Shown here: positions 1 through 64,000 of the stretch, piece after piece
Layout: the number at the start of each line of letters is the position of its first letter
Position numbering within the stretch: position 1 is the first letter of the stretch
From: Novosphingobium arvoryzae
Lineage (GTDB): Bacteria > Pseudomonadota > Alphaproteobacteria > Sphingomonadales > Sphingomonadaceae
DNA: 64,000 bases
NCBI RefSeq assembly: GCF_014652615.1
Contig: NZ_BMZD01000001.1
Span: 83,962-147,961, forward strand
Direction: 5' to 3'
Notes under the pieces: model-generated
Database searches by the model: none
Seen by the model: the letters and a program-made list of their open reading frames with translations, nothing else
What the model was told of the DNA's origin: nothing
Made by a program: the position numbers and the translations under genes

Positions 1-438
1 GGTGGCGCTCAGCGCAACGTCGGTGATGTCCGATTCAAAGCTGTCCAGTTCCATCGTCGGCAGCGGCCCCTGCACGCCCACGTCCCAGCTGGGATCGTTC
101 AGGCTCAGCACGACCGGACCGGCCGAGGTATCGGGCAGCGAAACCAGAACCGTTGCGCCGGCGCTGCCGGTGACGGTGAAACCGGCCGGAGCGCGGGTGC
201 CGGTCGACACCAGGGTACCGGTCTTCGAAGCATTGCCATCCGAACCAACCGTCACGGTGCCGCCGGTGTTGGCAGCGATCTGACCGAAGTCGAGCGCCGA
301 ATCGGCGGCCAGCGACAGGGTGTCGAGCACTTCCGCGGTGGCGGTGGCAGTGGCGGTGGCAGCGGCGTTGGCAGCCGAAGCGAACGAGATGGCGCTGAGA
401 GCGGCGCCGACAACAGCGAGGCGAAGCGAGTTACGCAT
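1..438 (-). CDS. DUF4402-like secreted protein (C-terminus beyond window)
   Basis: The first 146 residues are visible and the 3' end runs off the left edge. Residues 1-25 form a clear Sec signal peptide (MRNSLRLA..., cleavage after SAANA). An Ala-Thr alternating stretch follows, then a beta-rich segment with LDFGQIAANTGGTVTV, which matches the DUF4402 pattern common in sphingomonads. DUF4402 proteins are thought to be exported surface or pilus-like subunits; the exact role is not known. The ATG at 438 has an AGGGA-type site upstream. The 175-bp gap to parB would hold its promoter. Confidence 0.75.
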   Translation of the reverse strand, partial: MRNSLRLAVVGAALSAISFASAANAAATATATATAEVLDTLSLAADSALDFGQIAANTGGTVTVGSDGNASKTGTLVSTGTRAPAGFTVTGSAGATVLVSLPDTSAGPVVLSLNDPSWDVGVQGPLPTMELDSFESDITDVALSAT

Positions 439-613
439 AAATCTACTGGTCCCTATCCAAGCATTCGAGAGCTTGCAGCGTGATGAGCGCCGCCCGAATG
501 GACGGCTTGCCCCCATTCGCAGGACCCTATGTAGAACTACTCTGTTCAGGCTTTGCTTTTGATTATGGTTAATGGATCAGGGTGGAAAATTAACGATTAC
601 CCCGCAAAATTCC

Positions 614-1603
614 CTATATTCCGCCGCCAGTTAGGCGCTGGCAAATCAGATCAAGCTGGTCGAGCGTGCGATAACGGATGGTAACTGTGCCAGAACGCGG
701 ATCAGCATCGGCGTTGATCCGCACCGACAGGCCCAGAAACTCCTCAAGGTGGCTCTGAACTGCCGCGATATCGGCTGAGGCGCCCACATCCCGGTCACTG
801 CGCGCGCGGCGCGGCGCGGTGGTGCCGGTGGTCTGGCGCCGGACCAGCTTTTCCACCTCGCGCACCGACAGCTGCCTGGCCACTGCCGATTCGGCCAGGG
901 CTTCGGCGTTCTCCACGCCGATCAGGGCGCGGGCATGGCCCATCGACAGGCGTCCGTCCTGCACCATGTCCATGACCGATTCGGGCAAGGCCAGCAGGCG
1001 CTGGAGATTCGCGACGTGGCTGCGGCTCTTGTCGACCAGCTTGGCGATCTCAGCCTGGGTCAGCCCTTCCTGCTCGGCCAGGCTGTGATAGGCGCGGGCC
1101 TCCTCGATCGGATTGAGATCTTCGCGCTGCAGATTCTCGATCAGCGCCAGCGCCATCACTTCACGCTCGCTCAGATCGCGAACAATTGCCGGAATTTCAT
1201 GGACTTGCGCCCGCTGAGCCGCGCGCCAGCGGCGCTCCCCCGCTACCAGGCGATAGCGCCCGCCCCCCTGTGGCGTCACGATCACCGGCTGAATCACCCC
1301 GCGGGCGGCAATCGACGCCGCCAGCTCGTCCAGCGCGGCTTCATCAAAATGACGGCGCGGCTGACCGGGCAGCGGCGAGATCGACGAAACTGCCAGCAGC
1401 GTCAGTCCCGAGGCAGGCGCGCGAACGGATGGCGTCGTGGTTGCAGTGGCAGCCGCATCCAGCCCATCGGCTGGCGTCACCAGCGGTTCTTCCCGCCGGG
1501 TTTCACCCAGCAGCGCACCCAGGCCGCGCCCCAGCGCGGGCGGGCGCTTCTTGGCTGCGGCAGCTTGCGGAACGGAAATGCGGACTACGGGTTCGTCGCT
1601 CAT
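614..1603 (-). CDS. parB: ParB chromosome-partitioning protein
   Basis: ParB is the CTP-dependent clamp that loads at parS and spreads to form the partition complex moved by ParA. The 329-residue protein starts with MSDEPVVRIS. It has a basic GRGLGALLG segment near residue 25, the ParB/Srx box with GERRWRAAQ near residue 125 (the CTP-binding region), and a helix-turn-helix (LTQAEIAKLVDKSRSHVANLQRLL) near 180-205. I chose the ATG at 1603, which overlaps the parA stop as ATGA, rather than an upstream in-frame start lying inside parA. Four parS-like sites are 0.9-3.4 kb upstream. Confidence 0.97.
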   Translation of the reverse strand: MSDEPVVRISVPQAAAAKKRPPALGRGLGALLGETRREEPLVTPADGLDAAATATTTPSVRAPASGLTLLAVSSISPLPGQPRRHFDEAALDELAASIAARGVIQPVIVTPQGGGRYRLVAGERRWRAAQRAQVHEIPAIVRDLSEREVMALALIENLQREDLNPIEEARAYHSLAEQEGLTQAEIAKLVDKSRSHVANLQRLLALPESVMDMVQDGRLSMGHARALIGVENAEALAESAVARQLSVREVEKLVRRQTTGTTAPRRARSDRDVGASADIAAVQSHLEEFLGLSVRINADADPRSGTVTIRYRTLDQLDLICQRLTGGGI

Positions 1604-2376
1604 GCGGCCTTCCTCTGTTCGGGCAGGCGGGTAATCAACTCGCGCGCCAGCGCCATGTAGGCGCGGCTGCCCACGCAATTGTGGTCATAGATCAGCGCCG
1701 GCAGCCCGTGGCTGGGCGCTTCGGACAGGCGCACGTTGCGCGGGATGACCGATTCGAACACCAGCCCGCCCAGGCACGAGCGCACATCCTCTGCCACCTG
1801 ATCGGTCAGCCGGTTGCGCCGATCGAACATCGTCAGCGCGATGCCAACGATCCCCAGCTCCGGGTTGAAGCGCTGCTGCACCCGCTCCACCGTCTGCAGC
1901 AGCTGGCTGAGCCCTTCCAGCGCGAAGAATTCACACTGGAGCGGCACCAGCAAGGTATCCGCAGCGCACAGGGCGTTGAGCGTGAGCAGTCCCAGCGACG
2001 GCGGACAATCGATGAAGCAGATATCGTATACCGAATCGGCCGCCAGCGCGTCGGCCAGGCGCTGGGTGCGATTCTCGACCGAGACGAGCTCCACCTCAGC
2101 CCCGGACAGGTCGACCGTCGCGGCAATCAGGTCGAGCCCGGGAATTCGCGTCTGGATCACGCATTCTTCCAGAGAGGCCTGATCGACCAGCAGGTCGTAA
2201 GACGAACGCTCACGCTCGGCCGTGCCGACCCCGATTCCCGTGGACGCGTTGCCCTGCGGATCGAGATCGATCAGCAACACTTTCCACCCCGTCGCGGCCA
2301 TGGCCGTGGCGATGTTGATCGCGGTGGTAGTCTTGCCCACCCCGCCCTTCTGGTTGGCGATCGCCACGCGAATCAC
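1600..2376 (-). CDS. parA: ParA chromosome-partitioning ATPase
   Basis: This is a Walker-type ATPase that segregates the ParB-parS complex on the nucleoid. Its 258 residues open with the deviant Walker A motif KGGVGKTTT (residues 10-18), with a Walker A' region at IDLDPQGNAST and Walker B at CFIDCPPSLG near 125. The start is GTG at 2376, overlapping the rsmG stop as GTGA, and the end overlaps parB. The gene is therefore co-translated in an rsmG-parA-parB chain, the common alphaproteobacterial arrangement. Confidence 0.97.
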   Translation of the reverse strand: MIRVAIANQKGGVGKTTTAINIATAMAATGWKVLLIDLDPQGNASTGIGVGTAERERSSYDLLVDQASLEECVIQTRIPGLDLIAATVDLSGAEVELVSVENRTQRLADALAADSVYDICFIDCPPSLGLLTLNALCAADTLLVPLQCEFFALEGLSQLLQTVERVQQRFNPELGIVGIALTMFDRRNRLTDQVAEDVRSCLGGLVFESVIPRNVRLSEAPSHGLPALIYDHNCVGSRAYMALARELITRLPEQRKAA

Positions 2377-3026
2377 GATTTGCGTCCCTTCCTTGCGGTG
2401 TTTGCGGCCAAAGTGCCGACGATCACCCCGGCATCCGCGTCAGTCAGCGATTGTTCCACGTGGAACCGATGCTGCCAGCCAGAGAGTTCCTGCAATTCTT
2501 GCGGCGCAGACCGCCCCTTCGGCAACAGCCAAATGGTGTCCGCTGTGGAAAATCGTGCGGATAGTTCCAACAAGCGCGGCAATGGCGCAAAGGCCCGAGC
2601 CGAAATGACACGCACGGGCCGGGTCGGCACCAGCTCAAGCCGGGCCCCGATCACTTGCGCCCGATCCAGCCCCAGCGCGATTCGGGCGCGCTCCAGCCAC
2701 TCGATTCGCCGCGCCCGCGATTCGACCATCAGGACGGCACACTCGGGCCGCAACGCGGCAATCACCAGGCCGGGAAACCCTGCCCCAGTGCCGAGGTCCA
2801 GCCAGGGTGAGCATGTTTCACGTGGAACGTGGGTCAGCAGCTGTGCCGAATCGGCAATGTGCCGTCGCCACACTTCCGCAAGGCTCGCCGCCGAAACCAG
2901 GTTCTGGCGGGTATTCTCCTCCTCCAGCAAACGGACAAGCGCAGTGAGCCGATCGGCCGCACCGGCATCCCATTCCGGCAAGCGCTCAAGCCAGGCGCGC
3001 GCTTCGGCATCGGTGTGCAGCATCAT
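2373..3026 (-). CDS. rsmG: 16S rRNA (guanine527-N7)-methyltransferase RsmG (GidB)
   Basis: RsmG methylates G527 of 16S rRNA using SAM. The 217-residue protein has the RsmG N-terminal pattern [28 protein letters not shown] and SAM motif [13 protein letters not shown] near residue 80. The ATG at 3026 overlaps the mnmG stop (ATGA), and the end overlaps parA. Two parS-like palindromes (2452 and 2814) lie inside the coding sequence, as is common for parS near this locus. Confidence 0.96.
2452..2467. promoter_or_regulatory. parS-like ParB-binding site
   Basis: TGTTCCACGTGGAACC is a near-perfect palindrome matching the bacterial parS consensus TGTTTCACGTGAAACA at 13 of 16 positions; it carries symmetric changes in each arm. 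It lies inside rsmG, upstream of parAB. Confidence 0.8.
2814..2829. promoter_or_regulatory. parS-like ParB-binding site
   Basis: TGTTTCACGTGGAACG keeps one perfect parS half (TGTTTCAC) and the central CACGTG. It is inside rsmG, 362 bp from the neighbouring site at 2452. Confidence 0.8.
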
Positions 3027-4885
3027 GCCGCCCGCCGCCGCGCATGCACGAGCAGCGCCGCCAGCGCGGCGGGCGTGATTCCCGGAACCCGTCCCGCCGC
3101 CGCCAAGGTTGTCGGCCGGGCGCGGCTCAGGCGCTCGACCATTTCGCGCGAGAGGCCGGGAATCGCGGCATAGGGAAAGTCATCGCCCAGCGGCAACGCT
3201 TCCGCGGCACGAAGGTCGCGCAGTTCACTGTCCTGCCGCGCCAGATAGGGCGCATAGGCCGCATCCTCGGCCACTTCCTCAACCAGTTGCGAATCGGCCG
3301 CATGGGCCGCAGCCAGCACCTCTGCATCGACCCACGGGGATAGGGCGGGCATATCGACCCCGCCAAATCGCAACCATTCACGCAGCGGCAAGCGCCCGGT
3401 ATCGGCCCGCACCGGCAGCCCGGCCAGCGCCAGCTCGTTGCTGGTTGCGCTGGCATCAAGCGCCCGGTCCAGCCCGGCCCGCGCCGCTTCGCGCGCCTTG
3501 AACCAGTCCGCCCGTTCGGCCCCGATGCAGCCCGCAGCCAAGCCCGAGGGGGTCAAGCGGGTGGTGGCATTATTGGCACGCAGACGCAGCCGGTATTCGG
3601 CCCGTGCCGTAAGCATCCGATAGGGTTCGGACACCCCGTGCAACGTCAGATCATCGATCATCACCGCCATATAGCTATTGGCCCGATCCAGTGCTGCCGG
3701 TTCACGCCCCAGCACGGCAGCGGCGGCATGCATCCCGGCCACCAGCCCTTGCGCGGCAGCTTCTTCATAGCCGGTGGTGCCGTTGATCTGACCGGCACAG
3801 TACAGCCCCGGCAGATCCCGCAGCTCCAGCGACGGACGCAGGGCACGCGGATCGATGTGATCGTATTCCACGGCATAGCCAGGCACGACCATCTCGACCG
3901 CTTCCAGCCCGGCCATTGTCCGCAACATCGCCAGCTGCACATCCGCCGGCAGCGACGTGGAAATGCCGTTGGGATAGACCAGATGCGTGGCCAGCCCTTC
4001 CGGCTCCAGGAACACCTGGTGCCCGTCGCGGTCGGCAAAGCGGTGGATCTTGTCCTCGATCGAGGGGCAATAGCGCGGACCGGAAGCACCAATCGCCCCG
4101 CTGAACAGCGGCGAGCGGTGCAGGTTGGCCCGGATGACGTCGTGGCTGCGTTCGTTGGTGCGGGTGATCGCACAGAAAACTTGCGGGTTCACCCGCGCCC
4201 GGCCCAGCGCGGACATCAGCCACAGATCCGGATCGGACGGCTGCTCATCCAGCTGCGCCCAGTCAATCGTGCGGCCATCCAGACGCGGCGGCGTGCCGGT
4301 CTTGAGTCGGGCCATCGGCAGCGCTGCATCGCGCAGCTGCTCGGCCAGGCGCTGGGCCGAAGCCTCACCAATCCGCCCACCGACGATCCGCTCCTCGCCT
4401 CGGAACAGCACTCCGCCCAGGAAAGTGCCGGTGCAGAGCACGACCGCATTGCTTTCCAGCTGGGTGCCATCCGCCAGCTCCAGGCCAGTCACGCGCCCGC
4501 CAGCCATGCGCAGCGCCGCCGCTTCCCCGCCGATCAAGGTCAGGTCACCTTGCCGCTTCAGCAAGCGCTGGACCTCGGCCTTGAACAGCGCCCGGTCGGC
4601 CTGGATGCGCGGCCCCTGCACCGCGCTGCCCTTGGAGCGGTTGAGCATGCGGTAATGGATCGCAGCCGCGTCCGCAGCGCGGGCGATGATCCCGTCGAGC
4701 GCATCGACTTCGCGGACCAGATGCCCCTTCCCCAATCCGCCAATCGCCGGGTTGCAGCTCATCGCGCCAATGACATCGAGGTCAAAACTGACCAGCGCGG
4801 TGCGCGCACCCATGCGCGCGGCAACGGCCGCCGCTTCCACGCCGGCGTGTCCGCCGCCGATCACGATGATGTCGAATGACTGCAT
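3023..4885 (-). CDS. mnmG: tRNA U34 5-carboxymethylaminomethyl-modifying enzyme MnmG (GidA)
   Basis: MnmG is the FAD-dependent partner of MnmE in wobble-uridine modification of tRNAs. At 620 residues it has normal length. It has the Rossmann FAD motif GGGHAG (about residues 10-15), the conserved [17 protein letters not shown] segment near 50, and the C-terminal helical domain. The ATG is at 4885. Two parS-like sites occupy the gap to mnmE. The downstream rsmG overlaps by 4 bp. Confidence 0.98.
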
Positions 4886-4906
4886 CCACGCGCTTTAGCG
4901 GAGGAG

Positions 4907-4922
4907 CGTTTCACGTGGAACA
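4907..4922. promoter_or_regulatory. parS-like ParB-binding site
   Basis: CGTTTCACGTGGAACA matches parS with a few arm changes. It is in the mnmG-mnmE intergenic gap, 22 bp upstream of the mnmG start codon. Confidence 0.82.
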
Positions 4923-4951
4923 GGTTTTAGCAGCGATTGTCCCGGAACCGA

Positions 4952-4967
4952 TGTTTCACGTGAAACA
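4952..4967. promoter_or_regulatory. Perfect parS site
   Basis: TGTTTCACGTGAAACA is the exact 16-bp palindromic parS consensus. It lies in the gap between mnmE (ends 4973) and mnmG, about 9 kb from the proposed oriC. It is the strongest of the four sites in the cluster. Confidence 0.95.
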
Positions 4968-4972
4968 GGCGC

Positions 4973-6250
4973 CTATTTGCCGATACAGAACCGGCCAAAC
5001 AAGGCGTCTAGCATATCCTCGGTCGTGGTGCGGCCCAGCAAGGCATCGAACGCCACGCGCGCCAGTCGCAGGCTTTCGGCAACCAGCAAGGCGTCGTTCA
5101 AGCCGTCTGCCGCAGCCAGCGCGGCCCGCGCCTCGTCCAGCAACCGATGCTGACGCGCGTTGAGTGCCGCCTCGCCGGGACGCGGCAAGGCAGCGCGCGC
5201 GTGGGCAATCAGGTCAGTCCGGAGCGCGTCCATCCCCTCACCCGTCACGGCCGAGACGCGATGGCGCGGCGCGGTCTTGACCGGATGGTCCTTCCGGTCG
5301 GCCTGTGCTTCGATTTCCCAAGCGCTATCCGGCCCCTCGCCCTCAGCGCCAAGCCACAGGACCAGATCGGCCTGCGCGAGTGCCGAGCGCGCGCGTTCTA
5401 CCCCGATGGCCTCGATCGCGTCCCCCGCTTCGTCGCGCAGGCCGGCGGTATCGCTGAACCGGAACGGCACCCCGCCCAGCGCGACCGGATGAGTCAGCAC
5501 ATCGCGGGTCGTCCCGGCGACGGGCGCGGTGATCGCCGCATCGCTCTCCACCAGTGCATTGAACAGCGTGCTCTTGCCCGCATTGGGCGGCCCGGCCAGC
5601 ACCACGCGGTACCCTTCGCGCAGTGCTTCCGCCCGGGGACGCGCCAGCCAGGCGGCCAGTTCCTGCTCCAATCCGGCCAGGCGCGCGGTGAAATCCGCGG
5701 GCAGATCGCTGACATCGTCCTCGTCGCCGAAATCCAGCACCGCCTCGACCGCAGCCGACAGCATCAGCAGGCGCTCGCGCCAGCCTGCGACTTCGCGGGA
5801 AAAATCGCCACCCGCCATCGCCAACGCGGATTGGCGCTGCAGTTCGGTTTCCGCCGACAGCAGATCGGCCAGGCCTTCGGCTTCGGACAAGTCGATCCGG
5901 CCATTGGCAAAGGCGCGGCGGGTGAATTCCCCCGGCTGGGCGGGACGTAACCCCGGCAAGGCCGATAGCGCCTGCTCCACCGCACGAACGACGGCCCGAC
6001 CACCGTGGCAATGCAGCTCCGCCGTATCCTCCCCCGTCGCGGTCGTCGGTCCCGGAAGCCACAGCGCCAGCACCCGGTCCAGCACGGCCCCGGCCTGATC
6101 GCGCAGCGTTGCGGCCACGGCACGGCGTGGCGGGAGGGAGCGTCCGGCGAGCGCCCGCAGTGCATCCCCCGCCAGCGGTCCACTGATCCGCACAACGGCA
6201 ATCGCGGCAGGCGGAGCCCCGCTGGACAAGGCAAAGATCGTGTCAGTCAT
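4973..6250 (-). CDS. mnmE: tRNA modification GTPase MnmE (TrmE)
   Basis: MnmE is the GTPase partner of MnmG. The 425-residue protein has the N-terminal formyl-THF-binding domain, a helical domain and an inserted G domain with G1 GPPNAGKSTL and G3 DTAGLRD. It ends in the diagnostic FCIGK. I chose the ATG at 6250 (MTDTIFALSSG), which begins at the family's conserved N-terminus, over an upstream in-frame start that would add 18 unconserved residues. Confidence 0.97.
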   Translation of the reverse strand: MTDTIFALSSGAPPAAIAVVRISGPLAGDALRALAGRSLPPRRAVAATLRDQAGAVLDRVLALWLPGPTTATGEDTAELHCHGGRAVVRAVEQALSALPGLRPAQPGEFTRRAFANGRIDLSEAEGLADLLSAETELQRQSALAMAGGDFSREVAGWRERLLMLSAAVEAVLDFGDEDDVSDLPADFTARLAGLEQELAAWLARPRAEALREGYRVVLAGPPNAGKSTLFNALVESDAAITAPVAGTTRDVLTHPVALGGVPFRFSDTAGLRDEAGDAIEAIGVERARSALAQADLVLWLGAEGEGPDSAWEIEAQADRKDHPVKTAPRHRVSAVTGEGMDALRTDLIAHARAALPRPGEAALNARQHRLLDEARAALAAADGLNDALLVAESLRLARVAFDALLGRTTTEDMLDALFGRFCIGK

Positions 6251-6293
6251 CGCCCGCGCGCCTGCCACGGCGGACGCGCGGGGGAAAGCGGGA

Positions 6294-6551
6294 TCAGTCG
6301 TCACCCTTCTTCTTGGCGCCGCTCGCGAAGGCCGAACTGTTTTCCATGAAGCTCTGGAACAGCTTCATGCCCACCTGCCCCATCGGTGCGAGGTTCTTGG
6401 CGAATTCCTGCACCTGTTCGACATTGCCCGCGCCCTTCATCGCCTTGGCAATGGCATCGACATAGAATTCATTGGCCTTGGCCACATCGGGCAATCCAAG
6501 GAAGGTGCGCGCTTCCTGCGGCGTGCAGTCGATTTCGACATTGATCTTCAT
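6294..6551 (-). CDS. DUF6489-like small protein
   Basis: This is an 85-residue protein beginning MKINVEIDCTPQEARTFLG and ending in a charged KKKGDD tail. The first part resembles the DUF6489 family found next to mnmE in sphingomonads; its function is unknown. A good Shine-Dalgarno (AAGGAGAG) precedes the ATG at 6551. It is 43 bp upstream of mnmE on the same strand, so it probably heads the mnmE transcript. Confidence 0.8.
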   Translation of the reverse strand: MKINVEIDCTPQEARTFLGLPDVAKANEFYVDAIAKAMKGAGNVEQVQEFAKNLAPMGQVGMKLFQSFMENSSAFASGAKKKGDD

Positions 6552-6671
6552 CTGGCTCTCCTTGGCGGGCCACCCAGCCTTCCCCGTCCGCAAAGCTGAC
6601 ACATGGTCTTGGCAAAGTCCACGGTGCGTGGTTAGGCCATGCGGTAACAACCCAACATGCAGGAGCAGCAG

Positions 6672-7370
6672 ATGTCCGAAATGGTCCAGGTCCCCGCGCT
6701 TGACGGCAGCGCCACCTTCCCCGCCTATGTCGCGCGTCCCGCCGGCACGCCGACGGCGGCGATCATCGTGATCCCCGAAATCTTCGGCGTGAATCCCGGC
6801 ATCCGGCAGAAGTGCGACAAGTGGGCCGAACTGGGCTTCCTCGCGGTCGCGCCCGATGTGTTCTGGCGCTTTGCCCCCGGCGTCGAACTGAACCCCGACG
6901 TTCAGGCCGAGCTGGAGGAAGCGTTCGGCTATTACCAGCAGTACGATCCCACCGACGGCGTCTATGACATCGAAGCCACGATCAAGTGGCTGCGCGCCAC
7001 GCAGGGCGTCACCAAGGTCGGCTGCGCGGGCTACTGCCTGGGCGGACGGCTGGCCTATATGGCGGCGGCGCGCACCGACATCGACGCCTCGGTCGGCTAT
7101 TACGGCGTTGCTATCGAAACCATGCTGGACGAAGCCCATGCCATCGCCAACCCGCTGATGCTGCACATTCCCACCGGCGACCACCTCGTCGGCCCGGAAG
7201 CGCAAGCCGCGATCCATGGCGCGCTGGATACCCACCCCAAGGTGACGTTGCATGACTATGTCGGGCTGGACCACGGCTTCGCCGCCGAAATGGGCAACCG
7301 CCGGAACGAGGAAGGCGCGCAGCTGGCCGATGGGCGGACGGTCGCGTTCCTCAAGGCGAATCTGGCCTGA
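6672..7370 (+). CDS. Dienelactone hydrolase family protein
   Basis: This is a 232-residue alpha/beta hydrolase of the dienelactone hydrolase (carboxymethylenebutenolidase) type. The nucleophile is Cys122 in GYCLGG, with Asp170 and His201 (LDHGF) completing the triad. The EIFGVN segment near residue 36 is also typical. The ATG at 6672 has AGGAG 6 bp upstream; an ATG 15 bp earlier lies before that site and is less likely. The true substrate cannot be deduced. It is divergent from the DUF6489 gene. Confidence 0.9.
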   Translation: MSEMVQVPALDGSATFPAYVARPAGTPTAAIIVIPEIFGVNPGIRQKCDKWAELGFLAVAPDVFWRFAPGVELNPDVQAELEEAFGYYQQYDPTDGVYDIEATIKWLRATQGVTKVGCAGYCLGGRLAYMAAARTDIDASVGYYGVAIETMLDEAHAIANPLMLHIPTGDHLVGPEAQAAIHGALDTHPKVTLHDYVGLDHGFAAEMGNRRNEEGAQLADGRTVAFLKANLA

Positions 7371-7378
7371 TCGATCTT

Positions 7379-7496
7379 GCAGGGGCCATTGCCCCTGCAC
7401 CCCACCCGTCTTCCGGTGCGATGCAGGCGCTTGGTTCAACCCCAGCGCAACGACCGCGCCGGGAGACAGATCGAGGTCCGGGGCAATGGCCCCGGA
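7379..7496. repeat. Pair of inverted REP-like GC hairpins
   Basis: Two perfect hairpins lie in the gap between convergent genes. Their arms are GCAGGGGC/GCCCCTGC (7379-7398, loop CATT) and TCCGGGGC/GCCCCGGA (7477-7496, loop AATG). The cores GGGGCCATTGCCCC and GGGGCAATGGCCCC are reverse complements, so this is one element present in opposite orientation about 80 bp apart, like a bacterial REP/BIME unit. The hairpins may also act as terminators for the two convergent genes. Confidence 0.7.
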
Positions 7497-7498
7497 AT

Positions 7499-8629
7499 CT
7501 ATTCGTACTGCCCGATCGCCTGAAAAATCCGCCCGATCGCTTCCCGATCCGCCGCGTCGATTTCCGGTCGCCAGATCTCAAACAACAGCACCACGCGCTC
7601 TTGCGGTCCATCGTTCTTGGCCTCGTGGTTGAAGCTGTCATCGAACACCAGCGGCACCCCGTCCACCCACCCACGCGTTTCGCTGCCAACCCGGAACCAG
7701 CAGTCCGGCGCGGTCAGGATCGGGATGTGGCAGATCAGGCGGGTATTGAGCATCCCCGTGTGCGGCGCGATGTGTGCACCCGGCAGCAGGCGCGACCAGT
7801 GCGCGTTGGGGGAACGGCCTGGAATTTGCGGCATGGGCGCATAGGCCAGTGCCTCCATCGTCGCGGGACAGCGTGCCGCGTTATCTTCTACCTGCGCACC
7901 GTCCTGCCAGAAGTGGAACGCGGTCCACGCCGGATTATCGAGCAAGGGCGTGTTGGGCGCGGGCCGGTTTTCCTTGCGGTGGACATAGGGGGCAAACCCC
8001 TCCGCCCCGCTGGCCAGCACCGCTGCCAACTCGTCCTGCATCTGCGGCACCAGCGCCAACATCGGTTCCAGCCAGGGGAACCCAGCGGGATCGTAGAACC
8101 GCTTTTGCGGCAGGCCGGGGTAATAAAACACCGACGGTTCCTGCAGATAGAGTTCCCGCTTGCCAGTCAGCAGTTCGACCGCCTCAGTCATCGTTGGAGA
8201 CAGGTCTTTCCCAACGATATCAAGCAGGTAACTCTCAAATCCCGCGTTTGCCTCACCCAGATACTGCACCGCATGGGCATGCAAGGCCGTCAGCGCGGGC
8301 GGCACCGCGCCATCGGCAGCGGCCTGATTCAGGGCGGTTCGATAATACGTGGAAGCAGCGCGGGCATCCCCGGCCTGTTCGCGCAGCCGGGCCTTGAGCA
8401 ACAGCGCGCCGACCTCGCGCGGGGCCAGCTCCAGCTGGCGGTCCAGCGCGGCCTCGGCGGCATCGCGCTGCCCCAACGCCAGTTCGGCATTGGCGAGCGC
8501 CACCCATGGCACCTCGGCAGCCGGAGCCAATTCAGCCGCCTCGCGCAGCAGCGCCGCCGCACGCGGCATGTCGCGCGCGGCCAGGGCCTGCATTCCGGCA
8601 GCGATTGCGGCGCGGGGATCGTTGCTCAT
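7499..8629 (-). CDS. Aspartyl/asparaginyl beta-hydroxylase family protein with N-terminal TPR-like repeats
   Basis: This 376-residue protein has alanine-rich TPR-like helices in residues 1-130 (ALLREAAELAPAAEVPWVALANAEL-type repeats). A C-terminal Asp/Asn beta-hydroxylase domain follows, with the iron-ligand region around IAPHTG and the second His in FNHEAKN, then RVVLLFEIWRPE. Family members are Fe(II)/2-oxoglutarate oxygenases; the substrate is unknown. The ATG at 8629 has AAGGAG upstream. A longer in-frame start would run into the divergent gene's leader and lacks a ribosome site. Confidence 0.88.
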   Translation of the reverse strand: MSNDPRAAIAAGMQALAARDMPRAAALLREAAELAPAAEVPWVALANAELALGQRDAAEAALDRQLELAPREVGALLLKARLREQAGDARAASTYYRTALNQAAADGAVPPALTALHAHAVQYLGEANAGFESYLLDIVGKDLSPTMTEAVELLTGKRELYLQEPSVFYYPGLPQKRFYDPAGFPWLEPMLALVPQMQDELAAVLASGAEGFAPYVHRKENRPAPNTPLLDNPAWTAFHFWQDGAQVEDNAARCPATMEALAYAPMPQIPGRSPNAHWSRLLPGAHIAPHTGMLNTRLICHIPILTAPDCWFRVGSETRGWVDGVPLVFDDSFNHEAKNDGPQERVVLLFEIWRPEIDAADREAIGRIFQAIGQYE

Positions 8630-8727
8630 GCGCACTCCTTGTGACGTCCGGCATAGGCGAGGCTGGAACTCCTCCGCAAGCTGGGTCATGCTGCGACAAA
8701 GCGATAACGATGCAGAGGAACCCCACG

Positions 8728-9126
8728 ATGGCGACACACCCCGGACTTGCCCGCTGGCATGCCTATATGGATGGCGGCAGCGATCCGGCCGTACTGGCGG
8801 AGATGCTGGCGGATGATGCCGTGTTCCACTCGCCCGTGGTCCACACGCCCCAGGCGGGCAAGGCCAAGGTCATGGCCTACCTTGGCGCGGCCAGCGGCGT
8901 GTTCGGCAACGGGACGTTCGAATATGTTCGCGAGATTGTCGATGGCGACAATGTGATGCTGGAATTCACCTGCGAGATGGACGGTATCCGGGTTAACGGC
9001 ATCGACCTGATCCGGTTCAATGCGGACGGAAAGATACAGGATTTCAAGGTGATGGTGCGACCGCTGAAAGCCATCAACAAGGTCTGGGACCTGATGGCCG
9101 CACAGCTGCAGGCGGCACAGGGATAA
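8728..9126 (+). CDS. SnoaL/NTF2-like fold protein
   Basis: This is a 132-residue protein with the SnoaL-like pattern: ADDAVFHSPVVHTP early, then a strand-rich core, and GKIQDFKVMVRP near the end. NTF2-fold proteins include isomerases and ligand-binding proteins; no specific role can be given. The ATG at 8728 is preceded by AGAGGAA at good spacing and is preferred over the ATG at 8710. It is divergent from the hydroxylase gene. Confidence 0.8.
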   Translation: MATHPGLARWHAYMDGGSDPAVLAEMLADDAVFHSPVVHTPQAGKAKVMAYLGAASGVFGNGTFEYVREIVDGDNVMLEFTCEMDGIRVNGIDLIRFNADGKIQDFKVMVRPLKAINKVWDLMAAQLQAAQG

Positions 9127-9132
9127 ACGAAA

Positions 9133-9165
9133 GGGCGCCGTCCAGCATGAAGCCGGACGGCGCCC
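9133..9165. terminator. Terminator hairpin between convergent genes
   Basis: GGGCGCCGTCC (9133-9143) pairs perfectly with GGACGGCGCCC (9155-9165). Read leftward, the stem is followed by TTTCGTTT, so it best fits termination of rho transcription. It may also end the rightward SnoaL-like gene. Confidence 0.8.
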
Positions 9166-9192
9166 TGATCGGCCTGTTCGGGCGATGAACCC

Positions 9193-10449
9193 TTACTGGT
9201 TCATCGTCGCGAAGAAGTCTTCGTTGGTCTTGGAATCCTTCATCTTGTCGAGCAGGAATTCCATCGCGTCGATCGTGCCCATCTGCATCAGGATGCGGCG
9301 CAGGACCCACATCTTCGACAGCTTGTCCTTGCCGACCAGCAGCTCTTCCTTGCGGGTGCCGGACTTGCCGACATCCAGCGCCGGGAAGATGCGCTTGTCC
9401 GCAACCTTGCGGTCCAGCACGATTTCCGAGTTACCGGTGCCCTTGAATTCTTCGAAGATCACTTCGTCCATGCGGCTGCCGGTATCGATCAGCGCGGTGG
9501 CGATGATGGAGAGCGAGCCGCCCTCCTCGATATTGCGGGCCGCACCGAAGAAGCGCTTGGGACGCTGGAGCGCGTTGGCGTCCACGCCGCCGGTCAGCAC
9601 CTTGCCCGATGACGGCACCACGGTGTTGTAGGCGCGGCCAAGGCGCGTGATCGAATCCAGCAGGATCACGACGTCGCGCTTGTGCTCAACCAGGCGCTTG
9701 GCCTTTTCAATCACCATTTCAGCGACTTGCACGTGGCGCGTGGCCGGTTCGTCGAAGGTGGAGGAAATCACCTCGCCCTTTACGCTGCGCTGCATGTCGG
9801 TCACTTCTTCCGGCCGTTCATCGACCAGCAGGACCAGCAGGAACACTTCGGGGTGGTTGTCGGTGATCGCCTTGGCGATGTTCTGCAGCAGCACGGTCTT
9901 GCCGGTGCGCGGCGGGGCGACGATCAGCGCGCGCTGGCCCTTGCCCTGCGGGCTGATAATGTCGATCACGCGGGCCGACTTGTCCTTGACCGTCGGGTCG
10001 AGCGTATCGAGGTTCAGCTTCTCGTCCGGATAGAGCGGCGTCAGGTTGTCGAAATTGACGCGGTGGCGGACCGCTTCGGGATCGTCGAAGTTGACGCTGA
10101 TCAGCTTGGTGATCGCGAAATAGCGTTCGCCATCCTTGGGCGCGCGGACTTCGCCTTCCACCGTGTCACCGGTGCGCAGGCCCCATTTGCGGACCTGGTT
10201 GGGCGAAACATAGATATCGTCCGGACCGGCCAGATAGTTCGCTTCGGGGCTGCGCAGAAAGCCGAAGCCATCGGCCAGCACTTCGATCGTGCCGATCCCC
10301 AGGATCTGCTCACCGTCTTCGGCCAATTCCTTGAGGATCGCGAACATCAGGTCCTGGCGGCGCAGGGTCGATGCGCCTTCAACGCCCAGTTCCTCGGCCA
10401 TTTCGACCAGTTCGGCGGAAGTCTTTTTCTTGAGTTCTTTCAGGTGCAT
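9193..10449 (-). CDS. rho: Transcription termination factor Rho
   Basis: Rho is the hexameric RNA helicase that ends factor-dependent transcription. The 418-residue protein shows the N-terminal Rho domain ([22 protein letters not shown]), the RNA-binding cold-shock-like domain, Walker [10 protein letters not shown] near residue 178, and [13 protein letters not shown]. The ATG is at 10449. A 178-bp leader with no gene precedes it; rho leaders are often autoregulated, but I see no specific motif here. Confidence 0.98.
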
Positions 10450-10627
10450 CGGAAATTCGATTCCAGCTTGTCTTGGGTCAGGTCTTGAAATGGCCGGCTG
10501 ATCGAAGGGCTTGGAGAAAGCGGATCATTCCGCGCGCAAGGGCGCGGTGTCATGCCGGTTAGCGACGCTGCGGATACGCCCGCACCGAGGGTCCTGTCAA
10601 CGCAAACCAGCCCGTTCGGGCCGGAAA

Positions 10628-12289
10628 TCAGGCCGAACGGAACGCGTGGCTGATCGGATAGCGCCGGTCGCGGCCAAAGTTGCGGGTGCCCAGCTTGACG
10701 CCTGGAGGGGCCTGCCGGCGCTTGTATTCCGCCAGGTGCAACAACCGTTCGATCCGCACCACGGTATCGCGCTCAAACCCCTCGCCCACCAGCTGGTCGA
10801 CACTCTTATCGTGTTCCACCAGCCCCAGCAGGATCGCATCGAGCACCGGGTATTCGGGCAGCGAATCCGAATCCTTCTGGTCCGGGCGCAGTTCGGCGCT
10901 GGGCGGCTTGGTGATGATGTTTTCCGGGATTACCGGCCCGTCCGGCCCCAGCCCGATCTTGGGCTTGTGCCGGTTGCGCCACTTCGAAACCGCGAACACG
11001 GTCATCTTGTAGGCGTCCTTCAACGGGTTGTAGCCGCCCGCCATGTCGCCATAGATCGTGGCATAGCCGACGCTCATTTCGCTCTTGTTGCCAGTGGTCA
11101 GCAGCATCGGTCCGAACTTGTTCGACAGCGCCATCAGCGTGACGCCGCGAATGCGCGACTGCAGGTTTTCCTCGGTCAGATCGACCTTGGTGTCGGCAAA
11201 ACTGCCTTCCAGCATCGCGTCGAACCCGCTGACGGCAGGCTGGATCGGAATCGTGTCATAGCGGCAGCCGATCAGCCGCGCGCATTCGGTCGCGTCGTCC
11301 AGGCTTTCCTGGCTGGTGAAACGGCTGGGCAGCATCACGCACCACACCCGCTCCGGTCCCAGCGCATCGGCGGCAATCGCGGCGCAGATCGCGCTGTCGA
11401 TCCCGCCCGACAGGCCCAGCACCACCCCAGGGAAGCGGTTGCGATCCACATAGTCGCGCAGCGCCAGCACCATCGCGCAGTAAATGTCCTCCGGATGGTC
11501 GGACAGCGGCTCCACCACGCCCCGGTCACAGCGCCAGCCGGTGGCGGTGCGGGTCCAGCGGGTCAGTACTTCCTGTTCTTCCCAGTCAGCCATCTGCACG
11601 GCCAAGCTGCCATCGCCGTTGACCACGAAACTGGCCCCGTCGAACACCAGTTCATCCTGCCCGCCAACACGGTTGAGATAGGCCAGCGGCAGACCAGTAT
11701 CGACCGCACGGCGCTTGGCCACGCCATCGATCCGCAGCGTGTCCTTGTCGATTTCATAAGGGCTGCCGTTGATGCAGATCAGCAGTTCCGCGCCGAAATC
11801 GGCCAGGTGGCGGCATACGTCGGGGTGCCAGATATCCTCGCAGATCGGCAGCCCGATCATCACGCCCTTGAACACGATCGGTTCGGGCAGCGGGCCAGGC
11901 TCGAACAGGCGCACTTCATCGAAAGTGCCGTAATTGGGCAGCTCGTGCTTGAAGCGGACCGCTGCGATCTTGCCCTGATCGAGCAGCGCCACGCCGTTGT
12001 GCAGGTTGCCATCGCGCACGAACACACTGCCGACCAGCATCGCCGGGCCGCCGTCTGCCGTCGCCAGTGCCAGTTGCTCCAGCGCAGTGGCAGCGCGTTC
12101 GATCAGCGCCGGTTTCAGCACCAGATCTTCGGGCGGATAGCCAATCAGCTGCATTTCCGGGAAGACGATCAGGTCCGCACCCGCACTGCGCGCACGGTCA
12201 CGCGCAGCCAGCATCGCGGCGGAATTGGCGGCCATGTCGCCAACGGACTGGTTCAACTGGGCAAGCGTGATCGAGAGGCTGTCGGTCAT
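10628..12289 (-). CDS. nadE: Glutamine-dependent NAD+ synthase
   Basis: This enzyme catalyses the last step of NAD synthesis, amidating deamido-NAD with ammonia from glutamine. The 553-residue protein fuses an N-terminal nitrilase-type glutaminase (Glu in VFPEMQLIGYPPEDL, the NGSPYEIDK Lys region, Cys in GLPICEDIW) to a C-terminal NAD synthetase with the PP-loop LSGGIDSA near residue 290. The ATG is at 12289. It lies 51 bp after hemJ on the same strand. Confidence 0.96.
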   Translation of the reverse strand: MTDSLSITLAQLNQSVGDMAANSAAMLAARDRARSAGADLIVFPEMQLIGYPPEDLVLKPALIERAATALEQLALATADGGPAMLVGSVFVRDGNLHNGVALLDQGKIAAVRFKHELPNYGTFDEVRLFEPGPLPEPIVFKGVMIGLPICEDIWHPDVCRHLADFGAELLICINGSPYEIDKDTLRIDGVAKRRAVDTGLPLAYLNRVGGQDELVFDGASFVVNGDGSLAVQMADWEEQEVLTRWTRTATGWRCDRGVVEPLSDHPEDIYCAMVLALRDYVDRNRFPGVVLGLSGGIDSAICAAIAADALGPERVWCVMLPSRFTSQESLDDATECARLIGCRYDTIPIQPAVSGFDAMLEGSFADTKVDLTEENLQSRIRGVTLMALSNKFGPMLLTTGNKSEMSVGYATIYGDMAGGYNPLKDAYKMTVFAVSKWRNRHKPKIGLGPDGPVIPENIITKPPSAELRPDQKDSDSLPEYPVLDAILLGLVEHDKSVDQLVGEGFERDTVVRIERLLHLAEYKRRQAPPGVKLGTRNFGRDRRYPISHAFRSA

Positions 12290-12340
12290 GCCCGCACCCT
12301 AGGCGGGGAAGCCCCTTTCACGCAATGCCGCTCACGGCGC

Positions 12341-12784
12341 TCAGAACGGACGCACGATCACCAGAATGACGATCAGCGGGATGGTGATGCCCGGAATCTC
12401 GTTGATCATCCGCAGCGCCCGCCCGCTCAGCTTGCGCTCACCCCGCGCCAGTGCGGCGGCATAGCCCGCCAGCCAGACGTGATAGGCCGTCAGCCCCAGC
12501 ACGGCGGCCAGCTTGAAGTGGAACCAGCCGGAGGTGAAATAGCCCATCGACCACGCGATCATCAGCCCCAGCACCCAGCTAACCACCAGCGATGGCCACA
12601 TGATAATGTTCAGCAAGCGCCGCTCCCGCTGGATCCACGCCGCATTATCGGGCGAATCCGGCGCACATTCCTGATGATAGACGAACACGCGCGGCAGCAT
12701 GAACAGCCCGGCCATCCAGAAGATCACGAAGATCACGTGGCCGGATTTGAGCCAGAGATATGTCACGGAAAGGACCTCTTGCAT
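12341..12784 (-). CDS. hemJ: HemJ-type protoporphyrinogen IX oxidase
   Basis: HemJ oxidizes protoporphyrinogen IX in the inner membrane. The protein has about 147 residues and four predicted membrane helices. The family His is in WLKSGHVIFVIFWMAGLFMLPR and the second conserved region is FHFKLAAVLGL. It starts 14 bp after hemE, fitting a haem operon. The start is uncertain: ATG 12784 is given, but a GTG six codons later (in VTYLWLK) has a better-placed AGAGG site. Confidence 0.93.
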   Translation of the reverse strand: MQEVLSVTYLWLKSGHVIFVIFWMAGLFMLPRVFVYHQECAPDSPDNAAWIQRERRLLNIIMWPSLVVSWVLGLMIAWSMGYFTSGWFHFKLAAVLGLTAYHVWLAGYAAALARGERKLSGRALRMINEIPGITIPLIVILVIVRPF

Positions 12785-12798
12785 GAACCCATGATAAC

Positions 12799-13824
12799 TT
12801 ATCCGCGCCAGCCGCGCACCAGGGCAAGCAATTGTTCGACGTGCTCGATCGGCGTGAACTGACCGATCCCGTGGCCCAGGTTGAACACGTGCGGCCGATC
12901 CGCAAAGGCATCGAGCACGCGCAGCGCCTGCCGCTCCAGCTCCGCTCCGCCGGCCAGCAGCAGCAAGGGATCGAGATTGCCCTGCACCGGCAGACCGGCG
13001 GGCAATTCCTTTGCCGCCCACAGCGGATCGATCGTTTCGTCGATCCCCACCGCGTGGACCCCGGTTTCGCGGGCATAGGCGGGCAGCTTCTCACCCGCGC
13101 CCTTGGGGAAGCCGATCACCGGCGTGTCGGGGAAGCGTGCCTTGATCCGGTCCGCAATCGCGGCGTTGGGGGCGATCACCCAGCGTTCGAATTCGGCCGG
13201 AGCCAGGCTTCCCGCCCAGCTGTCGAACAGTTGCACCGCTTCCGCGCCCGCCTCGATCTGTCCGGCCAGATAGTCCACGGTGACGTCGACGATGGCATCG
13301 ATGATCGCCTGGAATGCGGCCGGATCGCGATAGGCCATGGCGCGCGTCTCGTGCTGGTCACGGCTGCCCTCACCGGCGACCATGTACGTCGCAACCGTCC
13401 ACGGACTCCCTGCAAAGCCCAGCATGGTCTTGTCGGCGGGCAAGGCGGTGCGGACCTGGCGCACCGTTTCGTAAATCGGGCTGAGCCGTTCCGGCACGGC
13501 GGTCAGGCTGCTCAGCGCGGTATCGACCAGCCGGGGCGAGAGGTGTGGGCCTTCACCGGCCAGGAACTGCAAGTCCTGACCCATCGCATAGGGCACGATC
13601 AGGATGTCGGAAAACAGGATCGCGCCGTCAAAGCCGAACCGCCGGATCGGCTGCAGGGTGATCTCTGCCGCTGCCGCGCTGTCATAGACCAGCGGCAGGA
13701 ATCCGCCCTTTTTCGCTCGCAAGGCCCGGTATTCCGGCAGATAGCGCCCAGCCTGGCGCATCAGCCACACCGGGCGCTGGCTGGCATTTTCACCACGCAG
13801 GGTACGAAGGAGCAAACCGGGCAT
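12799..13824 (-). CDS. hemE: Uroporphyrinogen decarboxylase
   Basis: HemE converts uroporphyrinogen III to coproporphyrinogen III. The 341-residue protein has the signature RPVWLMRQAGRYLPEYR near residue 18 and the central GFAGSPWTVATYM. I chose ATG 13824 (MPGLLLRTLRG) over a TTG six codons upstream. Its upstream gap is the proposed oriC, as in Caulobacter and Rickettsia, where hemE flanks the origin. Confidence 0.97.
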   Translation of the reverse strand: MPGLLLRTLRGENASQRPVWLMRQAGRYLPEYRALRAKKGGFLPLVYDSAAAAEITLQPIRRFGFDGAILFSDILIVPYAMGQDLQFLAGEGPHLSPRLVDTALSSLTAVPERLSPIYETVRQVRTALPADKTMLGFAGSPWTVATYMVAGEGSRDQHETRAMAYRDPAAFQAIIDAIVDVTVDYLAGQIEAGAEAVQLFDSWAGSLAPAEFERWVIAPNAAIADRIKARFPDTPVIGFPKGAGEKLPAYARETGVHAVGIDETIDPLWAAKELPAGLPVQGNLDPLLLLAGGAELERQALRVLDAFADRPHVFNLGHGIGQFTPIEHVEQLLALVRGWRG

Positions 13825-14134
13825 CGAGGGATTCCAATCCAATAACTAATAAGATTCTTAATAAGGATTTGGGTGTAGTTGGCCTGTGGATAGCGCGAAC
13901 AACCGCGCCTTGCCTGATTTGTCCCGGCCTGAACAGGGGTGACGCGCAGCGCGACTCTGTCCGCCTCGGCGTCAAGCAAAGGTTATCCCGGTTATCCCCA
14001 GCCTGTGGGCAACGCTTTCCACCTGTCCACAAGTGACGCAAATGACTCCTCTTAACGGGCATGGAATCCGCCTCTGAACTTGTCCCCGCGTTCGTCCCGT
14101 GATTTATGCGGCGAATTGTCCACAGGGAGCCACA
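13825..14134. other. Probable chromosomal replication origin (oriC)
   Basis: This 310-bp gene-free stretch lies between divergent hemE and ppsR, the location of the known Caulobacter and Rickettsia origins. It has an AT-rich segment (13833-13880, with TAACTAATAAGATTCTTAATAA). It also carries several DnaA-box-like 9-mers one or two changes from TTATCCACA: TGTGGATAG (13885, reverse strand), TTATCCCCA (13992), CTGTCCACA (14023) and TTGTCCACA (14116). The surrounding synteny and nearby parS cluster support the call. No box is a perfect consensus match, so exact boundaries are inferred. Confidence 0.8.
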
Positions 14135-14965
14135 ATGCCCCGTCTCAACCTGCATCTGCTGTCGGATTCCACCGGTGAAACGCTGGAAGCCATTGCCAAG
14201 GCGGCGCTCGCGCAGTTCGAAGGGGCGGACGTGGTCCGGCACTTCTGGCCGATGGTCCGGTCCCAGCAACACCTGGACCGGATCATGGGCGACATCGCCG
14301 ACAACCCCGGTCTGGTGTTCTACACCATGGCCAGCACCGAACTGCGCGGCAAGCTGGTGGAGCGGTGCCGGACACTGGGCCTGCCGGTGGTGTCGGTGCT
14401 GGATTCGGCCGTCGAAGCGCTGGAATCCGCGCTGGGCCAGCACCCGCGCGCCCGTCCCGGCCGGCAGCACATCATGGATGAGGCCTATTTCGCCCGGGTC
14501 GATGCGATCCAGTTCACCATTGCCCACGATGACGGGGTGATGTGGGAAGACTGGGAGGAAGCCGACATCGTGCTGGCGGGCGTTTCGCGTTCGTCCAAGA
14601 CGCCGACCAGCATCTATCTGGCCAATCGCGGGTTCAAGGTCGCCAATATCCCGATCGTGGTGGAAAGCCCGCCCCCGACCGCGCTGTTCGGGCTGAAGCA
14701 TCCGCTGGTCGTGGGGCTGACCACTGCGCCCGACCGGCTGATCCAGGTGCGGCGCAACCGGCTGCTCTCGCTCAACCAGGCGCCCGAAACCGCGTATGTC
14801 GATCAGGACCGGGTCGCGCGTGAAGTGCAGTATGCACGGCGGATGTTTGCCGATAACGACTGGCCGGTAATCGACGTCACCCGTCGCTCGATCGAGGAAA
14901 CCGCTGCCGCCGTGATCAATCTCTACAACGAATTCCGCGCGCCCAAGGATGGCCGGGCCGACTGA
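14135..14965 (+). CDS. ppsR: Pyruvate, phosphate dikinase / PEP synthetase regulatory protein (DUF299)
   Basis: This family is a bifunctional kinase/pyrophosphorylase that switches PEP synthase or PPDK off and on. The 276-residue protein begins [18 protein letters not shown] and has the P-loop-like [15 protein letters not shown] near residue 150. The ATG at 14135 follows AGGGAGCC; an upstream in-frame start would extend into oriC. It is the RP001/CC_0001 position gene, first in a five-gene rightward run. Confidence 0.95.
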
Positions 14966-15549
14966 TGCTGGTGCTTGCGTCGCAAAGTGCATCGCGCAAG
15001 GCGATGCTGGAAGCCGCCGGCGTGCCGTTCACGCCCTGCCCCGCCCACGTCGATGAGCGTGGAATCGAGGCCGGGCTGGCCGGTGCCGATCCCAATGCCA
15101 TCGCGCTGGCCCTGGCACAGGCCAAGGCGCTGGCCGTTTCCGCGCAGCGCCCCGGCGCGCTGGTGCTGGGTAGCGACAGCCTGGTCGAAGTGGCGGGTCG
15201 CCGGTTCGACAAGCCGCGCAGCCGCGCCGAAGCGGCCGAGCACCTGCGGTTCTTTTCGGGGCAGGCCATGCGGCTGCACAGCGCGGTGGCGCTGGCCCGC
15301 GACGGCGCGATTACCTGGCAGCATGGCGAATGCGCCGTGTTGCAGGTTCGCCCGCTCAGCGAGGATTTCATCGACGGCTATCTGACCGCCGAATGGCCCG
15401 AAGTGGGCGCCTGCGTGGGCGTGTTCCGGATCGAGGGGCTGGGGGTGAACCTGTTTGAAGCGATCACCGGCAGCCACTTTACCGTGCTGGGCATGCCGCT
15501 GCTGGCAGTGCTGGCCGCGCTGCGCGAGGCTGGGGAAATTCCGGCATGA
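14965..15549 (+). CDS. maf: Maf-type nucleoside triphosphate pyrophosphatase
   Basis: Maf proteins hydrolyse non-canonical or modified NTPs (house-cleaning). The 194-residue protein has the N-terminal signature [14 protein letters not shown] and the [23 protein letters not shown] region near residue 72. Start and stop overlap ppsR (TGATG) and aroE (ATGA), so it is translationally coupled on both sides. Confidence 0.94.
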
Positions 15550-16403
15550 CCCGCCCTTATGCCGAAGTGATCGGCGATCCGGTCGTCCAGTCGAAGTCCC
15601 CCGCGATCCACGGCTTCTGGCTGGGCAAACTGGGAATCGATGCCGATTACCGCGCCTGTCACGTCACGGCGGAGGGTCTTGCCGATTACGTCGCCAGCCG
15701 CCGGGCCGATCCCGACTGGCGCGGCTGCAACGTAACGATGCCGCACAAGCAGGCGATCATGCCGCTGCTCGACCGGATCGATCCGGCTGCCGCCCGGATC
15801 GGCGCGGTCAACACGGTGGTGCGTGCCGAAGATGGCACGCTGACCGGCTACAACACCGATGCACCGGGGTTTCTGGAACCGCTGCAGCCGTTGCTGGACC
15901 AGACGCACCTGTATCGCATGGCGCGTATTTTCGGCGCTGGCGGCGCGGCGCGGGCGATCATTACCGCACTGGCGGACCAGGGCTTCACGCTGGTCGTTGC
16001 GGCGCGCAAACCGGCGCAGGCGCGTGCGCTGCTGGATGAACTGGCCCCTAGGGGCGAGCATCACGCGGTCGAACTGGCGCACTTTGCCCCGCCGACCGAC
16101 TTTGCCTTCGACGATCGTGACCGGATTCTCGATCTGGTGATCAACGCCAGCCCGCTGGGCATGGCCGGCAAGCCGCCGCTCGACGTGGATTTCAGCCACG
16201 TTCCGCCCGGCAGTGCGGTCTATGACATCGTCACGCACCCGCTCGATACGCCCCTGCTGATCGAAGCGCGTCAGCGCGGGCTGGAAACGGTCGATGGGCT
16301 GGCCATGCTGATCGGGCAGGCGGCAGTGGCGTTCGAGAAGTTCTTCGGCGCCCCGGCCCCGCGTGAACACGATGCAGAACTGCGCAAGGTGCTGACGACA
16401 TGA
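15546..16403 (+). CDS. aroE: Shikimate dehydrogenase
   Basis: AroE is the NADPH-dependent shikimate dehydrogenase of aromatic amino acid synthesis. The 285-residue protein shows the substrate-binding [17 protein letters not shown] (near residue 10), the catalytic Lys in [13 protein letters not shown], and the Rossmann motif [10 protein letters not shown] near 135. It is coupled by 4-bp overlaps to maf and coaE. Confidence 0.96.
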
Positions 16404-17017
16404 CCGAACATCGCCCCTTCATCCTTGGCCTGACCGGATCCATCGGGATGGGCAAGTCGGCCGTGGCGGCGATGTTCCAGGGCCTGAACGTGCCGGTGTT
16501 CGATGCCGACGCGGTGGTGCACGAATTGCAGGGACCGGGCGGGCCGTTGCTGCCCGCGATTGAAGCCGCGTTTCCCGGAACGACCGGGCCGGACGGGGTT
16601 GACCGGATCAAGCTGGGTGCCGCGGTGTTCGGCAATCCGGATGCGCTGAAGCGGCTGGAAATGATCGTCCACCCGGAAGTTGCCGAAGTGCGCCGCGCGT
16701 TTCTGGCCGACAACCGCGATGCGCCGCTGATCGTGTTCGATGTGCCGCTGCTCTATGAAAAGGACGGCTGGCAATCGGTCGATGCGGTAGCGGTTGTCTC
16801 GGCTCCGGCGGAGATGCAGCGTGAACGGGTGCTGGCCCGACCGGGCATGACGGTGGAGAAGTTCGAACGGATTCTGGCGCTGCAAGTGCCGGATGCGGAA
16901 AAGCGCGCGCGGGCCGATTACGTCATCGATACAGGCACCTCGCTGGCGGAAACCCGCCACGTCGTGCAGCGGCTGGTCCATGCGATCATCGCCTCGGTCG
17001 GTGGCAGTCAAAAATAG
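16400..17017 (+). CDS. coaE: Dephospho-CoA kinase
   Basis: CoaE catalyses the final step of coenzyme A synthesis. The 205-residue protein opens with P-loop GLTGSIGMGKS (residues 10-20), followed by DADAVVHELQG and the lid region PLLYEKDGW. The ATG overlaps the aroE stop. Confidence 0.96.
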   Translation: MTEHRPFILGLTGSIGMGKSAVAAMFQGLNVPVFDADAVVHELQGPGGPLLPAIEAAFPGTTGPDGVDRIKLGAAVFGNPDALKRLEMIVHPEVAEVRRAFLADNRDAPLIVFDVPLLYEKDGWQSVDAVAVVSAPAEMQRERVLARPGMTVEKFERILALQVPDAEKRARADYVIDTGTSLAETRHVVQRLVHAIIASVGGSQK

Positions 17018-17067
17018 GTTTTCACCCCCTTGCCACCCCGCGCGGACAGGCCCATGTCTTGTCCATA

Positions 17068-17751
17068 ATGCGCGAGATTATCTTCGACACCGAAACCACG
17101 GGCCTTGATCCCAGGAACGGTGACCGGCTGGTGGAAATCGGCTGCGTCGAAATGGTCAACCGGGTCACCACCGGGGCCACCTTCCACTGCTACCTCAACC
17201 CCGATCGCGATATGCCCGCCGCTGCCGAAGCGGTGCACGGCCTGTCTGCGGCGTTCCTGGCGGACAAGCCGCGCTTTCATGAAAAGGCGGCGGAATTCCT
17301 TGAGTTCATCGGCGATTCCATGCTGGTCGCCCACAATGCCAGCTTCGACTTCGGCTTCATCAACGCCGAACTCGAAGCCTGCGGGCTGGAACCGGTCAGC
17401 AAGACGCGGATGATCGATACGGTGGCGCTGGCCAAGGTCCGCCATCCGGGAGCAAAGCTCAGCCTTGATGCGCTCTGCTCGCGCTATGGAATCGATCGCA
17501 GCCACCGCACCCTGCACGGCGCGCTGCTCGACGCGGAGCTGCTGGCGCAAGTCTATGTCGAGCTGACCGGGGGCCGCCAGATCGGCCTCGAACTGGCGGG
17601 TGCCCGCCAGGAAACCATTGCCGCACCGGTCGCCATGCCGGTGCGTGAACGCGTGTTCCGCCCCGCCCGCCCCCATTCGGCGAGCGAGGCAGAGCTGGCG
17701 GCACATGCCGCCTTCCTCGAATCGGTGAAGTCACCCCTGTGGAACGAATGA
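17068..17751 (+). CDS. dnaQ: DNA polymerase III epsilon subunit (3'-5' proofreading exonuclease)
   Basis: DnaQ is the proofreading subunit of the replicase. The 227-residue protein has ExoI FDTETTGLDP, ExoII AHNASFDFGF and ExoIII region HRTLHGALLDAELLA, keeping the DEDDh residues. I chose ATG 17068 (MREIIFDTETTG); a TTG three codons earlier is possible. It closes the conserved ppsR-maf-aroE-coaE-dnaQ run. Confidence 0.96.
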   Translation: MREIIFDTETTGLDPRNGDRLVEIGCVEMVNRVTTGATFHCYLNPDRDMPAAAEAVHGLSAAFLADKPRFHEKAAEFLEFIGDSMLVAHNASFDFGFINAELEACGLEPVSKTRMIDTVALAKVRHPGAKLSLDALCSRYGIDRSHRTLHGALLDAELLAQVYVELTGGRQIGLELAGARQETIAAPVAMPVRERVFRPARPHSASEAELAAHAAFLESVKSPLWNE

Positions 17752-17786
17752 CCCGGTTCGATTGATAACGACAGGAGAAGGTTTTC

Positions 17787-18353
17787 ATGGATATTCGCGT
17801 TTCCGGTCACCAGGTCGAAACTGGCGAAGCGCTGCAGGCCCACGCGCAGGAGCGGATGGCGGCCATTGCGGCGAAGTACTTCACCGGCGCGTTGTCTTCC
17901 CACGTCACGTTCAATCGCGCGCCCGCCGGGGCATTCCGCTGCGATATCGTGACCCACGTGATGCAGGGCCTGATCCTGAAAGGTGCGGGCGTGGCGCACG
18001 ATGCCCATGCCGCGCTGGATATCGCGGCTGAAAAGATCGACAAGCAGCTGCGCCGCTACAAGCGCCGCCTGAATGACCGGCACGAACAGACTGCCTACGC
18101 GATGCGGCAGGAAGAAGCTGCCTATACCGTATTCGTCGAGCCTGAACCGGAAGCAGAGGAAGTCACCGTCGATGCACCGGTCATCATTGCCGAGACCCGC
18201 GTCGATGTTCCCGAAGCCACGGTTTCGGATGCGGTGATGATGCTCGACTTGCGCAATACGAACGCGCTGCTGTTCAAGAATGCCGGAACCGGCATCTACA
18301 ACATGGTGTACCGCCGCGGGGACGGTTCGATTGGCTGGGTTGAACCTTCCTGA
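17787..18353 (+). CDS. hpf: Long-form ribosome hibernation promoting factor
   Basis: HPF binds 30S subunits and promotes ribosome dimerization in stationary phase. The 188-residue protein has the N-terminal S30AE domain (MDIRVSGHQVETGEALQAHA; AALDIAAEKIDKQLRRYKRRL), an acidic linker, and the C-terminal dimerization domain near 130-188 (ALLFKNAGTGIYNMVYRR-DGSIGWVEP). AGGAGAAGG precedes the ATG. ptsN follows, a common alphaproteobacterial pair. Confidence 0.95.
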   Translation: MDIRVSGHQVETGEALQAHAQERMAAIAAKYFTGALSSHVTFNRAPAGAFRCDIVTHVMQGLILKGAGVAHDAHAALDIAAEKIDKQLRRYKRRLNDRHEQTAYAMRQEEAAYTVFVEPEPEAEEVTVDAPVIIAETRVDVPEATVSDAVMMLDLRNTNALLFKNAGTGIYNMVYRRGDGSIGWVEPS

Positions 18354-18487
18354 TTGAGCGCGTAAAGGCGCGGTCATTCTGAAGGGGCGAGGGGCAGGAA
18401 ATTGACGGTGCTGATGCGCCGGGTTTCCAATCCTGTCCCTTTCCCCCGCACTTGCCGGACCGGCAACTTTGGGACCTGGGCCTTTCG

Positions 18488-18949
18488 ATGACCGCACTTT
18501 TCACGCTTACGCCCGAAGCTGTCGGCACGATCGATGCAGACAGCAAGCCGGCGATTCTCGACCAGCTGGCGCGGCGTTTTGCCGAAGTTTACCAGCTTGA
18601 TCCGGTACTTGTGCTGGATCGGATCGAGGAGCGCGAAAAGCTGGGCAGCACCGGGTTTGGCCGGGGCGTGGCGATCCCGCATGCCCGCATTCCCGATCTG
18701 GCCCGGCCGGTGGCGGTGTTTTTCCGCCTGTCCTCGCCCGTGGCGTTCGATGCGGCGGATGGCATGCCGGTGGAAATGGTGTTTGGCCTGCTTTCCCCCG
18801 AATCGGCGGGCGCCGCGCACTTGCACGCGCTGGCAGCGATCAGCCGGATGATGCGCAACGAACAGATGCACACCGCCCTAGCCGAAGCGCCCGGCGCAGA
18901 GGCAATCTATGCGCTCATCGCCAATGACATCGACCGCAACGCCGCTTGA
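18488..18949 (+). CDS. ptsN: PTS IIA-like nitrogen regulatory protein PtsN
   Basis: EIIA-Ntr is the phospho-acceptor of the nitrogen PTS, a regulatory system. The 153-residue protein has the phosphorylation site in GRGVAIPHARI near residue 70. The ATG at 18488 (MTALFTLTPEAVG) fits the family start. The 134-bp gap after hpf shows no terminator, so co-transcription is plausible. The 3' end overlaps the next gene by 26 bp. Confidence 0.93.
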   Translation: MTALFTLTPEAVGTIDADSKPAILDQLARRFAEVYQLDPVLVLDRIEEREKLGSTGFGRGVAIPHARIPDLARPVAVFFRLSSPVAFDAADGMPVEMVFGLLSPESAGAAHLHALAAISRMMRNEQMHTALAEAPGAEAIYALIANDIDRNAA

Positions 18950-19412
18950 AGCCGCTCCGGCCGGCGCGGCGCTGCACTGGCGCGCGCTGGAAGGGCTCTA
19001 TGCCTCGGCCCCGGTCAACAGCCTGTTCTCGTCGCAGCTGACGATCACGGGCGAAGGCACCGCGCGGATCGCCTTCGATGTGGACGAACGCTGTTATCAC
19101 GCCGCGGGTGCCGCGCATGGCACGATCTATTTCAAGATGCTTGACGATGCCGCGTTCTATGCGGCGAACACGCTGGTCACGGACAAGTTCCTGCTGACCA
19201 CCTCGTTCAACCTGCACTTTTCGCGCCCGGTAAAATCCGGCCGGGTGATTGCCGAAGGGCGCTGGATTTCCGGCCGCCGCCGGGTGCTGGTGGCGGAATC
19301 CCGACTGGTCGATGCCGAAGGTGAGGAGATCGGGCGCGGCACCGGGACGTTCCAGCGCAGCCGCATCGCCTTGTCGGGTCTGCCGGGGTATGCCGCGGGC
19401 CTGACCGGTTGA
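18924..19412 (+). CDS. PaaI-type hotdog-fold thioesterase
   Basis: A 162-residue hotdog protein with the PaaI-like helix segment AHGTIYFKMLDDAAFYAAN and a strand-rich second half (SGRVIAEGRWISGRRRVLVAESRLVD). Likely an acyl-CoA thioesterase; the acyl group is unknown. ATG 18924 (MTSTATP) is used; a start 15 bp earlier is possible. It overlaps ptsN by 26 bp and the next gene by 4 bp. Confidence 0.85.
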   Translation: MTSTATPLEAAPAGAALHWRALEGLYASAPVNSLFSSQLTITGEGTARIAFDVDERCYHAAGAAHGTIYFKMLDDAAFYAANTLVTDKFLLTTSFNLHFSRPVKSGRVIAEGRWISGRRRVLVAESRLVDAEGEEIGRGTGTFQRSRIALSGLPGYAAGLTG

Positions 19413-19741
19413 CCGGCTTGGAACCGCGCCTGCCTGCCCATCTTGAAGTCGGCGCCCTGATCCGCCGCGCCAACGCCGAGGGCGGCTTTGCCAGCGTGCT
19501 GCAAAAGGGGGAGCCGGACGCCGGCACAATCCTGCTGGTTTTGACCGAACGTGGCGGAAGTGCGCGGGTTTTTGAGCGGATGCCCGATCTGGAAGGTGCT
19601 CGTTCCTGGCGGCAATCAAAGGCGGAAATGCCTGATAACAAACAGGAATTCTATGATTGGCTGGACCGGCGCGGGGCGCAGGATCCGGACCTGTGGATTG
19701 TCGAACTGGATATCGCGGATGGGGAACGGTTCATCCGATAG
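19409..19741 (+). CDS. DUF1491 family protein
   Basis: A 110-residue protein matching the alphaproteobacterial DUF1491 pattern: RLPAHLEVGALIRRANAEGG, then QEFYDWLDRRGAQDPDLWIVELD near the end. No function is known. The start is a TTG overlapping the upstream stop (TTGA), consistent with translational coupling to the thioesterase gene. Confidence 0.85.
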   Translation: MTGLEPRLPAHLEVGALIRRANAEGGFASVLQKGEPDAGTILLVLTERGGSARVFERMPDLEGARSWRQSKAEMPDNKQEFYDWLDRRGAQDPDLWIVELDIADGERFIR

Positions 19742-19950
19742 CAAGCTTTGACGGGTTGACTCTGCTGCACTGCGGCATCTAGGGGCGCGAACCTTTTGAT
19801 GCGCAGGCGGCGCAAGCGGGCACGCAGCCCGGTTCGCTAGCACGCAGACGGGGGGCAGCCGGCAGGTACCGGTTTGAGGGCAAGGGGCCATTTGGCGATC
19901 ATCCTCACCAACCTGCGTCGGGCGCGTCCACCGCCCGTTTTGTTGATTTG

Positions 19951-20562
19951 ATGAGCAGTAAACTGAACAAGGCCAGCGCGATTGCCGTGGCCGCCATGAT
20001 GACTACCATTCTTCTTAGCGCCAATGGTTCCGGCGCCGCAGCGGAAAGCCTCGTTCCCGTGGCTGTTCCCCAGGAACCCACCCCCGAAATTCAACCGGCC
20101 CAGATCGAGCCGCAGGTGCAGCAAGTCCCGTCGGCAGAGCCCGACGTTGCCGACTCGCTCGCTGAACTGGTCGCCGCCCAGCCGCATCCCGAAGCGCTGT
20201 CGAGCGAGCTGAATTGCCTGGCCGGGGCCATCTATTTCGAAGCGAAGGGCGAATCGCTGGCCGGTCAGCTGGCCGTTGGCCGCGTCGTCGTTGCCCGGTC
20301 CAAGTCCGGCCGCTTCCCCGGCAGCTACTGCGGCGTGGTGTTCCAACCCTCGCAGTTCTCGTTCGTGCGCGGCGGTGCGCTGCCCTACATCAAGAAGCAG
20401 TCGATCGACTGGAAGGAAGCCGTCGCGATCGCCCAGATTGCGCATGAAGGCACCTGGCGCAGCCCGGTGGAAGGCGCGCTGTTCTTCCACGCCAGCCGTG
20501 TGTCGCCCGGCTGGCGCCTGCAGCGCCTGGCGCGGGTCGACAATCACATCTTCTATCGCTGA
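19951..20562 (+). CDS. SleB-type cell wall hydrolase
   Basis: The 203-residue protein has an N-terminal export/membrane segment (residues 8-33, IAVAAMMTTILLSANGSGAAA), a Pro/Gln-rich linker, and a C-terminal hydrolase_2 (SleB) domain with LAGAIYFEAKGESLAGQLAVGRVVVAR and FQPSQFSFVRGG. These enzymes cleave peptidoglycan; Glu in YFEAKGE is the family acid. The ATG is at 19951. A rho-independent terminator follows. The 209-bp upstream gap includes TTGAC-type -35 candidates near 19747-19760. Confidence 0.9.
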   Translation: MSSKLNKASAIAVAAMMTTILLSANGSGAAAESLVPVAVPQEPTPEIQPAQIEPQVQQVPSAEPDVADSLAELVAAQPHPEALSSELNCLAGAIYFEAKGESLAGQLAVGRVVVARSKSGRFPGSYCGVVFQPSQFSFVRGGALPYIKKQSIDWKEAVAIAQIAHEGTWRSPVEGALFFHASRVSPGWRLQRLARVDNHIFYR

Positions 20563-20583
20563 GCCAATTGGCGAAACGCATTT

Positions 20584-20613
20584 GAAAGGGCCGGGTCAAT
20601 CCGGCCCTTTTTT
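20584..20613 (+). terminator. Rho-independent terminator after the SleB-type gene
   Basis: AAAGGGCCGG and CCGGCCCTTT form a perfect stem around a GTCAAT-type loop, followed by a run of six T (20608-20613). The T-tract touches the stop codon of the convergent xthA gene. Confidence 0.9.
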
Positions 20614-21391
20614 ATGACTCCGGCCGCAGCCGGACCCACATCGGCGCGTGATCGCTGGCCTTTTCCCGCCCGCGATGGTTCTTGTCGACCCCGCAGGATT
20701 CCAGCCGGTCGGCCAGTTCAGGCGAGAGCAGGGCATGGTCGATCCGGAAACCGTGATCGCGCTGCCACGCTCCGGCCTGATAATCCCAATACGTCCACAC
20801 CCCGCCGCGCGGATTGTGGGTGGCCACGGCATCGGTCCAGCCATCGTGCAGCAGCCGCAGATAGGCGTCGCGCGATTCCGGCTGCATCAGGGCATCGTCA
20901 GCCATGGCCTTGGGGGACCAGATGTCGGCATCGGTCGGGATCACGTTGAAGTCCCCGGTGATGATCGCGGGCACTTCCTCGGCCTTGATTTCCGCCATGC
21001 GCGCGCGCAGCCGTTTCATCCAGGCCAGCTTGTAGTCGAACTTCGGCCCCGGCTGCGGATTGCCGTTGGGCAGGTAGATACAGGCCACCCGCACGCCGAA
21101 CACGTCCGCTTCCAGATAACGCGACTGTTCGTCTTCCGGATCGCCCGGAAGCCCGCGCAGCACTTCTACCGGCTTGGTCCCATCTGCCAGGATCGCCACG
21201 CCGTTGAAGCCTTTCTGGCCGTGCCAGATGGCATGATAGCCCAGCTTCTCGAACTCGGCGGCGGGAAAGCCTTCGTCCTGCGTCTTGATTTCCTGCAGGC
21301 AGGCCACCGCCGGACGGGTTTCTTCCAGCCATTCCAGCAAGCGCGGGAGGCGGGCCTTGATCCCGTTGATGTTGTAGGATGCGATCTTCAT
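20612..21391 (-). CDS. xthA: Exodeoxyribonuclease III (AP endonuclease)
   Basis: XthA cleaves abasic sites and has 3' phosphatase and exonuclease activity in base-excision repair. The 259-residue protein begins MKIASYNINGIKARL and shows CLQEIKTQDE (metal Glu), GDFNVIPTDAD and the C-terminal KASDHAPMWV, all catalytic blocks of the exonuclease III family. The ATG is at 21391. Confidence 0.95.
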   Translation of the reverse strand: MKIASYNINGIKARLPRLLEWLEETRPAVACLQEIKTQDEGFPAAEFEKLGYHAIWHGQKGFNGVAILADGTKPVEVLRGLPGDPEDEQSRYLEADVFGVRVACIYLPNGNPQPGPKFDYKLAWMKRLRARMAEIKAEEVPAIITGDFNVIPTDADIWSPKAMADDALMQPESRDAYLRLLHDGWTDAVATHNPRGGVWTYWDYQAGAWQRDHGFRIDHALLSPELADRLESCGVDKNHRGREKASDHAPMWVRLRPES

Positions 21392-21428
21392 GATCGGCCG
21401 GTGCCGTTCGAGCCGTCAGGCGAGCTGA

Positions 21429-21761
21429 TCATATCGCGAAACTGGAGCCGCAGCCGCAACCCGATGCGGCATTGGGGTTCGTCACCCGGAACGCCGCACC
21501 GCCCAGCGATTCGACGTAATCGACCTCTGCCCCGGCCACCAGATCCAGGCTGACGGGATCGACCACCAATGCCACCCCATCGGTTTCGACCACCAGATCA
21601 CCGCCGTCCGCCGCATCGGCCAGGCCGAACTTGTACTGAAAGCCGGAGCAGCCCCCGCCTTCGACCGACAGGCGCAGGATCGCGGGCTTGCCCTGCTTCG
21701 CGGCAATCGCCGCCACGCGCGCCGCGGCGGAGGGGCTGAGAGTCATCGTTGGAGCGTCCAT
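21429..21761 (-). CDS. erpA: A-type iron-sulfur cluster carrier (ErpA-like)
   Basis: A-type carriers pass Fe-S clusters to target enzymes. The 110-residue protein keeps the three ligand cysteines Cys38 (GGGCSGF), Cys102 and Cys104 (SGCGCGSSF). ErpA, IscA and SufA cannot be separated from sequence alone; ErpA-like is the best guess because it is not in the suf operon, which lies at 60.5-64 kb. Confidence 0.9.
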   Translation of the reverse strand: MDAPTMTLSPSAAARVAAIAAKQGKPAILRLSVEGGGCSGFQYKFGLADAADGGDLVVETDGVALVVDPVSLDLVAGAEVDYVESLGGAAFRVTNPNAASGCGCGSSFAI

Positions 21762-21804
21762 GCCGCTGATGTAGGGCGCTTCGGCCTGTGCGGCAAGGAT
21801 ACCC

Positions 21805-22233
21805 TCAGGCGCTCTGGATATAGGTGCGCATCGCGTCCGCTTCGGATTCGATCCGGTCGATCCGGTATTTCACCAGATCACCGATCGAAACGAAGCCGAT
21901 GACCGCGCCGCCATCGACCACCGGCAAGTGCCGAATCCGGCGCCGGGTCATCAGGCCCAGCGCTTCGAGCACTTCGGTATGGGGGGATACGGTGATCGCC
22001 GGTGCGGTCATGGCCGAGCTGACCGGCTGGCCGAGCATCGCCGGTCCGTTGGCGGCCAGCTGATAGACGACGTCGCGTTCCGAAAAGATCCCCGCGATCC
22101 GGCCGCCGGAAAAGACCGGCATCGCCCCGATCCGCCGTTCCGCCAGGATTGCCACCGCTTCGCGCACGCTTAGCGCCGCATCGCAACTGACGACCTCACT
22201 GCTTCGCCCCTCGATAAGCCGTGCAATGGTCAT
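21805..22233 (-). CDS. CBS-domain-pair protein
   Basis: A 142-residue stand-alone pair of CBS domains: repeat 1 near residues 10-60 (VREAVAILAERRIGAMPVFSG), repeat 2 near 75-130 (LGLMTRRRIRHLPVVDGGAVIGFVSIGDL). CBS pairs usually sense adenine nucleotides; this family is common beside thioesterases and kinases. The ligand and partner are unknown. A GAGAGG site precedes the ATG. Confidence 0.9.
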   Translation of the reverse strand: MTIARLIEGRSSEVVSCDAALSVREAVAILAERRIGAMPVFSGGRIAGIFSERDVVYQLAANGPAMLGQPVSSAMTAPAITVSPHTEVLEALGLMTRRRIRHLPVVDGGAVIGFVSIGDLVKYRIDRIESEADAMRTYIQSA

Positions 22234-22349
22234 TGGAACCTCTCCCGCTCCTGTTATCGCGCCAGCTTCTCATGATTCGCCCTTCAGCGCCAGACTGCGC
22301 AAATGCCGGGGTTGCAGGGCGCGCCGGGCAGGGGCAAAAGCGGCCCGTC

Positions 22350-22640
22350 ATGCACAGATCGAGCCTTGATACGCCCGAAGGGGCGGCTTTCGCCTGGGCA
22401 CGCTTCCGCCGTTTCATGCGCGGCTGGGGCTGGGCCTCGCTGGTTTGCGTCATCGCCGTGGAAGCTTGGTTATGGCCCAGTTTCGGGTTCAGTTCACCGC
22501 ATGTCTACCTGGCATCGGCGGTCGGCACGGTGGGTATCGTCATGATGGTTGGCGCGCTGATGGGGCTGGTGTTCCTGTCCAGCGGCACCGGCCATGACGA
22601 ATCGGTGATCGACCCGACCGAGATCGAGAAACGGCGCTAG
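22350..22640 (+). CDS. Small two-helix membrane protein, unknown function
   Basis: About 96 residues with two predicted membrane helices (WASLVCVIAVEAWLWPSF; GTVGIVMMVGALMGLVFL) and a polar C-terminus ending EIEKRR. I do not recognise a family. The start is uncertain because no strong ribosome site precedes the ATG at 22350; an in-frame upstream extension is possible but would overlap the divergent CBS promoter. Confidence 0.6.
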   Translation: MHRSSLDTPEGAAFAWARFRRFMRGWGWASLVCVIAVEAWLWPSFGFSSPHVYLASAVGTVGIVMMVGALMGLVFLSSGTGHDESVIDPTEIEKRR

Positions 22641-22650
22641 GGCCGCAGCG

Positions 22651-23022
22651 CTACTCTTCGGGGCGCAACCGGAATTCCTCTACCGGCTCGCCGCCGACCA
22701 GATGCTCCTGGATGATCCGCTCCAGCACCGGCTGGGTGCAGGAATGGTACCACACGCCGTCCGGCCACACGACCGCGACCGGCCCGGCGGCGCAGATCTT
22801 AAGGCAATCGGCCTTGGTCCGGGCAATGCCGCCATCGCGGTCCAGCCCCAGTTCCTTGAGGCGCTTCTTCAGGAATTTCCACGCCGGCGCGCCGACTTCG
22901 GGCGAGCAGCATTCGCCCTTCTGCGGTTCGGCGCAGAGGAAGATGTGGCGGCGGATGTTGTCCCCGCCGGTAGTTTTCAGTGCGGCGCGCGCGCGGGCCA
23001 GTTCGGCGGGATCGGCGCTCAT
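22651..23022 (-). CDS. Thioredoxin-like [2Fe-2S] ferredoxin
   Basis: The 123-residue protein resembles the C-terminal ferredoxin domain of NuoE/HydB type. Cluster cysteines appear in [15 protein letters not shown] (near residue 30) and [15 protein letters not shown] (near 75). It probably acts as an electron carrier; the partner is unknown. The start overlaps the upstream thioesterase stop (ATGA), so the two are coupled. Confidence 0.87.
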
Positions 23023-23453
23023 GCCCGCAGGCTCCAGTCGCTGATCAGGCGGGCGCGGAAATCGTCCGGGATGGGCGAGGGCGTATCGCCATCCGTGCAG
23101 ACAATGATCGAGCGGGCGAAGGCGACATTGCGCCCACCCTGCGACATCAGCTGGATGATGGTGAAGCTGGTCCGCCCCACACCTTCAATCGCGCAGCGCA
23201 CTTCGACCGGATCGGGGAAATACCCCTGGGCCAGGTATTCGATCCCCATGCTGGCCACCATGGCCCGGCGCGGGGCAATCGCCTCGCGAAAGCCGATGGC
23301 GAAATTGAACCGTACCCGGCCATCTTCCATCATCGCCGCCAGCGCGACGTTGTTGAGGTGCTGGTTGGGATCGACATCGGCAAAGCGCGTGGTCGTTTCC
23401 AGCCGGAATGGATAGCGCGCGGGGTCCAGCAGGGCGGGATCGGGACGGGGCAT
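23019..23453 (-). CDS. 4HBT-type acyl-CoA thioesterase
   Basis: A 144-residue hotdog thioesterase (4-hydroxybenzoyl-CoA thioesterase type): the catalytic segment [26 protein letters not shown] has the expected Asp and the helix that follows. It probably hydrolyses an acyl-CoA. It lies between the S9 peptidase gene (5 bp away) and the ferredoxin gene (4-bp overlap). Confidence 0.88.
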
Positions 23454-23457
23454 CGGT

Positions 23458-25557
23458 TTACTTCCCCGCCTTCAGCCAGCGATCGAGCCAGCTGAACACC
23501 GTCTGGTGCCATTGCAGCGAGTTCTTCGGCTTCAACACCCAGTGGTTCTCATCCGGGAAGACCAGCAGTTCGGCGGGAACGCCCTTGCGCTGCAAGGCGG
23601 TGAATGCGCCCAGCCCCTGGCTGTAGGGAATGCGGAAGTCCTTTTCGCCGAGGACGACCAGCATCGGCGTCTGCCACTTGGCGACGCGGCTGGCCGGGTT
23701 CCACTTTTCGTATTCTTCCGGCGCCTCGTGGTAGGGTTTGCCGCCGTGCTCCCATTCGGTGAACCACAGCTCCTCGGTCGAATAGGCCATGCCGCGGTTG
23801 TCGAACACGCCGTTGTGGTTGACCAGGCACTGGAAACGGTCGGCCCACTCGCTCTGGATCCAGTTCATCATGTAGCCGCCATAGGAGGCACCCAGCGCGC
23901 AGGTTCGCGTGCCATCCAGCGCGGCATCGCGTGCCAGTGCGGCGTCGAGACCCTTCTTGAGGTCTTCCAGTGGCTTGCCGCCCCAATCGCGGTTGATCGC
24001 GTCGGTAAAGGCCTGCCCGTAGCCGGTGGAGCCATGGAAATCGATCGACACCACAGCGTAGCCCTGCGCCGCGAACAGCGCGGGGTTCCAGCGCGACGAC
24101 CACGAATCGTTATAGCTGCCCTGCGGCCCGCCGTGGACAAACAGCAGCACCGGCAGCTTGGCCGTCGCATTCGCGGGCTTGTGGATCTGGCCCCACACGG
24201 TGGCACCCTGCGCCCCGGCAAAGCTGTAGCGGGTGGTGCTGACCGGCGTCAGCGCGGCCAAAGTGGCGGCGTTGGCCTGGCTCAGCTGGGTGCCCGGCTT
24301 GCCCTTGGCCGCGATGAATACCTCTGCCGGATTCGCGATGGCATCGCGGGTGAAAACGATCCGCCCGTCCTTCAGCGGCACGACATTGGCGACGTTCGCC
24401 TCGGTCAGCCCCTTGGGCGCCAGTTTCAGGCGCTGGGCCTTGCCACTGGCAATGTCGATGCGGAAAGCAGGGGTGTCGAGCACATCCTGCGCGGTCGCGA
24501 TCAGGGCTTTCGAATCGGGCGTCCACGCCAGCGAACTGACCGACCGGTCCCAACCTGCGGTCAGGGCGCGCTTTTGCCCGGTCTTGAGGTTGAGCAGCTG
24601 CACGACCAGCCGGTCCGCCTCATACCCCGGCCGCTCCATTGCCGCCCAGGCCAGCCACTGGCCATCGGGTGAGGCGGCGGGCAGAGTGTCGGTCGCCTTG
24701 TTGCCTGCGGTCAGGTTATGCGGGGCGGTGCCATCCAGCGGCGAATGCCAGATGTCGAGGTTCGTCGAGATCGGTTCGTGCCGGTCAGCTTGTCGTGCGG
24801 CAAAGAACACGCCGTTCGAATCGGCTTGCCAGGCAAGTTCCTCTGCTCCGCCCATCGGCTTGGACGGGGTATCGCCGGTCAACGTTCCCGGCGGGCCATC
24901 CAGTGCGGCCGCTTCCCCAGTTACCTTGCCGTCCGCGGCCAGCGCCAGCGCGAAGCCGCGGCTGTAGTTGCCAGGGGTTTCCCAGCTGTCCCAGTGACGG
25001 ACGAAGCCCGCGCCATCGCGATAGAGGCGGCCCGTTCCGGGGCCGGGTTCACTGGTGTTGCCATCGGAATCGCAGCCCAGCGTCGGGCAATCACGCGCGA
25101 CATCGCCCCAGACCAGCACGCGCTGACCGTTGGGGGACAGCAGGAAGCCGGCCACATCGGCCTTGAAGTCGCTGGCCTGCACCGGCGTGGCGGCGGGATC
25201 GGTCAGGTCGAGAAACCACAGCTGGTCGCGGCCCGATTTGCCGGAGATGAAATAGAGCCGCTTGCCATCCGGGCTGAACGCGGGGCTGCTTTCACCGGCT
25301 TCGGGCAAGTCGGCGATGCGCGTGGCCGCGTCGCCCCTGGCCGGAACCCGCCACAGGCCGGGAGTGCGCTTGTGCGTGACCGGATCGGTATCGACCTGCT
25401 GGAACACCACCGTCTGCCCGTCCGGGGCCACGGCAGGCGCGCCTAGACGCTTCAGGGTTACAAGGTCTTGCGCCGTCATCGGCCGGGTTTCGGCCATGGC
25501 GGCGTGGGGGAGAAGGGCTACAGCCAGTGCGCCCAGCGCGGCAGAGATGTGCTTCAT
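23458..25557 (-). CDS. S9-family prolyl oligopeptidase with signal peptide
   Basis: A 699-residue exported serine peptidase. Residues 1-22 are a signal peptide ending AAMAE. A beta-propeller of TolB/WD40-like repeats (for example PAFSPDGKRLYFISG, PAASPDGQWLAWA) fills the first 420 residues. A C-terminal alpha/beta hydrolase has Ser558 (GASYGGY), Asp640 (GEKDFR) and His672 (DENHWV). It is likely periplasmic and cleaves short peptides; closest in layout to acylaminoacyl peptidase/DPP-type enzymes. Confidence 0.93.
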   Translation of the reverse strand: MKHISAALGALAVALLPHAAMAETRPMTAQDLVTLKRLGAPAVAPDGQTVVFQQVDTDPVTHKRTPGLWRVPARGDAATRIADLPEAGESSPAFSPDGKRLYFISGKSGRDQLWFLDLTDPAATPVQASDFKADVAGFLLSPNGQRVLVWGDVARDCPTLGCDSDGNTSEPGPGTGRLYRDGAGFVRHWDSWETPGNYSRGFALALAADGKVTGEAAALDGPPGTLTGDTPSKPMGGAEELAWQADSNGVFFAARQADRHEPISTNLDIWHSPLDGTAPHNLTAGNKATDTLPAASPDGQWLAWAAMERPGYEADRLVVQLLNLKTGQKRALTAGWDRSVSSLAWTPDSKALIATAQDVLDTPAFRIDIASGKAQRLKLAPKGLTEANVANVVPLKDGRIVFTRDAIANPAEVFIAAKGKPGTQLSQANAATLAALTPVSTTRYSFAGAQGATVWGQIHKPANATAKLPVLLFVHGGPQGSYNDSWSSRWNPALFAAQGYAVVSIDFHGSTGYGQAFTDAINRDWGGKPLEDLKKGLDAALARDAALDGTRTCALGASYGGYMMNWIQSEWADRFQCLVNHNGVFDNRGMAYSTEELWFTEWEHGGKPYHEAPEEYEKWNPASRVAKWQTPMLVVLGEKDFRIPYSQGLGAFTALQRKGVPAELLVFPDENHWVLKPKNSLQWHQTVFSWLDRWLKAGK

Positions 25558-25596
25558 CCCACTGGGTTAGCGGGATGGCGCGTGGCGGAAAAGGGG

Positions 25597-26055
25597 TTAG
25601 CCCTTTTTCCCGACGATCCGCGCGATTTCGGCGGCGACCATGCGTTCCACCAGCGGCGGCAGGTTCTTGTCGAGCCATTCGGCCAGTGCGGGGCGGAGCA
25701 GTTCGCGAGTCAGCGCTTCCAGCGAGGTTTCGCCGCTGCGCACGATTTGCGGCGGCACGCCCGGTTCCGCCAGCATGGCCAGCGCGGCCAGCGATTCGCG
25801 CATCGAGCTGGCGACATTGGCGCTCAGCAGCGGGGATTGGCCTGCTTCATCGGCCGGATCGTCGGCAATCACGGCGGCAGCGTCCAGCTCCAGCACTTCA
25901 TCGGCGTCGTGGCCGGAGCGCTGTGCGGCCTTGGCGAGGCCGCGTTCGCTGCGTTCGCGCCGTTCCTGCGCCGCATCCTCGCGATTGTCGCGCGCGATCA
26001 CGTTCTTGATCGACGCAAGAATCTCTTCGACCGACGGTTCACCAACCTGGCGCAT
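25597..26055 (-). CDS. DUF2497/PopZ-like polar organizing protein
   Basis: A 152-residue protein with the PopZ-family layout: an N-terminal helix (EPSVEEILASIKNVIARDN), a charged low-complexity middle, and the conserved C-terminal block LEALTRELLRPALAEWLDKNLPPLVERMVAAEIARI. PopZ in Caulobacter forms a polar matrix that anchors ParB-parS. Function here is inferred from the domain and the position 21 kb from parS and 12 kb from oriC. A perfect 14-bp tandem repeat lies just upstream (26067-26094). Confidence 0.82.
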   Translation of the reverse strand: MRQVGEPSVEEILASIKNVIARDNREDAAQERRERSERGLAKAAQRSGHDADEVLELDAAAVIADDPADEAGQSPLLSANVASSMRESLAALAMLAEPGVPPQIVRSGETSLEALTRELLRPALAEWLDKNLPPLVERMVAAEIARIVGKKG

Positions 26056-26066
26056 TTGAACTCAAC

Positions 26067-26094
26067 CCCCGATGATCCGGCCCCGATGATCCGG
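26067..26094. repeat. 14-bp perfect tandem duplication
   Basis: CCCCGATGATCCGG occurs twice head-to-tail (26067-26080 and 26081-26094) in the 62-bp gap between the TolC-like and PopZ-like genes, 12 bp upstream of the latter's start codon, where its ribosome site and promoter would lie. Confidence 0.85.
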
Positions 26095-26117
26095 ACATGT
26101 CCCACGCCGGGACGGAA

Positions 26118-27563
26118 TCACTGGCTGGTTACTGAACCGTCCTGCGGCTTGGTGTCAACGGTGCGGGTGCCAAGCGCCCTGGGATCGGAATCGGTCGACC
26201 AATCCCAGATCTGGCTGCGGACGCGGTCGTAATTGACGTCGGGATCATAGAGCGTCCCGCCATCCAGGCCCAGATCGCGGGCTTCGGCCTTGCCCATCGC
26301 GGCCAGCAGGTTGAACCCGGCGACGTAGGCGTTGCGCTTGGCCGTAGCGAGCTGGACCTGCGCGCTGAGCAGTTCCTGTTCGGCGTTCAGGATTTCCAGG
26401 ATCGTGCGGTTGCCGACGGTGTTTTCCGCGCGCACGCCTTCCAGGCTGAGTGCGGCGGCATCGACCGCGCTCTGGGTCGAGGCGATGATCTCGCTCGATG
26501 CGCTCCAGCTGGCATAGGCCGCACGGACGGAAGCGATCACTTCGCGCTCGATCGCGATTTCCTGCTCCAGCGTCGCGCCTTCGCGGGCCTGGGCCTGGCG
26601 CTTTTGCGCGGCGGGCAGGCCGCCCTGGAACAGCGGAATCGTGGCCCGCACGCCCGCTGTGGCCGATGTGAAGCCCTGCCGGGTCACGGCCGAGGCCGGG
26701 CCGCCATTGGTGCCCAGGTAATCGGTATAGTCCGCGCCGGTAAACACGCTGATGCGCGGCAGGCGGCCAGCGCCGGCGGCATCGCTGTCAAATCCGGCAG
26801 CCTTGCTGCGTTGGCGCGCGGCGATCAGGTCCGGATTGCTGTCCAAAGCGATGGTCACGGCTTCTTCGACGCTGCCGGGCAGGCCGGGCAGGGCGGGCGG
26901 GGCCTGCAGATCGACCGGAGCCTTGCCCACGACCTGGATATAGCGTTCCCGAGCGGCGATCAGGTTGGCTTCCGCGTTGCGGGTCTGACCCTTGGCCAGC
27001 GAGAGGCGGGCCTGCGACTGGGCCACGTCGGTGCGGGTCAGGTCGCCGATTTCGAACCGGTCCTGCGTGGCCTGCAGGTTCACTTCCAGCACACCCACGT
27101 TGCTGCGGTTCAGCTTGACCACGGCTTCGGCCAGAATGACGTCCATGTAGGACGCCACGACCGCGCTGAACACGCCGGTTTCAGCGCCGCGCAGGTCGGC
27201 CTGCCCGGCTTCGACGCGGGACTTGGCGGCGCGGATCGAATTCCTGATCCCACCCCCGGCATAGAGCGGCATGCCGAGCGATGCGGAGGCGCCGAACACG
27301 CGTTCGGGCGAAGCGACGGTCGGCGTGCTTTGCTTCACCAGTTCGGTGAACGTGGCCGTGCCGCTCAGCGAGGGAAGGGCGGCCGACTTGGCGATCGGCA
27401 CGGTCTCATCCACCGCGCGCTGCTGGGCGCGGGCGGCCTGCAGTGACGGATTGGTATTGTACGCCAGCACCAGGGCTTCGCGCAGATCGTCAGCCAATGC
27501 GGGCGTGCTGATCAGGGCGAAACCCGCAAGCAGGACGGCAACGCGACCCCTCCGTGACGGCAT
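26118..27563 (-). CDS. TolC-family outer membrane efflux channel
   Basis: A 481-residue outer membrane protein with a signal peptide (residues 1-24, ending PALADD) and the TolC repeat structure: ALVLAYNTNPSLQAARAQQRAVDE near residue 30 and EAVTIALDSNPDLIAARQRSKAAG near 240, each opening an OEP repeat. It forms the trimeric exit duct for tripartite efflux or type I secretion. No inner membrane partner is nearby; the closest neighbour is the methyltransferase gene 2 bp upstream. Confidence 0.93.
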   Translation of the reverse strand: MPSRRGRVAVLLAGFALISTPALADDLREALVLAYNTNPSLQAARAQQRAVDETVPIAKSAALPSLSGTATFTELVKQSTPTVASPERVFGASASLGMPLYAGGGIRNSIRAAKSRVEAGQADLRGAETGVFSAVVASYMDVILAEAVVKLNRSNVGVLEVNLQATQDRFEIGDLTRTDVAQSQARLSLAKGQTRNAEANLIAARERYIQVVGKAPVDLQAPPALPGLPGSVEEAVTIALDSNPDLIAARQRSKAAGFDSDAAGAGRLPRISVFTGADYTDYLGTNGGPASAVTRQGFTSATAGVRATIPLFQGGLPAAQKRQAQAREGATLEQEIAIEREVIASVRAAYASWSASSEIIASTQSAVDAAALSLEGVRAENTVGNRTILEILNAEQELLSAQVQLATAKRNAYVAGFNLLAAMGKAEARDLGLDGGTLYDPDVNYDRVRSQIWDWSTDSDPRALGTRTVDTKPQDGSVTSQ

Positions 27564-27565
27564 AT

Positions 27566-28171
27566 TCAGAAGCTCCAGCGTTTCGGCGCGGCGAATTCGG
27601 CCAGTACGGGAATCCCGATTTCGGCCAGGGGCAGCAGCGCCACAGACCCGGCCAGCTTGCGACCGGCAGCCAGGCGGGTCACCCCGCGTTCGACCAACCC
27701 CGTCACCACTCGACCAGCGTCAACCAGCGTGTCGGTCAGTGCGGCGGGCAGCTGTTCTGCCGCGCCATCGACCAGCAGCAGCGAATATTCGCCGCTGACC
27801 GCCCCGGCGGCGGCGTCGGCCGCGGATACCACGGTGACTGACCGGGCCAGCGGGCGGACCAGTTCGGCCAGGTAATCGCTGCCGCAGCTGACGATCAGTA
27901 CGTCGTCCTGCGCGGTCGGCGCGGCTTCGGCCAGCATCCGGCCCTGAACGAGCGGCGCGGGCAGGGCATGCCCATCGCCCAGCGGGATCGCCCGGTCGAT
28001 ATAGGCGTGGCCGCGGGCTGCTGCGGGCACGAACTGTTCGCGCGCCGTGGTTCCCATGACAGAGAGCACCCATTCCTCGTTCACGCCGCTGACGCGCAGC
28101 TGGCTGTCAACCATCGCGCGGCGCGCGGCGGCGAAGTCGGTGGCAATCGGACGGTCTGCGGTAAGCGTCAT
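27566..28171 (-). CDS. Protein-L-isoaspartate O-methyltransferase-like protein
   Basis: This 201-residue protein matches the PCMT pattern in its N-terminal half (AARRAMVDSQLRVSGVNEEWVLSVMG; AIPLGDGHALPAPLVQGRM). The SAM motif is weak: where active enzymes have a VLEIGTGSGY-type loop this one reads VLIVSCGSDYLAELV. It may therefore be a non-catalytic relative. The ATG at 28171 has GAGGGA upstream. It sits 2 bp before the TolC-like gene, a pairing common in alphaproteobacteria. Confidence 0.82.
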   Translation of the reverse strand: MTLTADRPIATDFAAARRAMVDSQLRVSGVNEEWVLSVMGTTAREQFVPAAARGHAYIDRAIPLGDGHALPAPLVQGRMLAEAAPTAQDDVLIVSCGSDYLAELVRPLARSVTVVSAADAAAGAVSGEYSLLLVDGAAEQLPAALTDTLVDAGRVVTGLVERGVTRLAAGRKLAGSVALLPLAEIGIPVLAEFAAPKRWSF

Positions 28172-28350
28172 CTTGGGATCCCTCGTGGACGCTGTATTGC
28201 ACACGTAACACAGCGACGCAATCCCGTGCCTTCTAGGCGAAGCGACTTCCTGCGCCAAGCGCTTTGACGCCCCCCGTGCCAAGCACTTTGACGCCTTGCC
28301 TGTCCGGGCTTATGGGGGCCGCAATTCATGGCTTGGCGAAGGAGCGCGAA

Positions 28351-29871
28351 ATGTCCGGGATGGTGACGATCCGTGAGGAAGACCTGATCGAAAGCGTGGC
28401 CGATGCGCTGCAATACATCAGCTATTACCACCCGATGGATTACATCCGCGCGCTGGGCGAAGCCTACAAGGCGGAACAGGGCCCGGCGGCCAAGGACGCC
28501 ATCGCCCAGATCCTGACCAACAGCCGGATGTGCGCCGAAGGGCATCGTCCGCTGTGCCAGGACACCGGCATCGTCAACGTGTTCATCGAATGGGGCCAGA
28601 ACTGCCGTCTGGAATCGGACCGGTCGCTGCAGGACGTGGTCGATGAAGGGGTGCGCCGCGCCTACCTGAACCCTGAAAACAAGCTGCGCGCCTCGGTTCT
28701 GGCTGATCCGGCATTCACGCGCCGCAACACGCGCGACAACACGCCCTGCGTGCTGCACGTCGATATGGTGCCGGGCAGCAAGGTCTCGGTCGATGTCGCG
28801 GCCAAGGGCGGCGGGAGCGAGAACAAGTCGAAGTTCAAGATGATGAACCCCAGCGACAACATCGTCGACTGGGTGCTGGAAATGCTGCCGCAGATGGGCG
28901 CGGGCTGGTGCCCGCCGGGGATGCTGGGCATCGGCATCGGCGGCACGGCGGAACATTGCGTGCTGCTGGCCAAGAAGGCGCTGATGGAGCCGATCGACAT
29001 GGCCCAGCTGAAGGAGCGCGGGCCGCAGAACGATATCGAGGCGCTGCGGATCGAGATCTTCGACAAGGTCAACGCACTGGGCATCGGGGCGCAGGGGCTG
29101 GGCGGCCTGTCCACCATTCTCGATGTCAAGATTGCCGACTGGCCGTGCCACGCCGCGGGCAAGCCGGTGGCGATGATCCCCAACTGCGCCGCCACCCGCC
29201 ACGCGCACTTCACGCTCGATGGCTCCGGTCCCAGCTTCCTGGAAACGCCGAAGCTGGACGAGTGGCCCGAAGTCCACTGGACGCCCGACAAGGCGGCCAA
29301 GAAGGTCAACCTCGACACGCTGACCGCCGAGGAAGTGCAGAGCTGGAAGCAGGGCGACCGGTTGCTGCTCAACGGGCGGATGCTGACCGGCCGCGATGCC
29401 GCGCACAAGCGCATCCAGGACATGCTGGCCAAGGGCGAGGACCTGCCGGTCGAGTTCAAGGGCCGCGTGATCTATTACGTCGGCCCGGTCGATCCCGTGC
29501 GCGACGAAGTCGTCGGCCCGGCGGGCCCGACCACGGCGACCCGCATGGACAAGTTCATGGACATGATGCTGGAGCAGGGCCTGCTGGCCTGCGTCGGCAA
29601 GGCGGAACGCGGCCCGGCGGCGACCCAGTCGATCGCCCAGCACAAGTCGGCCTACCTGATGGCGGTCGGCGGCGCGGCCTATCTGGTGGCGCGGGCGATC
29701 AAGCAGGCCAAGGTCGTCGGCTTCGAGGACCTGGGCATGGAAGCGATCTATGAATTCACGGTCGAGGACATGCCGGTGACGGTCGCGGTCGACAGCGAAG
29801 GGCAGAACGTCCACACGCTCGCTCCGCTGGTCTGGAAGGACAAGATCGCCAAGGAACACCTCCTCGGCTGA
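28351..29871 (+). CDS. Class I (iron-sulfur) fumarate hydratase
   Basis: This TCA-cycle enzyme hydrates fumarate to malate and needs a [4Fe-4S] cluster. The 506-residue protein has the N-terminal domain with LCQDTGIVNVFI and the second cluster region NCAATRHAHFTLDGSGP, then the C-terminal beta domain (GRVIYYVGPVDP; GPTTATRMDKFMDMML). The ATG at 28351 has AAGGAG at good spacing. It is a single-chain class I type, not the two-subunit form. Confidence 0.95.
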   Translation: MSGMVTIREEDLIESVADALQYISYYHPMDYIRALGEAYKAEQGPAAKDAIAQILTNSRMCAEGHRPLCQDTGIVNVFIEWGQNCRLESDRSLQDVVDEGVRRAYLNPENKLRASVLADPAFTRRNTRDNTPCVLHVDMVPGSKVSVDVAAKGGGSENKSKFKMMNPSDNIVDWVLEMLPQMGAGWCPPGMLGIGIGGTAEHCVLLAKKALMEPIDMAQLKERGPQNDIEALRIEIFDKVNALGIGAQGLGGLSTILDVKIADWPCHAAGKPVAMIPNCAATRHAHFTLDGSGPSFLETPKLDEWPEVHWTPDKAAKKVNLDTLTAEEVQSWKQGDRLLLNGRMLTGRDAAHKRIQDMLAKGEDLPVEFKGRVIYYVGPVDPVRDEVVGPAGPTTATRMDKFMDMMLEQGLLACVGKAERGPAATQSIAQHKSAYLMAVGGAAYLVARAIKQAKVVGFEDLGMEAIYEFTVEDMPVTVAVDSEGQNVHTLAPLVWKDKIAKEHLLG

Positions 29872-29961
29872 TCGCGGCCCCGGCAGCGGTTCCCGGATCG
29901 ACCAAAGCGCCTTGCACCTCGACGAAGCTGCTGGCGCCGGGCGGGCTGGACGGGCTAGGCC

Positions 29962-31254
29962 ATGATCGACATGGACCCAGCCATCCCTTCGGCCCCAGCG
30001 GCGGCCCCGGCGCAGCCGCCGCGCGTTCCGGCGCGGATCGTGCTGGCGTCGATTGCCGCGCTGTGGGTGACCTACTTTGCGCTGGCCACGCTGCGCGGCT
30101 GGCTGGTCGGGCTGGAACTGCACGACGCGCTGCTGTGGCGGCGGATGCTGGTGATTCTGGCTTCGATGGTGGTGACGGTTGGCCTGTGGCCGCTGTTGCG
30201 CCTGCTGGATCCGCGCACCGTGTGGGTCAAGATCGTGGCGGTCCTGCTGATGGCGCTGCCCGCGTCGCTGCTGCTGGCCAGCATCAACCAGTGGGTTTTC
30301 GCCGCGATCGAGGATGAAGTCGTTGCCAAGATCGGTGAGCGCGAAGGCCTGCGCGTGCGCAGCGACGAGGCTGGCAACCTGCTGGTCGATCCGCTGGAGC
30401 GCCACGATCCGGTCGACGCCGGGGCGCTGCCGACCGATGTCGTTCCGGACGACGCCGCGGCTGCAATGTCTGCCGATCAGGCCGCTATCACCATTGCTGC
30501 CCAGACCCGCGAGGATAACCGCTGGCGTCAGCTGACCGATGTGGCGCTGGGGCGCTACTTCCTGTTGCTGGCCTGGGCGGCGCTCTATTTCGCGCTCGTC
30601 AATGCCGAGCAGGCCCGCGCGGCAGAGCGGCGCGAGGGAGCCTATCGCCGAGCGGCGAAGGCGGCGGAACTGCGCTCGCTGCGCTATCAGGTCAACCCGC
30701 ACTTCCTGTTCAATACGCTCAATTCGCTCTCCGCATTGGTGATGACCGGCAAGACCGATGCGGCCGAGGAAATGATCCAGACGCTGTCCACGTTCTATCG
30801 CCGCAGCCTGGCGGGCGACCCTACCGCGGACGTTGCGCTGGAGCAGGAAATCGCCTTGCAGCGGCTCTATCTGGAAATTGAGGGGGTCCGCTTTCCCGAA
30901 CGCCTGAAGGCCCGGATCGACATTCCCGACGATCTGCTCGACGCCCGCGTGCCGGGCATGATCCTGCAACCGCTGGTCGAAAATTCGGTCAAGTATGGGG
31001 TCGCCCCGACGAATCGTGCGGTCCATGTGTGCATTTCCGCCCGCAGCGAAGGCGATCAACTGGTGATCACGGTTGGCGATGATGGTCCAGGCGCGCCCGG
31101 CGGGCCGAAATCCGGCTTTGGCATTGGCCTCGCCAACGTCGAAGACCGGCTGGCCGCGCGCTATGGCAACGCGGCCCGGCTGTCCGCCGGACCAGTTGCG
31201 GCTGGCGGCTGGCGCACGGTGATCCGCCTGCCGTTGGAAGCGCATGCCGGATAA
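29962..31254 (+). CDS. LytS/YehU-type membrane histidine kinase
   Basis: A 430-residue sensor kinase. Three membrane helices lie in about residues 20-115, a linker in 115-190 and another helix near 197-213. The His_kinase domain follows (YQVNPHFLFNTLNSLSALV near residue 240, His phosphosite), then the ATPase domain with LQPLVENSVKYG (N box) and GDDGPGAPG...GFGIGLANVEDRL. The gene overlaps the response regulator gene by 11 bp, so they form one system. The signal sensed is unknown. Confidence 0.92.
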   Translation: MIDMDPAIPSAPAAAPAQPPRVPARIVLASIAALWVTYFALATLRGWLVGLELHDALLWRRMLVILASMVVTVGLWPLLRLLDPRTVWVKIVAVLLMALPASLLLASINQWVFAAIEDEVVAKIGEREGLRVRSDEAGNLLVDPLERHDPVDAGALPTDVVPDDAAAAMSADQAAITIAAQTREDNRWRQLTDVALGRYFLLLAWAALYFALVNAEQARAAERREGAYRRAAKAAELRSLRYQVNPHFLFNTLNSLSALVMTGKTDAAEEMIQTLSTFYRRSLAGDPTADVALEQEIALQRLYLEIEGVRFPERLKARIDIPDDLLDARVPGMILQPLVENSVKYGVAPTNRAVHVCISARSEGDQLVITVGDDGPGAPGGPKSGFGIGLANVEDRLAARYGNAARLSAGPVAAGGWRTVIRLPLEAHAG

Positions 31255-31990
31255 AGCCCCCGCCTCGCCCGCCCCGCTGCGCACGCTCATCGTCGATGAC
31301 GAGCCGCTGGCGATCGAACGCATGCGCGTGATCTGCGGCGGCCTTGCCGGGATTGAGGTCATCGCGCACGCGCTGGACGGAGCAGCCGCGCTGCAAGAGA
31401 TCGAAACGAGCAGCCCCGACCTGGTGCTGCTGGACATGACGATGCCAGAGCTCGACGGTCTGTCCGTGGCCCGCGCCCTGGCGCGCCGGGATCAGGCGCC
31501 GGCGGTGATTTTCGTGACGGCGCATGACAATTTCGCTGTCGAGGCCTTTGATCTCGATGCTGTCGATTACGTGCTGAAGCCGGTGACGGCCGAACGGCTG
31601 GAGCGGGCCGTCGCTCGCGCCGTGGCGCGGCGCGGATCGCGTGCGGCGGGTGGGGGCAACTGGCTCAGCGAATTCTGGGTCCCGCATCGTTCGGAGTTGC
31701 TGCGGATCGCGGCGGGCGATGTCGACCGGATCGATGCGGAGCGCGATTACGTGCGGCTGCACGTGGGCGATCGCAGTTACCTGCTGCTCCAGACGGTATC
31801 CGGGCTGGAAGCACGGCTCGACCCGGATCGCTTCATTCGCCTGCACCGCTCCACCATTCTGCGCCGCGACCGGATCACGGGCCTGCGGCATGACGGACTG
31901 GGTGTCTGGTCGGCGGAGCTCGCGGACGGCTCGACCGTCAGGATCGGGCGGACCTATCTGGCCCGCGCGAAAGCAATGGCGGGACGCTGA
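31244..31990 (+). CDS. LytTR-family response regulator
   Basis: A 248-residue regulator with an N-terminal receiver domain (LIVDDEPLAIERM; phospho-Asp in LVLLDMTMPELDGL; KPVTAERLERAV) and a C-terminal LytTR DNA-binding domain (IDAERDYVRLHVGDRSYLL; RFIRLHRSTILRRDRI). It is the cognate partner of the overlapping LytS-type kinase. Its target genes are not visible. Confidence 0.94.
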   Translation: MPDKAPASPAPLRTLIVDDEPLAIERMRVICGGLAGIEVIAHALDGAAALQEIETSSPDLVLLDMTMPELDGLSVARALARRDQAPAVIFVTAHDNFAVEAFDLDAVDYVLKPVTAERLERAVARAVARRGSRAAGGGNWLSEFWVPHRSELLRIAAGDVDRIDAERDYVRLHVGDRSYLLLQTVSGLEARLDPDRFIRLHRSTILRRDRITGLRHDGLGVWSAELADGSTVRIGRTYLARAKAMAGR

Positions 31991-32013
31991 CAGAGCGCCT
32001 AGAGTCCCCGGCG

Positions 32014-32280
32014 ATGGGCGTGATCCTGATCTTCCTGCTCGGCATTGCCAATTTCGCGGTCCACAAGGCCGTGCTGGAAAGCCGGCATCCGCTGCTGGGG
32101 CAGGTGCCGATGTTCTTTCATCTGCTGGGCGGGCGGTTCAGTCTGATCGTCGAGTTCCTGATGCTGCTGGGCGCGCTGCTGATGGTGTCGCAGGGCTCTG
32201 ATGGCTGGGTATGGCTCTATCTGGGGTATAGCGGGGTCAACGCGGTTTCCGCATGGTTGATCCTGACGGGCCGGGTCTGA
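32014..32280 (+). CDS. Small membrane protein, unknown function
   Basis: An 88-residue hydrophobic protein with about three membrane segments (ILIFLLGIANFAVHKAVL; FSLIVEFLMLLGALLMV; WLYLGYSGVNAVSAWLILTG). It lies 23 bp after the LytTR regulator on the same strand, so it may belong to that operon. No family recognised. Confidence 0.72.
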   Translation: MGVILIFLLGIANFAVHKAVLESRHPLLGQVPMFFHLLGGRFSLIVEFLMLLGALLMVSQGSDGWVWLYLGYSGVNAVSAWLILTGRV

Positions 32281-32299
32281 TCGGCTAACAGGCGCGGTG

Positions 32300-33043
32300 A
32301 TGGATCAACCGACAGTTCTCTATCACGTCAGCGACCTGCACTTCGGATACGAAGATCGCGCTGCGCTGGACTGGTTCGCCGCCGAGGTCGACCGCGAACG
32401 CCCCGCCGCCGTGATCTGCACCGGCGACCTGACGATGCGCGGCTCGGCGCGTGAATTCGCTGCCGCGACGAAATGGCTGGCGCAGCTGCCCGTGCCGGTC
32501 AGCCTTGAGCCGGGCAATCACGACGTACCCTATTACCACCACATGCTGCGCCGCCTGACCCGGCCCTATGCCCGCTACCGGGCGCTCGAAGCCGCGCTGG
32601 AAAGCGAGATCGCGCTACCCGACCTTGCGGTAGTACCGTTGAAAACGGTGGCGCGGGCACAGTTCCGGCTGAACTGGTCAAAAGGACGAGTCAGTGCCGG
32701 CGATTTGGATGCCGCCTTGCAGGGCCTGGCCCATCACGCGGGACGGCGCACCCGGCTGGTGGCCTGCCATCACCCTCTGGTGGAGGCTGACACCCACGCC
32801 ACGGCTTCGACGCGCGGAGGCAAACGCGCGCTCGCCGCACTGGCACGGGCGGGGGCGACGGCGGTCCTGTCGGGCCATGTCCACGATCCGTTCGACAAGC
32901 TGGTCGAGCTTGATGGTCAGACGATCCGGATCATCGGCGCGGGCACGCTGTCGCAGCGGCTGCGGACGTCGCGGCCTTGCTTCAACCGGCTGGAACTGAA
33001 TGCGAACGGCGCGATGGACGTTCAGGTGCGGACCCTGGACTAG
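32300..33043 (+). CDS. Calcineurin-like metallophosphoesterase
   Basis: A 247-residue protein with all five metallophosphoesterase motifs: DLHFG, GDLTMRG, GNHDV, the CHHPL block and GHVHDP. Two metal ions would be bound by these Asp, His and Asn residues. Related proteins are cyclic-nucleotide phosphodiesterases (CpdA-like), but the substrate is not certain. The ATG at 32300 is preferred to a GTG just before it. Confidence 0.9.
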   Translation: MDQPTVLYHVSDLHFGYEDRAALDWFAAEVDRERPAAVICTGDLTMRGSAREFAAATKWLAQLPVPVSLEPGNHDVPYYHHMLRRLTRPYARYRALEAALESEIALPDLAVVPLKTVARAQFRLNWSKGRVSAGDLDAALQGLAHHAGRRTRLVACHHPLVEADTHATASTRGGKRALAALARAGATAVLSGHVHDPFDKLVELDGQTIRIIGAGTLSQRLRTSRPCFNRLELNANGAMDVQVRTLD

Positions 33044-33729
33044 CGGCTGCCAGCGCGGGCGCGGACTTTCGCCTCGACCGCGTGGATCAGCGCCAGCAGG
33101 TCTTCGCGGCTGATGTCCAGCATTTCGTCCCAGGTTTCGAGCACATCATCGACATCCTGATCCTCGATATGACCGACCCAGTTGGCAGGAGTCGGGATCG
33201 GAGCGGCGCGGTGCGGATAGGAATGGCCGGTCAGACGGTTCCACGTGAAACCCGCCGCCAGCAGTACGACCACGTTCAGCATCAGCGGAACTAGCAGGAA
33301 CCCAGGACCGGCCGCGACAACGGCAGGCGCGGGCAGCGCGGTCAGCAACGCGGTCCCGCCGGCCGGGGGGTGCAGGCAGCGGGCAATGCTCATCGCTGCA
33401 ATTGCGGTGCCAACGGCCACGCCCGCCGCCAGCCAGGGCAGCGGGATCAGCCAGTGCGCCAGAATGCCCAGCGCTCCTGCAATCAGGTGCCCGCCCAATA
33501 CCGGCCAAGGCTGGGCCAGCGGACTGGCGGGCAGCACGAACACCAGCACCGCCGATGCCCCCATTGATGCAATCAGCCAGGGCAGTGTGGGCGAACCGGC
33601 CAGAGTCGCCCGGCCCACCAGTCCGGTGATCAGGATGGCCACGGTCGCGCCCAGCGCGCCGCGCAACCAGCCAATGCGCCCCAGCGCGCGCATGCCTGTC
33701 GGTGAGGAAAGCGGAACCTGGTTGGGCAT
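33040..33729 (-). CDS. HPP family integral membrane protein
   Basis: A 229-residue membrane protein with about four to five helices in residues 20-170 and the diagnostic HPPAGGTALLTA motif. HPP proteins have been linked to nitrite transport in chloroplasts; the bacterial role is unclear. A cytosolic tail follows from about residue 175. It is convergent with the phosphoesterase gene (4-bp overlap). A parS-like sequence (33237) lies in its 3' part. Confidence 0.87.
   Translation of the reverse strand: MPNQVPLSSPTGMRALGRIGWLRGALGATVAILITGLVGRATLAGSPTLPWLIASMGASAVLVFVLPASPLAQPWPVLGGHLIAGALGILAHWLIPLPWLAAGVAVGTAIAAMSIARCLHPPAGGTALLTALPAPAVVAAGPGFLLVPLMLNVVVLLAAGFTWNRLTGHSYPHRAAPIPTPANWVGHIEDQDVDDVLETWDEMLDISREDLLALIHAVEAKVRARAGSR
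33237..33252. promoter_or_regulatory. Off-cluster parS-like sequence
   Basis: GGTTCCACGTGAAACC contains a perfect TCACGTGG/CCACGTGAAAC-like core and one consensus half (CACGTGAAAC). It matches parS at 13 of 16 positions and lies about 28 kb from the parS cluster. It may be a weak or former ParB site, or chance. Confidence 0.4.
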
Positions 33730-33779
33730 TGCGGGAAACCTTGCGTGATGCGGTGGGGCCGCGGAGCGGAGGGACCAAC

Positions 33780-33790
33780 GAAAAAGGGGC
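33780..33790. repeat. Candidate left attachment core (attL)
   Basis: GAAAAAGGGGC is identical to 48977-48987 at the other end. It is also the start of a terminator stem, so identity could be coincidental. If real, removing the island would leave a single rpsI terminator. Confidence 0.4.
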
Positions 33791-33813
33791 CAGCCCTGCG
33801 GCCGACCCCTTTT
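33782..33813. terminator. Rho-independent terminator at the island's left edge
   Basis: AAAAGGGG (33782-33789) pairs with CCCCTTTT (33806-33813). Read leftward it ends in TTTTTC, so it would stop transcription coming out of the island or, before insertion, from rpsI. The stretch from here to the DUF6641-like gene (about 130 bp) is AT-rich and holds no gene. Confidence 0.75.
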
Positions 33814-33906
33814 CCTTGAATAACCGAAACGGCCTTGATCAGCGCTTCGATAACAGAACCGTGTAAAAAACGCTTTAAAAACAAATGTTTATTCCTAAAG
33901 AGAATA

Positions 33907-33927
33907 TTTCTGCTGCGATTCTGCTAC
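33907..33927. repeat. Integrase arm-type or attachment repeat, left
   Basis: TTCTGCTGCGATTCTGCTAC here matches TTCTGCTATGATTCTGCTAC at 48954-48973 at 18 of 20 positions, and a third partial copy CTGCTGCGATTATGCTA is at 48903. The shared block is GATTCTGCTAC. These may be integrase binding arms or the true att repeats. Confidence 0.5.
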
Positions 33928-33945
33928 GCAGATGCGCCTTAGCCA

Positions 33946-34383
33946 TTAAGTCGATTTATCACGAGATTTCGGTGCGTTGATAGCCATTGCGACATAAGCA
34001 TCCAGTTCTCCATTTACTGCCGCAGAACGCAGTGTTTCAAGCACGGGTTTCACATCGACAAGCTGTTTTACAAAAACGGCATTGCCGTCTTTGCTCAATG
34101 AGATTGGCTTAGACCCATACTTACACTGCACATAGAATCCACCATCTTGTTCGAAGAACCACGAACGCACGACCTTCTGCCTTTGCACACGCACCCTCTC
34201 GCCAGCTTCATTCTTCGTCCAGCGCGGTGCCGTGACAGCGTATTGCTCGCCACGCATTGCAGCTTCAGCGACTTCGATCTGCTCGTTGATTGCAGTCAGC
34301 AGCTTGGTTCGACGTGCTTCGATTGGGCTAAGTTTGGTCTGTCGAGTGACAGGCTTAATCGTAAGTTTTGCAAGTGACGACAT
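33946..34383 (-). CDS. DUF6641-like protein, unknown function
   Basis: A 145-residue basic protein. Its layout (SLAKLTIKPV..., IEARRTKLLTAINEQIEVAEA, then VVRSWFFEQDGGFYVQCKYGSKPISLSK, and a helical C-terminus) resembles the DUF6641 family found on proteobacterial islands. Function is unknown. AGGAGA precedes the ATG at 34383. It diverges from the 576-residue gene, and the control region between them contains palindrome A. Confidence 0.7.
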   Translation of the reverse strand: MSSLAKLTIKPVTRQTKLSPIEARRTKLLTAINEQIEVAEAAMRGEQYAVTAPRWTKNEAGERVRVQRQKVVRSWFFEQDGGFYVQCKYGSKPISLSKDGNAVFVKQLVDVKPVLETLRSAAVNGELDAYVAMAINAPKSRDKST

Positions 34384-34465
34384 GATCGCATTCTCCTGTT
34401 CCGAGAATGCGATTCTGAATCCTTCACATTGATATTCCTACCGATTTCCAGCCTAAATGAGCCAT

Positions 34466-34482
34466 ACTTTAAACTTTAAAGT
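34466..34482. promoter_or_regulatory. Island palindrome A (candidate operator)
   Basis: ACTTTAAACTTTAAAGT: two perfect 8-bp arms around one base. It lies 83 bp upstream of the DUF6641-like start and 68 bp upstream of the 576-residue protein's start, in their shared control region. Its reverse complement is identical to palindromes B and C. Confidence 0.8.
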
Positions 34483-34550
34483 TCGCTTTTCGTCACCAGT
34501 TGCATCGACCACTACGCATGGTAGCGTGTGCGGCATAGCGGGGGCGTTGG

Positions 34551-36281
34551 ATGGCTACTGAGCAGGAACTAAACGACAGACTGCAAAAGATTCAGGGTGA
34601 TGCACAGGAGCAGCATCGACTGCATGTAGGTGCAAGAAACCTACTGCATCGGAACCTTGCTGACGCATATGTCTGGTGGCTTGAAGCAATCAAACAACCG
34701 AAGAGCTATCTCGACAGCATCTTTAAAACGAATGCGATTGAAACCCGCTCAACCTCAAACGAAGTGAACTTCAATCCGATCATTCGCCTGATATTCAAAA
34801 TGCAAGCTGCAAATGCTGGAACCGCAAGCCAGTGGTCCGCCGCTTTACGAGTCGTGCATGAATATTATCAAGCAAACGAAAGTCACCTTCGAAGAGTTAA
34901 CGATATTGAGGGCGAGATTGCGGCTTTCATCAGAAAAAAGGGCGGAATCAGTGGGCTTAGGCTGATTCACAATCAGATATTCGATGCAGATAATCCAGAT
35001 GCGCTCACCTCGACAGCAACTGTTGAGCCGAAACGCAAACCAACGAAAGGCGACAAATATCGTCTCGATACCGAAGCTAAGATATTCAAATCGAAGAGAA
35101 GCCTTCTCAAGGATTCGAAGAGTCTCGGTGCCGTCGAAATCTCAGACATTGCCACGAACGATGATGACCTGATCGTTGTCCTTGCAAAACGTAATCCCAA
35201 AACGGGCAAGCTCGAAGCTGTTGGCACGACGAATGACGATGACGTGATCCGACAAGCGATCATGGAAAGCGTTGATACGGACGTTCGCAAGCTCGCCCCA
35301 AATCTACGTCTTATTGTTGAATGCCTGCGCCCGCATATCGTGCCGCACAAGCTGCAAAAGCTGAACGTTCGAAAAACATTCTTTTTGGAGCACGATCTGG
35401 GAAAGAATAAGGAGGGAAAGGACCGAAACTTCAGCGAGTTCGTTCGTTTTGTCCTTACCAAATCTGGAGCCATCATCGCCAGCAAGTCGCCCAGCACTGC
35501 AAGCCTTACAACCATCTCTCAGCCCAATGTGCCCTTCGAGCTTGAGCGAGATATCTTTCTACGTGGCAAGGACCGCTTCTGGATTGAAACGGAGCTTTTG
35601 AACAACGGTCAAATGCCGTTGTTCAAGGTCACGACGGAGCAAGGTTTGCTTGATGCCCCAGCAAATCTGACTGCTTCGAAAATGCTTGTGCTGAAAAATC
35701 AGCAGGCTGACGAAGAACGAAGAATCTACTTCTACGACTACGAAAACCTCGACGAAGAGCAGAGTTATCAGCCCGTCCCTGTCGATCAAATCAGCTATGA
35801 CTGGCAGATAGATGCGGACAAAAAGTTTGTCACACGCTTCTATCGCAAGCAGCTCGACCAATGGCTCGTGCTGGTCAAAAAGAACATTCATCTCGCAAGC
35901 AACAAAACGATGAAACTGGTGCTGGCAGATAGTTATCTTGAAGCACGATCCCACTTCGTCAAAGATCAGCCAGGTGTGAATGAGGAAGGCTACGCTCGTT
36001 TCGCTGATGACTACTACACGCTCTATGGGCGTGATGCGAAAGTCGAGCACCTGACAGATGCGCCTGCCGAAATCACCGTCTCACCGCTTGATATAGTAGA
36101 GCTTTTTGCGACGTTGGCGAATGTTCCGACAAAGGGACGCATCATGATCAGGGGTAATACCCACATCATGAATATCTCATACGAGACTGCGACAGCGAAG
36201 CATGAAGCCTTCATTCCCGCATGTGACCATGATGGTCAGCGGGATGCGACATACTTCAAATGGTATGTCCCCAATGCCTGA
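34551..36281 (+). CDS. 576-residue protein of unknown function, partner of the TGT-like enzyme
   Basis: I do not recognise this protein. It is soluble (no signal peptide or membrane segment) and rich in Asp, Lys and Glu. It has a helical N-terminal third (residues 1-130), a charged linker near 160-190, and a strand-rich second half (FYDYENLDEEQSYQPVPVD; GRIMIRGNTHIMNISYE). The stop overlaps the start of the next gene by 8 bp, so the two are translationally coupled and probably work together. Low GC. Possible roles (DNA recognition, substrate delivery, regulation) are speculation. Confidence 0.85.
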   Translation: MATEQELNDRLQKIQGDAQEQHRLHVGARNLLHRNLADAYVWWLEAIKQPKSYLDSIFKTNAIETRSTSNEVNFNPIIRLIFKMQAANAGTASQWSAALRVVHEYYQANESHLRRVNDIEGEIAAFIRKKGGISGLRLIHNQIFDADNPDALTSTATVEPKRKPTKGDKYRLDTEAKIFKSKRSLLKDSKSLGAVEISDIATNDDDLIVVLAKRNPKTGKLEAVGTTNDDDVIRQAIMESVDTDVRKLAPNLRLIVECLRPHIVPHKLQKLNVRKTFFLEHDLGKNKEGKDRNFSEFVRFVLTKSGAIIASKSPSTASLTTISQPNVPFELERDIFLRGKDRFWIETELLNNGQMPLFKVTTEQGLLDAPANLTASKMLVLKNQQADEERRIYFYDYENLDEEQSYQPVPVDQISYDWQIDADKKFVTRFYRKQLDQWLVLVKKNIHLASNKTMKLVLADSYLEARSHFVKDQPGVNEEGYARFADDYYTLYGRDAKVEHLTDAPAEITVSPLDIVELFATLANVPTKGRIMIRGNTHIMNISYETATAKHEAFIPACDHDGQRDATYFKWYVPNA

Positions 36282-37653
36282 GATTGATCGCAAAGCACAT
36301 GGTCCCGATTTAAAGAAGGTCTACGATAAGCGAGACTACGCAATCTATTTGCCGTCGTTGCAATCGCCATACGCATCGTTTGCTACTAAGCTTGAAAGCG
36401 AAGTGCGTGACGGGGATCTTCCTAAAGATTTCCGCATCAAGGACCTCGACTTTTTCAACCCAAATAGCCGACTATGGAGCTGTGGCTATGCGCTCTACAG
36501 CGCAGGACAGTTCACGGACTCACAGCTTCGATCAGATATCATCGCATATCGTGATCGCAGCAAATCAGTCGTGATCGGAGACAGTGGCGGGTTTCAGCTC
36601 GGCACTGGCAAAATCAGCAATGTAAACGAAAAAGCTGCACTCAATCGCTATGCGAATGATCCTGCTCAGCAAGTTGCAAACTGGCACGCAACGGGCTTTC
36701 GAGAGCGCACTTTAGAGTTTCTCGACCTCTACTGCGATTATTCCATGACCCTCGACATGCCACTCTGGGCGCGAAACAAGAATGGCAGTCAGCTTCGCAA
36801 TCTCGAAGTCGATCAACTGATCCAGCTGAGTGTCGAGAATCTTCGCTTTTTTGCGGACAATCGCGGGCGCAATCACGGCAAGGGGACGAAGTTTCTGAGT
36901 GTTTTGCAAGATGATGGCAATGGCTCAGGCTTTCGTTGGTATGATGCTGTAAAGGACTTTGAGTTCGAAGGCTGGGCGTTTGCTGGTGACATTGCTCGAC
37001 TTCCACAAACGATGACGTGGCTGCGAAAGCTGCTGGACGAAAAGAAGCTCGATAAGACGGAGTGGATTCACGTTCTTCAAAACTCGCCACCGATCATGAC
37101 CGCGCTTTACACAGCCATTCAGCGATCACTGAGTAAAGCAGCGGGTCATAAGATCACCTTGAGTTGCGACAGCAGCTCACCGCATCAGGCAGCGGGAAAG
37201 AATCGCGCCCTTTATCGTCGCCCTACATACACGAGTAAGCTCAGCTCGTGGCGCATGAGCTTGGATGTTGTTCCCCAGAACATTCAGGTTGCAAAAGGTC
37301 GCGCACCAGTGCCGATGCCTGAGGAATCACCGCTAGCAAAGTTCTTTAGTATCAATGATCTTGTCTATCACGATGACCCATACCAACACAGCTTTGTAGA
37401 CCCATTCGCTGAACATCTCATCGTCAATCACAACATCTACGTGTTCCATGCGACAGCGCAGGAATCTTGTGATCTGATCTTCGATAAGAAAAAGCGTGAT
37501 CTTTCAGTGGTGCCAACGGCGATACAGGAGTTTATCGGCTTCGCTGAAAGCTACTTCACGACTGACAAGCCAGACGAGCTGCACCAGCAGTTCGAGCCGA
37601 TCATGAAAAAGCTCTGCCGCAAGAAAAAGCCGAAACCGACCACGACGACTTAA
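36274..37653 (+). CDS. tRNA-guanine transglycosylase/DpdA-like base-exchange enzyme
   Basis: The 459-residue protein looks like a TGT-fold base exchanger. Residues 102-107 are the diagnostic DSGGFQ (general-acid Asp103; Zymomonas TGT uses Asp102). A VLQDDGNG stretch matches TGT's GIVQGG region, FEFEGWAFAG matches FDGYAIGG, and CDSSSP places Asp299 where TGT has its nucleophile Asp. TGT's Cys3-His zinc site is not evident. DpdA relatives insert preQ0 into DNA. No preQ0 synthesis gene is in the island. The substrate (DNA or RNA) is not proven. ATG 36274 is preferred; 36265 is possible. Confidence 0.8.
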   Translation: MPEIDRKAHGPDLKKVYDKRDYAIYLPSLQSPYASFATKLESEVRDGDLPKDFRIKDLDFFNPNSRLWSCGYALYSAGQFTDSQLRSDIIAYRDRSKSVVIGDSGGFQLGTGKISNVNEKAALNRYANDPAQQVANWHATGFRERTLEFLDLYCDYSMTLDMPLWARNKNGSQLRNLEVDQLIQLSVENLRFFADNRGRNHGKGTKFLSVLQDDGNGSGFRWYDAVKDFEFEGWAFAGDIARLPQTMTWLRKLLDEKKLDKTEWIHVLQNSPPIMTALYTAIQRSLSKAAGHKITLSCDSSSPHQAAGKNRALYRRPTYTSKLSSWRMSLDVVPQNIQVAKGRAPVPMPEESPLAKFFSINDLVYHDDPYQHSFVDPFAEHLIVNHNIYVFHATAQESCDLIFDKKKRDLSVVPTAIQEFIGFAESYFTTDKPDELHQQFEPIMKKLCRKKKPKPTTTT

Positions 37654-37958
37654 CCGATCAGTTCAAGCTCTACCGCTTCTTCGTTAACCAGCTGGTGGCA
37701 CTTCTCGCTTAGTTCGAGAAAGCGATGACCGACATGAGCGTGGCGTGGCGATGCAACAATCTGCTCTCCTGCTTTCTGAAGACGACTCCCCACGATGGCG
37801 ACCACACCAATGCTCGGCTCAGTCTTTTTGAACCGAAGACCGCGATAATAGCTGCTGCATTGCCCAAGCCATCCTTCTGAAAACTCTCCTTCATTCTCGA
37901 CAACTCCACGCTGTCTCAAAAAATCAAATATCTCCAAAATCACCGTGTTTTTATTCAT
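37650..37958 (-). CDS. DUF6626-like small protein, possible regulator
   Basis: A 102-residue protein. The first 70 residues (TVILEIFDFLRQRGVVENEGEFSEGWLGQCSSYYRGLRFK) resemble DUF6626 proteins of alphaproteobacteria and look helix-turn-helix-like, with EFSEGWLG as a possible turn. Function is unknown; it is one candidate for the regulator of the island palindromes. Its 3' end overlaps the convergent TGT-like gene by 4 bp. Confidence 0.6.
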   Translation of the reverse strand: MNKNTVILEIFDFLRQRGVVENEGEFSEGWLGQCSSYYRGLRFKKTEPSIGVVAIVGSRLQKAGEQIVASPRHAHVGHRFLELSEKCHQLVNEEAVELELIG

Positions 37959-38603
37959 TTATCATTCCCTGTTATAAATACACTTGTCATACGATTGAGA
38001 GATCCGTCTGACATGTATTTATCTGTGAGACAGGGGGGTGAGTCTGTAACCTATTCACATTCTCCCTGTTCGAACATAGGGCTCTATTGTTGCGTTGAGG
38101 TAGCCAGCTTGATTGCTGTAGCCATCAGAACTCGCAGCCCAGTAAGCGTGATCACAGACACGCAATACGACAAGCAAAGCCGCAACTGGCTTGTAAAACA
38201 TTATGCGGTAGAGCAAGATATGAGACTGTGAAAACAGTAACTTGTATGCGCCTTAGGGGTAAATGACTGGTTCCTAAGGCGTTGCGTTGCGAACAACTCA
38301 CCGCACGTAAAGGTAACAGCGTAACCTTATCTCCCATTTAGAAAATAAATCCATAGATGGTTGTGTGCAGTCATAGGCTAAACGACTCAAAGAAACGTAT
38401 CCGTTAGCTTCAGTGGGGCGTAAGCCTCACTGTGGCATAGATCTAAAGAAATGTACCAACCAACAAATATGAAAAAGAAAGCGATAAGGGTTGCGTAGAA
38501 ACCCGCAATCGCATGAGTTCGCAGAACTCATAAACAATCAGGCTCTGAAAATCTGAGTAAATGTCAGAAAATCGTCTGAGTTATATACGTCAAAAATCCC
38601 GTC
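37959..38603. other. Gene-poor stretch with several perfect hairpins
   Basis: About 645 bp without a convincing gene. Hairpins seen: CGCCTTAGG/CCTAAGGCG (38249-38281), CAGTGGGGC/GCCTCACTG (38411-38432, one mismatch, loop GTAA) and ATGAGTTC/GAACTCAT (38513-38531). Smaller inverted repeats are also present. An open frame (38013-38231) includes SVITDTQYDKQSRNW, which recalls the RNase H TDSQY motif but lacks the rest of that fold. The stretch could encode a structured RNA or hold recombination sites for the adjacent serine recombinase. Confidence 0.6.
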
Positions 38604-39176
38604 TCATTGCAACACGGCATAAACCGTATTTGGGCTGACTTTGACCTCTTTACAGATAGCTCGAATGGAAGCTCCATTTCGCTTCATCCATTGTATCTTT
38701 GCGATCTGCGCTTCCGTTGTGGGCTTGCGACCGAAACGCACACCGCGCTCTTTCGCCTTCCTGATCCCGACAATCTGACGCTCTTTACGGATCGTATTCT
38801 CGAACTCGCTGAAGATCCCCAAAAACTGGAAGAACATCGATCCCATTGCTGTCGAGGTATCGATTGCCTGCTTGTAGCTGAAGATATCAATCTTGCTGTC
38901 TTTCAGCTCGGTGAGCACCAAGACAAGATTTCGCATTGATCTGCCCAAGCGATCAACGGACCAGACAACGACTTTCTCAAAGCGACGGAGCTTGGCGTCA
39001 TTCATCATGCGCTTCAGTTCTGGGCGATCTTCAGTCTCCTTCGTCCCGCTGATCTTCTCGCTGTAAACCTCTACGACTTCCCAGCCCGATCGTTCTGCAA
39101 GTGCGTGAAGCTCTTCGAGCTGACCCTCGTAGTTCTGATCGACCGTCGACACACGAGCGTAGATCGCAACCTTCAT
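38604..39176 (-). CDS. Serine recombinase (resolvase/invertase family)
   Basis: A 190-residue small serine recombinase. The catalytic Ser10 is in YARVSTVDQ. The core has VVVWSVDRLGRSMRNLV, and a C-terminal helix-turn-helix reads GASIRAICKEVKVSPNTVYAVL. Members catalyse site-specific inversion or resolution. Its site may be in the hairpin-rich stretch just downstream. Low GC; it could also resolve or invert part of the island. Confidence 0.93.
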   Translation of the reverse strand: MKVAIYARVSTVDQNYEGQLEELHALAERSGWEVVEVYSEKISGTKETEDRPELKRMMNDAKLRRFEKVVVWSVDRLGRSMRNLVLVLTELKDSKIDIFSYKQAIDTSTAMGSMFFQFLGIFSEFENTIRKERQIVGIRKAKERGVRFGRKPTTEAQIAKIQWMKRNGASIRAICKEVKVSPNTVYAVLQ

Positions 39177-39312
39177 CTCTCAAACCCCGTTTCTGGTCTC
39201 TTACAAAAAAGAACGTATAGCCAGCCACATAGGACCGAAAGCCTTGCGTCACCTCAGGTCGAGATTTCGGAGTTTTTTGGGGGAACTAAAAGATAACGGC
39301 AGATCGAAGTCG

Positions 39313-40242
39313 CTAACGCTTGCTTCCATAAGCGCACATGGGTTTCACGCTGCACAGGTGACAGAGCGGTTTTTTCGCATGACAGACCGTTCGAGCAAAG
39401 CCGCCTTTTTCGTCAGGCTCCTGACCGAGCTTGACGACTATATAATCAAGCGACCGCATCGAGACGCCTGACGCTTCAGAAATATCTCTATAGACGCCCT
39501 GCAATGCCCACATGAAATCTGCATCGCTGCCGAGAGACGTAGCCCGCTTTGTCGTAATATCTGGATCAAGCTGATATCTGACGCCATTCTTATCATAGCC
39601 ATCCATCCATCCCATTCGAACAGTCGATCTGTTGAGAACACGGTCTGGCTTAACGACTTGAAACCCAAGCTCAGTCATCAAATGGAATATGGTAACCGCA
39701 CCAAATCGTAGGTCGCCTTGCAGGTGCTCATGAATCTGTCTCATCGCCTCAGGCGTTGATACGTCCCCCCTGCGATATGTGTAGAAATCTAATATCGATC
39801 TATCATTCACCCTCTTCCACTCATTGATGCGTCTTGCAGCACGAATGACCTTCTTGAGAGCGGGCTTGTGACGGTAGTTTCGTGAGTCTTTGAGAAACTT
39901 TTCAAATCTCTTGCCGCCTTCATTCCATTCTTTGGAATCAAGTGCCTCTCTGTCTCCTAGATATTTCTTGAGCATGTGAGGCACTCGCTCATCGACTGCG
40001 CTGGCTCGTTTGCCAGCGTAGAATGGCTTCATCGCCGCAATCTTCCAGAAATCTTCATCTGAAAGGTTCGGGTTGAAATGCAGCCCGTCCATCTTTGCGA
40101 GATAACGTTTGACCCGAGAGCGGCGCGCTCCCGCAATCTTTGGGTCTTTTTGCTTCTCACGATCAGACTTCGATGTAGCCTGCGAGAGCAAAGTCTCCCG
40201 TAGTCCCGTTACAAATCCCCTCAACTCGCCCCGTTCAATCAT
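39313..40242 (-). CDS. Endonuclease III-like [4Fe-4S] DNA glycosylase
   Basis: A 309-residue protein ending in the exact endonuclease III cluster spacing C-X6-C-X2-C-X5-C (Cys287, 294, 297, 303). The upstream segment FGAVTIFHLMTELGFQVVKPDRVLNR resembles the HhH-GPD core, with Asp200 in place of the VDTH catalytic Asp. The expected HhH Lys is not obvious, so it may be a base-excising glycosylase without lyase action. The N-terminal 150 residues are unusual and charged. Target base unknown. Palindrome B lies 53 bp upstream. Confidence 0.75.
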   Translation of the reverse strand: MIERGELRGFVTGLRETLLSQATSKSDREKQKDPKIAGARRSRVKRYLAKMDGLHFNPNLSDEDFWKIAAMKPFYAGKRASAVDERVPHMLKKYLGDREALDSKEWNEGGKRFEKFLKDSRNYRHKPALKKVIRAARRINEWKRVNDRSILDFYTYRRGDVSTPEAMRQIHEHLQGDLRFGAVTIFHLMTELGFQVVKPDRVLNRSTVRMGWMDGYDKNGVRYQLDPDITTKRATSLGSDADFMWALQGVYRDISEASGVSMRSLDYIVVKLGQEPDEKGGFARTVCHAKKPLCHLCSVKPMCAYGSKR

Positions 40243-40295
40243 ACCAGCCCCCGCTTGCCTGTCGGCTTTTCCATAGTCTGGCGCGGAACTAAGCT

Positions 40296-40312
40296 ACTTT
40301 AAAGTTTAAAGT
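40296..40312. promoter_or_regulatory. Island palindrome B (candidate operator)
   Basis: ACTTTAAAGTTTAAAGT is identical to palindrome C and to the reverse complement of A. It lies in the divergent control region of the glycosylase gene and the 54-residue gene, ending 4 bp before the latter's ribosome site, so occupancy would block that gene directly. Confidence 0.8.
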
Positions 40313-40326
40313 TGCAGGAGGTGATT

Positions 40327-40491
40327 ATGACGCAAGTAAGGCAGTGGTGGGTTCTGGTTCGCTACAAGGATGAAGCTGGCTCTGGGTTCGGGCGTCAGTA
40401 TGTGTCTGCAACGAACGCTTACGAAGCGATTCAGATGGCAAAGGCTTTGTATGGAAAGCTGCTTATCTCCGAGAGTGCAGCGCCCGCATAG
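40327..40491 (+). CDS. 54-residue protein of unknown function
   Basis: An ATG at 40327 with an excellent ribosome site AGGAGGT (40316-40322, 4 bp spacing) opens a 54-residue frame (MTQVRQWWVLVRYK..., ending SAAPA). It has an RQYVSATNAYEAIQMAKALYG helix. Strong translation signals and the adjacent operator argue that it is real. No family recognised. It may be a small regulator, antitoxin-like factor or structural accessory; no evidence favours one. Confidence 0.65.
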   Translation: MTQVRQWWVLVRYKDEAGSGFGRQYVSATNAYEAIQMAKALYGKLLISESAAPA

Positions 40492-40503
40492 CTCAAAGCC
40501 AAA

Positions 40504-43035
40504 TCACTCCTTTGCGACAACCGTGTCGTAAAGCCCGTAGTGCGTCAGCCCCTTGTGACTATTGATGCCCGTATATCGCAATGATGCATCTTCATAACGA
40601 CGGAACGCAAAAACTGCGTGGTTCATGCGTTCCGTATTGAACACCTTCAACCGCACGAGCAGGTGAAAGTCGCTTACCGTTAAGCCTGTGACAGCGTGAA
40701 AAAGATCAGGCTCTAACTTCGTGATCACGTCTTGAAGGGTGTTTTCACGGAAATCAGTCAGATACATGAAGGCAGGAATGCGAGTGGCGAACTTGATCAG
40801 CTTCTCCTGAACGAGCTTACGCTTCGACTTGTATTCCTTCTCCTCGTCGGTCAGCTCTTTCTTCTCTTTCGCTGTTAGTCCTTCTCCCTTCGCCTTGCCT
40901 TTCAAATCTTTGATCTTTTCACCCTTATTGATGATCGTCTCAATGATGTTGTCACCAAGCGCCCGCCAGCCCTCGATACGCTCAACTGCTGCCATTGCTT
41001 CGGGATTATCGAGAACGCGGCGCAGCGTATCGTTATCGACATTGACCAGCAGCGCAGATTCCCACTTGCGAGCCAACAAAGTGCCTGACGTACCTGCCAT
41101 CGCAATGTCGAGAATGCCGCCTGCATCGATCTGCGTCATGTTCGCGCCATCGTAAGCCAGCACGGGTAAGAAGGAGACAAGCTCCTTCACGGCGTTTTCA
41201 GGGTTCGTCTCACCTGGCGAAAGCCCGATGCCGTAGTCAGAAAGCTGACGCAGTGCCCGCGTCGGTGCAAAGTCGAACACGAAGCAAATGGGCTTCAAAA
41301 TCTCTTCTTCATTCGGATTGTCACCATTCGGATTCTTGATCGACCAAGGTGATTGCACACGAAACGCAGCTTGGAAGTAGGTTTCAGGCGACTTCAGATT
41401 GCGAAGCATCAAGATCGAAGACCACTGCGGAATCGTCACCCCTGTTGTCAGCTTTCCGCAAGAGAGCGTGATCGTCTTCGTCTCGAAACCGCTTCCGATT
41501 GCTCGGCGAACGGGGGGAACAGCATCGAGACCAATGCCTGCTTGCGTTCCAGCAGCAAGAATAACCTTGTAGCCGTGCCAGAACGTGTTGTGCTTCTCTT
41601 CGAGCAGATTTGCCATCGCATGGCAGGCGGCGACGTTCGGCAGGAACCAGAACGAATGCTGAAGATAGGGCAAAAGTCGTGAATCTGAGTAAGGAAACGG
41701 CGGTCGCGTTCCAGTCTTCAAGCTATCAACCGTCTGCGGGACGTATGACCCTCGAATAATCTCAAGCCACTTTTGAACGTCAGACTTGTGTTTAAACGCT
41801 GCTTTTGCACCGTTGCCCGTTGCGGCGAAAAACTCGTTTAGATCAAACTCGTCAAACTCACCCGCGCTGGCAATCGCAAGCAGTTCGTCGGGCATTTGAT
41901 ATGTCAGCAAACGCATCTGCGGCAGAGCGGCATACGGGTTGCGTTTGTCGGGATGCTTGGCGGCAAACGCTGCTTTTGCTCGTTGCTCGTCCGTGTATGT
42001 CCAGTTGAAGATTTGCTCTTCGATGAACTCGCCCGTCGCAAGCGCCTTGAACGGTGTCCCAGAAAGATAGAGATATGCGCGGGTCGTGATCGGCAGGAAT
42101 ATCGCTTCGTTTGCAGATAGATCGCTTAGGTCTTCGTTTACCTCATCGAGACCAGCATCATATTCCAGCTTCTCTTCACGCTTTGCGTCTTCTTCGCCTT
42201 CAAAAAGCTCTTTCGCTGTGTCTCGCCATGCCCCGAAGTGGTATTCATCGAACACGACAAGATCCCAGTTGATCGTATGTAGCCATGTGTTGCGCGGCTT
42301 GATCGCTCCAGTGGCTTTGTCACGTCCGAGCAGGTCTTGAAACGAGCCGAAGAAAACGACGGGCTTGTCTTTGTCGATCTGGCTTGGATCGCTCTCTGAC
42401 TTGCGAGAGAGATACTGCCACCCTTCGAAGTCTACATGAGACTCAAGGTCAGTCTGCCACGCATCTTCGACAGCTGGCTTGAATGTCACGACCAGAACAC
42501 GCTTTGCGCCCAGCTTCTTGGCGAGCTGGTATGAAGTAAACGTTTTCCCGAAACGCATCTTCGCATTCCAAAGGAAACGCGGAACTGCATTCGCATCTTC
42601 GTTCCAGATCGACTGGAAGTAAGAAGCAGTCTTCTCAACAGCTTCAGCTTGTTCTTGACGCGGAGGAAACCTTTCGCTGCGGTTCTCGGATAGCTTTTTG
42701 CCCGTTCGCAGCTCGGTCAGCACAGTCTGAACATCAGAAACAGTGCATCTCATCCACTCCAACTGGGGGTTATCGAAACCTTTTTTTTTGAGAGCGGTCC
42801 TAACAGCGTGATCAGATAACGTTGAGCCGTCATCTCTCGCTGCACTCTCATCAAGTTCAATCTTGAAGTCGATGGCAGCAGTTTTGACCTGCTCAGCTAT
42901 GCGCTGCTTTACGTCACGTGTGGTCTGCCCAATCTTAAGAAGTCCGACATGCGAGTCGCTGTTGATCGAATATGCGTAAATGCGCGGATTTGCGTCTGGC
43001 TTTGACGCAAGAATCTCATCGATTGGTTTAGTCAT
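40504..43035 (-). CDS. T5orf172/GIY-YIG-like domain fused to SF2 helicase
   Basis: An 843-residue protein. Residues about 18-50 (RIYAYSI...GLLKIGQTTRDVKQRI) match the T5orf172/MUG113 branch of GIY-YIG nucleases. A superfamily 2 helicase follows, with Walker A MRFGKT (about 160-165), DEYH (263-266) and an SGTPF motif III. A long C-terminal region includes a Lys/Glu-rich coiled stretch. It probably acts as the translocase or nuclease arm of the methyltransferase pair encoded just upstream. The start is ATG 43035, overlapping the methyltransferase stop by 8 bp. Confidence 0.85.
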   Translation of the reverse strand: MTKPIDEILASKPDANPRIYAYSINSDSHVGLLKIGQTTRDVKQRIAEQVKTAAIDFKIELDESAARDDGSTLSDHAVRTALKKKGFDNPQLEWMRCTVSDVQTVLTELRTGKKLSENRSERFPPRQEQAEAVEKTASYFQSIWNEDANAVPRFLWNAKMRFGKTFTSYQLAKKLGAKRVLVVTFKPAVEDAWQTDLESHVDFEGWQYLSRKSESDPSQIDKDKPVVFFGSFQDLLGRDKATGAIKPRNTWLHTINWDLVVFDEYHFGAWRDTAKELFEGEEDAKREEKLEYDAGLDEVNEDLSDLSANEAIFLPITTRAYLYLSGTPFKALATGEFIEEQIFNWTYTDEQRAKAAFAAKHPDKRNPYAALPQMRLLTYQMPDELLAIASAGEFDEFDLNEFFAATGNGAKAAFKHKSDVQKWLEIIRGSYVPQTVDSLKTGTRPPFPYSDSRLLPYLQHSFWFLPNVAACHAMANLLEEKHNTFWHGYKVILAAGTQAGIGLDAVPPVRRAIGSGFETKTITLSCGKLTTGVTIPQWSSILMLRNLKSPETYFQAAFRVQSPWSIKNPNGDNPNEEEILKPICFVFDFAPTRALRQLSDYGIGLSPGETNPENAVKELVSFLPVLAYDGANMTQIDAGGILDIAMAGTSGTLLARKWESALLVNVDNDTLRRVLDNPEAMAAVERIEGWRALGDNIIETIINKGEKIKDLKGKAKGEGLTAKEKKELTDEEKEYKSKRKLVQEKLIKFATRIPAFMYLTDFRENTLQDVITKLEPDLFHAVTGLTVSDFHLLVRLKVFNTERMNHAVFAFRRYEDASLRYTGINSHKGLTHYGLYDTVVAKE

Positions 43036-44689
43036 CGCCGTCAATGACCCCCAACTCCATCGGTTTGATAACCGCTTCAATGTAGTCGATCTGCGCCTGC
43101 GTCAGACCATACTTCTTATAGAGTGCATCATCTGTCCAAATGCGATCCCATTGCTGCATGGGAGCCCATGCGTATGTTCCCCTCAGCGCATCTTGCGTGA
43201 TCTTTCTCAACGAAACCAAAAAGCGGAAAAACTTTGTACCATAATAGGAATATAAGCTTTTTGCTTCACTTTCAGTCTCTACCCAAAAGGCAACAAACGT
43301 CTGTGTGCAGATCGAGTTCGGAGCGACAATCATCGGCTTACCAAGCACGACATCTGGAATCTTTTGACCACCGTCCGACCCCGCTTTTGGCGCGAGGACT
43401 TTCCATAAGTCGATTAGGTGTGCGTTCTTCTTAACTGTTGATCTTTCTATATATCCGACTGAACGCTTACCTTGCTTAACCAAGTGCAGCTCCACATCTG
43501 CATGACTTTGCGCTTTCCGATAGTCTTCGAAGTTTGTGGCAATACCAAACGGCGTGTCGCCTGTGAGAATCTCAATAATCGATGGCTCCGCCTGCTGTTG
43601 AACTTTTCGAAGGATTTCAGCACCGCGCGGGTCCCTGACAAAAACATCGAACTCATTCAGACTACGAGCAACGGGTCCAACTACCTCTTCGCCTCTTATC
43701 ATGGTTACATTGGTGGAGCCACTATGCTCATTATCCCATAAGAAATAGCAAATCCCACCCTTAACTTCGACGTTGGGAAAAACATCCTTCGAAACAGGAT
43801 AGTCTACTATTTCTGCGAGTTTCCCGCACGAAAGCATTTCCGCACGAAACTCATCCATGCCTCGTCCGCCCGCCATCCAGCGTGAGGGTATGACCATGCT
43901 CACATAACGCGGTTCAAGACGCATCGCTTGCTCCACGAAGAGATGATAAATCGAAGAATCACTCGTCCCGCCAGCTCCACCTGTCATCTGATATGGCGGA
44001 TTCCCGATAATCACATCAAACTGCATGTCGTCTCCAAACAGCTCCGCAATGCGGCGCTTGATATCGTCGGTATGGATGAATGCGTAAGCGTGGTTTTCTA
44101 ACTCACTCTCACGATCAAAAAGAGCGCGGGGCGCGCCACAAAACTCGCATTTACCGTCTTTAGCTTCGGCAAACTTTTTGACGGTGTTGCCGCTCTTATC
44201 TGTAACAGAAACCCATTTGCTACTGCCGACCCATGAATGTTCAATGCGTTCAAACCAGATGTTTCCATCAGAAGCATCGAAACTCTTGGCGACCGAATGT
44301 TCGCCGTCAGCATGTTTCGAGCAATACAAGCTGCGACGGGCAAGCAGGCTGGTCAGCCGAGTAATGCCAATGCCGAAAATCTGTTTTGTCAGAATATGAT
44401 CGACACGCTTTTGAAGGTCAGGGATTTCTTCCCTCAATCCAACAATCAGTCGGGTTGCAATCTCTCGAAGGAACACGCCAGACTTGGTGAACGGATCGAG
44501 AAAGCGAACAGAGCTATCCGCCCAGATGCTTGCCCCGTCATTGCGCTCTGACCATGCTTCAGCCAGCGTGTCCAACATTCGATTAGCAAACTCGGGCGGC
44601 GTAAAAACTTCATCGTTTGAGAGATTCGCAATGCAGGTCAGCACATCAGGGTTTCGCCCACGAAGTGCAAAGCCAACCTGCTCGTTCAT
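43028..44689 (-). CDS. Eco57I-type adenine-specific DNA methyltransferase
   Basis: A 553-residue protein. SAM motif I is FLDPFTKSG (63-71) and the catalytic motif IV is NPPYQ (230-234), so it should be an N6-adenine methyltransferase. A CEFC pair is at 181-184. The C-terminal half (residues 330-550) would be target-recognition, with AWAPMQQWDRIWTDD near the end. AAGGGGG precedes the ATG. It lies between the 209-residue methyltransferase-like gene (18 bp away) and the helicase gene. Confidence 0.88.
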   Translation of the reverse strand: MNEQVGFALRGRNPDVLTCIANLSNDEVFTPPEFANRMLDTLAEAWSERNDGASIWADSSVRFLDPFTKSGVFLREIATRLIVGLREEIPDLQKRVDHILTKQIFGIGITRLTSLLARRSLYCSKHADGEHSVAKSFDASDGNIWFERIEHSWVGSSKWVSVTDKSGNTVKKFAEAKDGKCEFCGAPRALFDRESELENHAYAFIHTDDIKRRIAELFGDDMQFDVIIGNPPYQMTGGAGGTSDSSIYHLFVEQAMRLEPRYVSMVIPSRWMAGGRGMDEFRAEMLSCGKLAEIVDYPVSKDVFPNVEVKGGICYFLWDNEHSGSTNVTMIRGEEVVGPVARSLNEFDVFVRDPRGAEILRKVQQQAEPSIIEILTGDTPFGIATNFEDYRKAQSHADVELHLVKQGKRSVGYIERSTVKKNAHLIDLWKVLAPKAGSDGGQKIPDVVLGKPMIVAPNSICTQTFVAFWVETESEAKSLYSYYGTKFFRFLVSLRKITQDALRGTYAWAPMQQWDRIWTDDALYKKYGLTQAQIDYIEAVIKPMELGVIDGDD

Positions 44690-44707
44690 ATTGCCCCCTT
44701 AATCAAC

Positions 44708-45337
44708 CTACTCGGCGCCCGCTAACTCACGCACAGTCATCGGAGGATATACCGAAGTTGGTGTGAAAATCTCATGTTTTCCGAGATGTGCAAACAAAGA
44801 ATCTTCGGCACTGAAGCTCGACATGCTGGTCAGAACATCCAGTCTGAAGTCTCTGCGTTGAAACTTACCTTTTCCGATATATCCCCATTCAACCACACTG
44901 ATCGGCTGTGATGCGATATCTTTCATCGTCATGGCATCACCATGCACAAGATTAAGCGACAGCACGAATGAGGCAGCTCGATAGAGTTCATCGCTCTCTT
45001 CGAGATCCAGATACTCGGTAAAAACTTCCAACATGTTAGCACGACATTCAGCGATGTTGTCGTCCAGAAGCTCGATGCCGTAGCAACACATGAGCGCCAG
45101 AAGCGCATAGTGTCTTTTCTCGAAATCGGACTTGCCGAACTTCAACTCGACAGCCGCGAGCTTCCTCTGGAGAATCGGCACGAGAAAGTTCCCGCTGCCA
45201 CATGCTGGTTCAAGAAACCGTGCATCGATGCGTTCAGCTTCGCCCTTCACCAGATCGAGCATCTTCTCGACCATCCAGTCAGGCGTAAAAACCTCTCCGT
45301 GATCGGCGACTCGTTTTTTGGATTTGATCAGGCTCAT
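44708..45337 (-). CDS. Small SAM-dependent methyltransferase-like protein without NPPY
   Basis: A 209-residue protein with SAM motif I LEPACGSGNFLVPIL (near residues 42-56) and a GDAMTM block, but no [DN]PP[YF] motif IV. It thus has SAM binding but not the known catalytic loop. It may act as a subunit of the 553-residue enzyme encoded next. The frame is intact and does not look like a piece broken off that gene, since both have their own motif I. Confidence 0.82.
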   Translation of the reverse strand: MSLIKSKKRVADHGEVFTPDWMVEKMLDLVKGEAERIDARFLEPACGSGNFLVPILQRKLAAVELKFGKSDFEKRHYALLALMCCYGIELLDDNIAECRANMLEVFTEYLDLEESDELYRAASFVLSLNLVHGDAMTMKDIASQPISVVEWGYIGKGKFQRRDFRLDVLTSMSSFSAEDSLFAHLGKHEIFTPTSVYPPMTVRELAGAE

Positions 45338-45420
45338 ACATGCGTTGGACGATATCTGCCCAACCTCCCGCTGTCTATCTGAGCCGAGACAACGCCCCTA
45401 AACAGGCGAATGCGTGACGG

Positions 45421-46368
45421 TCAAATGCTGTCATATTTCTGCTTCAGAAGCAGGGTTGCGTATTCAACGTCCTTAGGGGTTGTGACGGAAAACTGATATT
45501 CGTGTCCCTTGTTGCCATTGCGCCAAGTGAACTCCTTAGCAGCTCCCACACCCTTTGGGTCATCAATCTCGATGTAGTTCTTGGACTTCGTCCCGTCGGG
45601 ATAGAGAGTGCCGCGAACAATGCTGATCATCAGGCTGGTTTTTCTGAAGTAGACGTAACAGATTGCCGTCGAGCCCTTGTTAACTCGGATATAGTGCTTC
45701 TTGCTTGAGCAGCTCGTGTCTTCAAGATTGCCAAAATACTCCTTCAAGCCCTCCCACACCTCAGCGCACTGAGCCGAAGTTTTTGAAACATGTTCAGCTT
45801 CATCCGTTACTTCGATTTCAGCGTTCACAGATGAGATGACGGAGCCGCTTGCGGTTATGTTTTCGATCTTTTCCTTCGACGTTGGCAGATGCTGCACAAG
45901 CGATATGATATCGTTGTTGAAGCGTTTAATCTCCCACAGCTCAAATGGCATGTCTTTGAAGTTGACACTGTTTTTCTGATACGAGTTGAACGAAGGAGAT
46001 ATGAAGATCACTCGTGACTGCGACCAATCGACCTGATCTTTTTTCAGCGTTTTTTCGGTTTTCTCGTTATATTCGAGAATGAAGTCAGCTTTGTTTTGCA
46101 GCATCGTGGAAAGATACGAATACCCCTGATCGATAACTGAGTAGCTGTTACCCTTCTTATACTCGATGATCACGAACGCGGCGTTGTCCTCATCAAAGCA
46201 AAGCGTATCAAGCCTGTAACTCCCGATAGTGAACTCGCTGCACACCATTTGAAGGTTGAAAAGGGAGCTGACATTGCTCTCGATGAGGGACTGAATGTCT
46301 TTCTCAAGCTCAAACGGCGTCGGCGAGAACTCAACCAACTTATTCTGGTTTTGCTTGAATAACTTCAT
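45421..46368 (-). CDS. DUF5655 protein with PD-(D/E)XK nuclease-like fold
   Basis: A 315-residue protein. The N-terminal segment has the nuclease pattern Asp54 (RLDTLCF), Glu69 and Lys71 (IIEYKKG), as in NucS-like PD-(D/E)XK nucleases. The C-terminal part (residues 200-315, CAEVWEGLKEYFGNLED...GTLYPDG) matches DUF5655. These proteins are found in many islands with restriction systems. It may cut DNA for the module; no activity is proven. Low GC. Confidence 0.8.
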   Translation of the reverse strand: MKLFKQNQNKLVEFSPTPFELEKDIQSLIESNVSSLFNLQMVCSEFTIGSYRLDTLCFDEDNAAFVIIEYKKGNSYSVIDQGYSYLSTMLQNKADFILEYNEKTEKTLKKDQVDWSQSRVIFISPSFNSYQKNSVNFKDMPFELWEIKRFNNDIISLVQHLPTSKEKIENITASGSVISSVNAEIEVTDEAEHVSKTSAQCAEVWEGLKEYFGNLEDTSCSSKKHYIRVNKGSTAICYVYFRKTSLMISIVRGTLYPDGTKSKNYIEIDDPKGVGAAKEFTWRNGNKGHEYQFSVTTPKDVEYATLLLKQKYDSI

Positions 46369-46456
46369 CGATAACCCGCCCCTGAAATCTCATTGCGCCG
46401 CGTCAAAAGCGAAGCCACGCTGGGAGCTTAGCGGATCAGGTCGAGCAAATCTATTG

Positions 46457-46855
46457 TCACTGGAATCCGTCACTCGATGACGCAGCCTTCAAGAACGCAA
46501 GATCGAAGTCCAATCGATCTCCGATCAGTTCCGCACCATCGATGAAATCGAGGAAGTCTGCGAGTGCAACGTGCATGGGGCGGCAATGCGCTAAACGATC
46601 ATTCGTTGTGCCGATTATCCGCTCAGCCTCAAGCGACAATGGGCGCGGAGGCTTTACCCATTCATCGAAGACCTCGTCGCAAGCCCAACGATTCTGAGCG
46701 AAAAAACGGACAATATCGCCTTTCTCAGGTGTCAGCGCCGATGTTTCCAAGTCAAGCAACAGCTCGCGCCTTGAGCCACCAGACCCTTGCCCGAGAAGTT
46801 CTAAACCCCCGATTTCGTATAGATCATAGAGCGATTCCCGTAGCTCAGCATTCAT
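46457..46855 (-). CDS. Truncated DnaQ-like (DEDD) exonuclease
   Basis: A 132-residue protein aligning to the exonuclease epsilon fold. ExoI (LLLDLETSALTPEKGDIV) keeps Asp and Glu, and ExoII is GDRLDFDLAFL with one Asp. The chain stops before ExoIII, so the HxxxD residues are missing. It is therefore probably inactive or a binding module, or a decaying gene. Its start overlaps the Q-rich gene's stop by 4 bp. Confidence 0.7.
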   Translation of the reverse strand: MNAELRESLYDLYEIGGLELLGQGSGGSRRELLLDLETSALTPEKGDIVRFFAQNRWACDEVFDEWVKPPRPLSLEAERIIGTTNDRLAHCRPMHVALADFLDFIDGAELIGDRLDFDLAFLKAASSSDGFQ

Positions 46856-47295
46856 CTCGAAATCGCCTTAGCCGCTTTCGCAAACGCAACATCATCATTC
46901 TGCGTGCCATAAATCTGCTGTCGCAGTCGTTGTTGCTGCTGCTGTTGCTGAGGTTGAGATGACGGCACGTTCAATGCCTTGATAATACCCTGCTGAATCG
47001 AAGAGAGCCCCTCAGGACGGTCCTCAGAGTCATTCTTGCTATCTGCGCTATCTGTGCTGCTCTTACCCCCGCTTCCCTTCTGAGGACCGCTTACAGGAGC
47101 GGATTTCGGCGGTTTAGACTTTCTGGGGCGACACTGCTTGGCGAGTGCAGCATTTCGTTCGGCAAGTTTCGTGACAAGCTGACCAGCTGCGCCTTGCAAA
47201 AGCATAATGTCAGCCTTGATCTGATCGCTTTCGACCTCATCGCTGTTTTCAATCAACCACGCCATCAAGCGTGAAAACTCTTCTCGTGCCTCCAT
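46852..47295 (-). CDS. Gln-rich hypothetical protein
   Basis: A 147-residue protein with a helical N-terminal third (FSRLMAWLIENSDEVESDQIKADIMLLQGAAGQL), a Lys/Pro/Ser-rich linker, and a Q run (seven consecutive Gln near residue 120). No family recognised. It is first in the leftward cluster and has palindrome C 62 bp upstream. A GGAG site precedes the ATG. Confidence 0.75.
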   Translation of the reverse strand: MEAREEFSRLMAWLIENSDEVESDQIKADIMLLQGAAGQLVTKLAERNAALAKQCRPRKSKPPKSAPVSGPQKGSGGKSSTDSADSKNDSEDRPEGLSSIQQGIIKALNVPSSQPQQQQQQQRLRQQIYGTQNDDVAFAKAAKAISR

Positions 47296-47354
47296 GTGAC
47301 AAACTCCTGTCTGTCTATTTATAACAGGGGCACGAAAAAGGCGGCGTTGCGGAG

Positions 47355-47375
47355 AAACTTTAAAGTTTAAAGTTT
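47355..47375. promoter_or_regulatory. Island palindrome C (candidate operator)
   Basis: AAACTTTAAA-G-TTTAAAGTTT, a perfect 10-bp-arm palindrome whose central 17 bp (47357-47373) is identical to palindrome B. It sits in the 79-bp gap between the integrase stop and the Q-rich gene start. Confidence 0.8.
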
Positions 47376-48877
47376 CACGGCTGCGGTTCGTCAGCTTTCT
47401 GTTTTGCGAGTTTCATGATGCCGAGCATCGTCTGCTCATCAATCTCTCCAGCTTGATACCGCTTCATTGCTTCGAGAATGAACGGATCGAGACTGGTTAC
47501 GGTTTCTGGCTCTGCCTTCTTCGCCTTGCGCTTCACTTTCACGATAGCACTGCGTCGTGTGTTTGAAGTCGAGTGATCGTAGTGTCGTTCAAGCTGCTCA
47601 CGCTTGCAGCCCATGTTCAGCGCCAAGTCTGCATATTCGACACCATGCTCTCGCCTCACTGTGGCGTATGTGTGGCGCAACGAGTAGAGTGAACGCTTCT
47701 CGCCCTCCTTGTTGAAAAGCAGCCCCGTTTCCGTGCCTTCGACGGGCAAACGGCTCAGGAAGTGCTGGAACGACTTGTTCAGGTTCGAGAACGGCTTGGG
47801 CTTGTTGTCACTCGCCTTTTGCTGTCCGAACCAAACAAGGTCATTCGGACCAGTGTATGGTGATTTGTCTCGCCACTCTTTCAGCGTTTTGTTCGCATTG
47901 GGCTGTGTCTGCACATCGCGGTTTTGACTGGTTTTTGTCGCTTTTCTCACGCCCACGACGCAGATTGGTTCATCAAACTCATCGCTGGGTTGATCGAACG
48001 TTATGTCACGCCACCTCATTTCGCGGGCTTCACCTACACGAAGACCGCTGTTCAGCATGAAGATCACGAAGTGATAAAGCTGAGTGCGTTGTAGCTTGTG
48101 CCACGCATTCACCCTGTCATCTTTGAAGTGACCAATCAGGTCGCGGTAGCTTCGCAGATAGGCTGTCATCGATCGGTGTTCGTCGGGTTCGAAGTGTGGA
48201 CGACGATGATGAGGGCGACTGTCTTGAGGTGGCTTCATCTTGAAGACCTGCTGTAAGCGCCCACGCTCCCGCGCATCTGCGAAGATCATGTTGAGCGCAG
48301 TCTGATCCATCTGAAGCGTCTTTTTCGCAGGCACCTTCGCCACATTCTTCGTGGTCTTGGTTTTCGCCTTGCGCCGCTTTGGATTGTAATCAGACAGCTT
48401 TTCGCCCTGATGCGTTGACCAATATGCGATGCGCCAATCCCAGTAGTTTTGCGCTATCTCAGGGGTGATATCGTTGAGACGCATCGAGGTGCCGTCTGCA
48501 TATCGGAAATATGCTTTGTAGTAGCGGGCAGACTGGTTCTTATACCAACGCTGCCGATCTGCCTTCCAGACACCGTTGTTGATCTGGCGCTGATACCAAT
48601 CGTCACAGTGCTTTTCGAAAGTGTAGTCATCAAGCGTGTGACCGAGAGATGCCGCATTTCTGAGCCGATCATACTCCTTCCGCGCAAACGCATAAGCATC
48701 TTCGTAGATCGTCAAACCCGTGCTGCGATTGATGATCTTACGCGGACCAACTCGCAGCTTCATGTACCACTTAGGCTGGCGATGGGATTTCACATTGGGG
48801 GCGGCAGTGGCGAGATTGCGCTGATATAGAATCAGATCGCCGCCGAGATGCTCGATCCTGTTCTCGTAATATGCCAC
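47375..48877 (-). CDS. Tyrosine-type site-specific integrase
   Basis: A 500-residue integrase. The catalytic domain has Arg280 (NSGLRVGEAREM), Arg401 in YSLRHTYAT and Tyr433 in ERHYDHS. The His of the usual HxLRH box is replaced by Tyr398, a known variant. The start is GTG 48877. It lies at the right end of the island facing inward, the usual phage-island layout, and should act on the candidate att repeats at 33780/33907 and 48954/48977. Confidence 0.95.
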   Translation of the reverse strand: MAYYENRIEHLGGDLILYQRNLATAAPNVKSHRQPKWYMKLRVGPRKIINRSTGLTIYEDAYAFARKEYDRLRNAASLGHTLDDYTFEKHCDDWYQRQINNGVWKADRQRWYKNQSARYYKAYFRYADGTSMRLNDITPEIAQNYWDWRIAYWSTHQGEKLSDYNPKRRKAKTKTTKNVAKVPAKKTLQMDQTALNMIFADARERGRLQQVFKMKPPQDSRPHHRRPHFEPDEHRSMTAYLRSYRDLIGHFKDDRVNAWHKLQRTQLYHFVIFMLNSGLRVGEAREMRWRDITFDQPSDEFDEPICVVGVRKATKTSQNRDVQTQPNANKTLKEWRDKSPYTGPNDLVWFGQQKASDNKPKPFSNLNKSFQHFLSRLPVEGTETGLLFNKEGEKRSLYSLRHTYATVRREHGVEYADLALNMGCKREQLERHYDHSTSNTRRSAIVKVKRKAKKAEPETVTSLDPFILEAMKRYQAGEIDEQTMLGIMKLAKQKADEPQP

Positions 48878-48953
48878 CGCAGACCCCCAGAAGATGCCCT
48901 GACTGCTGCGATTATGCTATTTCCGAGAACCCGAACCGTCAATGTTTCTGCGG

Positions 48954-48973
48954 TTCTGCTATGATTCTGCTAC
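48954..48973. repeat. Integrase arm-type or attachment repeat, right
   Basis: TTCTGCTATGATTCTGCTAC matches the left copy at 33907 (18 of 20). A partial third copy CTGCTGCGATTATGCTA is at 48903. Proximity to the integrase start suggests a role in integration. Confidence 0.5.
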
Positions 48974-48976
48974 AAA

Positions 48977-49008
48977 GAAAAAGGGGCTGCGATTTCTCGC
49001 AACCCCTT
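48977..49008 (-). terminator. rpsI: rpsI-rplM operon terminator at the island border
   Basis: On the leftward strand AAGGGGTTGCG and CGCAGCCCC pair with one mismatch, followed by TTTTTC. The first 11 bases on the + strand (GAAAAAGGGGC, 48977-48987) are the candidate att core shared with 33780. A smaller AT-rich hairpin (49018-49037, ACGAAAA/TTTTCGT) lies next to the rpsI stop. Confidence 0.8.
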
Positions 49009-49038
49009 GATTTCAGTACGAAAAAGTGACTTTTCGTC

Positions 49039-49533
49039 TTAGCGCTTGCTGAACTGGAAGCTGCGGCGAGCCTTGGCCCGGCCGTACTTCTTGCGTTCAA
49101 CGACGCGGGGGTCGCGGGTCAGGAACCCGGCAGCCTTGACGGCCGAGCGCAGCGCCGGCTCGTACTTGGTCAGCGCCTGCGAGATGCCATGCTTCACGGC
49201 ACCCGCCTGGCCCGACAGACCGCCGCCCTTGACGGTGGCGATCACGTCGTACTGACCTTCGCGATCAGCGACCTGGAACGGCTGGTTCAGCACCAGACGC
49301 AGGGTCGGACGGGCGAAATAGACCGACTGGTCGCGGCCATTGACGGTAACCTTGCCGGTGCCGGGCTTGATCCACACGCGGGCAACGGCGTCCTTGCGGC
49401 GGCCGGTGGCATAGGAACGGCCCTGGGCGTCGATTTCCTTTTCGCGCAGCGGCGCGGCGGGAGCGGCCGGGGCAGCCGGGGTTTCGGCAATCGAGCCGAG
49501 GTCGGCCAGATCGGTGACGGTGTTATCGGACAT
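49039..49533 (-). CDS. rpsI: 30S ribosomal protein S9
   Basis: S9 is a small-subunit protein whose C-terminal tail reaches the P site. The 164-residue protein has the core [21 protein letters not shown] and ends with [16 protein letters not shown]. An Ala/Pro-rich N-terminal extension (about 35 residues) is typical of alphaproteobacteria. It overlaps rplM by a few bases (ATGA) as usual. Confidence 0.97.
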
Positions 49534-50012
49534 CAGGCACCCACCTTGTTCTTGCGGTTACGGGCAGCAACATCGAGCACTTCCGGCTGGTTGCCGGCGT
49601 GCGGATGTTCGGCGCTGGAATAGAGGTGCAGCGCGCGCATCTGGTCACGACCCAGCGGGCCGCGCGGAATCATGCGCTCGACAGCCTTTTCCAGCACGCG
49701 CTCGGGGAAGCGACCGTCGAGGATCTTGTCCGCGGTCACCGCCTTGATGCCGCCGGCATAGCCGGTGTGCTTGTAATAGGTCTTCTGCTTCAGCTTGTTG
49801 CCGGTCAGGCGCACCTTGCCAGCGTTGATGACGACGACGTGGTCACCGCAATCGACGTGGGGGGTGAAGCTCGGCTTGTGCTTGCCGCGCAGGATATTGG
49901 CGATGATCACGGCCAGACGCCCGACCACCAGACCTTCGGCATCGATCAGATGCCACTTCTTTTCCACCTCGGCCGGCTTGATCGACCGGGTGACCTTGCT
50001 GAGCGCCTTCAT
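49533..50012 (-). CDS. rplM: 50S ribosomal protein L13
   Basis: L13 is an early-assembly large-subunit protein. The 159-residue protein has [17 protein letters not shown] near residue 18 and [18 protein letters not shown] near 57. It leads the rplM-rpsI operon. Upstream (50013-50173) lie two hairpins, ATCCGG/CCGGAT (50064-50079) and CCCTTTC/GAAAGGG (50094-50110), which could be leader structures or a terminator of the upstream gene. Confidence 0.97.
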
Positions 50013-50173
50013 GGCCAGCCCTTCCTGATTTTTAGGTCAAAACCCTTGCATTCCCGAATCTCCATCCGGCAGGCCGGATAGCGGGGAAGGCGGCCCTTTC
50101 GCGGAAAGGGGCTGGAAAGTCAAGCGAACCGGGGGTTTTCGATAGAGGTAAAATAATACCGCATGAATCGCCA

Positions 50174-50899
50174 CTAGCGATTGTCGAACGTCCAGACCTC
50201 GCGGCTGACGCGTTCGGACCCGTCCAGGCGGGTAATCACGGTGCGTTCGAACTGCTGCGGCAGGTTGCCCGGCTCCGGGCTTGCGACATTGATCGATACG
50301 TCCACTTCGCCCTGGTTGCCGCTGGGGAGCGGGACGCGGCGCACTTCATGATGGCGATTGCGCGCCGGGTTGAACAGGTCGACCGGCCAAGCGGCGCCGC
50401 CATTGGCCGCGGCCAGAATGCGGTTGAGCGCTTCCATCGAACCAGCTCCGCGCGCGTAGCTCTGCCGGGTCTGATTCAGGATCAGCGCGCTGGCCCGCGC
50501 CGCTTCGCTGCGGGCTGCCCTGTCCGATGCGGCGGCGTTGGTTCCGGTGATCTGTCCATGCCGGTCCAGTCGCAGAGGGAAAGGCCCGGCGTCCACGCGC
50601 TTGCGCTCCAGATCGGCCAGCAGTGCGACCGGCGGCGGGGCTTCCACCACGGTGTCGATCAGGGCGCCATCGACCACATACCCGTCGCCATCCGCCGCGA
50701 TCCGCACTTCGTAGCTGCGCTTGACCATGATGTGCTTGCCATCCGGCAACGACCGCCAGACCGTGCGGCTGAGGACCAGCGGCTTTTGCGGCGGCGCGAA
50801 GTTCTTGACCCCCGATGCAATCGACTGCGGCTGCTGTGCCGCCAGCCCCGTCGGCAGCAGGGTGGCGATCCCTGCCAGCAAGAGGGTGCGCACGGTCAC
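50174..50899 (-). CDS. Secreted protein of unknown function
   Basis: A 241-residue protein with an N-terminal signal peptide (TLLLAGIATLLPTGLAAQ). The rest is polar with no recognised domain; SFEV/DGHGQIT-like strands suggest a beta-rich fold. The start is GTG 50899 overlapping the cutA stop (GTGA), so it is translationally coupled in a ctaA-cutA-hypothetical run. Confidence 0.75.
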   Translation of the reverse strand: MTVRTLLLAGIATLLPTGLAAQQPQSIASGVKNFAPPQKPLVLSRTVWRSLPDGKHIMVKRSYEVRIAADGDGYVVDGALIDTVVEAPPPVALLADLERKRVDAGPFPLRLDRHGQITGTNAAASDRAARSEAARASALILNQTRQSYARGAGSMEALNRILAAANGGAAWPVDLFNPARNRHHEVRRVPLPSGNQGEVDVSINVASPEPGNLPQQFERTVITRLDGSERVSREVWTFDNR

Positions 50900-51228
50900 G
50901 GCCGCAGTTCCGCGAGCCAGGCCAGCGTTGCCGGCGCGCCTGCCTCACAGCGCCAGCCCAGCACCGCCGGTGCCTGGTAGGGGTGCAATTCGGCAATGCG
51001 CTGAACTGCGCGATCAAGCAGGACCGCGTCGGTCTTGAACAGCACCCCGGTCTCCTCCGCCTGGCGTTGCGAACCCTGCCAGACAAACAGTGACAATGTA
51101 GAACCAAGCATATTCGCGCAGGCAACCAGCCGCTCGTCAAGTACCTTGCCCGCAACGGAACGTGCCACATTCTCATCCGGGAAGGGGCACCAGATCATCG
51201 CCCCGGCCAGTGGCGGCGTATCCGTCAC
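50896..51228 (-). CDS. cutA: CutA-family divalent-ion tolerance protein
   Basis: CutA proteins are small trimers tied to copper tolerance and other stresses. The 110-residue protein has VAGKVLDERLVACANML near residue 25-41 and the C-terminal ELHPYQAPAVLGW. The start is GTG 51228, overlapping the ctaA stop (GTGA). Upstream in-frame starts lie inside ctaA and are unlikely. Confidence 0.9.
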   Translation of the reverse strand: MTDTPPLAGAMIWCPFPDENVARSVAGKVLDERLVACANMLGSTLSLFVWQGSQRQAEETGVLFKTDAVLLDRAVQRIAELHPYQAPAVLGWRCEAGAPATLAWLAELRP

Positions 51229-52274
51229 GCGGTCCGGCGACCCAGAGCGTGCACGCCAAGCGTGGTGGCCGCAACCAGCAGCGCTCCACACAGCTGGTGC
51301 AGCACGGCGATCCACAGCGACATCCCGCTCATCACCGTGGCGATTCCCAGCAGGATCTGCGTCCCGAAGGCGCTGTGAATGGCAATGGAGGCGGACCGGT
51401 GGCTGGCGCGGACCTTGCGGGCCAGCACGATCAGGATGGCCACCACGCCCCACGCCCACCAGCGGTGCACGAAGTGCGTCAGGAAGGGATCGTTCAGAAA
51501 AGCGTGGATGGTGCCGCCGGCCCAGGCAATGCCATCGGGCACGAAGCGGCCCTGCATCAGCGGCCAGGCATCCCAGTTGAACCAGCCGGCCCCGGCCACA
51601 TAGCCGGCGCGCAGCCCCGCCACCAGCGCGCCGAAGAACAGCTGCAAGGCCAGGGCCGCCAGTGTGAAGGCGGCAAATCCGGTCAACCGGGCGCGCCCTT
51701 CACCACGGGCATGGGCGCGCAGATCCAGCGCGGTCCAGACCAGCCCGCCCAGCGTCAGCAATGCGACCAGCAGATGCGTGGCGAGGCGGAAATGGCTGAC
51801 CCTGACGTCGTTGACGATCCCCGACTTGACCATCCACCAGCCAACCGTGCCTTGCAACGCGCCCAAGGCCAGCAGGGCCAGCAGGCGCGGTTTGTAACCG
51901 GCGGGGATCATCCCCTTTACCCAGAACCATGCCAGCGGCAGGGCAAAGGCAAGGCCGATGATCCGGGCGATCAGGCGGTGAAACCATTCCCAGAAATAGA
52001 TGAACTTGTAGGTTTCCAGCGTCATCCCCGCCGGACCGTTGATCTGCTGGTATTGCGGGGTCTGGCGATAGGCGTCGTACTCGGCCTGCCACGCCGCGTC
52101 GTTCAGCGGCGGCAAGGTGCCGGTCACGGGTTTCCATTCGGTGATCGAAACCCCGGATTCGGTCAGGCGGGTAATCCCGCCCACCGCGACGATCAGGACG
52201 ACCAGCGTGGCCACCACCAGTAGCCAGCGGGCGAGAATTGCGGCCGAAGCCTGCGCATGCACTGCCTTGCTCAT
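51225..52274 (-). CDS. ctaA: Haem A synthase (CtaA/COX15)
   Basis: Haem A synthase converts haem O to haem A for aa3 oxidases. The 349-residue protein has eight or so membrane helices and four conserved His, including EWFHRLIARIIG, FRLATHLLVALL, HFVHRWWAWG and VLHQLCGALL. The COX15 signature GGITRLTESGVSITEWKPVTGTLPPL is near residue 30. The start is ATG 52274. Confidence 0.95.
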   Translation of the reverse strand: MSKAVHAQASAAILARWLLVVATLVVLIVAVGGITRLTESGVSITEWKPVTGTLPPLNDAAWQAEYDAYRQTPQYQQINGPAGMTLETYKFIYFWEWFHRLIARIIGLAFALPLAWFWVKGMIPAGYKPRLLALLALGALQGTVGWWMVKSGIVNDVRVSHFRLATHLLVALLTLGGLVWTALDLRAHARGEGRARLTGFAAFTLAALALQLFFGALVAGLRAGYVAGAGWFNWDAWPLMQGRFVPDGIAWAGGTIHAFLNDPFLTHFVHRWWAWGVVAILIVLARKVRASHRSASIAIHSAFGTQILLGIATVMSGMSLWIAVLHQLCGALLVAATTLGVHALGRRTA

Positions 52275-52345
52275 GTCCGCCCCCTGCTCTCGCCCCGCGC
52301 GAATCGCAAGCATGGATCGGCGAACGACAGGGCGGCACTTGATCC

Positions 52346-52357
52346 ATGTTACAACAT
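52346..52357. promoter_or_regulatory. Palindromic Zur/Fur-like operator candidate
   Basis: ATGTTACAACAT, a perfect palindrome (arms ATGTT/AACAT) 7 bp upstream of the merC-like ATG, between divergent ctaA and the MerC-like gene. It resembles alphaproteobacterial Zur boxes (TGTTATAACA), but this is a short match. Confidence 0.4.
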
Positions 52358-52364
52358 AACATAC

Positions 52365-52748
52365 ATGAGCGCTGCGATGCGTGATGCGTTCCTTTCGATT
52401 CGCGACCGGCTGGACCGGGTCGGCGTGCTGCTGTCCGGGCTGTGCATGCTGCATTGCATCGCCGGAATCGTGCTGGTTGCCGGGCTGGGCTTGGGCGGCG
52501 AAGTGCTGCTTTCACCGGCGTTTCATCGGGTCGGACTGGCCCTGGCGATCGTGATCGGCGCCATTACGCTGGTGATGGGCGTGGCCCGCCACGGCGATCC
52601 GCGTCCGCTGCAGGCTGGCGGAGCCGGCATTGCAATGATGACCGTTGCATTGTTCGTCGGGCATGGCCTGGAAGAAGCCTTGCTGACGATTGTCGGGGTG
52701 GCTCTGCTGGCCTGGGCGCATCTGCGCAACTTGCGCTGCGCCGACTAG
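52365..52748 (+). CDS. MerC-like membrane protein
   Basis: A 127-residue membrane protein with four helices and the MerC-type motif [14 protein letters not shown] in helix 1, whose two cysteines could bind metal. MerC proteins transport mercury, but many homologs are associated with zinc or other roles. No mer genes are nearby. Start ATG 52365. It lies 16 bp before thiSG. Confidence 0.75.
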
Positions 52749-52764
52749 TCGCTATCTGCGGGGC

Positions 52765-53751
52765 ATGACCGCAGAACTCACGCTTGCCCTCATCGTCAAT
52801 GGCGAACCGCGCCGCGCCGCGCCCGGAACCGTCGCCGATCTCGTCCGCAGCCTGGAACTGGACCCGGCCAAGGTCGCGGTCGAGCGCAACGGCGATATCG
52901 TTCCGCGCTCGACCCTCTCCGATGTGGCGCTGGCGGATGGTGACACGCTGGAAATCGTGCACTTCGTCGGCGGGGGCGATCATGGGGATAGCTGGACCGT
53001 TGCGGGCCGCACCTTCCATTCGCGGCTGATTGTCGGCACCGGCAAGTACAAGGACTTTGCCCAGAACGCTGCGGCGCTGGAGGCATCGGGGGCGGAAATC
53101 GTCACCGTGGCAGTGCGCCGCGTCAACGTCAGCGATCCCAAGGCACCGATGCTGACCGATTTCATCGATCCGAAGAAGGTCACCTATCTGCCCAATACTG
53201 CTGGCTGCTTCACCGCTGACGAGGCGATCCGCACGCTGCGGCTGGCGCGCGAGGCGGGCGGCTGGGACCTGGTCAAGCTGGAAGTTCTGGGCGAGGCGCG
53301 CACCCTTTATCCCGACATGCGCGAGACGCTGAAGGCCACCGAAGTGCTGGCGAAGGAGGGCTTCCTGCCGATGGTCTATTGCGTCGACGATCCGATCGCG
53401 GCGAAGCAGCTGGAAGAAGCCGGGGCCGTGGCTGTGATGCCGCTGGGCGCACCGATCGGCTCCGGGCTGGGCATCCAGAACCGCGTGACGATCCGCCTGA
53501 TCGTTGAAGGCGCCAAAGTGCCGGTGCTGGTCGATGCGGGCGTGGGCACGGCCAGCGATGCCGCCGTGGCGATGGAACTGGGCGTCGATGGCGTGCTGAT
53601 GAACACGGCCATTGCCGAAGCGAAAGACCCGATCCGCATGGCCCGGGCCATGAAGCTGGCGGTAGAGGCCGGGCGCGAAGCCTATCTCGCCGGACGCATG
53701 GCGACCCGCAAGTACGCCGATCCGTCCAGTCCGCTGGCCGGCCTGATCTGA
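52765..53751 (+). CDS. thiG: ThiS-ThiG fusion (sulfur carrier and thiazole synthase)
   Basis: A 328-residue fusion. Residues 1-68 are the ubiquitin-like ThiS ending in HFVGGG (its C-terminal Gly-Gly), followed by ThiG from about residue 72 ([12 protein letters not shown]), with the Schiff-base Lys in [15 protein letters not shown] and a phosphate loop near [23 protein letters not shown]. It forms the thiazole of thiamin. ATG 52765 is used. Confidence 0.94.
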
Positions 53752-53833
53752 GCAGGTTCCCAACGATTCCGGTTAACGGCTTTTAAACCATGTTCTGGTG
53801 ATCTGTCCCCGACCACACTTGGGAACGACAGTC

Positions 53834-54361
53834 ATGGCCAGTACCGGAACCGCTTCGTTGACCATCGCCGAACTGCGCGAGTTCGCCAGTTTCACGGCGG
53901 CAGAGCAGCGTTATATCAAGCGCAGCCTGGACATTGGCCTGGGGCGTCAGGACGCATTCAAGCTGTGGGCGCGCGATGCCGATGAAAGCGGTTCGATCCG
54001 CAGTCAGTATGTTGTCTATCAGGAACTGAAGGCACTGCGCGGCAACGTTCCGGCCGAGACCAGCTTTGCCGCGCTCGAAGCGTTCATGGGCAAGCTGATC
54101 CGGGTGGCCGCGTTTGACCTTGCGCAGGAACGGATCGAAGGTTTTTCAGCGTTCCGCTTCCTGTATGAGCGGCTGCTGGGCGCAGAAGTGCGGCCCTTCC
54201 TGCCCTCTGCCTTTTGTGCGGCCAGCGCGCTGCCGCAAATTCGCCCGGACCGCCGCAAGGGCCTGCTCCAGTCGATCAGCGAAGCTGCGGCGACCGCTCC
54301 GGGCTGGTCCTCGCGCGAGCCGAGCTTCTATCCGGAATGGGTCGAGAAGGAAGCGGCCTAG
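53834..54361 (+). CDS. Conserved hypothetical protein
   Basis: A 175-residue, mainly helical protein (YIKRSLDIGLGRQDAFKLWAR; FRFLYERLLGAEVRPFLP). No domain recognised and no signal peptide. GGGAACGACAGTC precedes the ATG. The 80-bp upstream gap contains TTAACGGCTTTTAAAC, loosely like a CtrA box (TTAA-N7-TTAA). Confidence 0.7.
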   Translation: MASTGTASLTIAELREFASFTAAEQRYIKRSLDIGLGRQDAFKLWARDADESGSIRSQYVVYQELKALRGNVPAETSFAALEAFMGKLIRVAAFDLAQERIEGFSAFRFLYERLLGAEVRPFLPSAFCAASALPQIRPDRRKGLLQSISEAAATAPGWSSREPSFYPEWVEKEAA

Positions 54362-54606
54362 TTCGCCTCGCGGCGCATCCGCACCACCAGCTCCTCGATT
54401 TCATTCGGTTCCAGAATCCACGTCCGGGTCACCCGGCCCGGACGGTGCACGGGGCGCGTCAGCAGGACGCGCGCCTGCTCCTTGGCGTGGGGCTTGTAGA
54501 TGGCGAAATGCATCGCGCAGTCGCGAATCGTGCCGATGATCGGCGCGCGCCCTTCAAGGTCGATCATGGTGGCGGGCTGATCCCACGGAATCGTTGCGGT
54601 GCTCAT
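54358..54606 (-). CDS. Small conserved protein of unknown function
   Basis: An 82-residue protein (MSTATIPWDQPATMIDL..., later RPVHRPGRVTRTWILEPNEIEELVVRMRR). The ATG at 54606 overlaps the stop of the acyl-CoA synthetase by 4 bp, so it is coupled to it. No domain recognised. It is convergent with the hypothetical gene ending at 54361. Confidence 0.7.
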   Translation of the reverse strand: MSTATIPWDQPATMIDLEGRAPIIGTIRDCAMHFAIYKPHAKEQARVLLTRPVHRPGRVTRTWILEPNEIEELVVRMRREAN

Positions 54607-56420
54607 CCCTTGTAGAGCCCGTCGAGCCGGTCGCCATAGCGCTCCTTCAGCTTGTGGCGTCGGATCTTCATGCTGGGGGTCATTTCCTCGTTCTCGATCG
54701 TGAAGGCTTCGTCCGCGAAGGCAAACTGGCGGACCTTTTCGATCACCGACAGGTCCTGATTCACCCGGTCGATTGCCGCGCGCACCGCGCTGCGGAAGGC
54801 AGGCAGGGCCTGCAGGGCCTTGAAATCGAACTTTTCGTCCTGCGCGCGGGCCCATTCCAGCGCCCATTCCGCATCGGGCACGATCAGGCCAACCAGATAG
54901 GGCCGCTTGTCGCCCACCACCATCGCCTGCGCGATTTCGGGCTGCAGGGTCAGCATCCCCTCAACCTTCTGGGGCGATACGTTGTCGCCCTTGTCGTTGA
55001 CGATCATGTCCTTCTTGCGGTCGGTGATCACGATCCGCCCGGCATCATCGATATGCCCGATATCGCCGGTGTGCAGCCAGCCGTCCTGCAAGGCGCGGGC
55101 GGTTTCCGCCTCGTTGCGCCAGTAACCGTGCATGACCAGTTCGCCGCGCACCAGGATTTCGCCGTCGGCTGCGATCCTTACTTCCACGCCGTCCAGCGGC
55201 GGCCCGACCGTGTCCATTTTCAACCCGGCGGCGGGGCGGTTGCAGCTGATCACCGGCCCGGCCTCGGTCTGGCCATAGCCCTGGAGCATGGTCAGACCCA
55301 TCGATTCGAAGAACACGCCGACTTCGGGGTTGAGCGGTGCCCCGCCCGAAACCATGGCCTTGATCCGGCCGCCGAACTTCTGCCGGATCTTCGGGCGCAG
55401 CGCCTTTTCCAGGATCAGGTCCATCGGCTTGTCGCGCAGCCTGCCCTTGCCGCCACGCACACCCTGCGCTTTGGCCGAGCCGATCGCCATCGCCCGGTTC
55501 ATCAGGTAATTGGCGACTTTGCCCTGCTTTTCAATCTGTTTCATGATCCGGGTGCGCAGCACCTCGAACAGGCGCGGGACCACAACCATGATCGTCGGGC
55601 GCACTTCCTCGATGTTGCTGGCCAGCTTTTCCAGCCCTTCCGAGTAATAGATTTCCGCGCCCACGCCGATCGGCAGCATCTGTCCGCCGGTGTGCTCATA
55701 GGCATGGCTGAGCGGCAGGAACGACAGGAACACATCGTCACCCAGCCCGAAATCCTCGGCCAGCACCTTGGCCGCGCCATAGACGTTGCACAGCAGCGCG
55801 CCGTGATGCTGCCGCACCCCGCGCGGGGCGCCGCCGGTTCCGCTGGTGTAGATCAGGCAGGCCGTGGAATCCCGGTTGATCTTGGCAATCCGGTCTTCGA
55901 CCAGCGCGCGTGCGGCAGTGCCGTCGCCACCGGTCAGCGCGGACCAGTCATGATATTCGAACGCCCCGGTCTGGGCGATGCGAAGCGGATCGATGCCGAT
56001 CACCTGCTTCGCCACACCCGACCGCAGGACTGCGGGCAGCAGGGTCTTGGCCAACTTGTCGTTGCTGACGATCACCGCCTTCGCGCCCGAATCGTCCAGC
56101 ACGTGCTGGTGATCCCGTTCGGTATTGGTGACATAGGCGGGCACGGTGATGCAGCCTGCGGCCATGATCGCGAAGTCGGCAATACACCATTCGGGGCGGT
56201 TATCGGACACCAGCATCACCCGGTCGCCGGTTTCCAGCCCCAGTCCCCGCAGGGCCTCCGCCAGCTCGCAGACCTGCCGCGCTGCATCCGCCCAGCTGAT
56301 CGATTGCCAGGCCCCGTCGCGCTTTGCCCACAGGAACGGGGCGGCGCCCTTGGCATCGGCCCGGTTCAGAAACAGTTCGACCAGATTCCGGCTGGTCGGA
56401 AGATCGGAAATATCAACCAC
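54603..56420 (-). CDS. Long-chain acyl-CoA synthetase/AMP-dependent ligase
   Basis: About 605 residues of the ANL superfamily. The P-loop is YTSGTGGAPRGV, with adenylate-binding YGQTEAGPVI and GWLHTGDIGHIDDAGRIVITDRKKDMIV; the catalytic C-terminal lysine region is SMKIRRHKLKERY. It likely activates fatty acids to acyl-CoA. The start is uncertain: GTG 56420 has AAGGGGG upstream, while a TTG at 56447 would add nine residues. Confidence 0.9.
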   Translation of the reverse strand: MVDISDLPTSRNLVELFLNRADAKGAAPFLWAKRDGAWQSISWADAARQVCELAEALRGLGLETGDRVMLVSDNRPEWCIADFAIMAAGCITVPAYVTNTERDHQHVLDDSGAKAVIVSNDKLAKTLLPAVLRSGVAKQVIGIDPLRIAQTGAFEYHDWSALTGGDGTAARALVEDRIAKINRDSTACLIYTSGTGGAPRGVRQHHGALLCNVYGAAKVLAEDFGLGDDVFLSFLPLSHAYEHTGGQMLPIGVGAEIYYSEGLEKLASNIEEVRPTIMVVVPRLFEVLRTRIMKQIEKQGKVANYLMNRAMAIGSAKAQGVRGGKGRLRDKPMDLILEKALRPKIRQKFGGRIKAMVSGGAPLNPEVGVFFESMGLTMLQGYGQTEAGPVISCNRPAAGLKMDTVGPPLDGVEVRIAADGEILVRGELVMHGYWRNEAETARALQDGWLHTGDIGHIDDAGRIVITDRKKDMIVNDKGDNVSPQKVEGMLTLQPEIAQAMVVGDKRPYLVGLIVPDAEWALEWARAQDEKFDFKALQALPAFRSAVRAAIDRVNQDLSVIEKVRQFAFADEAFTIENEEMTPSMKIRRHKLKERYGDRLDGLYKG

Positions 56421-56499
56421 GCGTACCGCCCCCTTCGCTGCACCCAAGGCGCAGTCTTGTCATTGTCATGACTTAGGCGCGCTTGGCCGTAGCGGCAAG

Positions 56500-58212
56500 T
56501 TACTCAGCTACCGCCACCCCTTCGCTGCGCGGATCGGCTGCGCCAGCCAGTCGTCCGTCCCGCACCTCGATCGCATTCGCCTTGAAACTGCGTTCGCGCA
56601 ATTGCACGTCGGTGTGGCCCAGTGCCTGCAGGAACGGGATCATTGCCTCGTGCGGGCTGCCGCGCTCGACGAACACGGTCTGCCCGCCGGGGGCGAAGAT
56701 CACCGGCAGGGCAATGGCGTCCTGCGCGGGCAGGTCCCAGTCGATCACGGCGATGATTGCCTTCAGCACTTGTGCCGGAATCGTCGCCCCGCCCGCCGCG
56801 CCGATGGCGAGACGCAACTTGCCATCCGGCGCATAGACCAGCGTGGGCGCCATCGAACTGCGCGGCCGCTTGCCGCCCTCGACCTTGTTGGCCACTGCCT
56901 TGCCATCACGCTCGGGCAGGATCGACAGGTCGGTCAGCTCGTTGTTCAGGAAATAGCCGTTGACCACCAGGCCTGACCCGAACGCGCTTTCAATGGTCGA
57001 CGTCAGCGTGGCGGCCCGTCCGGCCCGGTCAATCGCCACGAAGTGCGAGGTGGAGATGACGTCCGGCGTCAGCGTATCGGCCAGCGCCACCTTGACGCCT
57101 CGGGGATTGCCCGCCTCGACCGAGGGCATGGTCCGGTCGATCGCGATCAGCTGTGACCGCTGGGCCAGGTAATCCGGGGCGAGCAGCCCGGCGGTCGGCA
57201 CCGGGAAGAAATCCGGATCGGCCAGATACCGCTCGCGGTCGGCATAGGCGAGGCGCATGGCCTCGGCGATCAGGTGCCAGCTGCGCGGATCGTCCTTGCC
57301 CAGCCCGCGCAGATCAAACCGCTCCAGCATTCCCAGCACGCCCTGAACCGTGGTCGCGCCAGAGGAGGGCGGCCCCATGCCGCAGACCTTGTGGGCGCGA
57401 TAGAAGGTGCAGACCGGGGCGCGTTCCTTCACCTTGTAACCGGCGATGTCCGCCGTGGTCATTGGGGCAGGGTTGCGCGGGGCCAGCGTGACGGCATCGA
57501 CGATCTTCTGCGCGTTGGCGCCGGTGTAGAACGCATCCGGTCCCTGTGCCGCGACCTGTTCGAGGAAGGCGGCCAGTTCCGGGTTTTTCAGCGTGGTCCC
57601 CGCAGGCAGCGGCGTGCCATCAGGCTGGTAATAGATGGCGCGGCCAGCCTCGGTCAGCGCGGCGCTGGCTTTGAACCGGGTCAGGAATGCGGTGAGGCGC
57701 GGGGTGACGGTGAACCCTTCGCGCGCCAGCCGGATCGCTGGCTGGAACAGCGCCGACCACGGCAGCTTGCCATGCGCGCGGTGTGCCTCGGCCATCAGGC
57801 GAATGTTGCCCGGAACGCCGACGCTGCGCCCGCCTGGGATGGCCTGCGGCACGCTGAGCGGTTTGCCATCGACATAGAACCAGGTTCCGTCGGCTGCCGC
57901 CGGGGCGGTTTCCCGGCCGTCATAGGACTGGACCCTGCCCTTGCCGTCATCATGGATCAGGAATCCGCCGCCGCCGATGCCGGAGCTTTGCGGTTCGACC
58001 ACGGTCAGCGCCAGCAGCGTGGCCAGCGCGGCATCGGTGGCCGTGCCGCCGGCGCGCAGGATCTCTGCCCCTGCCGCTGCCGCGCGCGGGTCGGCGGCGC
58101 TGACCATGCCTTGTTCAAAGCGCGGGGTCGATGCGGGGCGATTGGCGTTGGAACCCGCGCAAGCTCCCAGCAGGAGCGGCGCGGCGGCGAGTGCGACCAG
58201 TTTCAGCTTCAT
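56500..58212 (-). CDS. ggt: Gamma-glutamyltransferase lipoprotein
   Basis: Gamma-glutamyltransferase cleaves glutathione in the periplasm. The 570-residue protein begins with a lipobox LLLGAC (Cys18), so it should be membrane-anchored. The proenzyme would self-cleave at Thr388 (IST-SHF), which becomes the catalytic nucleophile, with PSSGATTVQG and GAAGGATIPAQ as supporting motifs. Its ATG (58212) is 11 bp after pyrD's stop on the same strand. Confidence 0.92.
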   Translation of the reverse strand: MKLKLVALAAAPLLLGACAGSNANRPASTPRFEQGMVSAADPRAAAAGAEILRAGGTATDAALATLLALTVVEPQSSGIGGGGFLIHDDGKGRVQSYDGRETAPAAADGTWFYVDGKPLSVPQAIPGGRSVGVPGNIRLMAEAHRAHGKLPWSALFQPAIRLAREGFTVTPRLTAFLTRFKASAALTEAGRAIYYQPDGTPLPAGTTLKNPELAAFLEQVAAQGPDAFYTGANAQKIVDAVTLAPRNPAPMTTADIAGYKVKERAPVCTFYRAHKVCGMGPPSSGATTVQGVLGMLERFDLRGLGKDDPRSWHLIAEAMRLAYADRERYLADPDFFPVPTAGLLAPDYLAQRSQLIAIDRTMPSVEAGNPRGVKVALADTLTPDVISTSHFVAIDRAGRAATLTSTIESAFGSGLVVNGYFLNNELTDLSILPERDGKAVANKVEGGKRPRSSMAPTLVYAPDGKLRLAIGAAGGATIPAQVLKAIIAVIDWDLPAQDAIALPVIFAPGGQTVFVERGSPHEAMIPFLQALGHTDVQLRERSFKANAIEVRDGRLAGAADPRSEGVAVAE

Positions 58213-58223
58213 GGGCGCGGAAG

Positions 58224-59255
58224 CTATTCGGTTCCGACCGCCTCGGCAATGGTGGCAAACCCATCGCGCCGCATCAGGCGCTCCAGCCCGCGGGTGATCT
58301 GGCGGGCAATGCCCGGCCCGGCATAGGTCATGGCGCTGTAGAGCTGGACCAGGCTCGCCCCGGCCCGGATGCGAGCCCATGCGTCCTCTGCGGTGGCAAT
58401 TCCGCCAACCCCGATCAGCGGTACGGCGCCGCCCGTGGCCTTGCGGAAATCGCGCAGCCGCTGCTGGGCCAGATCACGGAGCGGCGCGCCCGACAGCCCG
58501 CCGGTTTCGCCGGCGTGGGCCGATTTCAGCGGCGGGCGTGAAATCGTGGTATTGGATACGATCAGCGCGCCCAGTGCCTTGTCGGCGGCGATCCGGGCGA
58601 TGGCGTCGATATCGGCGGGCTCCAGATCGGGGGCAACTTTCAGGAATACCGGCGGCCCGCTGCGTCCGCGCGCTTCCAGCACGGCGTCGAGCAGGGCGGT
58701 CAGCGCGCCTTCATCCTGCAGCGCGCGCAGGCCGGGCGTGTTGGGGCTGGACACATTGACGGCCAGATAGCTGGCCAGCGGCGCGGTCAGTCGCGCTATG
58801 GTGGCATAATCCGCGATCCGATCAGTCGAATCCTTGTTGGCGCCGATGTTGACGCCGACGATGCCGGGGCGGGAATTGCGCCGCGCCAGCCGCTCTACCG
58901 CGGCTTCCGCGCCCCCGTTGTTGAAGCCCATGCGGTTGATCACGGCCCGGTCTTCGACCAGCCGGAACAGGCGCGGCCTGGGATTGCCCGGCTGGGGCAG
59001 GGGGGTAATCGAACCGACTTCGGCAAACCCGAAGCCCGCGCCCAGCAGCGCATCCGGCACTTCGGCATCCTTGTCGAACCCGGCCGCCATGCCGAGCGGA
59101 TTGGGAAAGGCCAATCCGGCTACTGTCGTCGCCAGCGGACCATCGGCGCGATCGGTGCCACCGGCCGGCCACAACTTCAGGGCGGACAGGGCCAATCCGT
59201 GGGCGCGTTCGGCATCCAGCAGGAACAGGGCGGGGCGGATCAGGGAATAAAGCAT
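58224..59255 (-). CDS. pyrD: Dihydroorotate dehydrogenase (quinone), class 2
   Basis: PyrD is the membrane-bound enzyme of pyrimidine synthesis that passes electrons to quinone. The 343-residue protein has the class-2 N-terminal helix (YSLIRPALFLLDAERAHGLAL), PLGMAAGFDKDAEV, the FMN/substrate block NVSSPNTPGLRALQ and IVSNTTISRP near residue 235. The ATG is at 59255. Confidence 0.95.
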   Translation of the reverse strand: MLYSLIRPALFLLDAERAHGLALSALKLWPAGGTDRADGPLATTVAGLAFPNPLGMAAGFDKDAEVPDALLGAGFGFAEVGSITPLPQPGNPRPRLFRLVEDRAVINRMGFNNGGAEAAVERLARRNSRPGIVGVNIGANKDSTDRIADYATIARLTAPLASYLAVNVSSPNTPGLRALQDEGALTALLDAVLEARGRSGPPVFLKVAPDLEPADIDAIARIAADKALGALIVSNTTISRPPLKSAHAGETGGLSGAPLRDLAQQRLRDFRKATGGAVPLIGVGGIATAEDAWARIRAGASLVQLYSAMTYAGPGIARQITRGLERLMRRDGFATIAEAVGTE

Positions 59256-59375
59256 AGCCCCGCCCCTATGGCAGCGCCGTCCGGCCAAGTCGATTCCGGG
59301 TGTTGCAAAATTGCGACTACTTGGGCGCTTATATCACAATTGATCGCGTTCCATCAGCAGTTTGTCGAATCCATA

Positions 59376-59498
59376 CAATCCGTTCGGATTGAAATGCGGC
59401 ATCCAGAGCCCGCGACCCGAAGGACTCGTGGCAATGGTGCAACGAGTTCGAAACTTTATATGGCGGCTCCCCGGCTCAGCTTGGGGGCCGCTCTTTTT
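59376..59498 (+). ncRNA. Candidate small RNA or attenuated leader with terminator
   Basis: In the 311-bp gap between pyrD and the AraC gene, three hairpins follow one another: CAATCCG/CGGATTG (59376-59391), ACTCGT/ACGAGT (59424-59447), and a GC stem with one bulge GCGGCTCCCC/GGGGGCCGC (59463-59491) followed by TTTTT (59494-59498). This layout is typical of a rho-independent small RNA. It could instead be the AraC gene's attenuator. The 5' end and promoter are not clear. The rest of the gap shows no gene. Confidence 0.55.
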
Positions 59499-59566
59499 GT
59501 CTGCCTTGCAGCATTCTGTTTTCGCCTCTTGCAACGGTCTGCCGCGCCGCACATCGTGCTTGCACG

Positions 59567-60493
59567 ATGACGGAACGGTTCAACAACCAGCATCAAGAAG
59601 CACGGACATCGACGAAGCTGACGTCGCCCGAGTTGATTCGCCTAGTCTACCACCCAGCTCCCGAACCCTTGCAGCCCTTCATCACCACCCTGTTCACGCT
59701 GCGCTGCGACGAAACCGAAATCCGCGACGTCCTGCCTGCCGCCGTCGGGTATCTGGTCGTGATGCTGAATGGCGATGGCACCTTGCGCTTCGCTGACGGG
59801 ACGCAAGGCACCTCCTTTCCCGAACTTGTCCTGACGCCGACCACGGCTGCGGTCGAAGTCGATGTGGCAGGCCCCTGGGCGATGATCGGGGCAGCCCTGT
59901 CGCCGCTCGGCTGGGCCGCCTTGACCGGATTGCACGCCGGGGATCACCGCGACCGGATCTACGATGCCGGAACCCTGTTGGGACCCGCCGTTCAGGAACT
60001 GGGCGCAACCCTCCGCTCCAGCACAGCGAATGACGAGGATATGGCAGCGATGCTGGCCGGTTTCATAGGTCCGCGGCTGAACGTGCCGCCGCCTGATCGC
60101 ATTGCCATGATGAAGCACGTCGGCGATTGGCTGTCGTCCGCGTTCGATCCGCCGGTGGCCGATCTGGTCGCGCGGATGGGCTATTCCGAACGGCAAGTGC
60201 AGCGCCTGGTCGAACGCTATTTCGGGGCATCGCCCAAGCAACTGGCGCGCAAGTACCGCGCGCTGCGCGTGGCGGCATTGCTGCAGGCCGATGATACGTC
60301 TGACGCACGGCTGGCCGAAGTGACCAACCTCTTTTTCGATCAGCCGCACATGATTCGTGAACTTCGCCATTTCCTGGGCCGTACGCCCAGCCGCCTGAAC
60401 AGCGATGCCAATCCGTTGCTTGCGGCCACAAGCGGTGTGCGCGGCTACCGCGAAGTCAGGCCAAACTTTGCGCGGATCCCGAACGAATCCTGA
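59567..60493 (+). CDS. AraC-family transcriptional regulator
   Basis: A 308-residue regulator. The N-terminal half is a ligand-binding-like beta region (PFITTLFTLRCDETEIRDVLP). The C-terminal AraC HTH includes VADLVARMGYSERQVQRLVERYFGASPKQLARKYR and, near the end, ATNLFFDQPHMIRELRHFLGRTPS-like sequence. Target and ligand are unknown. The leader has a rho-independent terminator, so it may be attenuated. Confidence 0.9.
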   Translation: MTERFNNQHQEARTSTKLTSPELIRLVYHPAPEPLQPFITTLFTLRCDETEIRDVLPAAVGYLVVMLNGDGTLRFADGTQGTSFPELVLTPTTAAVEVDVAGPWAMIGAALSPLGWAALTGLHAGDHRDRIYDAGTLLGPAVQELGATLRSSTANDEDMAAMLAGFIGPRLNVPPPDRIAMMKHVGDWLSSAFDPPVADLVARMGYSERQVQRLVERYFGASPKQLARKYRALRVAALLQADDTSDARLAEVTNLFFDQPHMIRELRHFLGRTPSRLNSDANPLLAATSGVRGYREVRPNFARIPNES

Positions 60494-60565
60494 CGGTTGA
60501 AACCCGCGCGATCTGCGCCTACGGGAAACTGGAAAGAATCAGTCTGATTTAACCGGAGCTTCCCC

Positions 60566-60994
60566 ATGCGCCTTTCCAGCATGGCCGATTATGCCGTCGT
60601 CACGATGAGTGCTGCCGCCCGCCATTGCGGCGGATCGCGCGTTTCCGCGGCCCAGCTGGCGGAGGAAACCGGCCTGCCCGTGCCGACTGTGCAAAAGCTG
60701 GTCAGCCGCCTGACTGCGGCCGGCTTGCTGCGTTCTTCGCGCGGGGTTGGTGGCGGGCTGAAGCTCGCGCGTCCGGCGGCGGCCATTACTCTGGCTGATA
60801 TTATCGAAGCGGTTGAAGGCCCAATTGCCCTGACGCCGTGTGTCGACGATGCCCGTCACGAATGCTCGCTGGATGCCTCGTGCGCGGTCAAGCCGCACTG
60901 GGGTGTGGTTGGTGCGGCGCTGCGCGGCGCGCTGGCGGATGTGCCGCTGACCCGGTTGGCGGCGACTGCTCAGGCTACGGAGACTGGCCGATGA
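60566..60994 (+). CDS. Rrf2-family Fe-S-responsive regulator of the suf operon
   Basis: A 142-residue Rrf2/IscR-like repressor: an N-terminal winged helix ([36 protein letters not shown]) and three Cys in [16 protein letters not shown], where IscR-type proteins bind a [2Fe-2S] cluster. It overlaps sufB by 4 bp, so it probably controls the suf operon. CCGGAG is the ribosome site. Confidence 0.92.
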
Positions 60995-62472
60995 CCGATG
61001 ATGTGACCGTGAAGGATCAGGCCGCGCGTGAAGCTGCCGCGAAAGTGGCGGATTACGAGCATGGCTGGTCGGCCGACATCGACACCGAATTCGCGCCCAA
61101 GGGCCTGAACGAGGATATCGTCCGGTTCATTTCCGCGAAGAAGAACGAGCCGGAATGGATGCTGGAATGGCGGCTGAAGGCGTTCCGCCTGTGGCAGACC
61201 ATGCCGATGCCCGACTGGGCGAAGCTGAACATTCCGCCGATCGATTACCAGGACGCCTATTACTACGCGGCGCCCAAGCCGAAGAAGAAGCTGGCCAGCC
61301 TCGACGAGGTCGATCCGGAAATTCTCGAAGTCTACAAGAAGCTGGGCATCCCGCTGGAAGAGCAGAAAGTGCTTGCCGGGGTGGAAGGCGCGCGCAAGGT
61401 GGCCGTGGATGCGGTGTTCGACAGTGTCAGCGTGGCGACCACCTTCCGCGAGGAACTGAAGAAGGCGGGGGTGATCTTCCTTTCGATCTCCGAAGCGATC
61501 CGCGAATATCCCGACCTCGTGAAGCGCTGGCTGGGCAAGGTCGTGCCGGTGCGCGACAACTTCTTCGCGGCGCTGAACTGCGCGGTCTTTTCCGACGGGA
61601 CGTTCGTCTACATCCCCGAAGGCGTGCGCTGCCCGATGGAGCTGTCGACCTATTTCCGGATCAATGCCGAGAATACCGGCCAGTTCGAACGCACCCTGAT
61701 CGTGGCCGACAAGGGCGCTTATGTGTCCTACCTCGAGGGCTGCACCGCGCCGATGCGCGATGAGAACCAGCTCCACGCCGCGGTGGTGGAACTGGTCGCG
61801 CTGGACGATGCGGAGATCAAGTATTCGACCGTCCAGAACTGGTATCCCGGCGATGCCGAGGGCAAGGGCGGAATCTATAACTTCGTGACCAAGCGGGCGC
61901 TGTGCCAGGGGGCGCGGAGCAAGGTTTCCTGGACCCAGGTGGAAACCGGCAGCGCGGTGACGTGGAAGTATCCCAGCTGCGTGCTGAACGGTGAGGATTC
62001 GGTGGGCGAGTTCTATTCGGTCGCCGTCACCAACAATTATCAGCAGGCCGATACCGGCACCAAGATGATCCACAACGGGCGCGGCAGCCGGTCGACCATC
62101 GTGTCCAAGGGCATTTCGGCGGGCAAGAGCCAGAACACCTATCGCGGCCTCGTCCGCGTCGCCCCGACCGCTGAAGGCGTGCGCAATTTCACCCAGTGCG
62201 ATTCGCTGCTGCTGGGCAGCCAGTGCGGCGCGCATACGGTGCCCTACATCGAGGTGAGGAATCCCTCTGCCCAGATCGAGCACGAGGCGACCACCAGCAA
62301 GATTTCCGATGACCAGCTGTTCTACGCGATGCAGCGCGGGCTGGGCCAGGAAGAGGCGGTGGCGCTGATCGTCAACGGCTTTGCCAAGGAAGTGCTGCAA
62401 CAGCTGCCGATGGAATTCGCGGTGGAAGCGCAGAAGCTGCTGGGGATCAGCCTGGAAGGCAGCGTCGGATGA
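60991..62472 (+). CDS. sufB: Fe-S cluster assembly protein SufB
   Basis: SufB is the scaffold subunit of SufBCD. The 493-residue protein has [50 protein letters not shown] (split here as it is the central block), [24 protein letters not shown] and [26 protein letters not shown] near the end. The ATG at 60991 overlaps the Rrf2 gene's stop. Confidence 0.97.
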
Positions 62473-62843
62473 TCGCGCTTGCCGTGCTGCTGGCCGCTGC
62501 TTTTACCGGCCCCGATGCCGTTCCCGCGCTGGAAGCGGTGAAGTCGTGCGACCGGGGTGCGATGGCCGACATGACCAAGGCCGAGCCCCACCGTCGCAGC
62601 CAGTTCGCCGCGGCCGCCTATGCCGAACAGCAGGCGATCGCGCGCGAGCGGGCCGCGCTGCTGACCCGGCCCACCGCCGATCCGACCCCGGCAGGGCAAG
62701 CCAGCCTGGCGCTGGCACTGGGTGCGCTCGATGCCCGGCAGAAACAACTCGACGACGCGCGCGCGGTCGAATCCAGCTGGCGAACGCTGGTCGATGAACT
62801 GCGCGCCGATTTCCTGGCCAATTGTGCACAAGGCAAACGCTGA
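62469..62843 (+). CDS. Secreted hypothetical protein embedded in the suf operon
   Basis: A 124-residue protein with an N-terminal signal-like helix ([17 protein letters not shown]) followed by a mainly helical domain ([38 protein letters not shown]). Not recognised. Its start overlaps sufB and its stop overlaps sufC (TGATG), so it is co-translated in the operon. A single Cys is near the end (LANCAQ). Confidence 0.8.
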
Positions 62844-63586
62844 TGCTGAAGATTGAGAAACTCTCCGCCACGGTCGCCGACAAGCCGATCCTGAAGGGCC
62901 TGTCGCTGACCATCAACGCGGGCGAAGTCCACGCGATCATGGGGCCGAACGGGGCGGGCAAGTCCACGCTGGGTTATACGCTGGGCGGACGTCCGGGGTA
63001 TGAAGTGACCGGCGGTTCGGTGGCCTTTGACGGGCAGGACCTGCTGGCGCTGGAACCGCATGAACGCGCTGCGGCCGGGCTGTTCCTGGGGTTCCAGTAC
63101 CCGGTCGAAATTCCGGGCGTGTCGTTCGTGCAGTTCCTGCGCGAAGCCGCCAATGCCCAGCGCAAGGTACGCGGGGAAGCGCCGCTGTCGGGCGGGGAAT
63201 TCCTGAAGCTGGCCAAGGAACAGGCCGCGTTGCTGCGCATGGACATGGACATGCTGAAGCGCCCGGTGAACGTCGGCTTTTCGGGCGGGGAAAAGAAGCG
63301 CGCGGAAATGGTCCAGATGGGCATCCTGAATCCCAAGCTGGCGATTCTGGACGAGACGGACTCCGGCCTCGACATCGACGCGCTGCGGATCTGCGGTGAA
63401 GGGATCAATTCGATCATGCGCAAGCCCGACAAGGCCGTGCTGCTGATCACCCATTACCAGCGTCTGCTGGACTATGTGCAGCCCGATTTCGTCCACGTCC
63501 TTGCGGGCGGGCGGATCGTGAAGACCGGCGGGCCGGAACTTGCGCTCCAGCTGGAAGAGCAGGGCTACGAGGCGGTGGCGGCCTGA
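62843..63586 (+). CDS. sufC: Fe-S cluster assembly ATPase SufC
   Basis: SufC is the ABC-type ATPase that drives SufBCD. The 247-residue protein has Walker A GPNGAGKST (34-42), Q-loop LGFQYPVEIPGV, signature FSGGEKKRAEM and Walker B ILDETDSGLDIDAL. Start ATG 62843 overlaps the previous gene's stop. Confidence 0.97.
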   Translation: MLKIEKLSATVADKPILKGLSLTINAGEVHAIMGPNGAGKSTLGYTLGGRPGYEVTGGSVAFDGQDLLALEPHERAAAGLFLGFQYPVEIPGVSFVQFLREAANAQRKVRGEAPLSGGEFLKLAKEQAALLRMDMDMLKRPVNVGFSGGEKKRAEMVQMGILNPKLAILDETDSGLDIDALRICGEGINSIMRKPDKAVLLITHYQRLLDYVQPDFVHVLAGGRIVKTGGPELALQLEEQGYEAVAA

Positions 63587-64000
63587 TGAGCGCCCAACTT
63601 CTCCCCACCCGCCGCGACGAGGACTTCCGCTATGCGGACCTGACCGCGCTGGCCGGGGTCTGGCCGGCGGCGGTGGAGACGATCACCGTGGCGGCGGGCG
63701 AATCCGGCGCGCTCAGCGTGGTCAACACCGGCAATGCGGCGATGGTGCGTGAGCTGTCGATCACACTGGCGGCAGGGGCGAAGTTTGCGCTCCATGTGCT
63801 GAACGCGGGCAGCGGCTATGGCCGGGTGGCGGTGCGGGCCGAACTGGGCGAAGGTGCGGAGTTTACACTCGGCGCGGCGCAACTGGGCGGCGGCGATCAG
63901 GTGCTGGAACTGGTGACCAACGTCAGCCACGCCGCGCCCGATGCGGTCAGCCGCCAGGTAGTTCGCTCGGTCGTGGGTGGACAGGCGACGGCCAATTACC
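63586..64000 (+). CDS. sufD: Fe-S cluster assembly protein SufD (C-terminus beyond window)
   Basis: The first 138 residues of SufD, cut by the window's right edge. The segment ends with TNVSHAAPDAVSRQVVRSVVGG, the typical SufD core. The ATG overlaps the sufC stop. The sequence starts MSAQLLPTRRDEDFRYADL. Confidence 0.93.
   Translation, partial: MSAQLLPTRRDEDFRYADLTALAGVWPAAVETITVAAGESGALSVVNTGNAAMVRELSITLAAGAKFALHVLNAGSGYGRVAVRAELGEGAEFTLGAAQLGGGDQVLELVTNVSHAAPDAVSRQVVRSVVGGQATANY

What the first reader, a model, noticed from the sequence alone, without database searches (positions are those of the whole stretch)
34551..37653. TGT/DpdA-like base-exchange enzyme coupled to an unknown 576-residue partner on an island
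Seen: the 459-residue protein has DSGGFQ (Asp103), a VLQDDGNG/FEFEGWAFAG stretch like TGT's GIVQGG/FDGYAIGG, and CDSSSP (Asp299) at the nucleophile position, without an obvious zinc site. Its gene overlaps that of a 576-residue protein I cannot place. Known: DpdA-type TGT relatives put preQ0 into DNA in dpd islands and in phages, and those clusters carry dpdB-K partners. Inference: no dpdB-K homologs, and no queuosine/preQ0 synthesis genes, are recognisable here. This could be a different, minimal 7-deazaguanine modification system that borrows host preQ0, or an unrelated RNA-acting TGT.
Basis: partly seen in the sequence, partly recalled or inferred. Interest (0 to 1): 0.85.

Follow-up and report, generated by a model that had tools for sequence, protein, structure and literature searches.

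The report
Phage-like base-swapping enzyme with partner
A mobile bacterial gene pair joins an enzyme of the family that swaps guanine for a modified base, seen mostly in large phages, to a protein whose end resembles a clamp-like phage protein; this points to a small DNA-modification module that our literature searches did not turn up.

Summary
Gene 36274-37653 encodes a 459-residue protein with Asp103 in DSGGFQ and Asp299 in CDSSSP; it overlaps the 576-residue gene 34551-36281 on a low-GC island. Its model (pLDDT 85) matches tRNA-TGTs and, more weakly, the DNA preQ0 insertase DpdA in the PDB, and nt-1 DpdA2 among viral models. The sequence link to canonical TGT is weak but significant (E 9e-7). 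Both Asp are kept in at least 99 of 100 aligned members; none has the zinc motif.

Most relatives found are in viral contigs, often beside folE or queE. A clamp-like gene precedes the enzyme in 78 of 80 viral loci. In bacteria that place is usually taken by the 'unknown partner': 15 of 17 loci have a 503-627-residue neighbour, two only its first half; homology was shown in 9 of 10 loci tested. The partner's C-terminal module is related to the phage clamp-like protein (best of 32 phage families, E 1.3e-4).

Best reading: a two-gene DNA-guanine transglycosylase module with a clamp-related tether, using host preQ0. Chemistry and role are inferred.

The parts
34551..36281 (+). Partner protein, 576 aa: N-module (about residues 1-240) plus a clamp-related C-module (tested as residues 405-576)
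   Evidence: No significant family hit in Pfam, NCBIfam, PHROGs or PADLOC. With HMMs built from other lineages, the partner is the top hit in its own locus in 9 of 10 loci tested. Under purifying selection.
35763..36281 (+). C-module of the partner, related to the C-terminal part of the phage clamp-like protein (phrog_12062)
   Evidence: C-module HMM: 23 of the top 25 hits among 3389 phage ORFs are clamp-like; hhalign ranks that family first of 32, E 1.3e-4 against 0.031 for the next. The fold model of this part is poor.
36274..37653 (+). TGT-like protein, 459 aa, putative DNA-guanine transglycosylase
   Evidence: Model pLDDT 85.2, pTM 0.88; the 8 PDB matches at E<=0.001 are six TGT entries, one QTRT1/2 entry and DpdA; hhalign to 6 canonical TGTs E 9.4e-7.
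36580..36582 (+). Asp103 codon (DSGGFQ)
   Evidence: Aligned to the DSGGYQ Asp of canonical TGT; Asp in 99 of 100 members, one gap.
37168..37170 (+). Asp299 codon (CDSSSP), position of the TGT nucleophile (role recalled)
   Evidence: Aligned to FDCVLP of canonical TGT; Asp in 100 of 100 members.
33946..34383 (-). DUF6641 protein, recurrent upstream neighbour
   Evidence: Pfam PF20346; in at least 6 of 17 bacterial loci.
37650..37958 (-). DUF6626 protein, recurrent downstream neighbour
   Evidence: Pfam PF20331; in at least 8 of 17 bacterial loci.
38604..39176 (-). Small serine resolvase near the pair
   Evidence: Pfam PF00239. A small serine or tyrosine recombinase lies in the fetched stretch in 14 of 19 loci; no control for chance was run.
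39313..40242 (-). OGG/EndoIII-like protein, possible accessory DNA glycosylase
   Evidence: PADLOC OGG E 1.7e-5; same family in 4 of 17 loci, next in line after the TGT-like gene in L029.
47375..48877 (-). Integrase-like gene at the right end of the island, next to rpsI (rpsI by eye)
   Evidence: Weak XerS match (E 6e-4); a related integrase sits next to rpsI in L029.

Best explanation
The pair is a small mobile DNA-modification module of the TGT/DpdA superfamily. The 459-aa enzyme most likely uses Asp299 as nucleophile and Asp103 as acid/base to take guanine out of DNA and put in a 7-deazaguanine (probably preQ0 or preQ1) that the host makes for queuosine. The 576-aa partner is a two-part tether: its C-module is related to the clamp-like protein encoded beside the phage enzymes, so it may hold the enzyme on DNA or couple it to replication. 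The result would be modified, restriction-resistant or self-marked DNA. Shown: the superfamily, conserved active-site residues, gene pairing, kinship of the C-module with the phage protein. Inferred: DNA as substrate, 7-deazaguanine as base, tethering, biological role.
For: Fold: the 8 PDB matches at E<=0.001 are six TGT entries, one QTRT1/2 entry and DpdA; VIA-align Z 18.3; nt-1 DpdA2 E 5.1e-8 in BFVD. Sequence: hhalign to canonical TGT E 9.4e-7 with both Asp aligned. Phage context: among the 80 viral loci kept, FolE in 31 of 39 and QueE in 12 of 39 that have at least 4.5 kb after the gene; Vibrio phage 2.275.O has annotated 7-cyano-7-deazaguanine reductase, queuosine biosynthesis, GTP cyclohydrolase I and QueD-family genes nearby. 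A clamp-like gene lies upstream in 78 of 80 viral loci. In phage 9g the annotated replicative clamp is adjacent to the annotated queuosine tRNA-ribosyltransferase (its DpdA). Partner kinship to the phage protein. L142 has the partner N-module alone, then an RFC-like clamp-loader ATPase (PDB E 2.3e-18), then the TGT-like gene. Host QueC, QueF, TGT, QueE-like.
Against: No chemistry was measured. No QueD (PF01242) was found in the host. 9g DpdA and nt-1 DpdA2 do not match significantly by sequence, and DpdA 7ui4 fits the model less well than tRNA-TGTs do. The partner model is poor, so its clamp fold is unproven. That the phage protein is a sliding clamp rests on one member matching a DNA polymerase processivity factor family (E 6.7e-5; that family was found in 1 of 12 phage records) and on gene order; neither it nor the partner matches T4 gp45 or the 9g clamp directly. 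The first partner-clamp comparison, with 6 partners of the window's lineage, found nothing (E 0.29), and the phage HMM did not find the partner in the forward direction. The Azospirillum neighbour in L020 is not shown to be homologous.
Confidence: 0.57

Rival explanations
1. The enzyme acts on RNA: a divergent TGT that modifies tRNA or another RNA, with the partner as an RNA-binding subunit.
For: tRNA-TGTs are the top PDB matches, ahead of DpdA.
Against: The host already has a canonical TGT. In phages the gene sits between a clamp-like gene and folE/queE; several bacterial loci hold restriction or modification genes. Viral structure matches include nt-1 DpdA2.
Confidence: 0.1
2. It is an anti-phage effector: the clamp-related partner steers the transglycosylase to replicating phage DNA and swaps in a base, or leaves a lesion, that blocks the phage; the linked OGG-like glycosylase finishes the job.
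For: Defence-type neighbours in several loci: type IIG-like genes in the window, type III RM and E1/JAB proteins in L005, Hma in L031, a cytosine methylase in L030, MmeI in L142. OGG- or EndoIII-like proteins in 5 of 17 loci.
Against: The phage relatives sit with preQ0 synthesis genes, which points to protection of own DNA. The glycosylase was not found in the other 12 of 17 loci and comes from more than one family. No control for how common defence genes are near random genes was run.
Confidence: 0.16
3. The module exchanges a different base (not a 7-deazaguanine), keeping the TGT chemistry.
For: The zinc motif is absent and similarity to known DpdA is structural only; no preQ0 gene was recognised beside it; QueD was not found in the host.
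Against: folE and queE lie near many phage relatives, and further queuosine-pathway genes near one.
Confidence: 0.1
4. About the partner only, and compatible with the best explanation: it is a specificity or recruiting subunit, and its likeness to the phage protein marks a family of TGT partners that has nothing to do with replication clamps.
For: Clamp identity of the phage protein is indirect.
Against: Gene order DNA polymerase, clamp-like gene, TGT-like gene in Paride, the adjacent clamp and DpdA of 9g, and an RFC-like loader in L142.
Confidence: 0.3

Closest known systems
Predicted deazaguanine incorporation system of jumbo phages (PA5oct, Motura; PMC7824862, passages seen)
   Same: PA5oct-type phages carry the homologous TGT-like gene (26% identity); Motura's TGT is rank 7 in BFVD.
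   Different: Those are phages with deazaguanine synthesis genes; here a bacterial island with a two-module partner and no local preQ0 gene recognised.
DpdA2 of Vibrio phage nt-1 (PMC6884629, passages seen)
   Same: TGT superfamily; structural match E 5.1e-8. The paper reports dPreQ0, dADG and dG+ in nt-1 DNA.
   Different: No significant sequence match; in nt-1 the gene lies among preQ0 genes, with no annotated clamp in the stretch fetched.
DpdA of phage 9g
   Same: TGT superfamily (recalled and as annotated); the annotated replicative clamp gene is adjacent.
   Different: 317 aa, no significant sequence match.
Bacterial dpd islands (DpdA-K)
   Same: DpdA 7ui4 is among the 8 PDB matches at E<=0.001.
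   Different: No dpd family in the PADLOC rows shown for 7 island proteins.
BREX-related capture (BRC) systems with TGT (PMC12839542, passages seen)
   Same: A TGT homologue in a bacterial defence setting.
   Different: The PglZ, DUF6079, DUF4007 and HerA of that system were not matched in the 8 proteins scanned; kinship of the two TGT families was not compared.
Canonical tRNA-guanine transglycosylase
   Same: Fold and catalytic Asp positions.
   Different: No Pfam TGT hit at E<=1, no CxCxxC, 10-14% identity in the structure alignments listed.

Membership tests
TGT/DpdA superfamily | TGT-type barrel fold | tested here: met
   Model pLDDT 85.2; the 8 matches at E<=0.001 are TGT, QTRT1/2 or DpdA; Z 18.3.
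TGT/DpdA superfamily | Two catalytic aspartates (roles recalled from Z. mobilis TGT) | tested here: met
   Both align with canonical TGT; 99 (one gap) and 100 of 100 members.
Canonical tRNA-TGT | Zinc motif CxCxxC and Pfam PF01702 | tested here: not met
   No CxCxxC in 100 members; no PF01702 hit at E<=1.
Phage DpdA (9g) or DpdA2 (nt-1) | Membership by sequence | tested here: inconclusive
   E 0.045 in both single-sequence comparisons; structure match to the nt-1 protein E 5.1e-8.
Phage DpdA (9g) or DpdA2 (nt-1) | Inserts a 7-deazaguanine into DNA | not testable with these tools
   Needs LC-MS of DNA.
Bacterial dpd system | DpdB-K partners in the cluster | tested here: inconclusive
   No dpd family in the PADLOC rows shown for 7 island proteins (for one of them 25 of 39 rows shown). 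I did not check which dpd models that version holds, and the rest of the genome was not searched for dpd genes.
Sliding clamp (partner C-module) | Homology to the phage clamp-like family phrog_12062 | tested here: met
   Rank 1 of 32 phage families, E 1.3e-4; the N-module control lists no clamp-like hit. One-sided in HMMER.
Sliding clamp (partner C-module) | Clamp (ring-forming) fold | tested here: inconclusive
   Partner model pLDDT 46.6; no match to T4 gp45 or the 9g clamp.
BREX-related capture system | PglZ, DUF6079 and HerA in the locus | tested here: inconclusive
   Not matched in the 8 proteins scanned with Pfam; the other island genes were not scanned for these.

The most novel reading that the evidence does not exclude
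Bacteria carry a DNA-guanine transglycosylase together with a clamp-derived tether: the partner rides on DNA (in one lineage perhaps served by its own RFC-like clamp loader) and couples guanine-to-7-deazaguanine exchange to replication. It would be a two-gene, clamp-tethered base-exchange system, distinct from dpd islands.
Probability: 0.35. Interest if true: 0.8.

Novelty: new variant of a known kind. Interest (0 to 1): 0.66.

Why it matters
How DNA-acting transglycosylases reach their sites is, as far as I know, open. A recurrent pairing with a clamp-like protein in phages and with a clamp-related partner in bacteria gives a concrete, testable answer. It gives a context to phrog_12062 (listed as unknown function) and to a bacterial protein that Pfam, NCBIfam, PHROGs and PADLOC did not recognise. 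It also widens the set of bacterial genomes in which 7-deazaguanine in DNA should be looked for beyond dpd islands.

Tried and rejected
Searches of the pair against Pfam, NCBIfam, PHROGs and PADLOC gave nothing significant; the TGT-like protein gave nothing significant against PDB sequences, alone or as a profile. The phage clamp-like profile gave seven PDB sequence hits at E 0.077 or worse, none named a clamp. The partner was sought in phages, plasmids and, with patterns from the window's lineage, in viral contigs, without success. The partner's fold model was too poor to search with.

The phage clamp HMM against 930 ORFs of 13 bacterial loci (window not among them) did not find the partner; only the reverse direction did. 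The 77-79 clamp-like sequences are related to each other, so the rank statistics are not independent observations; the profile rank (1 of 32 families) is the fairer figure. The 80 viral loci are the best-scoring ones of a capped list, and the four seeds used to find the clamp-like gene include one Phosso protein that belongs to another PHROG; 77 of the 78 hits form one family.

The attachment-site search compared 32500-34600 with 48700-49700 and found no direct repeat longer than 12 bases. The tree is weakly supported in its deep nodes, so I draw no direction of transfer. Considered and set aside: a canonical dpd island (no dpd partner recognised) and a decaying gene (dN/dS about 0.1).

Literature: the library searches did not show a bacterial TGT-like/clamp-like pair. 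I saw listings with the start of abstracts, plus passages of PMC6884629, PMC11945000, PMC12783734, PMC12839542, PMC7824862 and PMC13282480, and a term search without hits in PMC11078745. Two papers on 7-deazaguanine in DNA were not held.
Full report
Check of the observation. The two genes are as described. The partner gene is 34551-36281 (+, 576 aa). The TGT-like gene runs 36274-37653 (+, 459 aa; the frame opens earlier at 36202) and overlaps the first by 8 bases. The first motif Asp is residue 103 and the second residue 299; five Cys are scattered and no member of the family has CxCxxC. They lie on a stretch of 48-52% G+C in a window of about 65%, with an integrase-like gene at its right end beside rpsI (recognised by eye). 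Close homologues show purifying selection: dN 0.037-0.077 against dS 0.34-0.79 for the TGT-like gene, dN 0.051-0.118 against dS 0.32-1.21 for the partner, three pairs each; a fourth pair, window against L011, is too distant for a useful dS.

Superfamily. Nothing significant in Pfam, NCBIfam, PHROGs or PADLOC. A profile of 27 relatives aligned to 6 canonical TGTs by hhalign gives E 9.4e-7 over 243 columns, placing DSGGFQ on DSGGYQ, FEFEGWAFAG on FDGYAIGG and CDSSSP on FDCVLP. The AlphaFold model (pLDDT 85.2, pTM 0.88) has 8 PDB matches at E<=0.001: six TGT entries, one QTRT1/2 entry and DpdA 7ui4, the last with a poor superposition (TM-score 0.32-0.35, rmsd 17). VIA-align gives Z 18.3 for TGT. 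Among viral models the matches include the nt-1 protein (R9TGF0, E 5.1e-8) and a TGT of phage Motura. In an alignment of 100 members the first Asp is present in 99 (gap in one) and the second in 100. By sequence alone 9g DpdA and nt-1 DpdA2 are not matched significantly, while the TGT-domain protein of phage GR7B, which has a CxCxxC motif, is (E 5.2e-8).

Where the family lives. It is rare in bacteria: 4 of 249 genomes of the same family, 8 of 396 of the order, 2 of 385 of the class draw and 4 of 398 of the phylum draw, each count including the window's own genome; one plasmid record of 72,556. The 13 phage records are 11 of Pseudomonas phages of the PA5oct/Paride type, Sinorhizobium phage Phosso and Vibrio phage 2.275.O. 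In Paride the annotated order is two DNA polymerase pieces around a homing endonuclease, a 248-aa protein, an 86-aa protein, the TGT-like gene, and a QueE-like gene further on. In Vibrio 2.275.O a 7-cyano-7-deazaguanine reductase, a COG1738 transporter, a queuosine biosynthesis protein, GTP cyclohydrolase I and a QueD-family protein are annotated downstream. Of the 39 viral loci with at least 4.5 kb after the gene, 31 have FolE and 12 have QueE matches; QueC, QueD and QueF queries found none there. A published survey already predicted a deazaguanine synthesis/incorporation system in PA5oct (PMC7824862, passages).

The clamp-like neighbour in phages. In 78 of 80 viral loci a gene matching one of four phage seed proteins ends between 73 bases inside and 1314 bases upstream of the TGT-like gene; the exceptions are L036 and L052, the latter with the gene 471 bases from the end of the contig. 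77 of the 78 form one family, and all 17 members checked match phrog_12062. The Vibrio member also matches phrog_223, DNA polymerase processivity factor, E 6.7e-5 over most of its length. Against: 11 of 12 phage records show no phrog_223 match, and T4 gp45 is not matched directly. So 'sliding clamp' is likely but indirect. Independently, in phage 9g the annotated replicative clamp and the annotated queuosine tRNA-ribosyltransferase (its DpdA) are adjacent genes, with DNA polymerase beyond the clamp.

The bacterial partner. I compared 17 bacterial loci: the window, L005, L011-L015, L020, L029-L031, L118, L119, L121, L142-L144. L006, L120 and L122 carry fragments and were left out of this count. 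In 15 of 17 a gene of 503-627 aa is next to the TGT-like gene, upstream in the same direction in 12, divergent in L030 and L144, convergent in L020; in L121 (247 aa) and L142 (316 aa) only the N-module is found. With HMMs built from the other lineages the partner is the best hit of its own locus in 9 of 10 loci tested, E 6e-28 to 5e-4; L020 fails, E 6.3. L011-L015, L031 and L144, not tested this way, are close relatives of tested ones. The partner was not found in viral contigs with patterns from the window's lineage.

Partner and phage protein are related. With a C-module HMM from 15 bacterial partners, 23 of the top 25 and 72 of the top 100 hits among 3389 phage ORFs are the clamp-like protein; the 11 clamp-like hits among the top 12 all end within 3 residues of its C-terminus. 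Single E-values are modest (best 0.0012), and an unrelated ORF ranks third (0.0029). hhalign ranks this family first of 32 phage families with at least 8 members (E 1.3e-4, score 35.5; next 0.031, score 18.8). The N-module HMM lists no clamp-like hit. With the whole-partner HMM, 77 clamp-like proteins score above 469 other ORFs of like size with AUC 0.967, and shuffled or reversed copies reach 3.7 bits against 12.9. Results against: the first comparison, with six partners of the window's lineage, found nothing (E 0.29), and the forward search with the phage HMM did not find the partner.

An RFC-like loader. In L142 the gene between the N-module protein and the TGT-like gene is a 233-aa AAA+ protein closest to replication factor C subunits (best E 2.3e-18), with the T4 clamp-loader subunit at 4.6e-9. 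One locus only, but it fits the clamp theme.

Host supply. The window's genome has TGT, QueC and QueF over the curated cut-offs and a QueE-like gene: 51.7 bits, far below the cut-off of the model used, in an ORF that looks like QueE by eye. PF01242 (QueD) gave no match; the same search rang in 9 of 14 control genomes. Host preQ0 is therefore likely but not complete on paper.

Setting. Several bacterial loci hold restriction or defence genes: type IIG-like genes and a PDC-S18 candidate in the window, type III RM with E1 and JAB proteins in L005, HmaB/HmaC in L031, a cytosine methylase in L030, a viperin-like protein in L011, MmeI in L142. Small recombinases lie in the fetched stretch in 14 of 19 loci. 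No control for how often such genes occur near random genes was run. OGG- or EndoIII-like proteins occur in 5 of 17 loci.

Mechanism and verdict. The best-supported reading is a DNA-guanine transglycosylase with a clamp-related tether, using a host 7-deazaguanine. The superfamily and the pairing are shown; substrate, base, tethering and role are inferred. I call it a new variant of a known kind: the chemistry is that of TGT/DpdA, the two-gene architecture with this partner is what I did not find described in the searches named. No dpd partner was recognised, but membership in the dpd system was not fully tested.

Noticed in passing
window 40504-44689 (-): A ResIII helicase with a MUG113 N-terminal domain next to an Eco57I-type methylase; both match one type IIG restriction-methyltransferase model, as if split.
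   Followed up: partly
window 45421-46368 (-): Strong PADLOC match to the candidate defence family PDC-S18 (E 3.5e-104).
   Followed up: no
window 47375-50012 and L029 122-2719: In both genomes a related integrase sits next to rpsI and rplM (by eye), suggesting a shared insertion site.
   Followed up: partly
own genome C2 (L005 5635-8945) and C12 (L006 3-965): Two further copies of the TGT-like gene in the same genome, one cut by a contig end, plus a fragment at C12:7030-7353.
   Followed up: partly
L005 9150-11691 (-): E1-like and JAB-like proteins with an E2-like protein between them (by eye) beside the paralogue.
   Followed up: no
viral loci, e.g. L017 13602-14663: A gene family with a weak glycosyltransferase match in the Paride member lies in 38 of 39 long viral loci with the TGT-like gene; it might decorate the base.
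   Followed up: partly
L142 8897-9598 (-): RFC-small-subunit-like AAA+ ATPase between the partner N-module gene and the TGT-like gene.
   Followed up: partly
plasmid hits H58 and H59: On two Klebsiella plasmids the features annotated under the TGT match include both a Tgt gene and rmtG.
   Followed up: no
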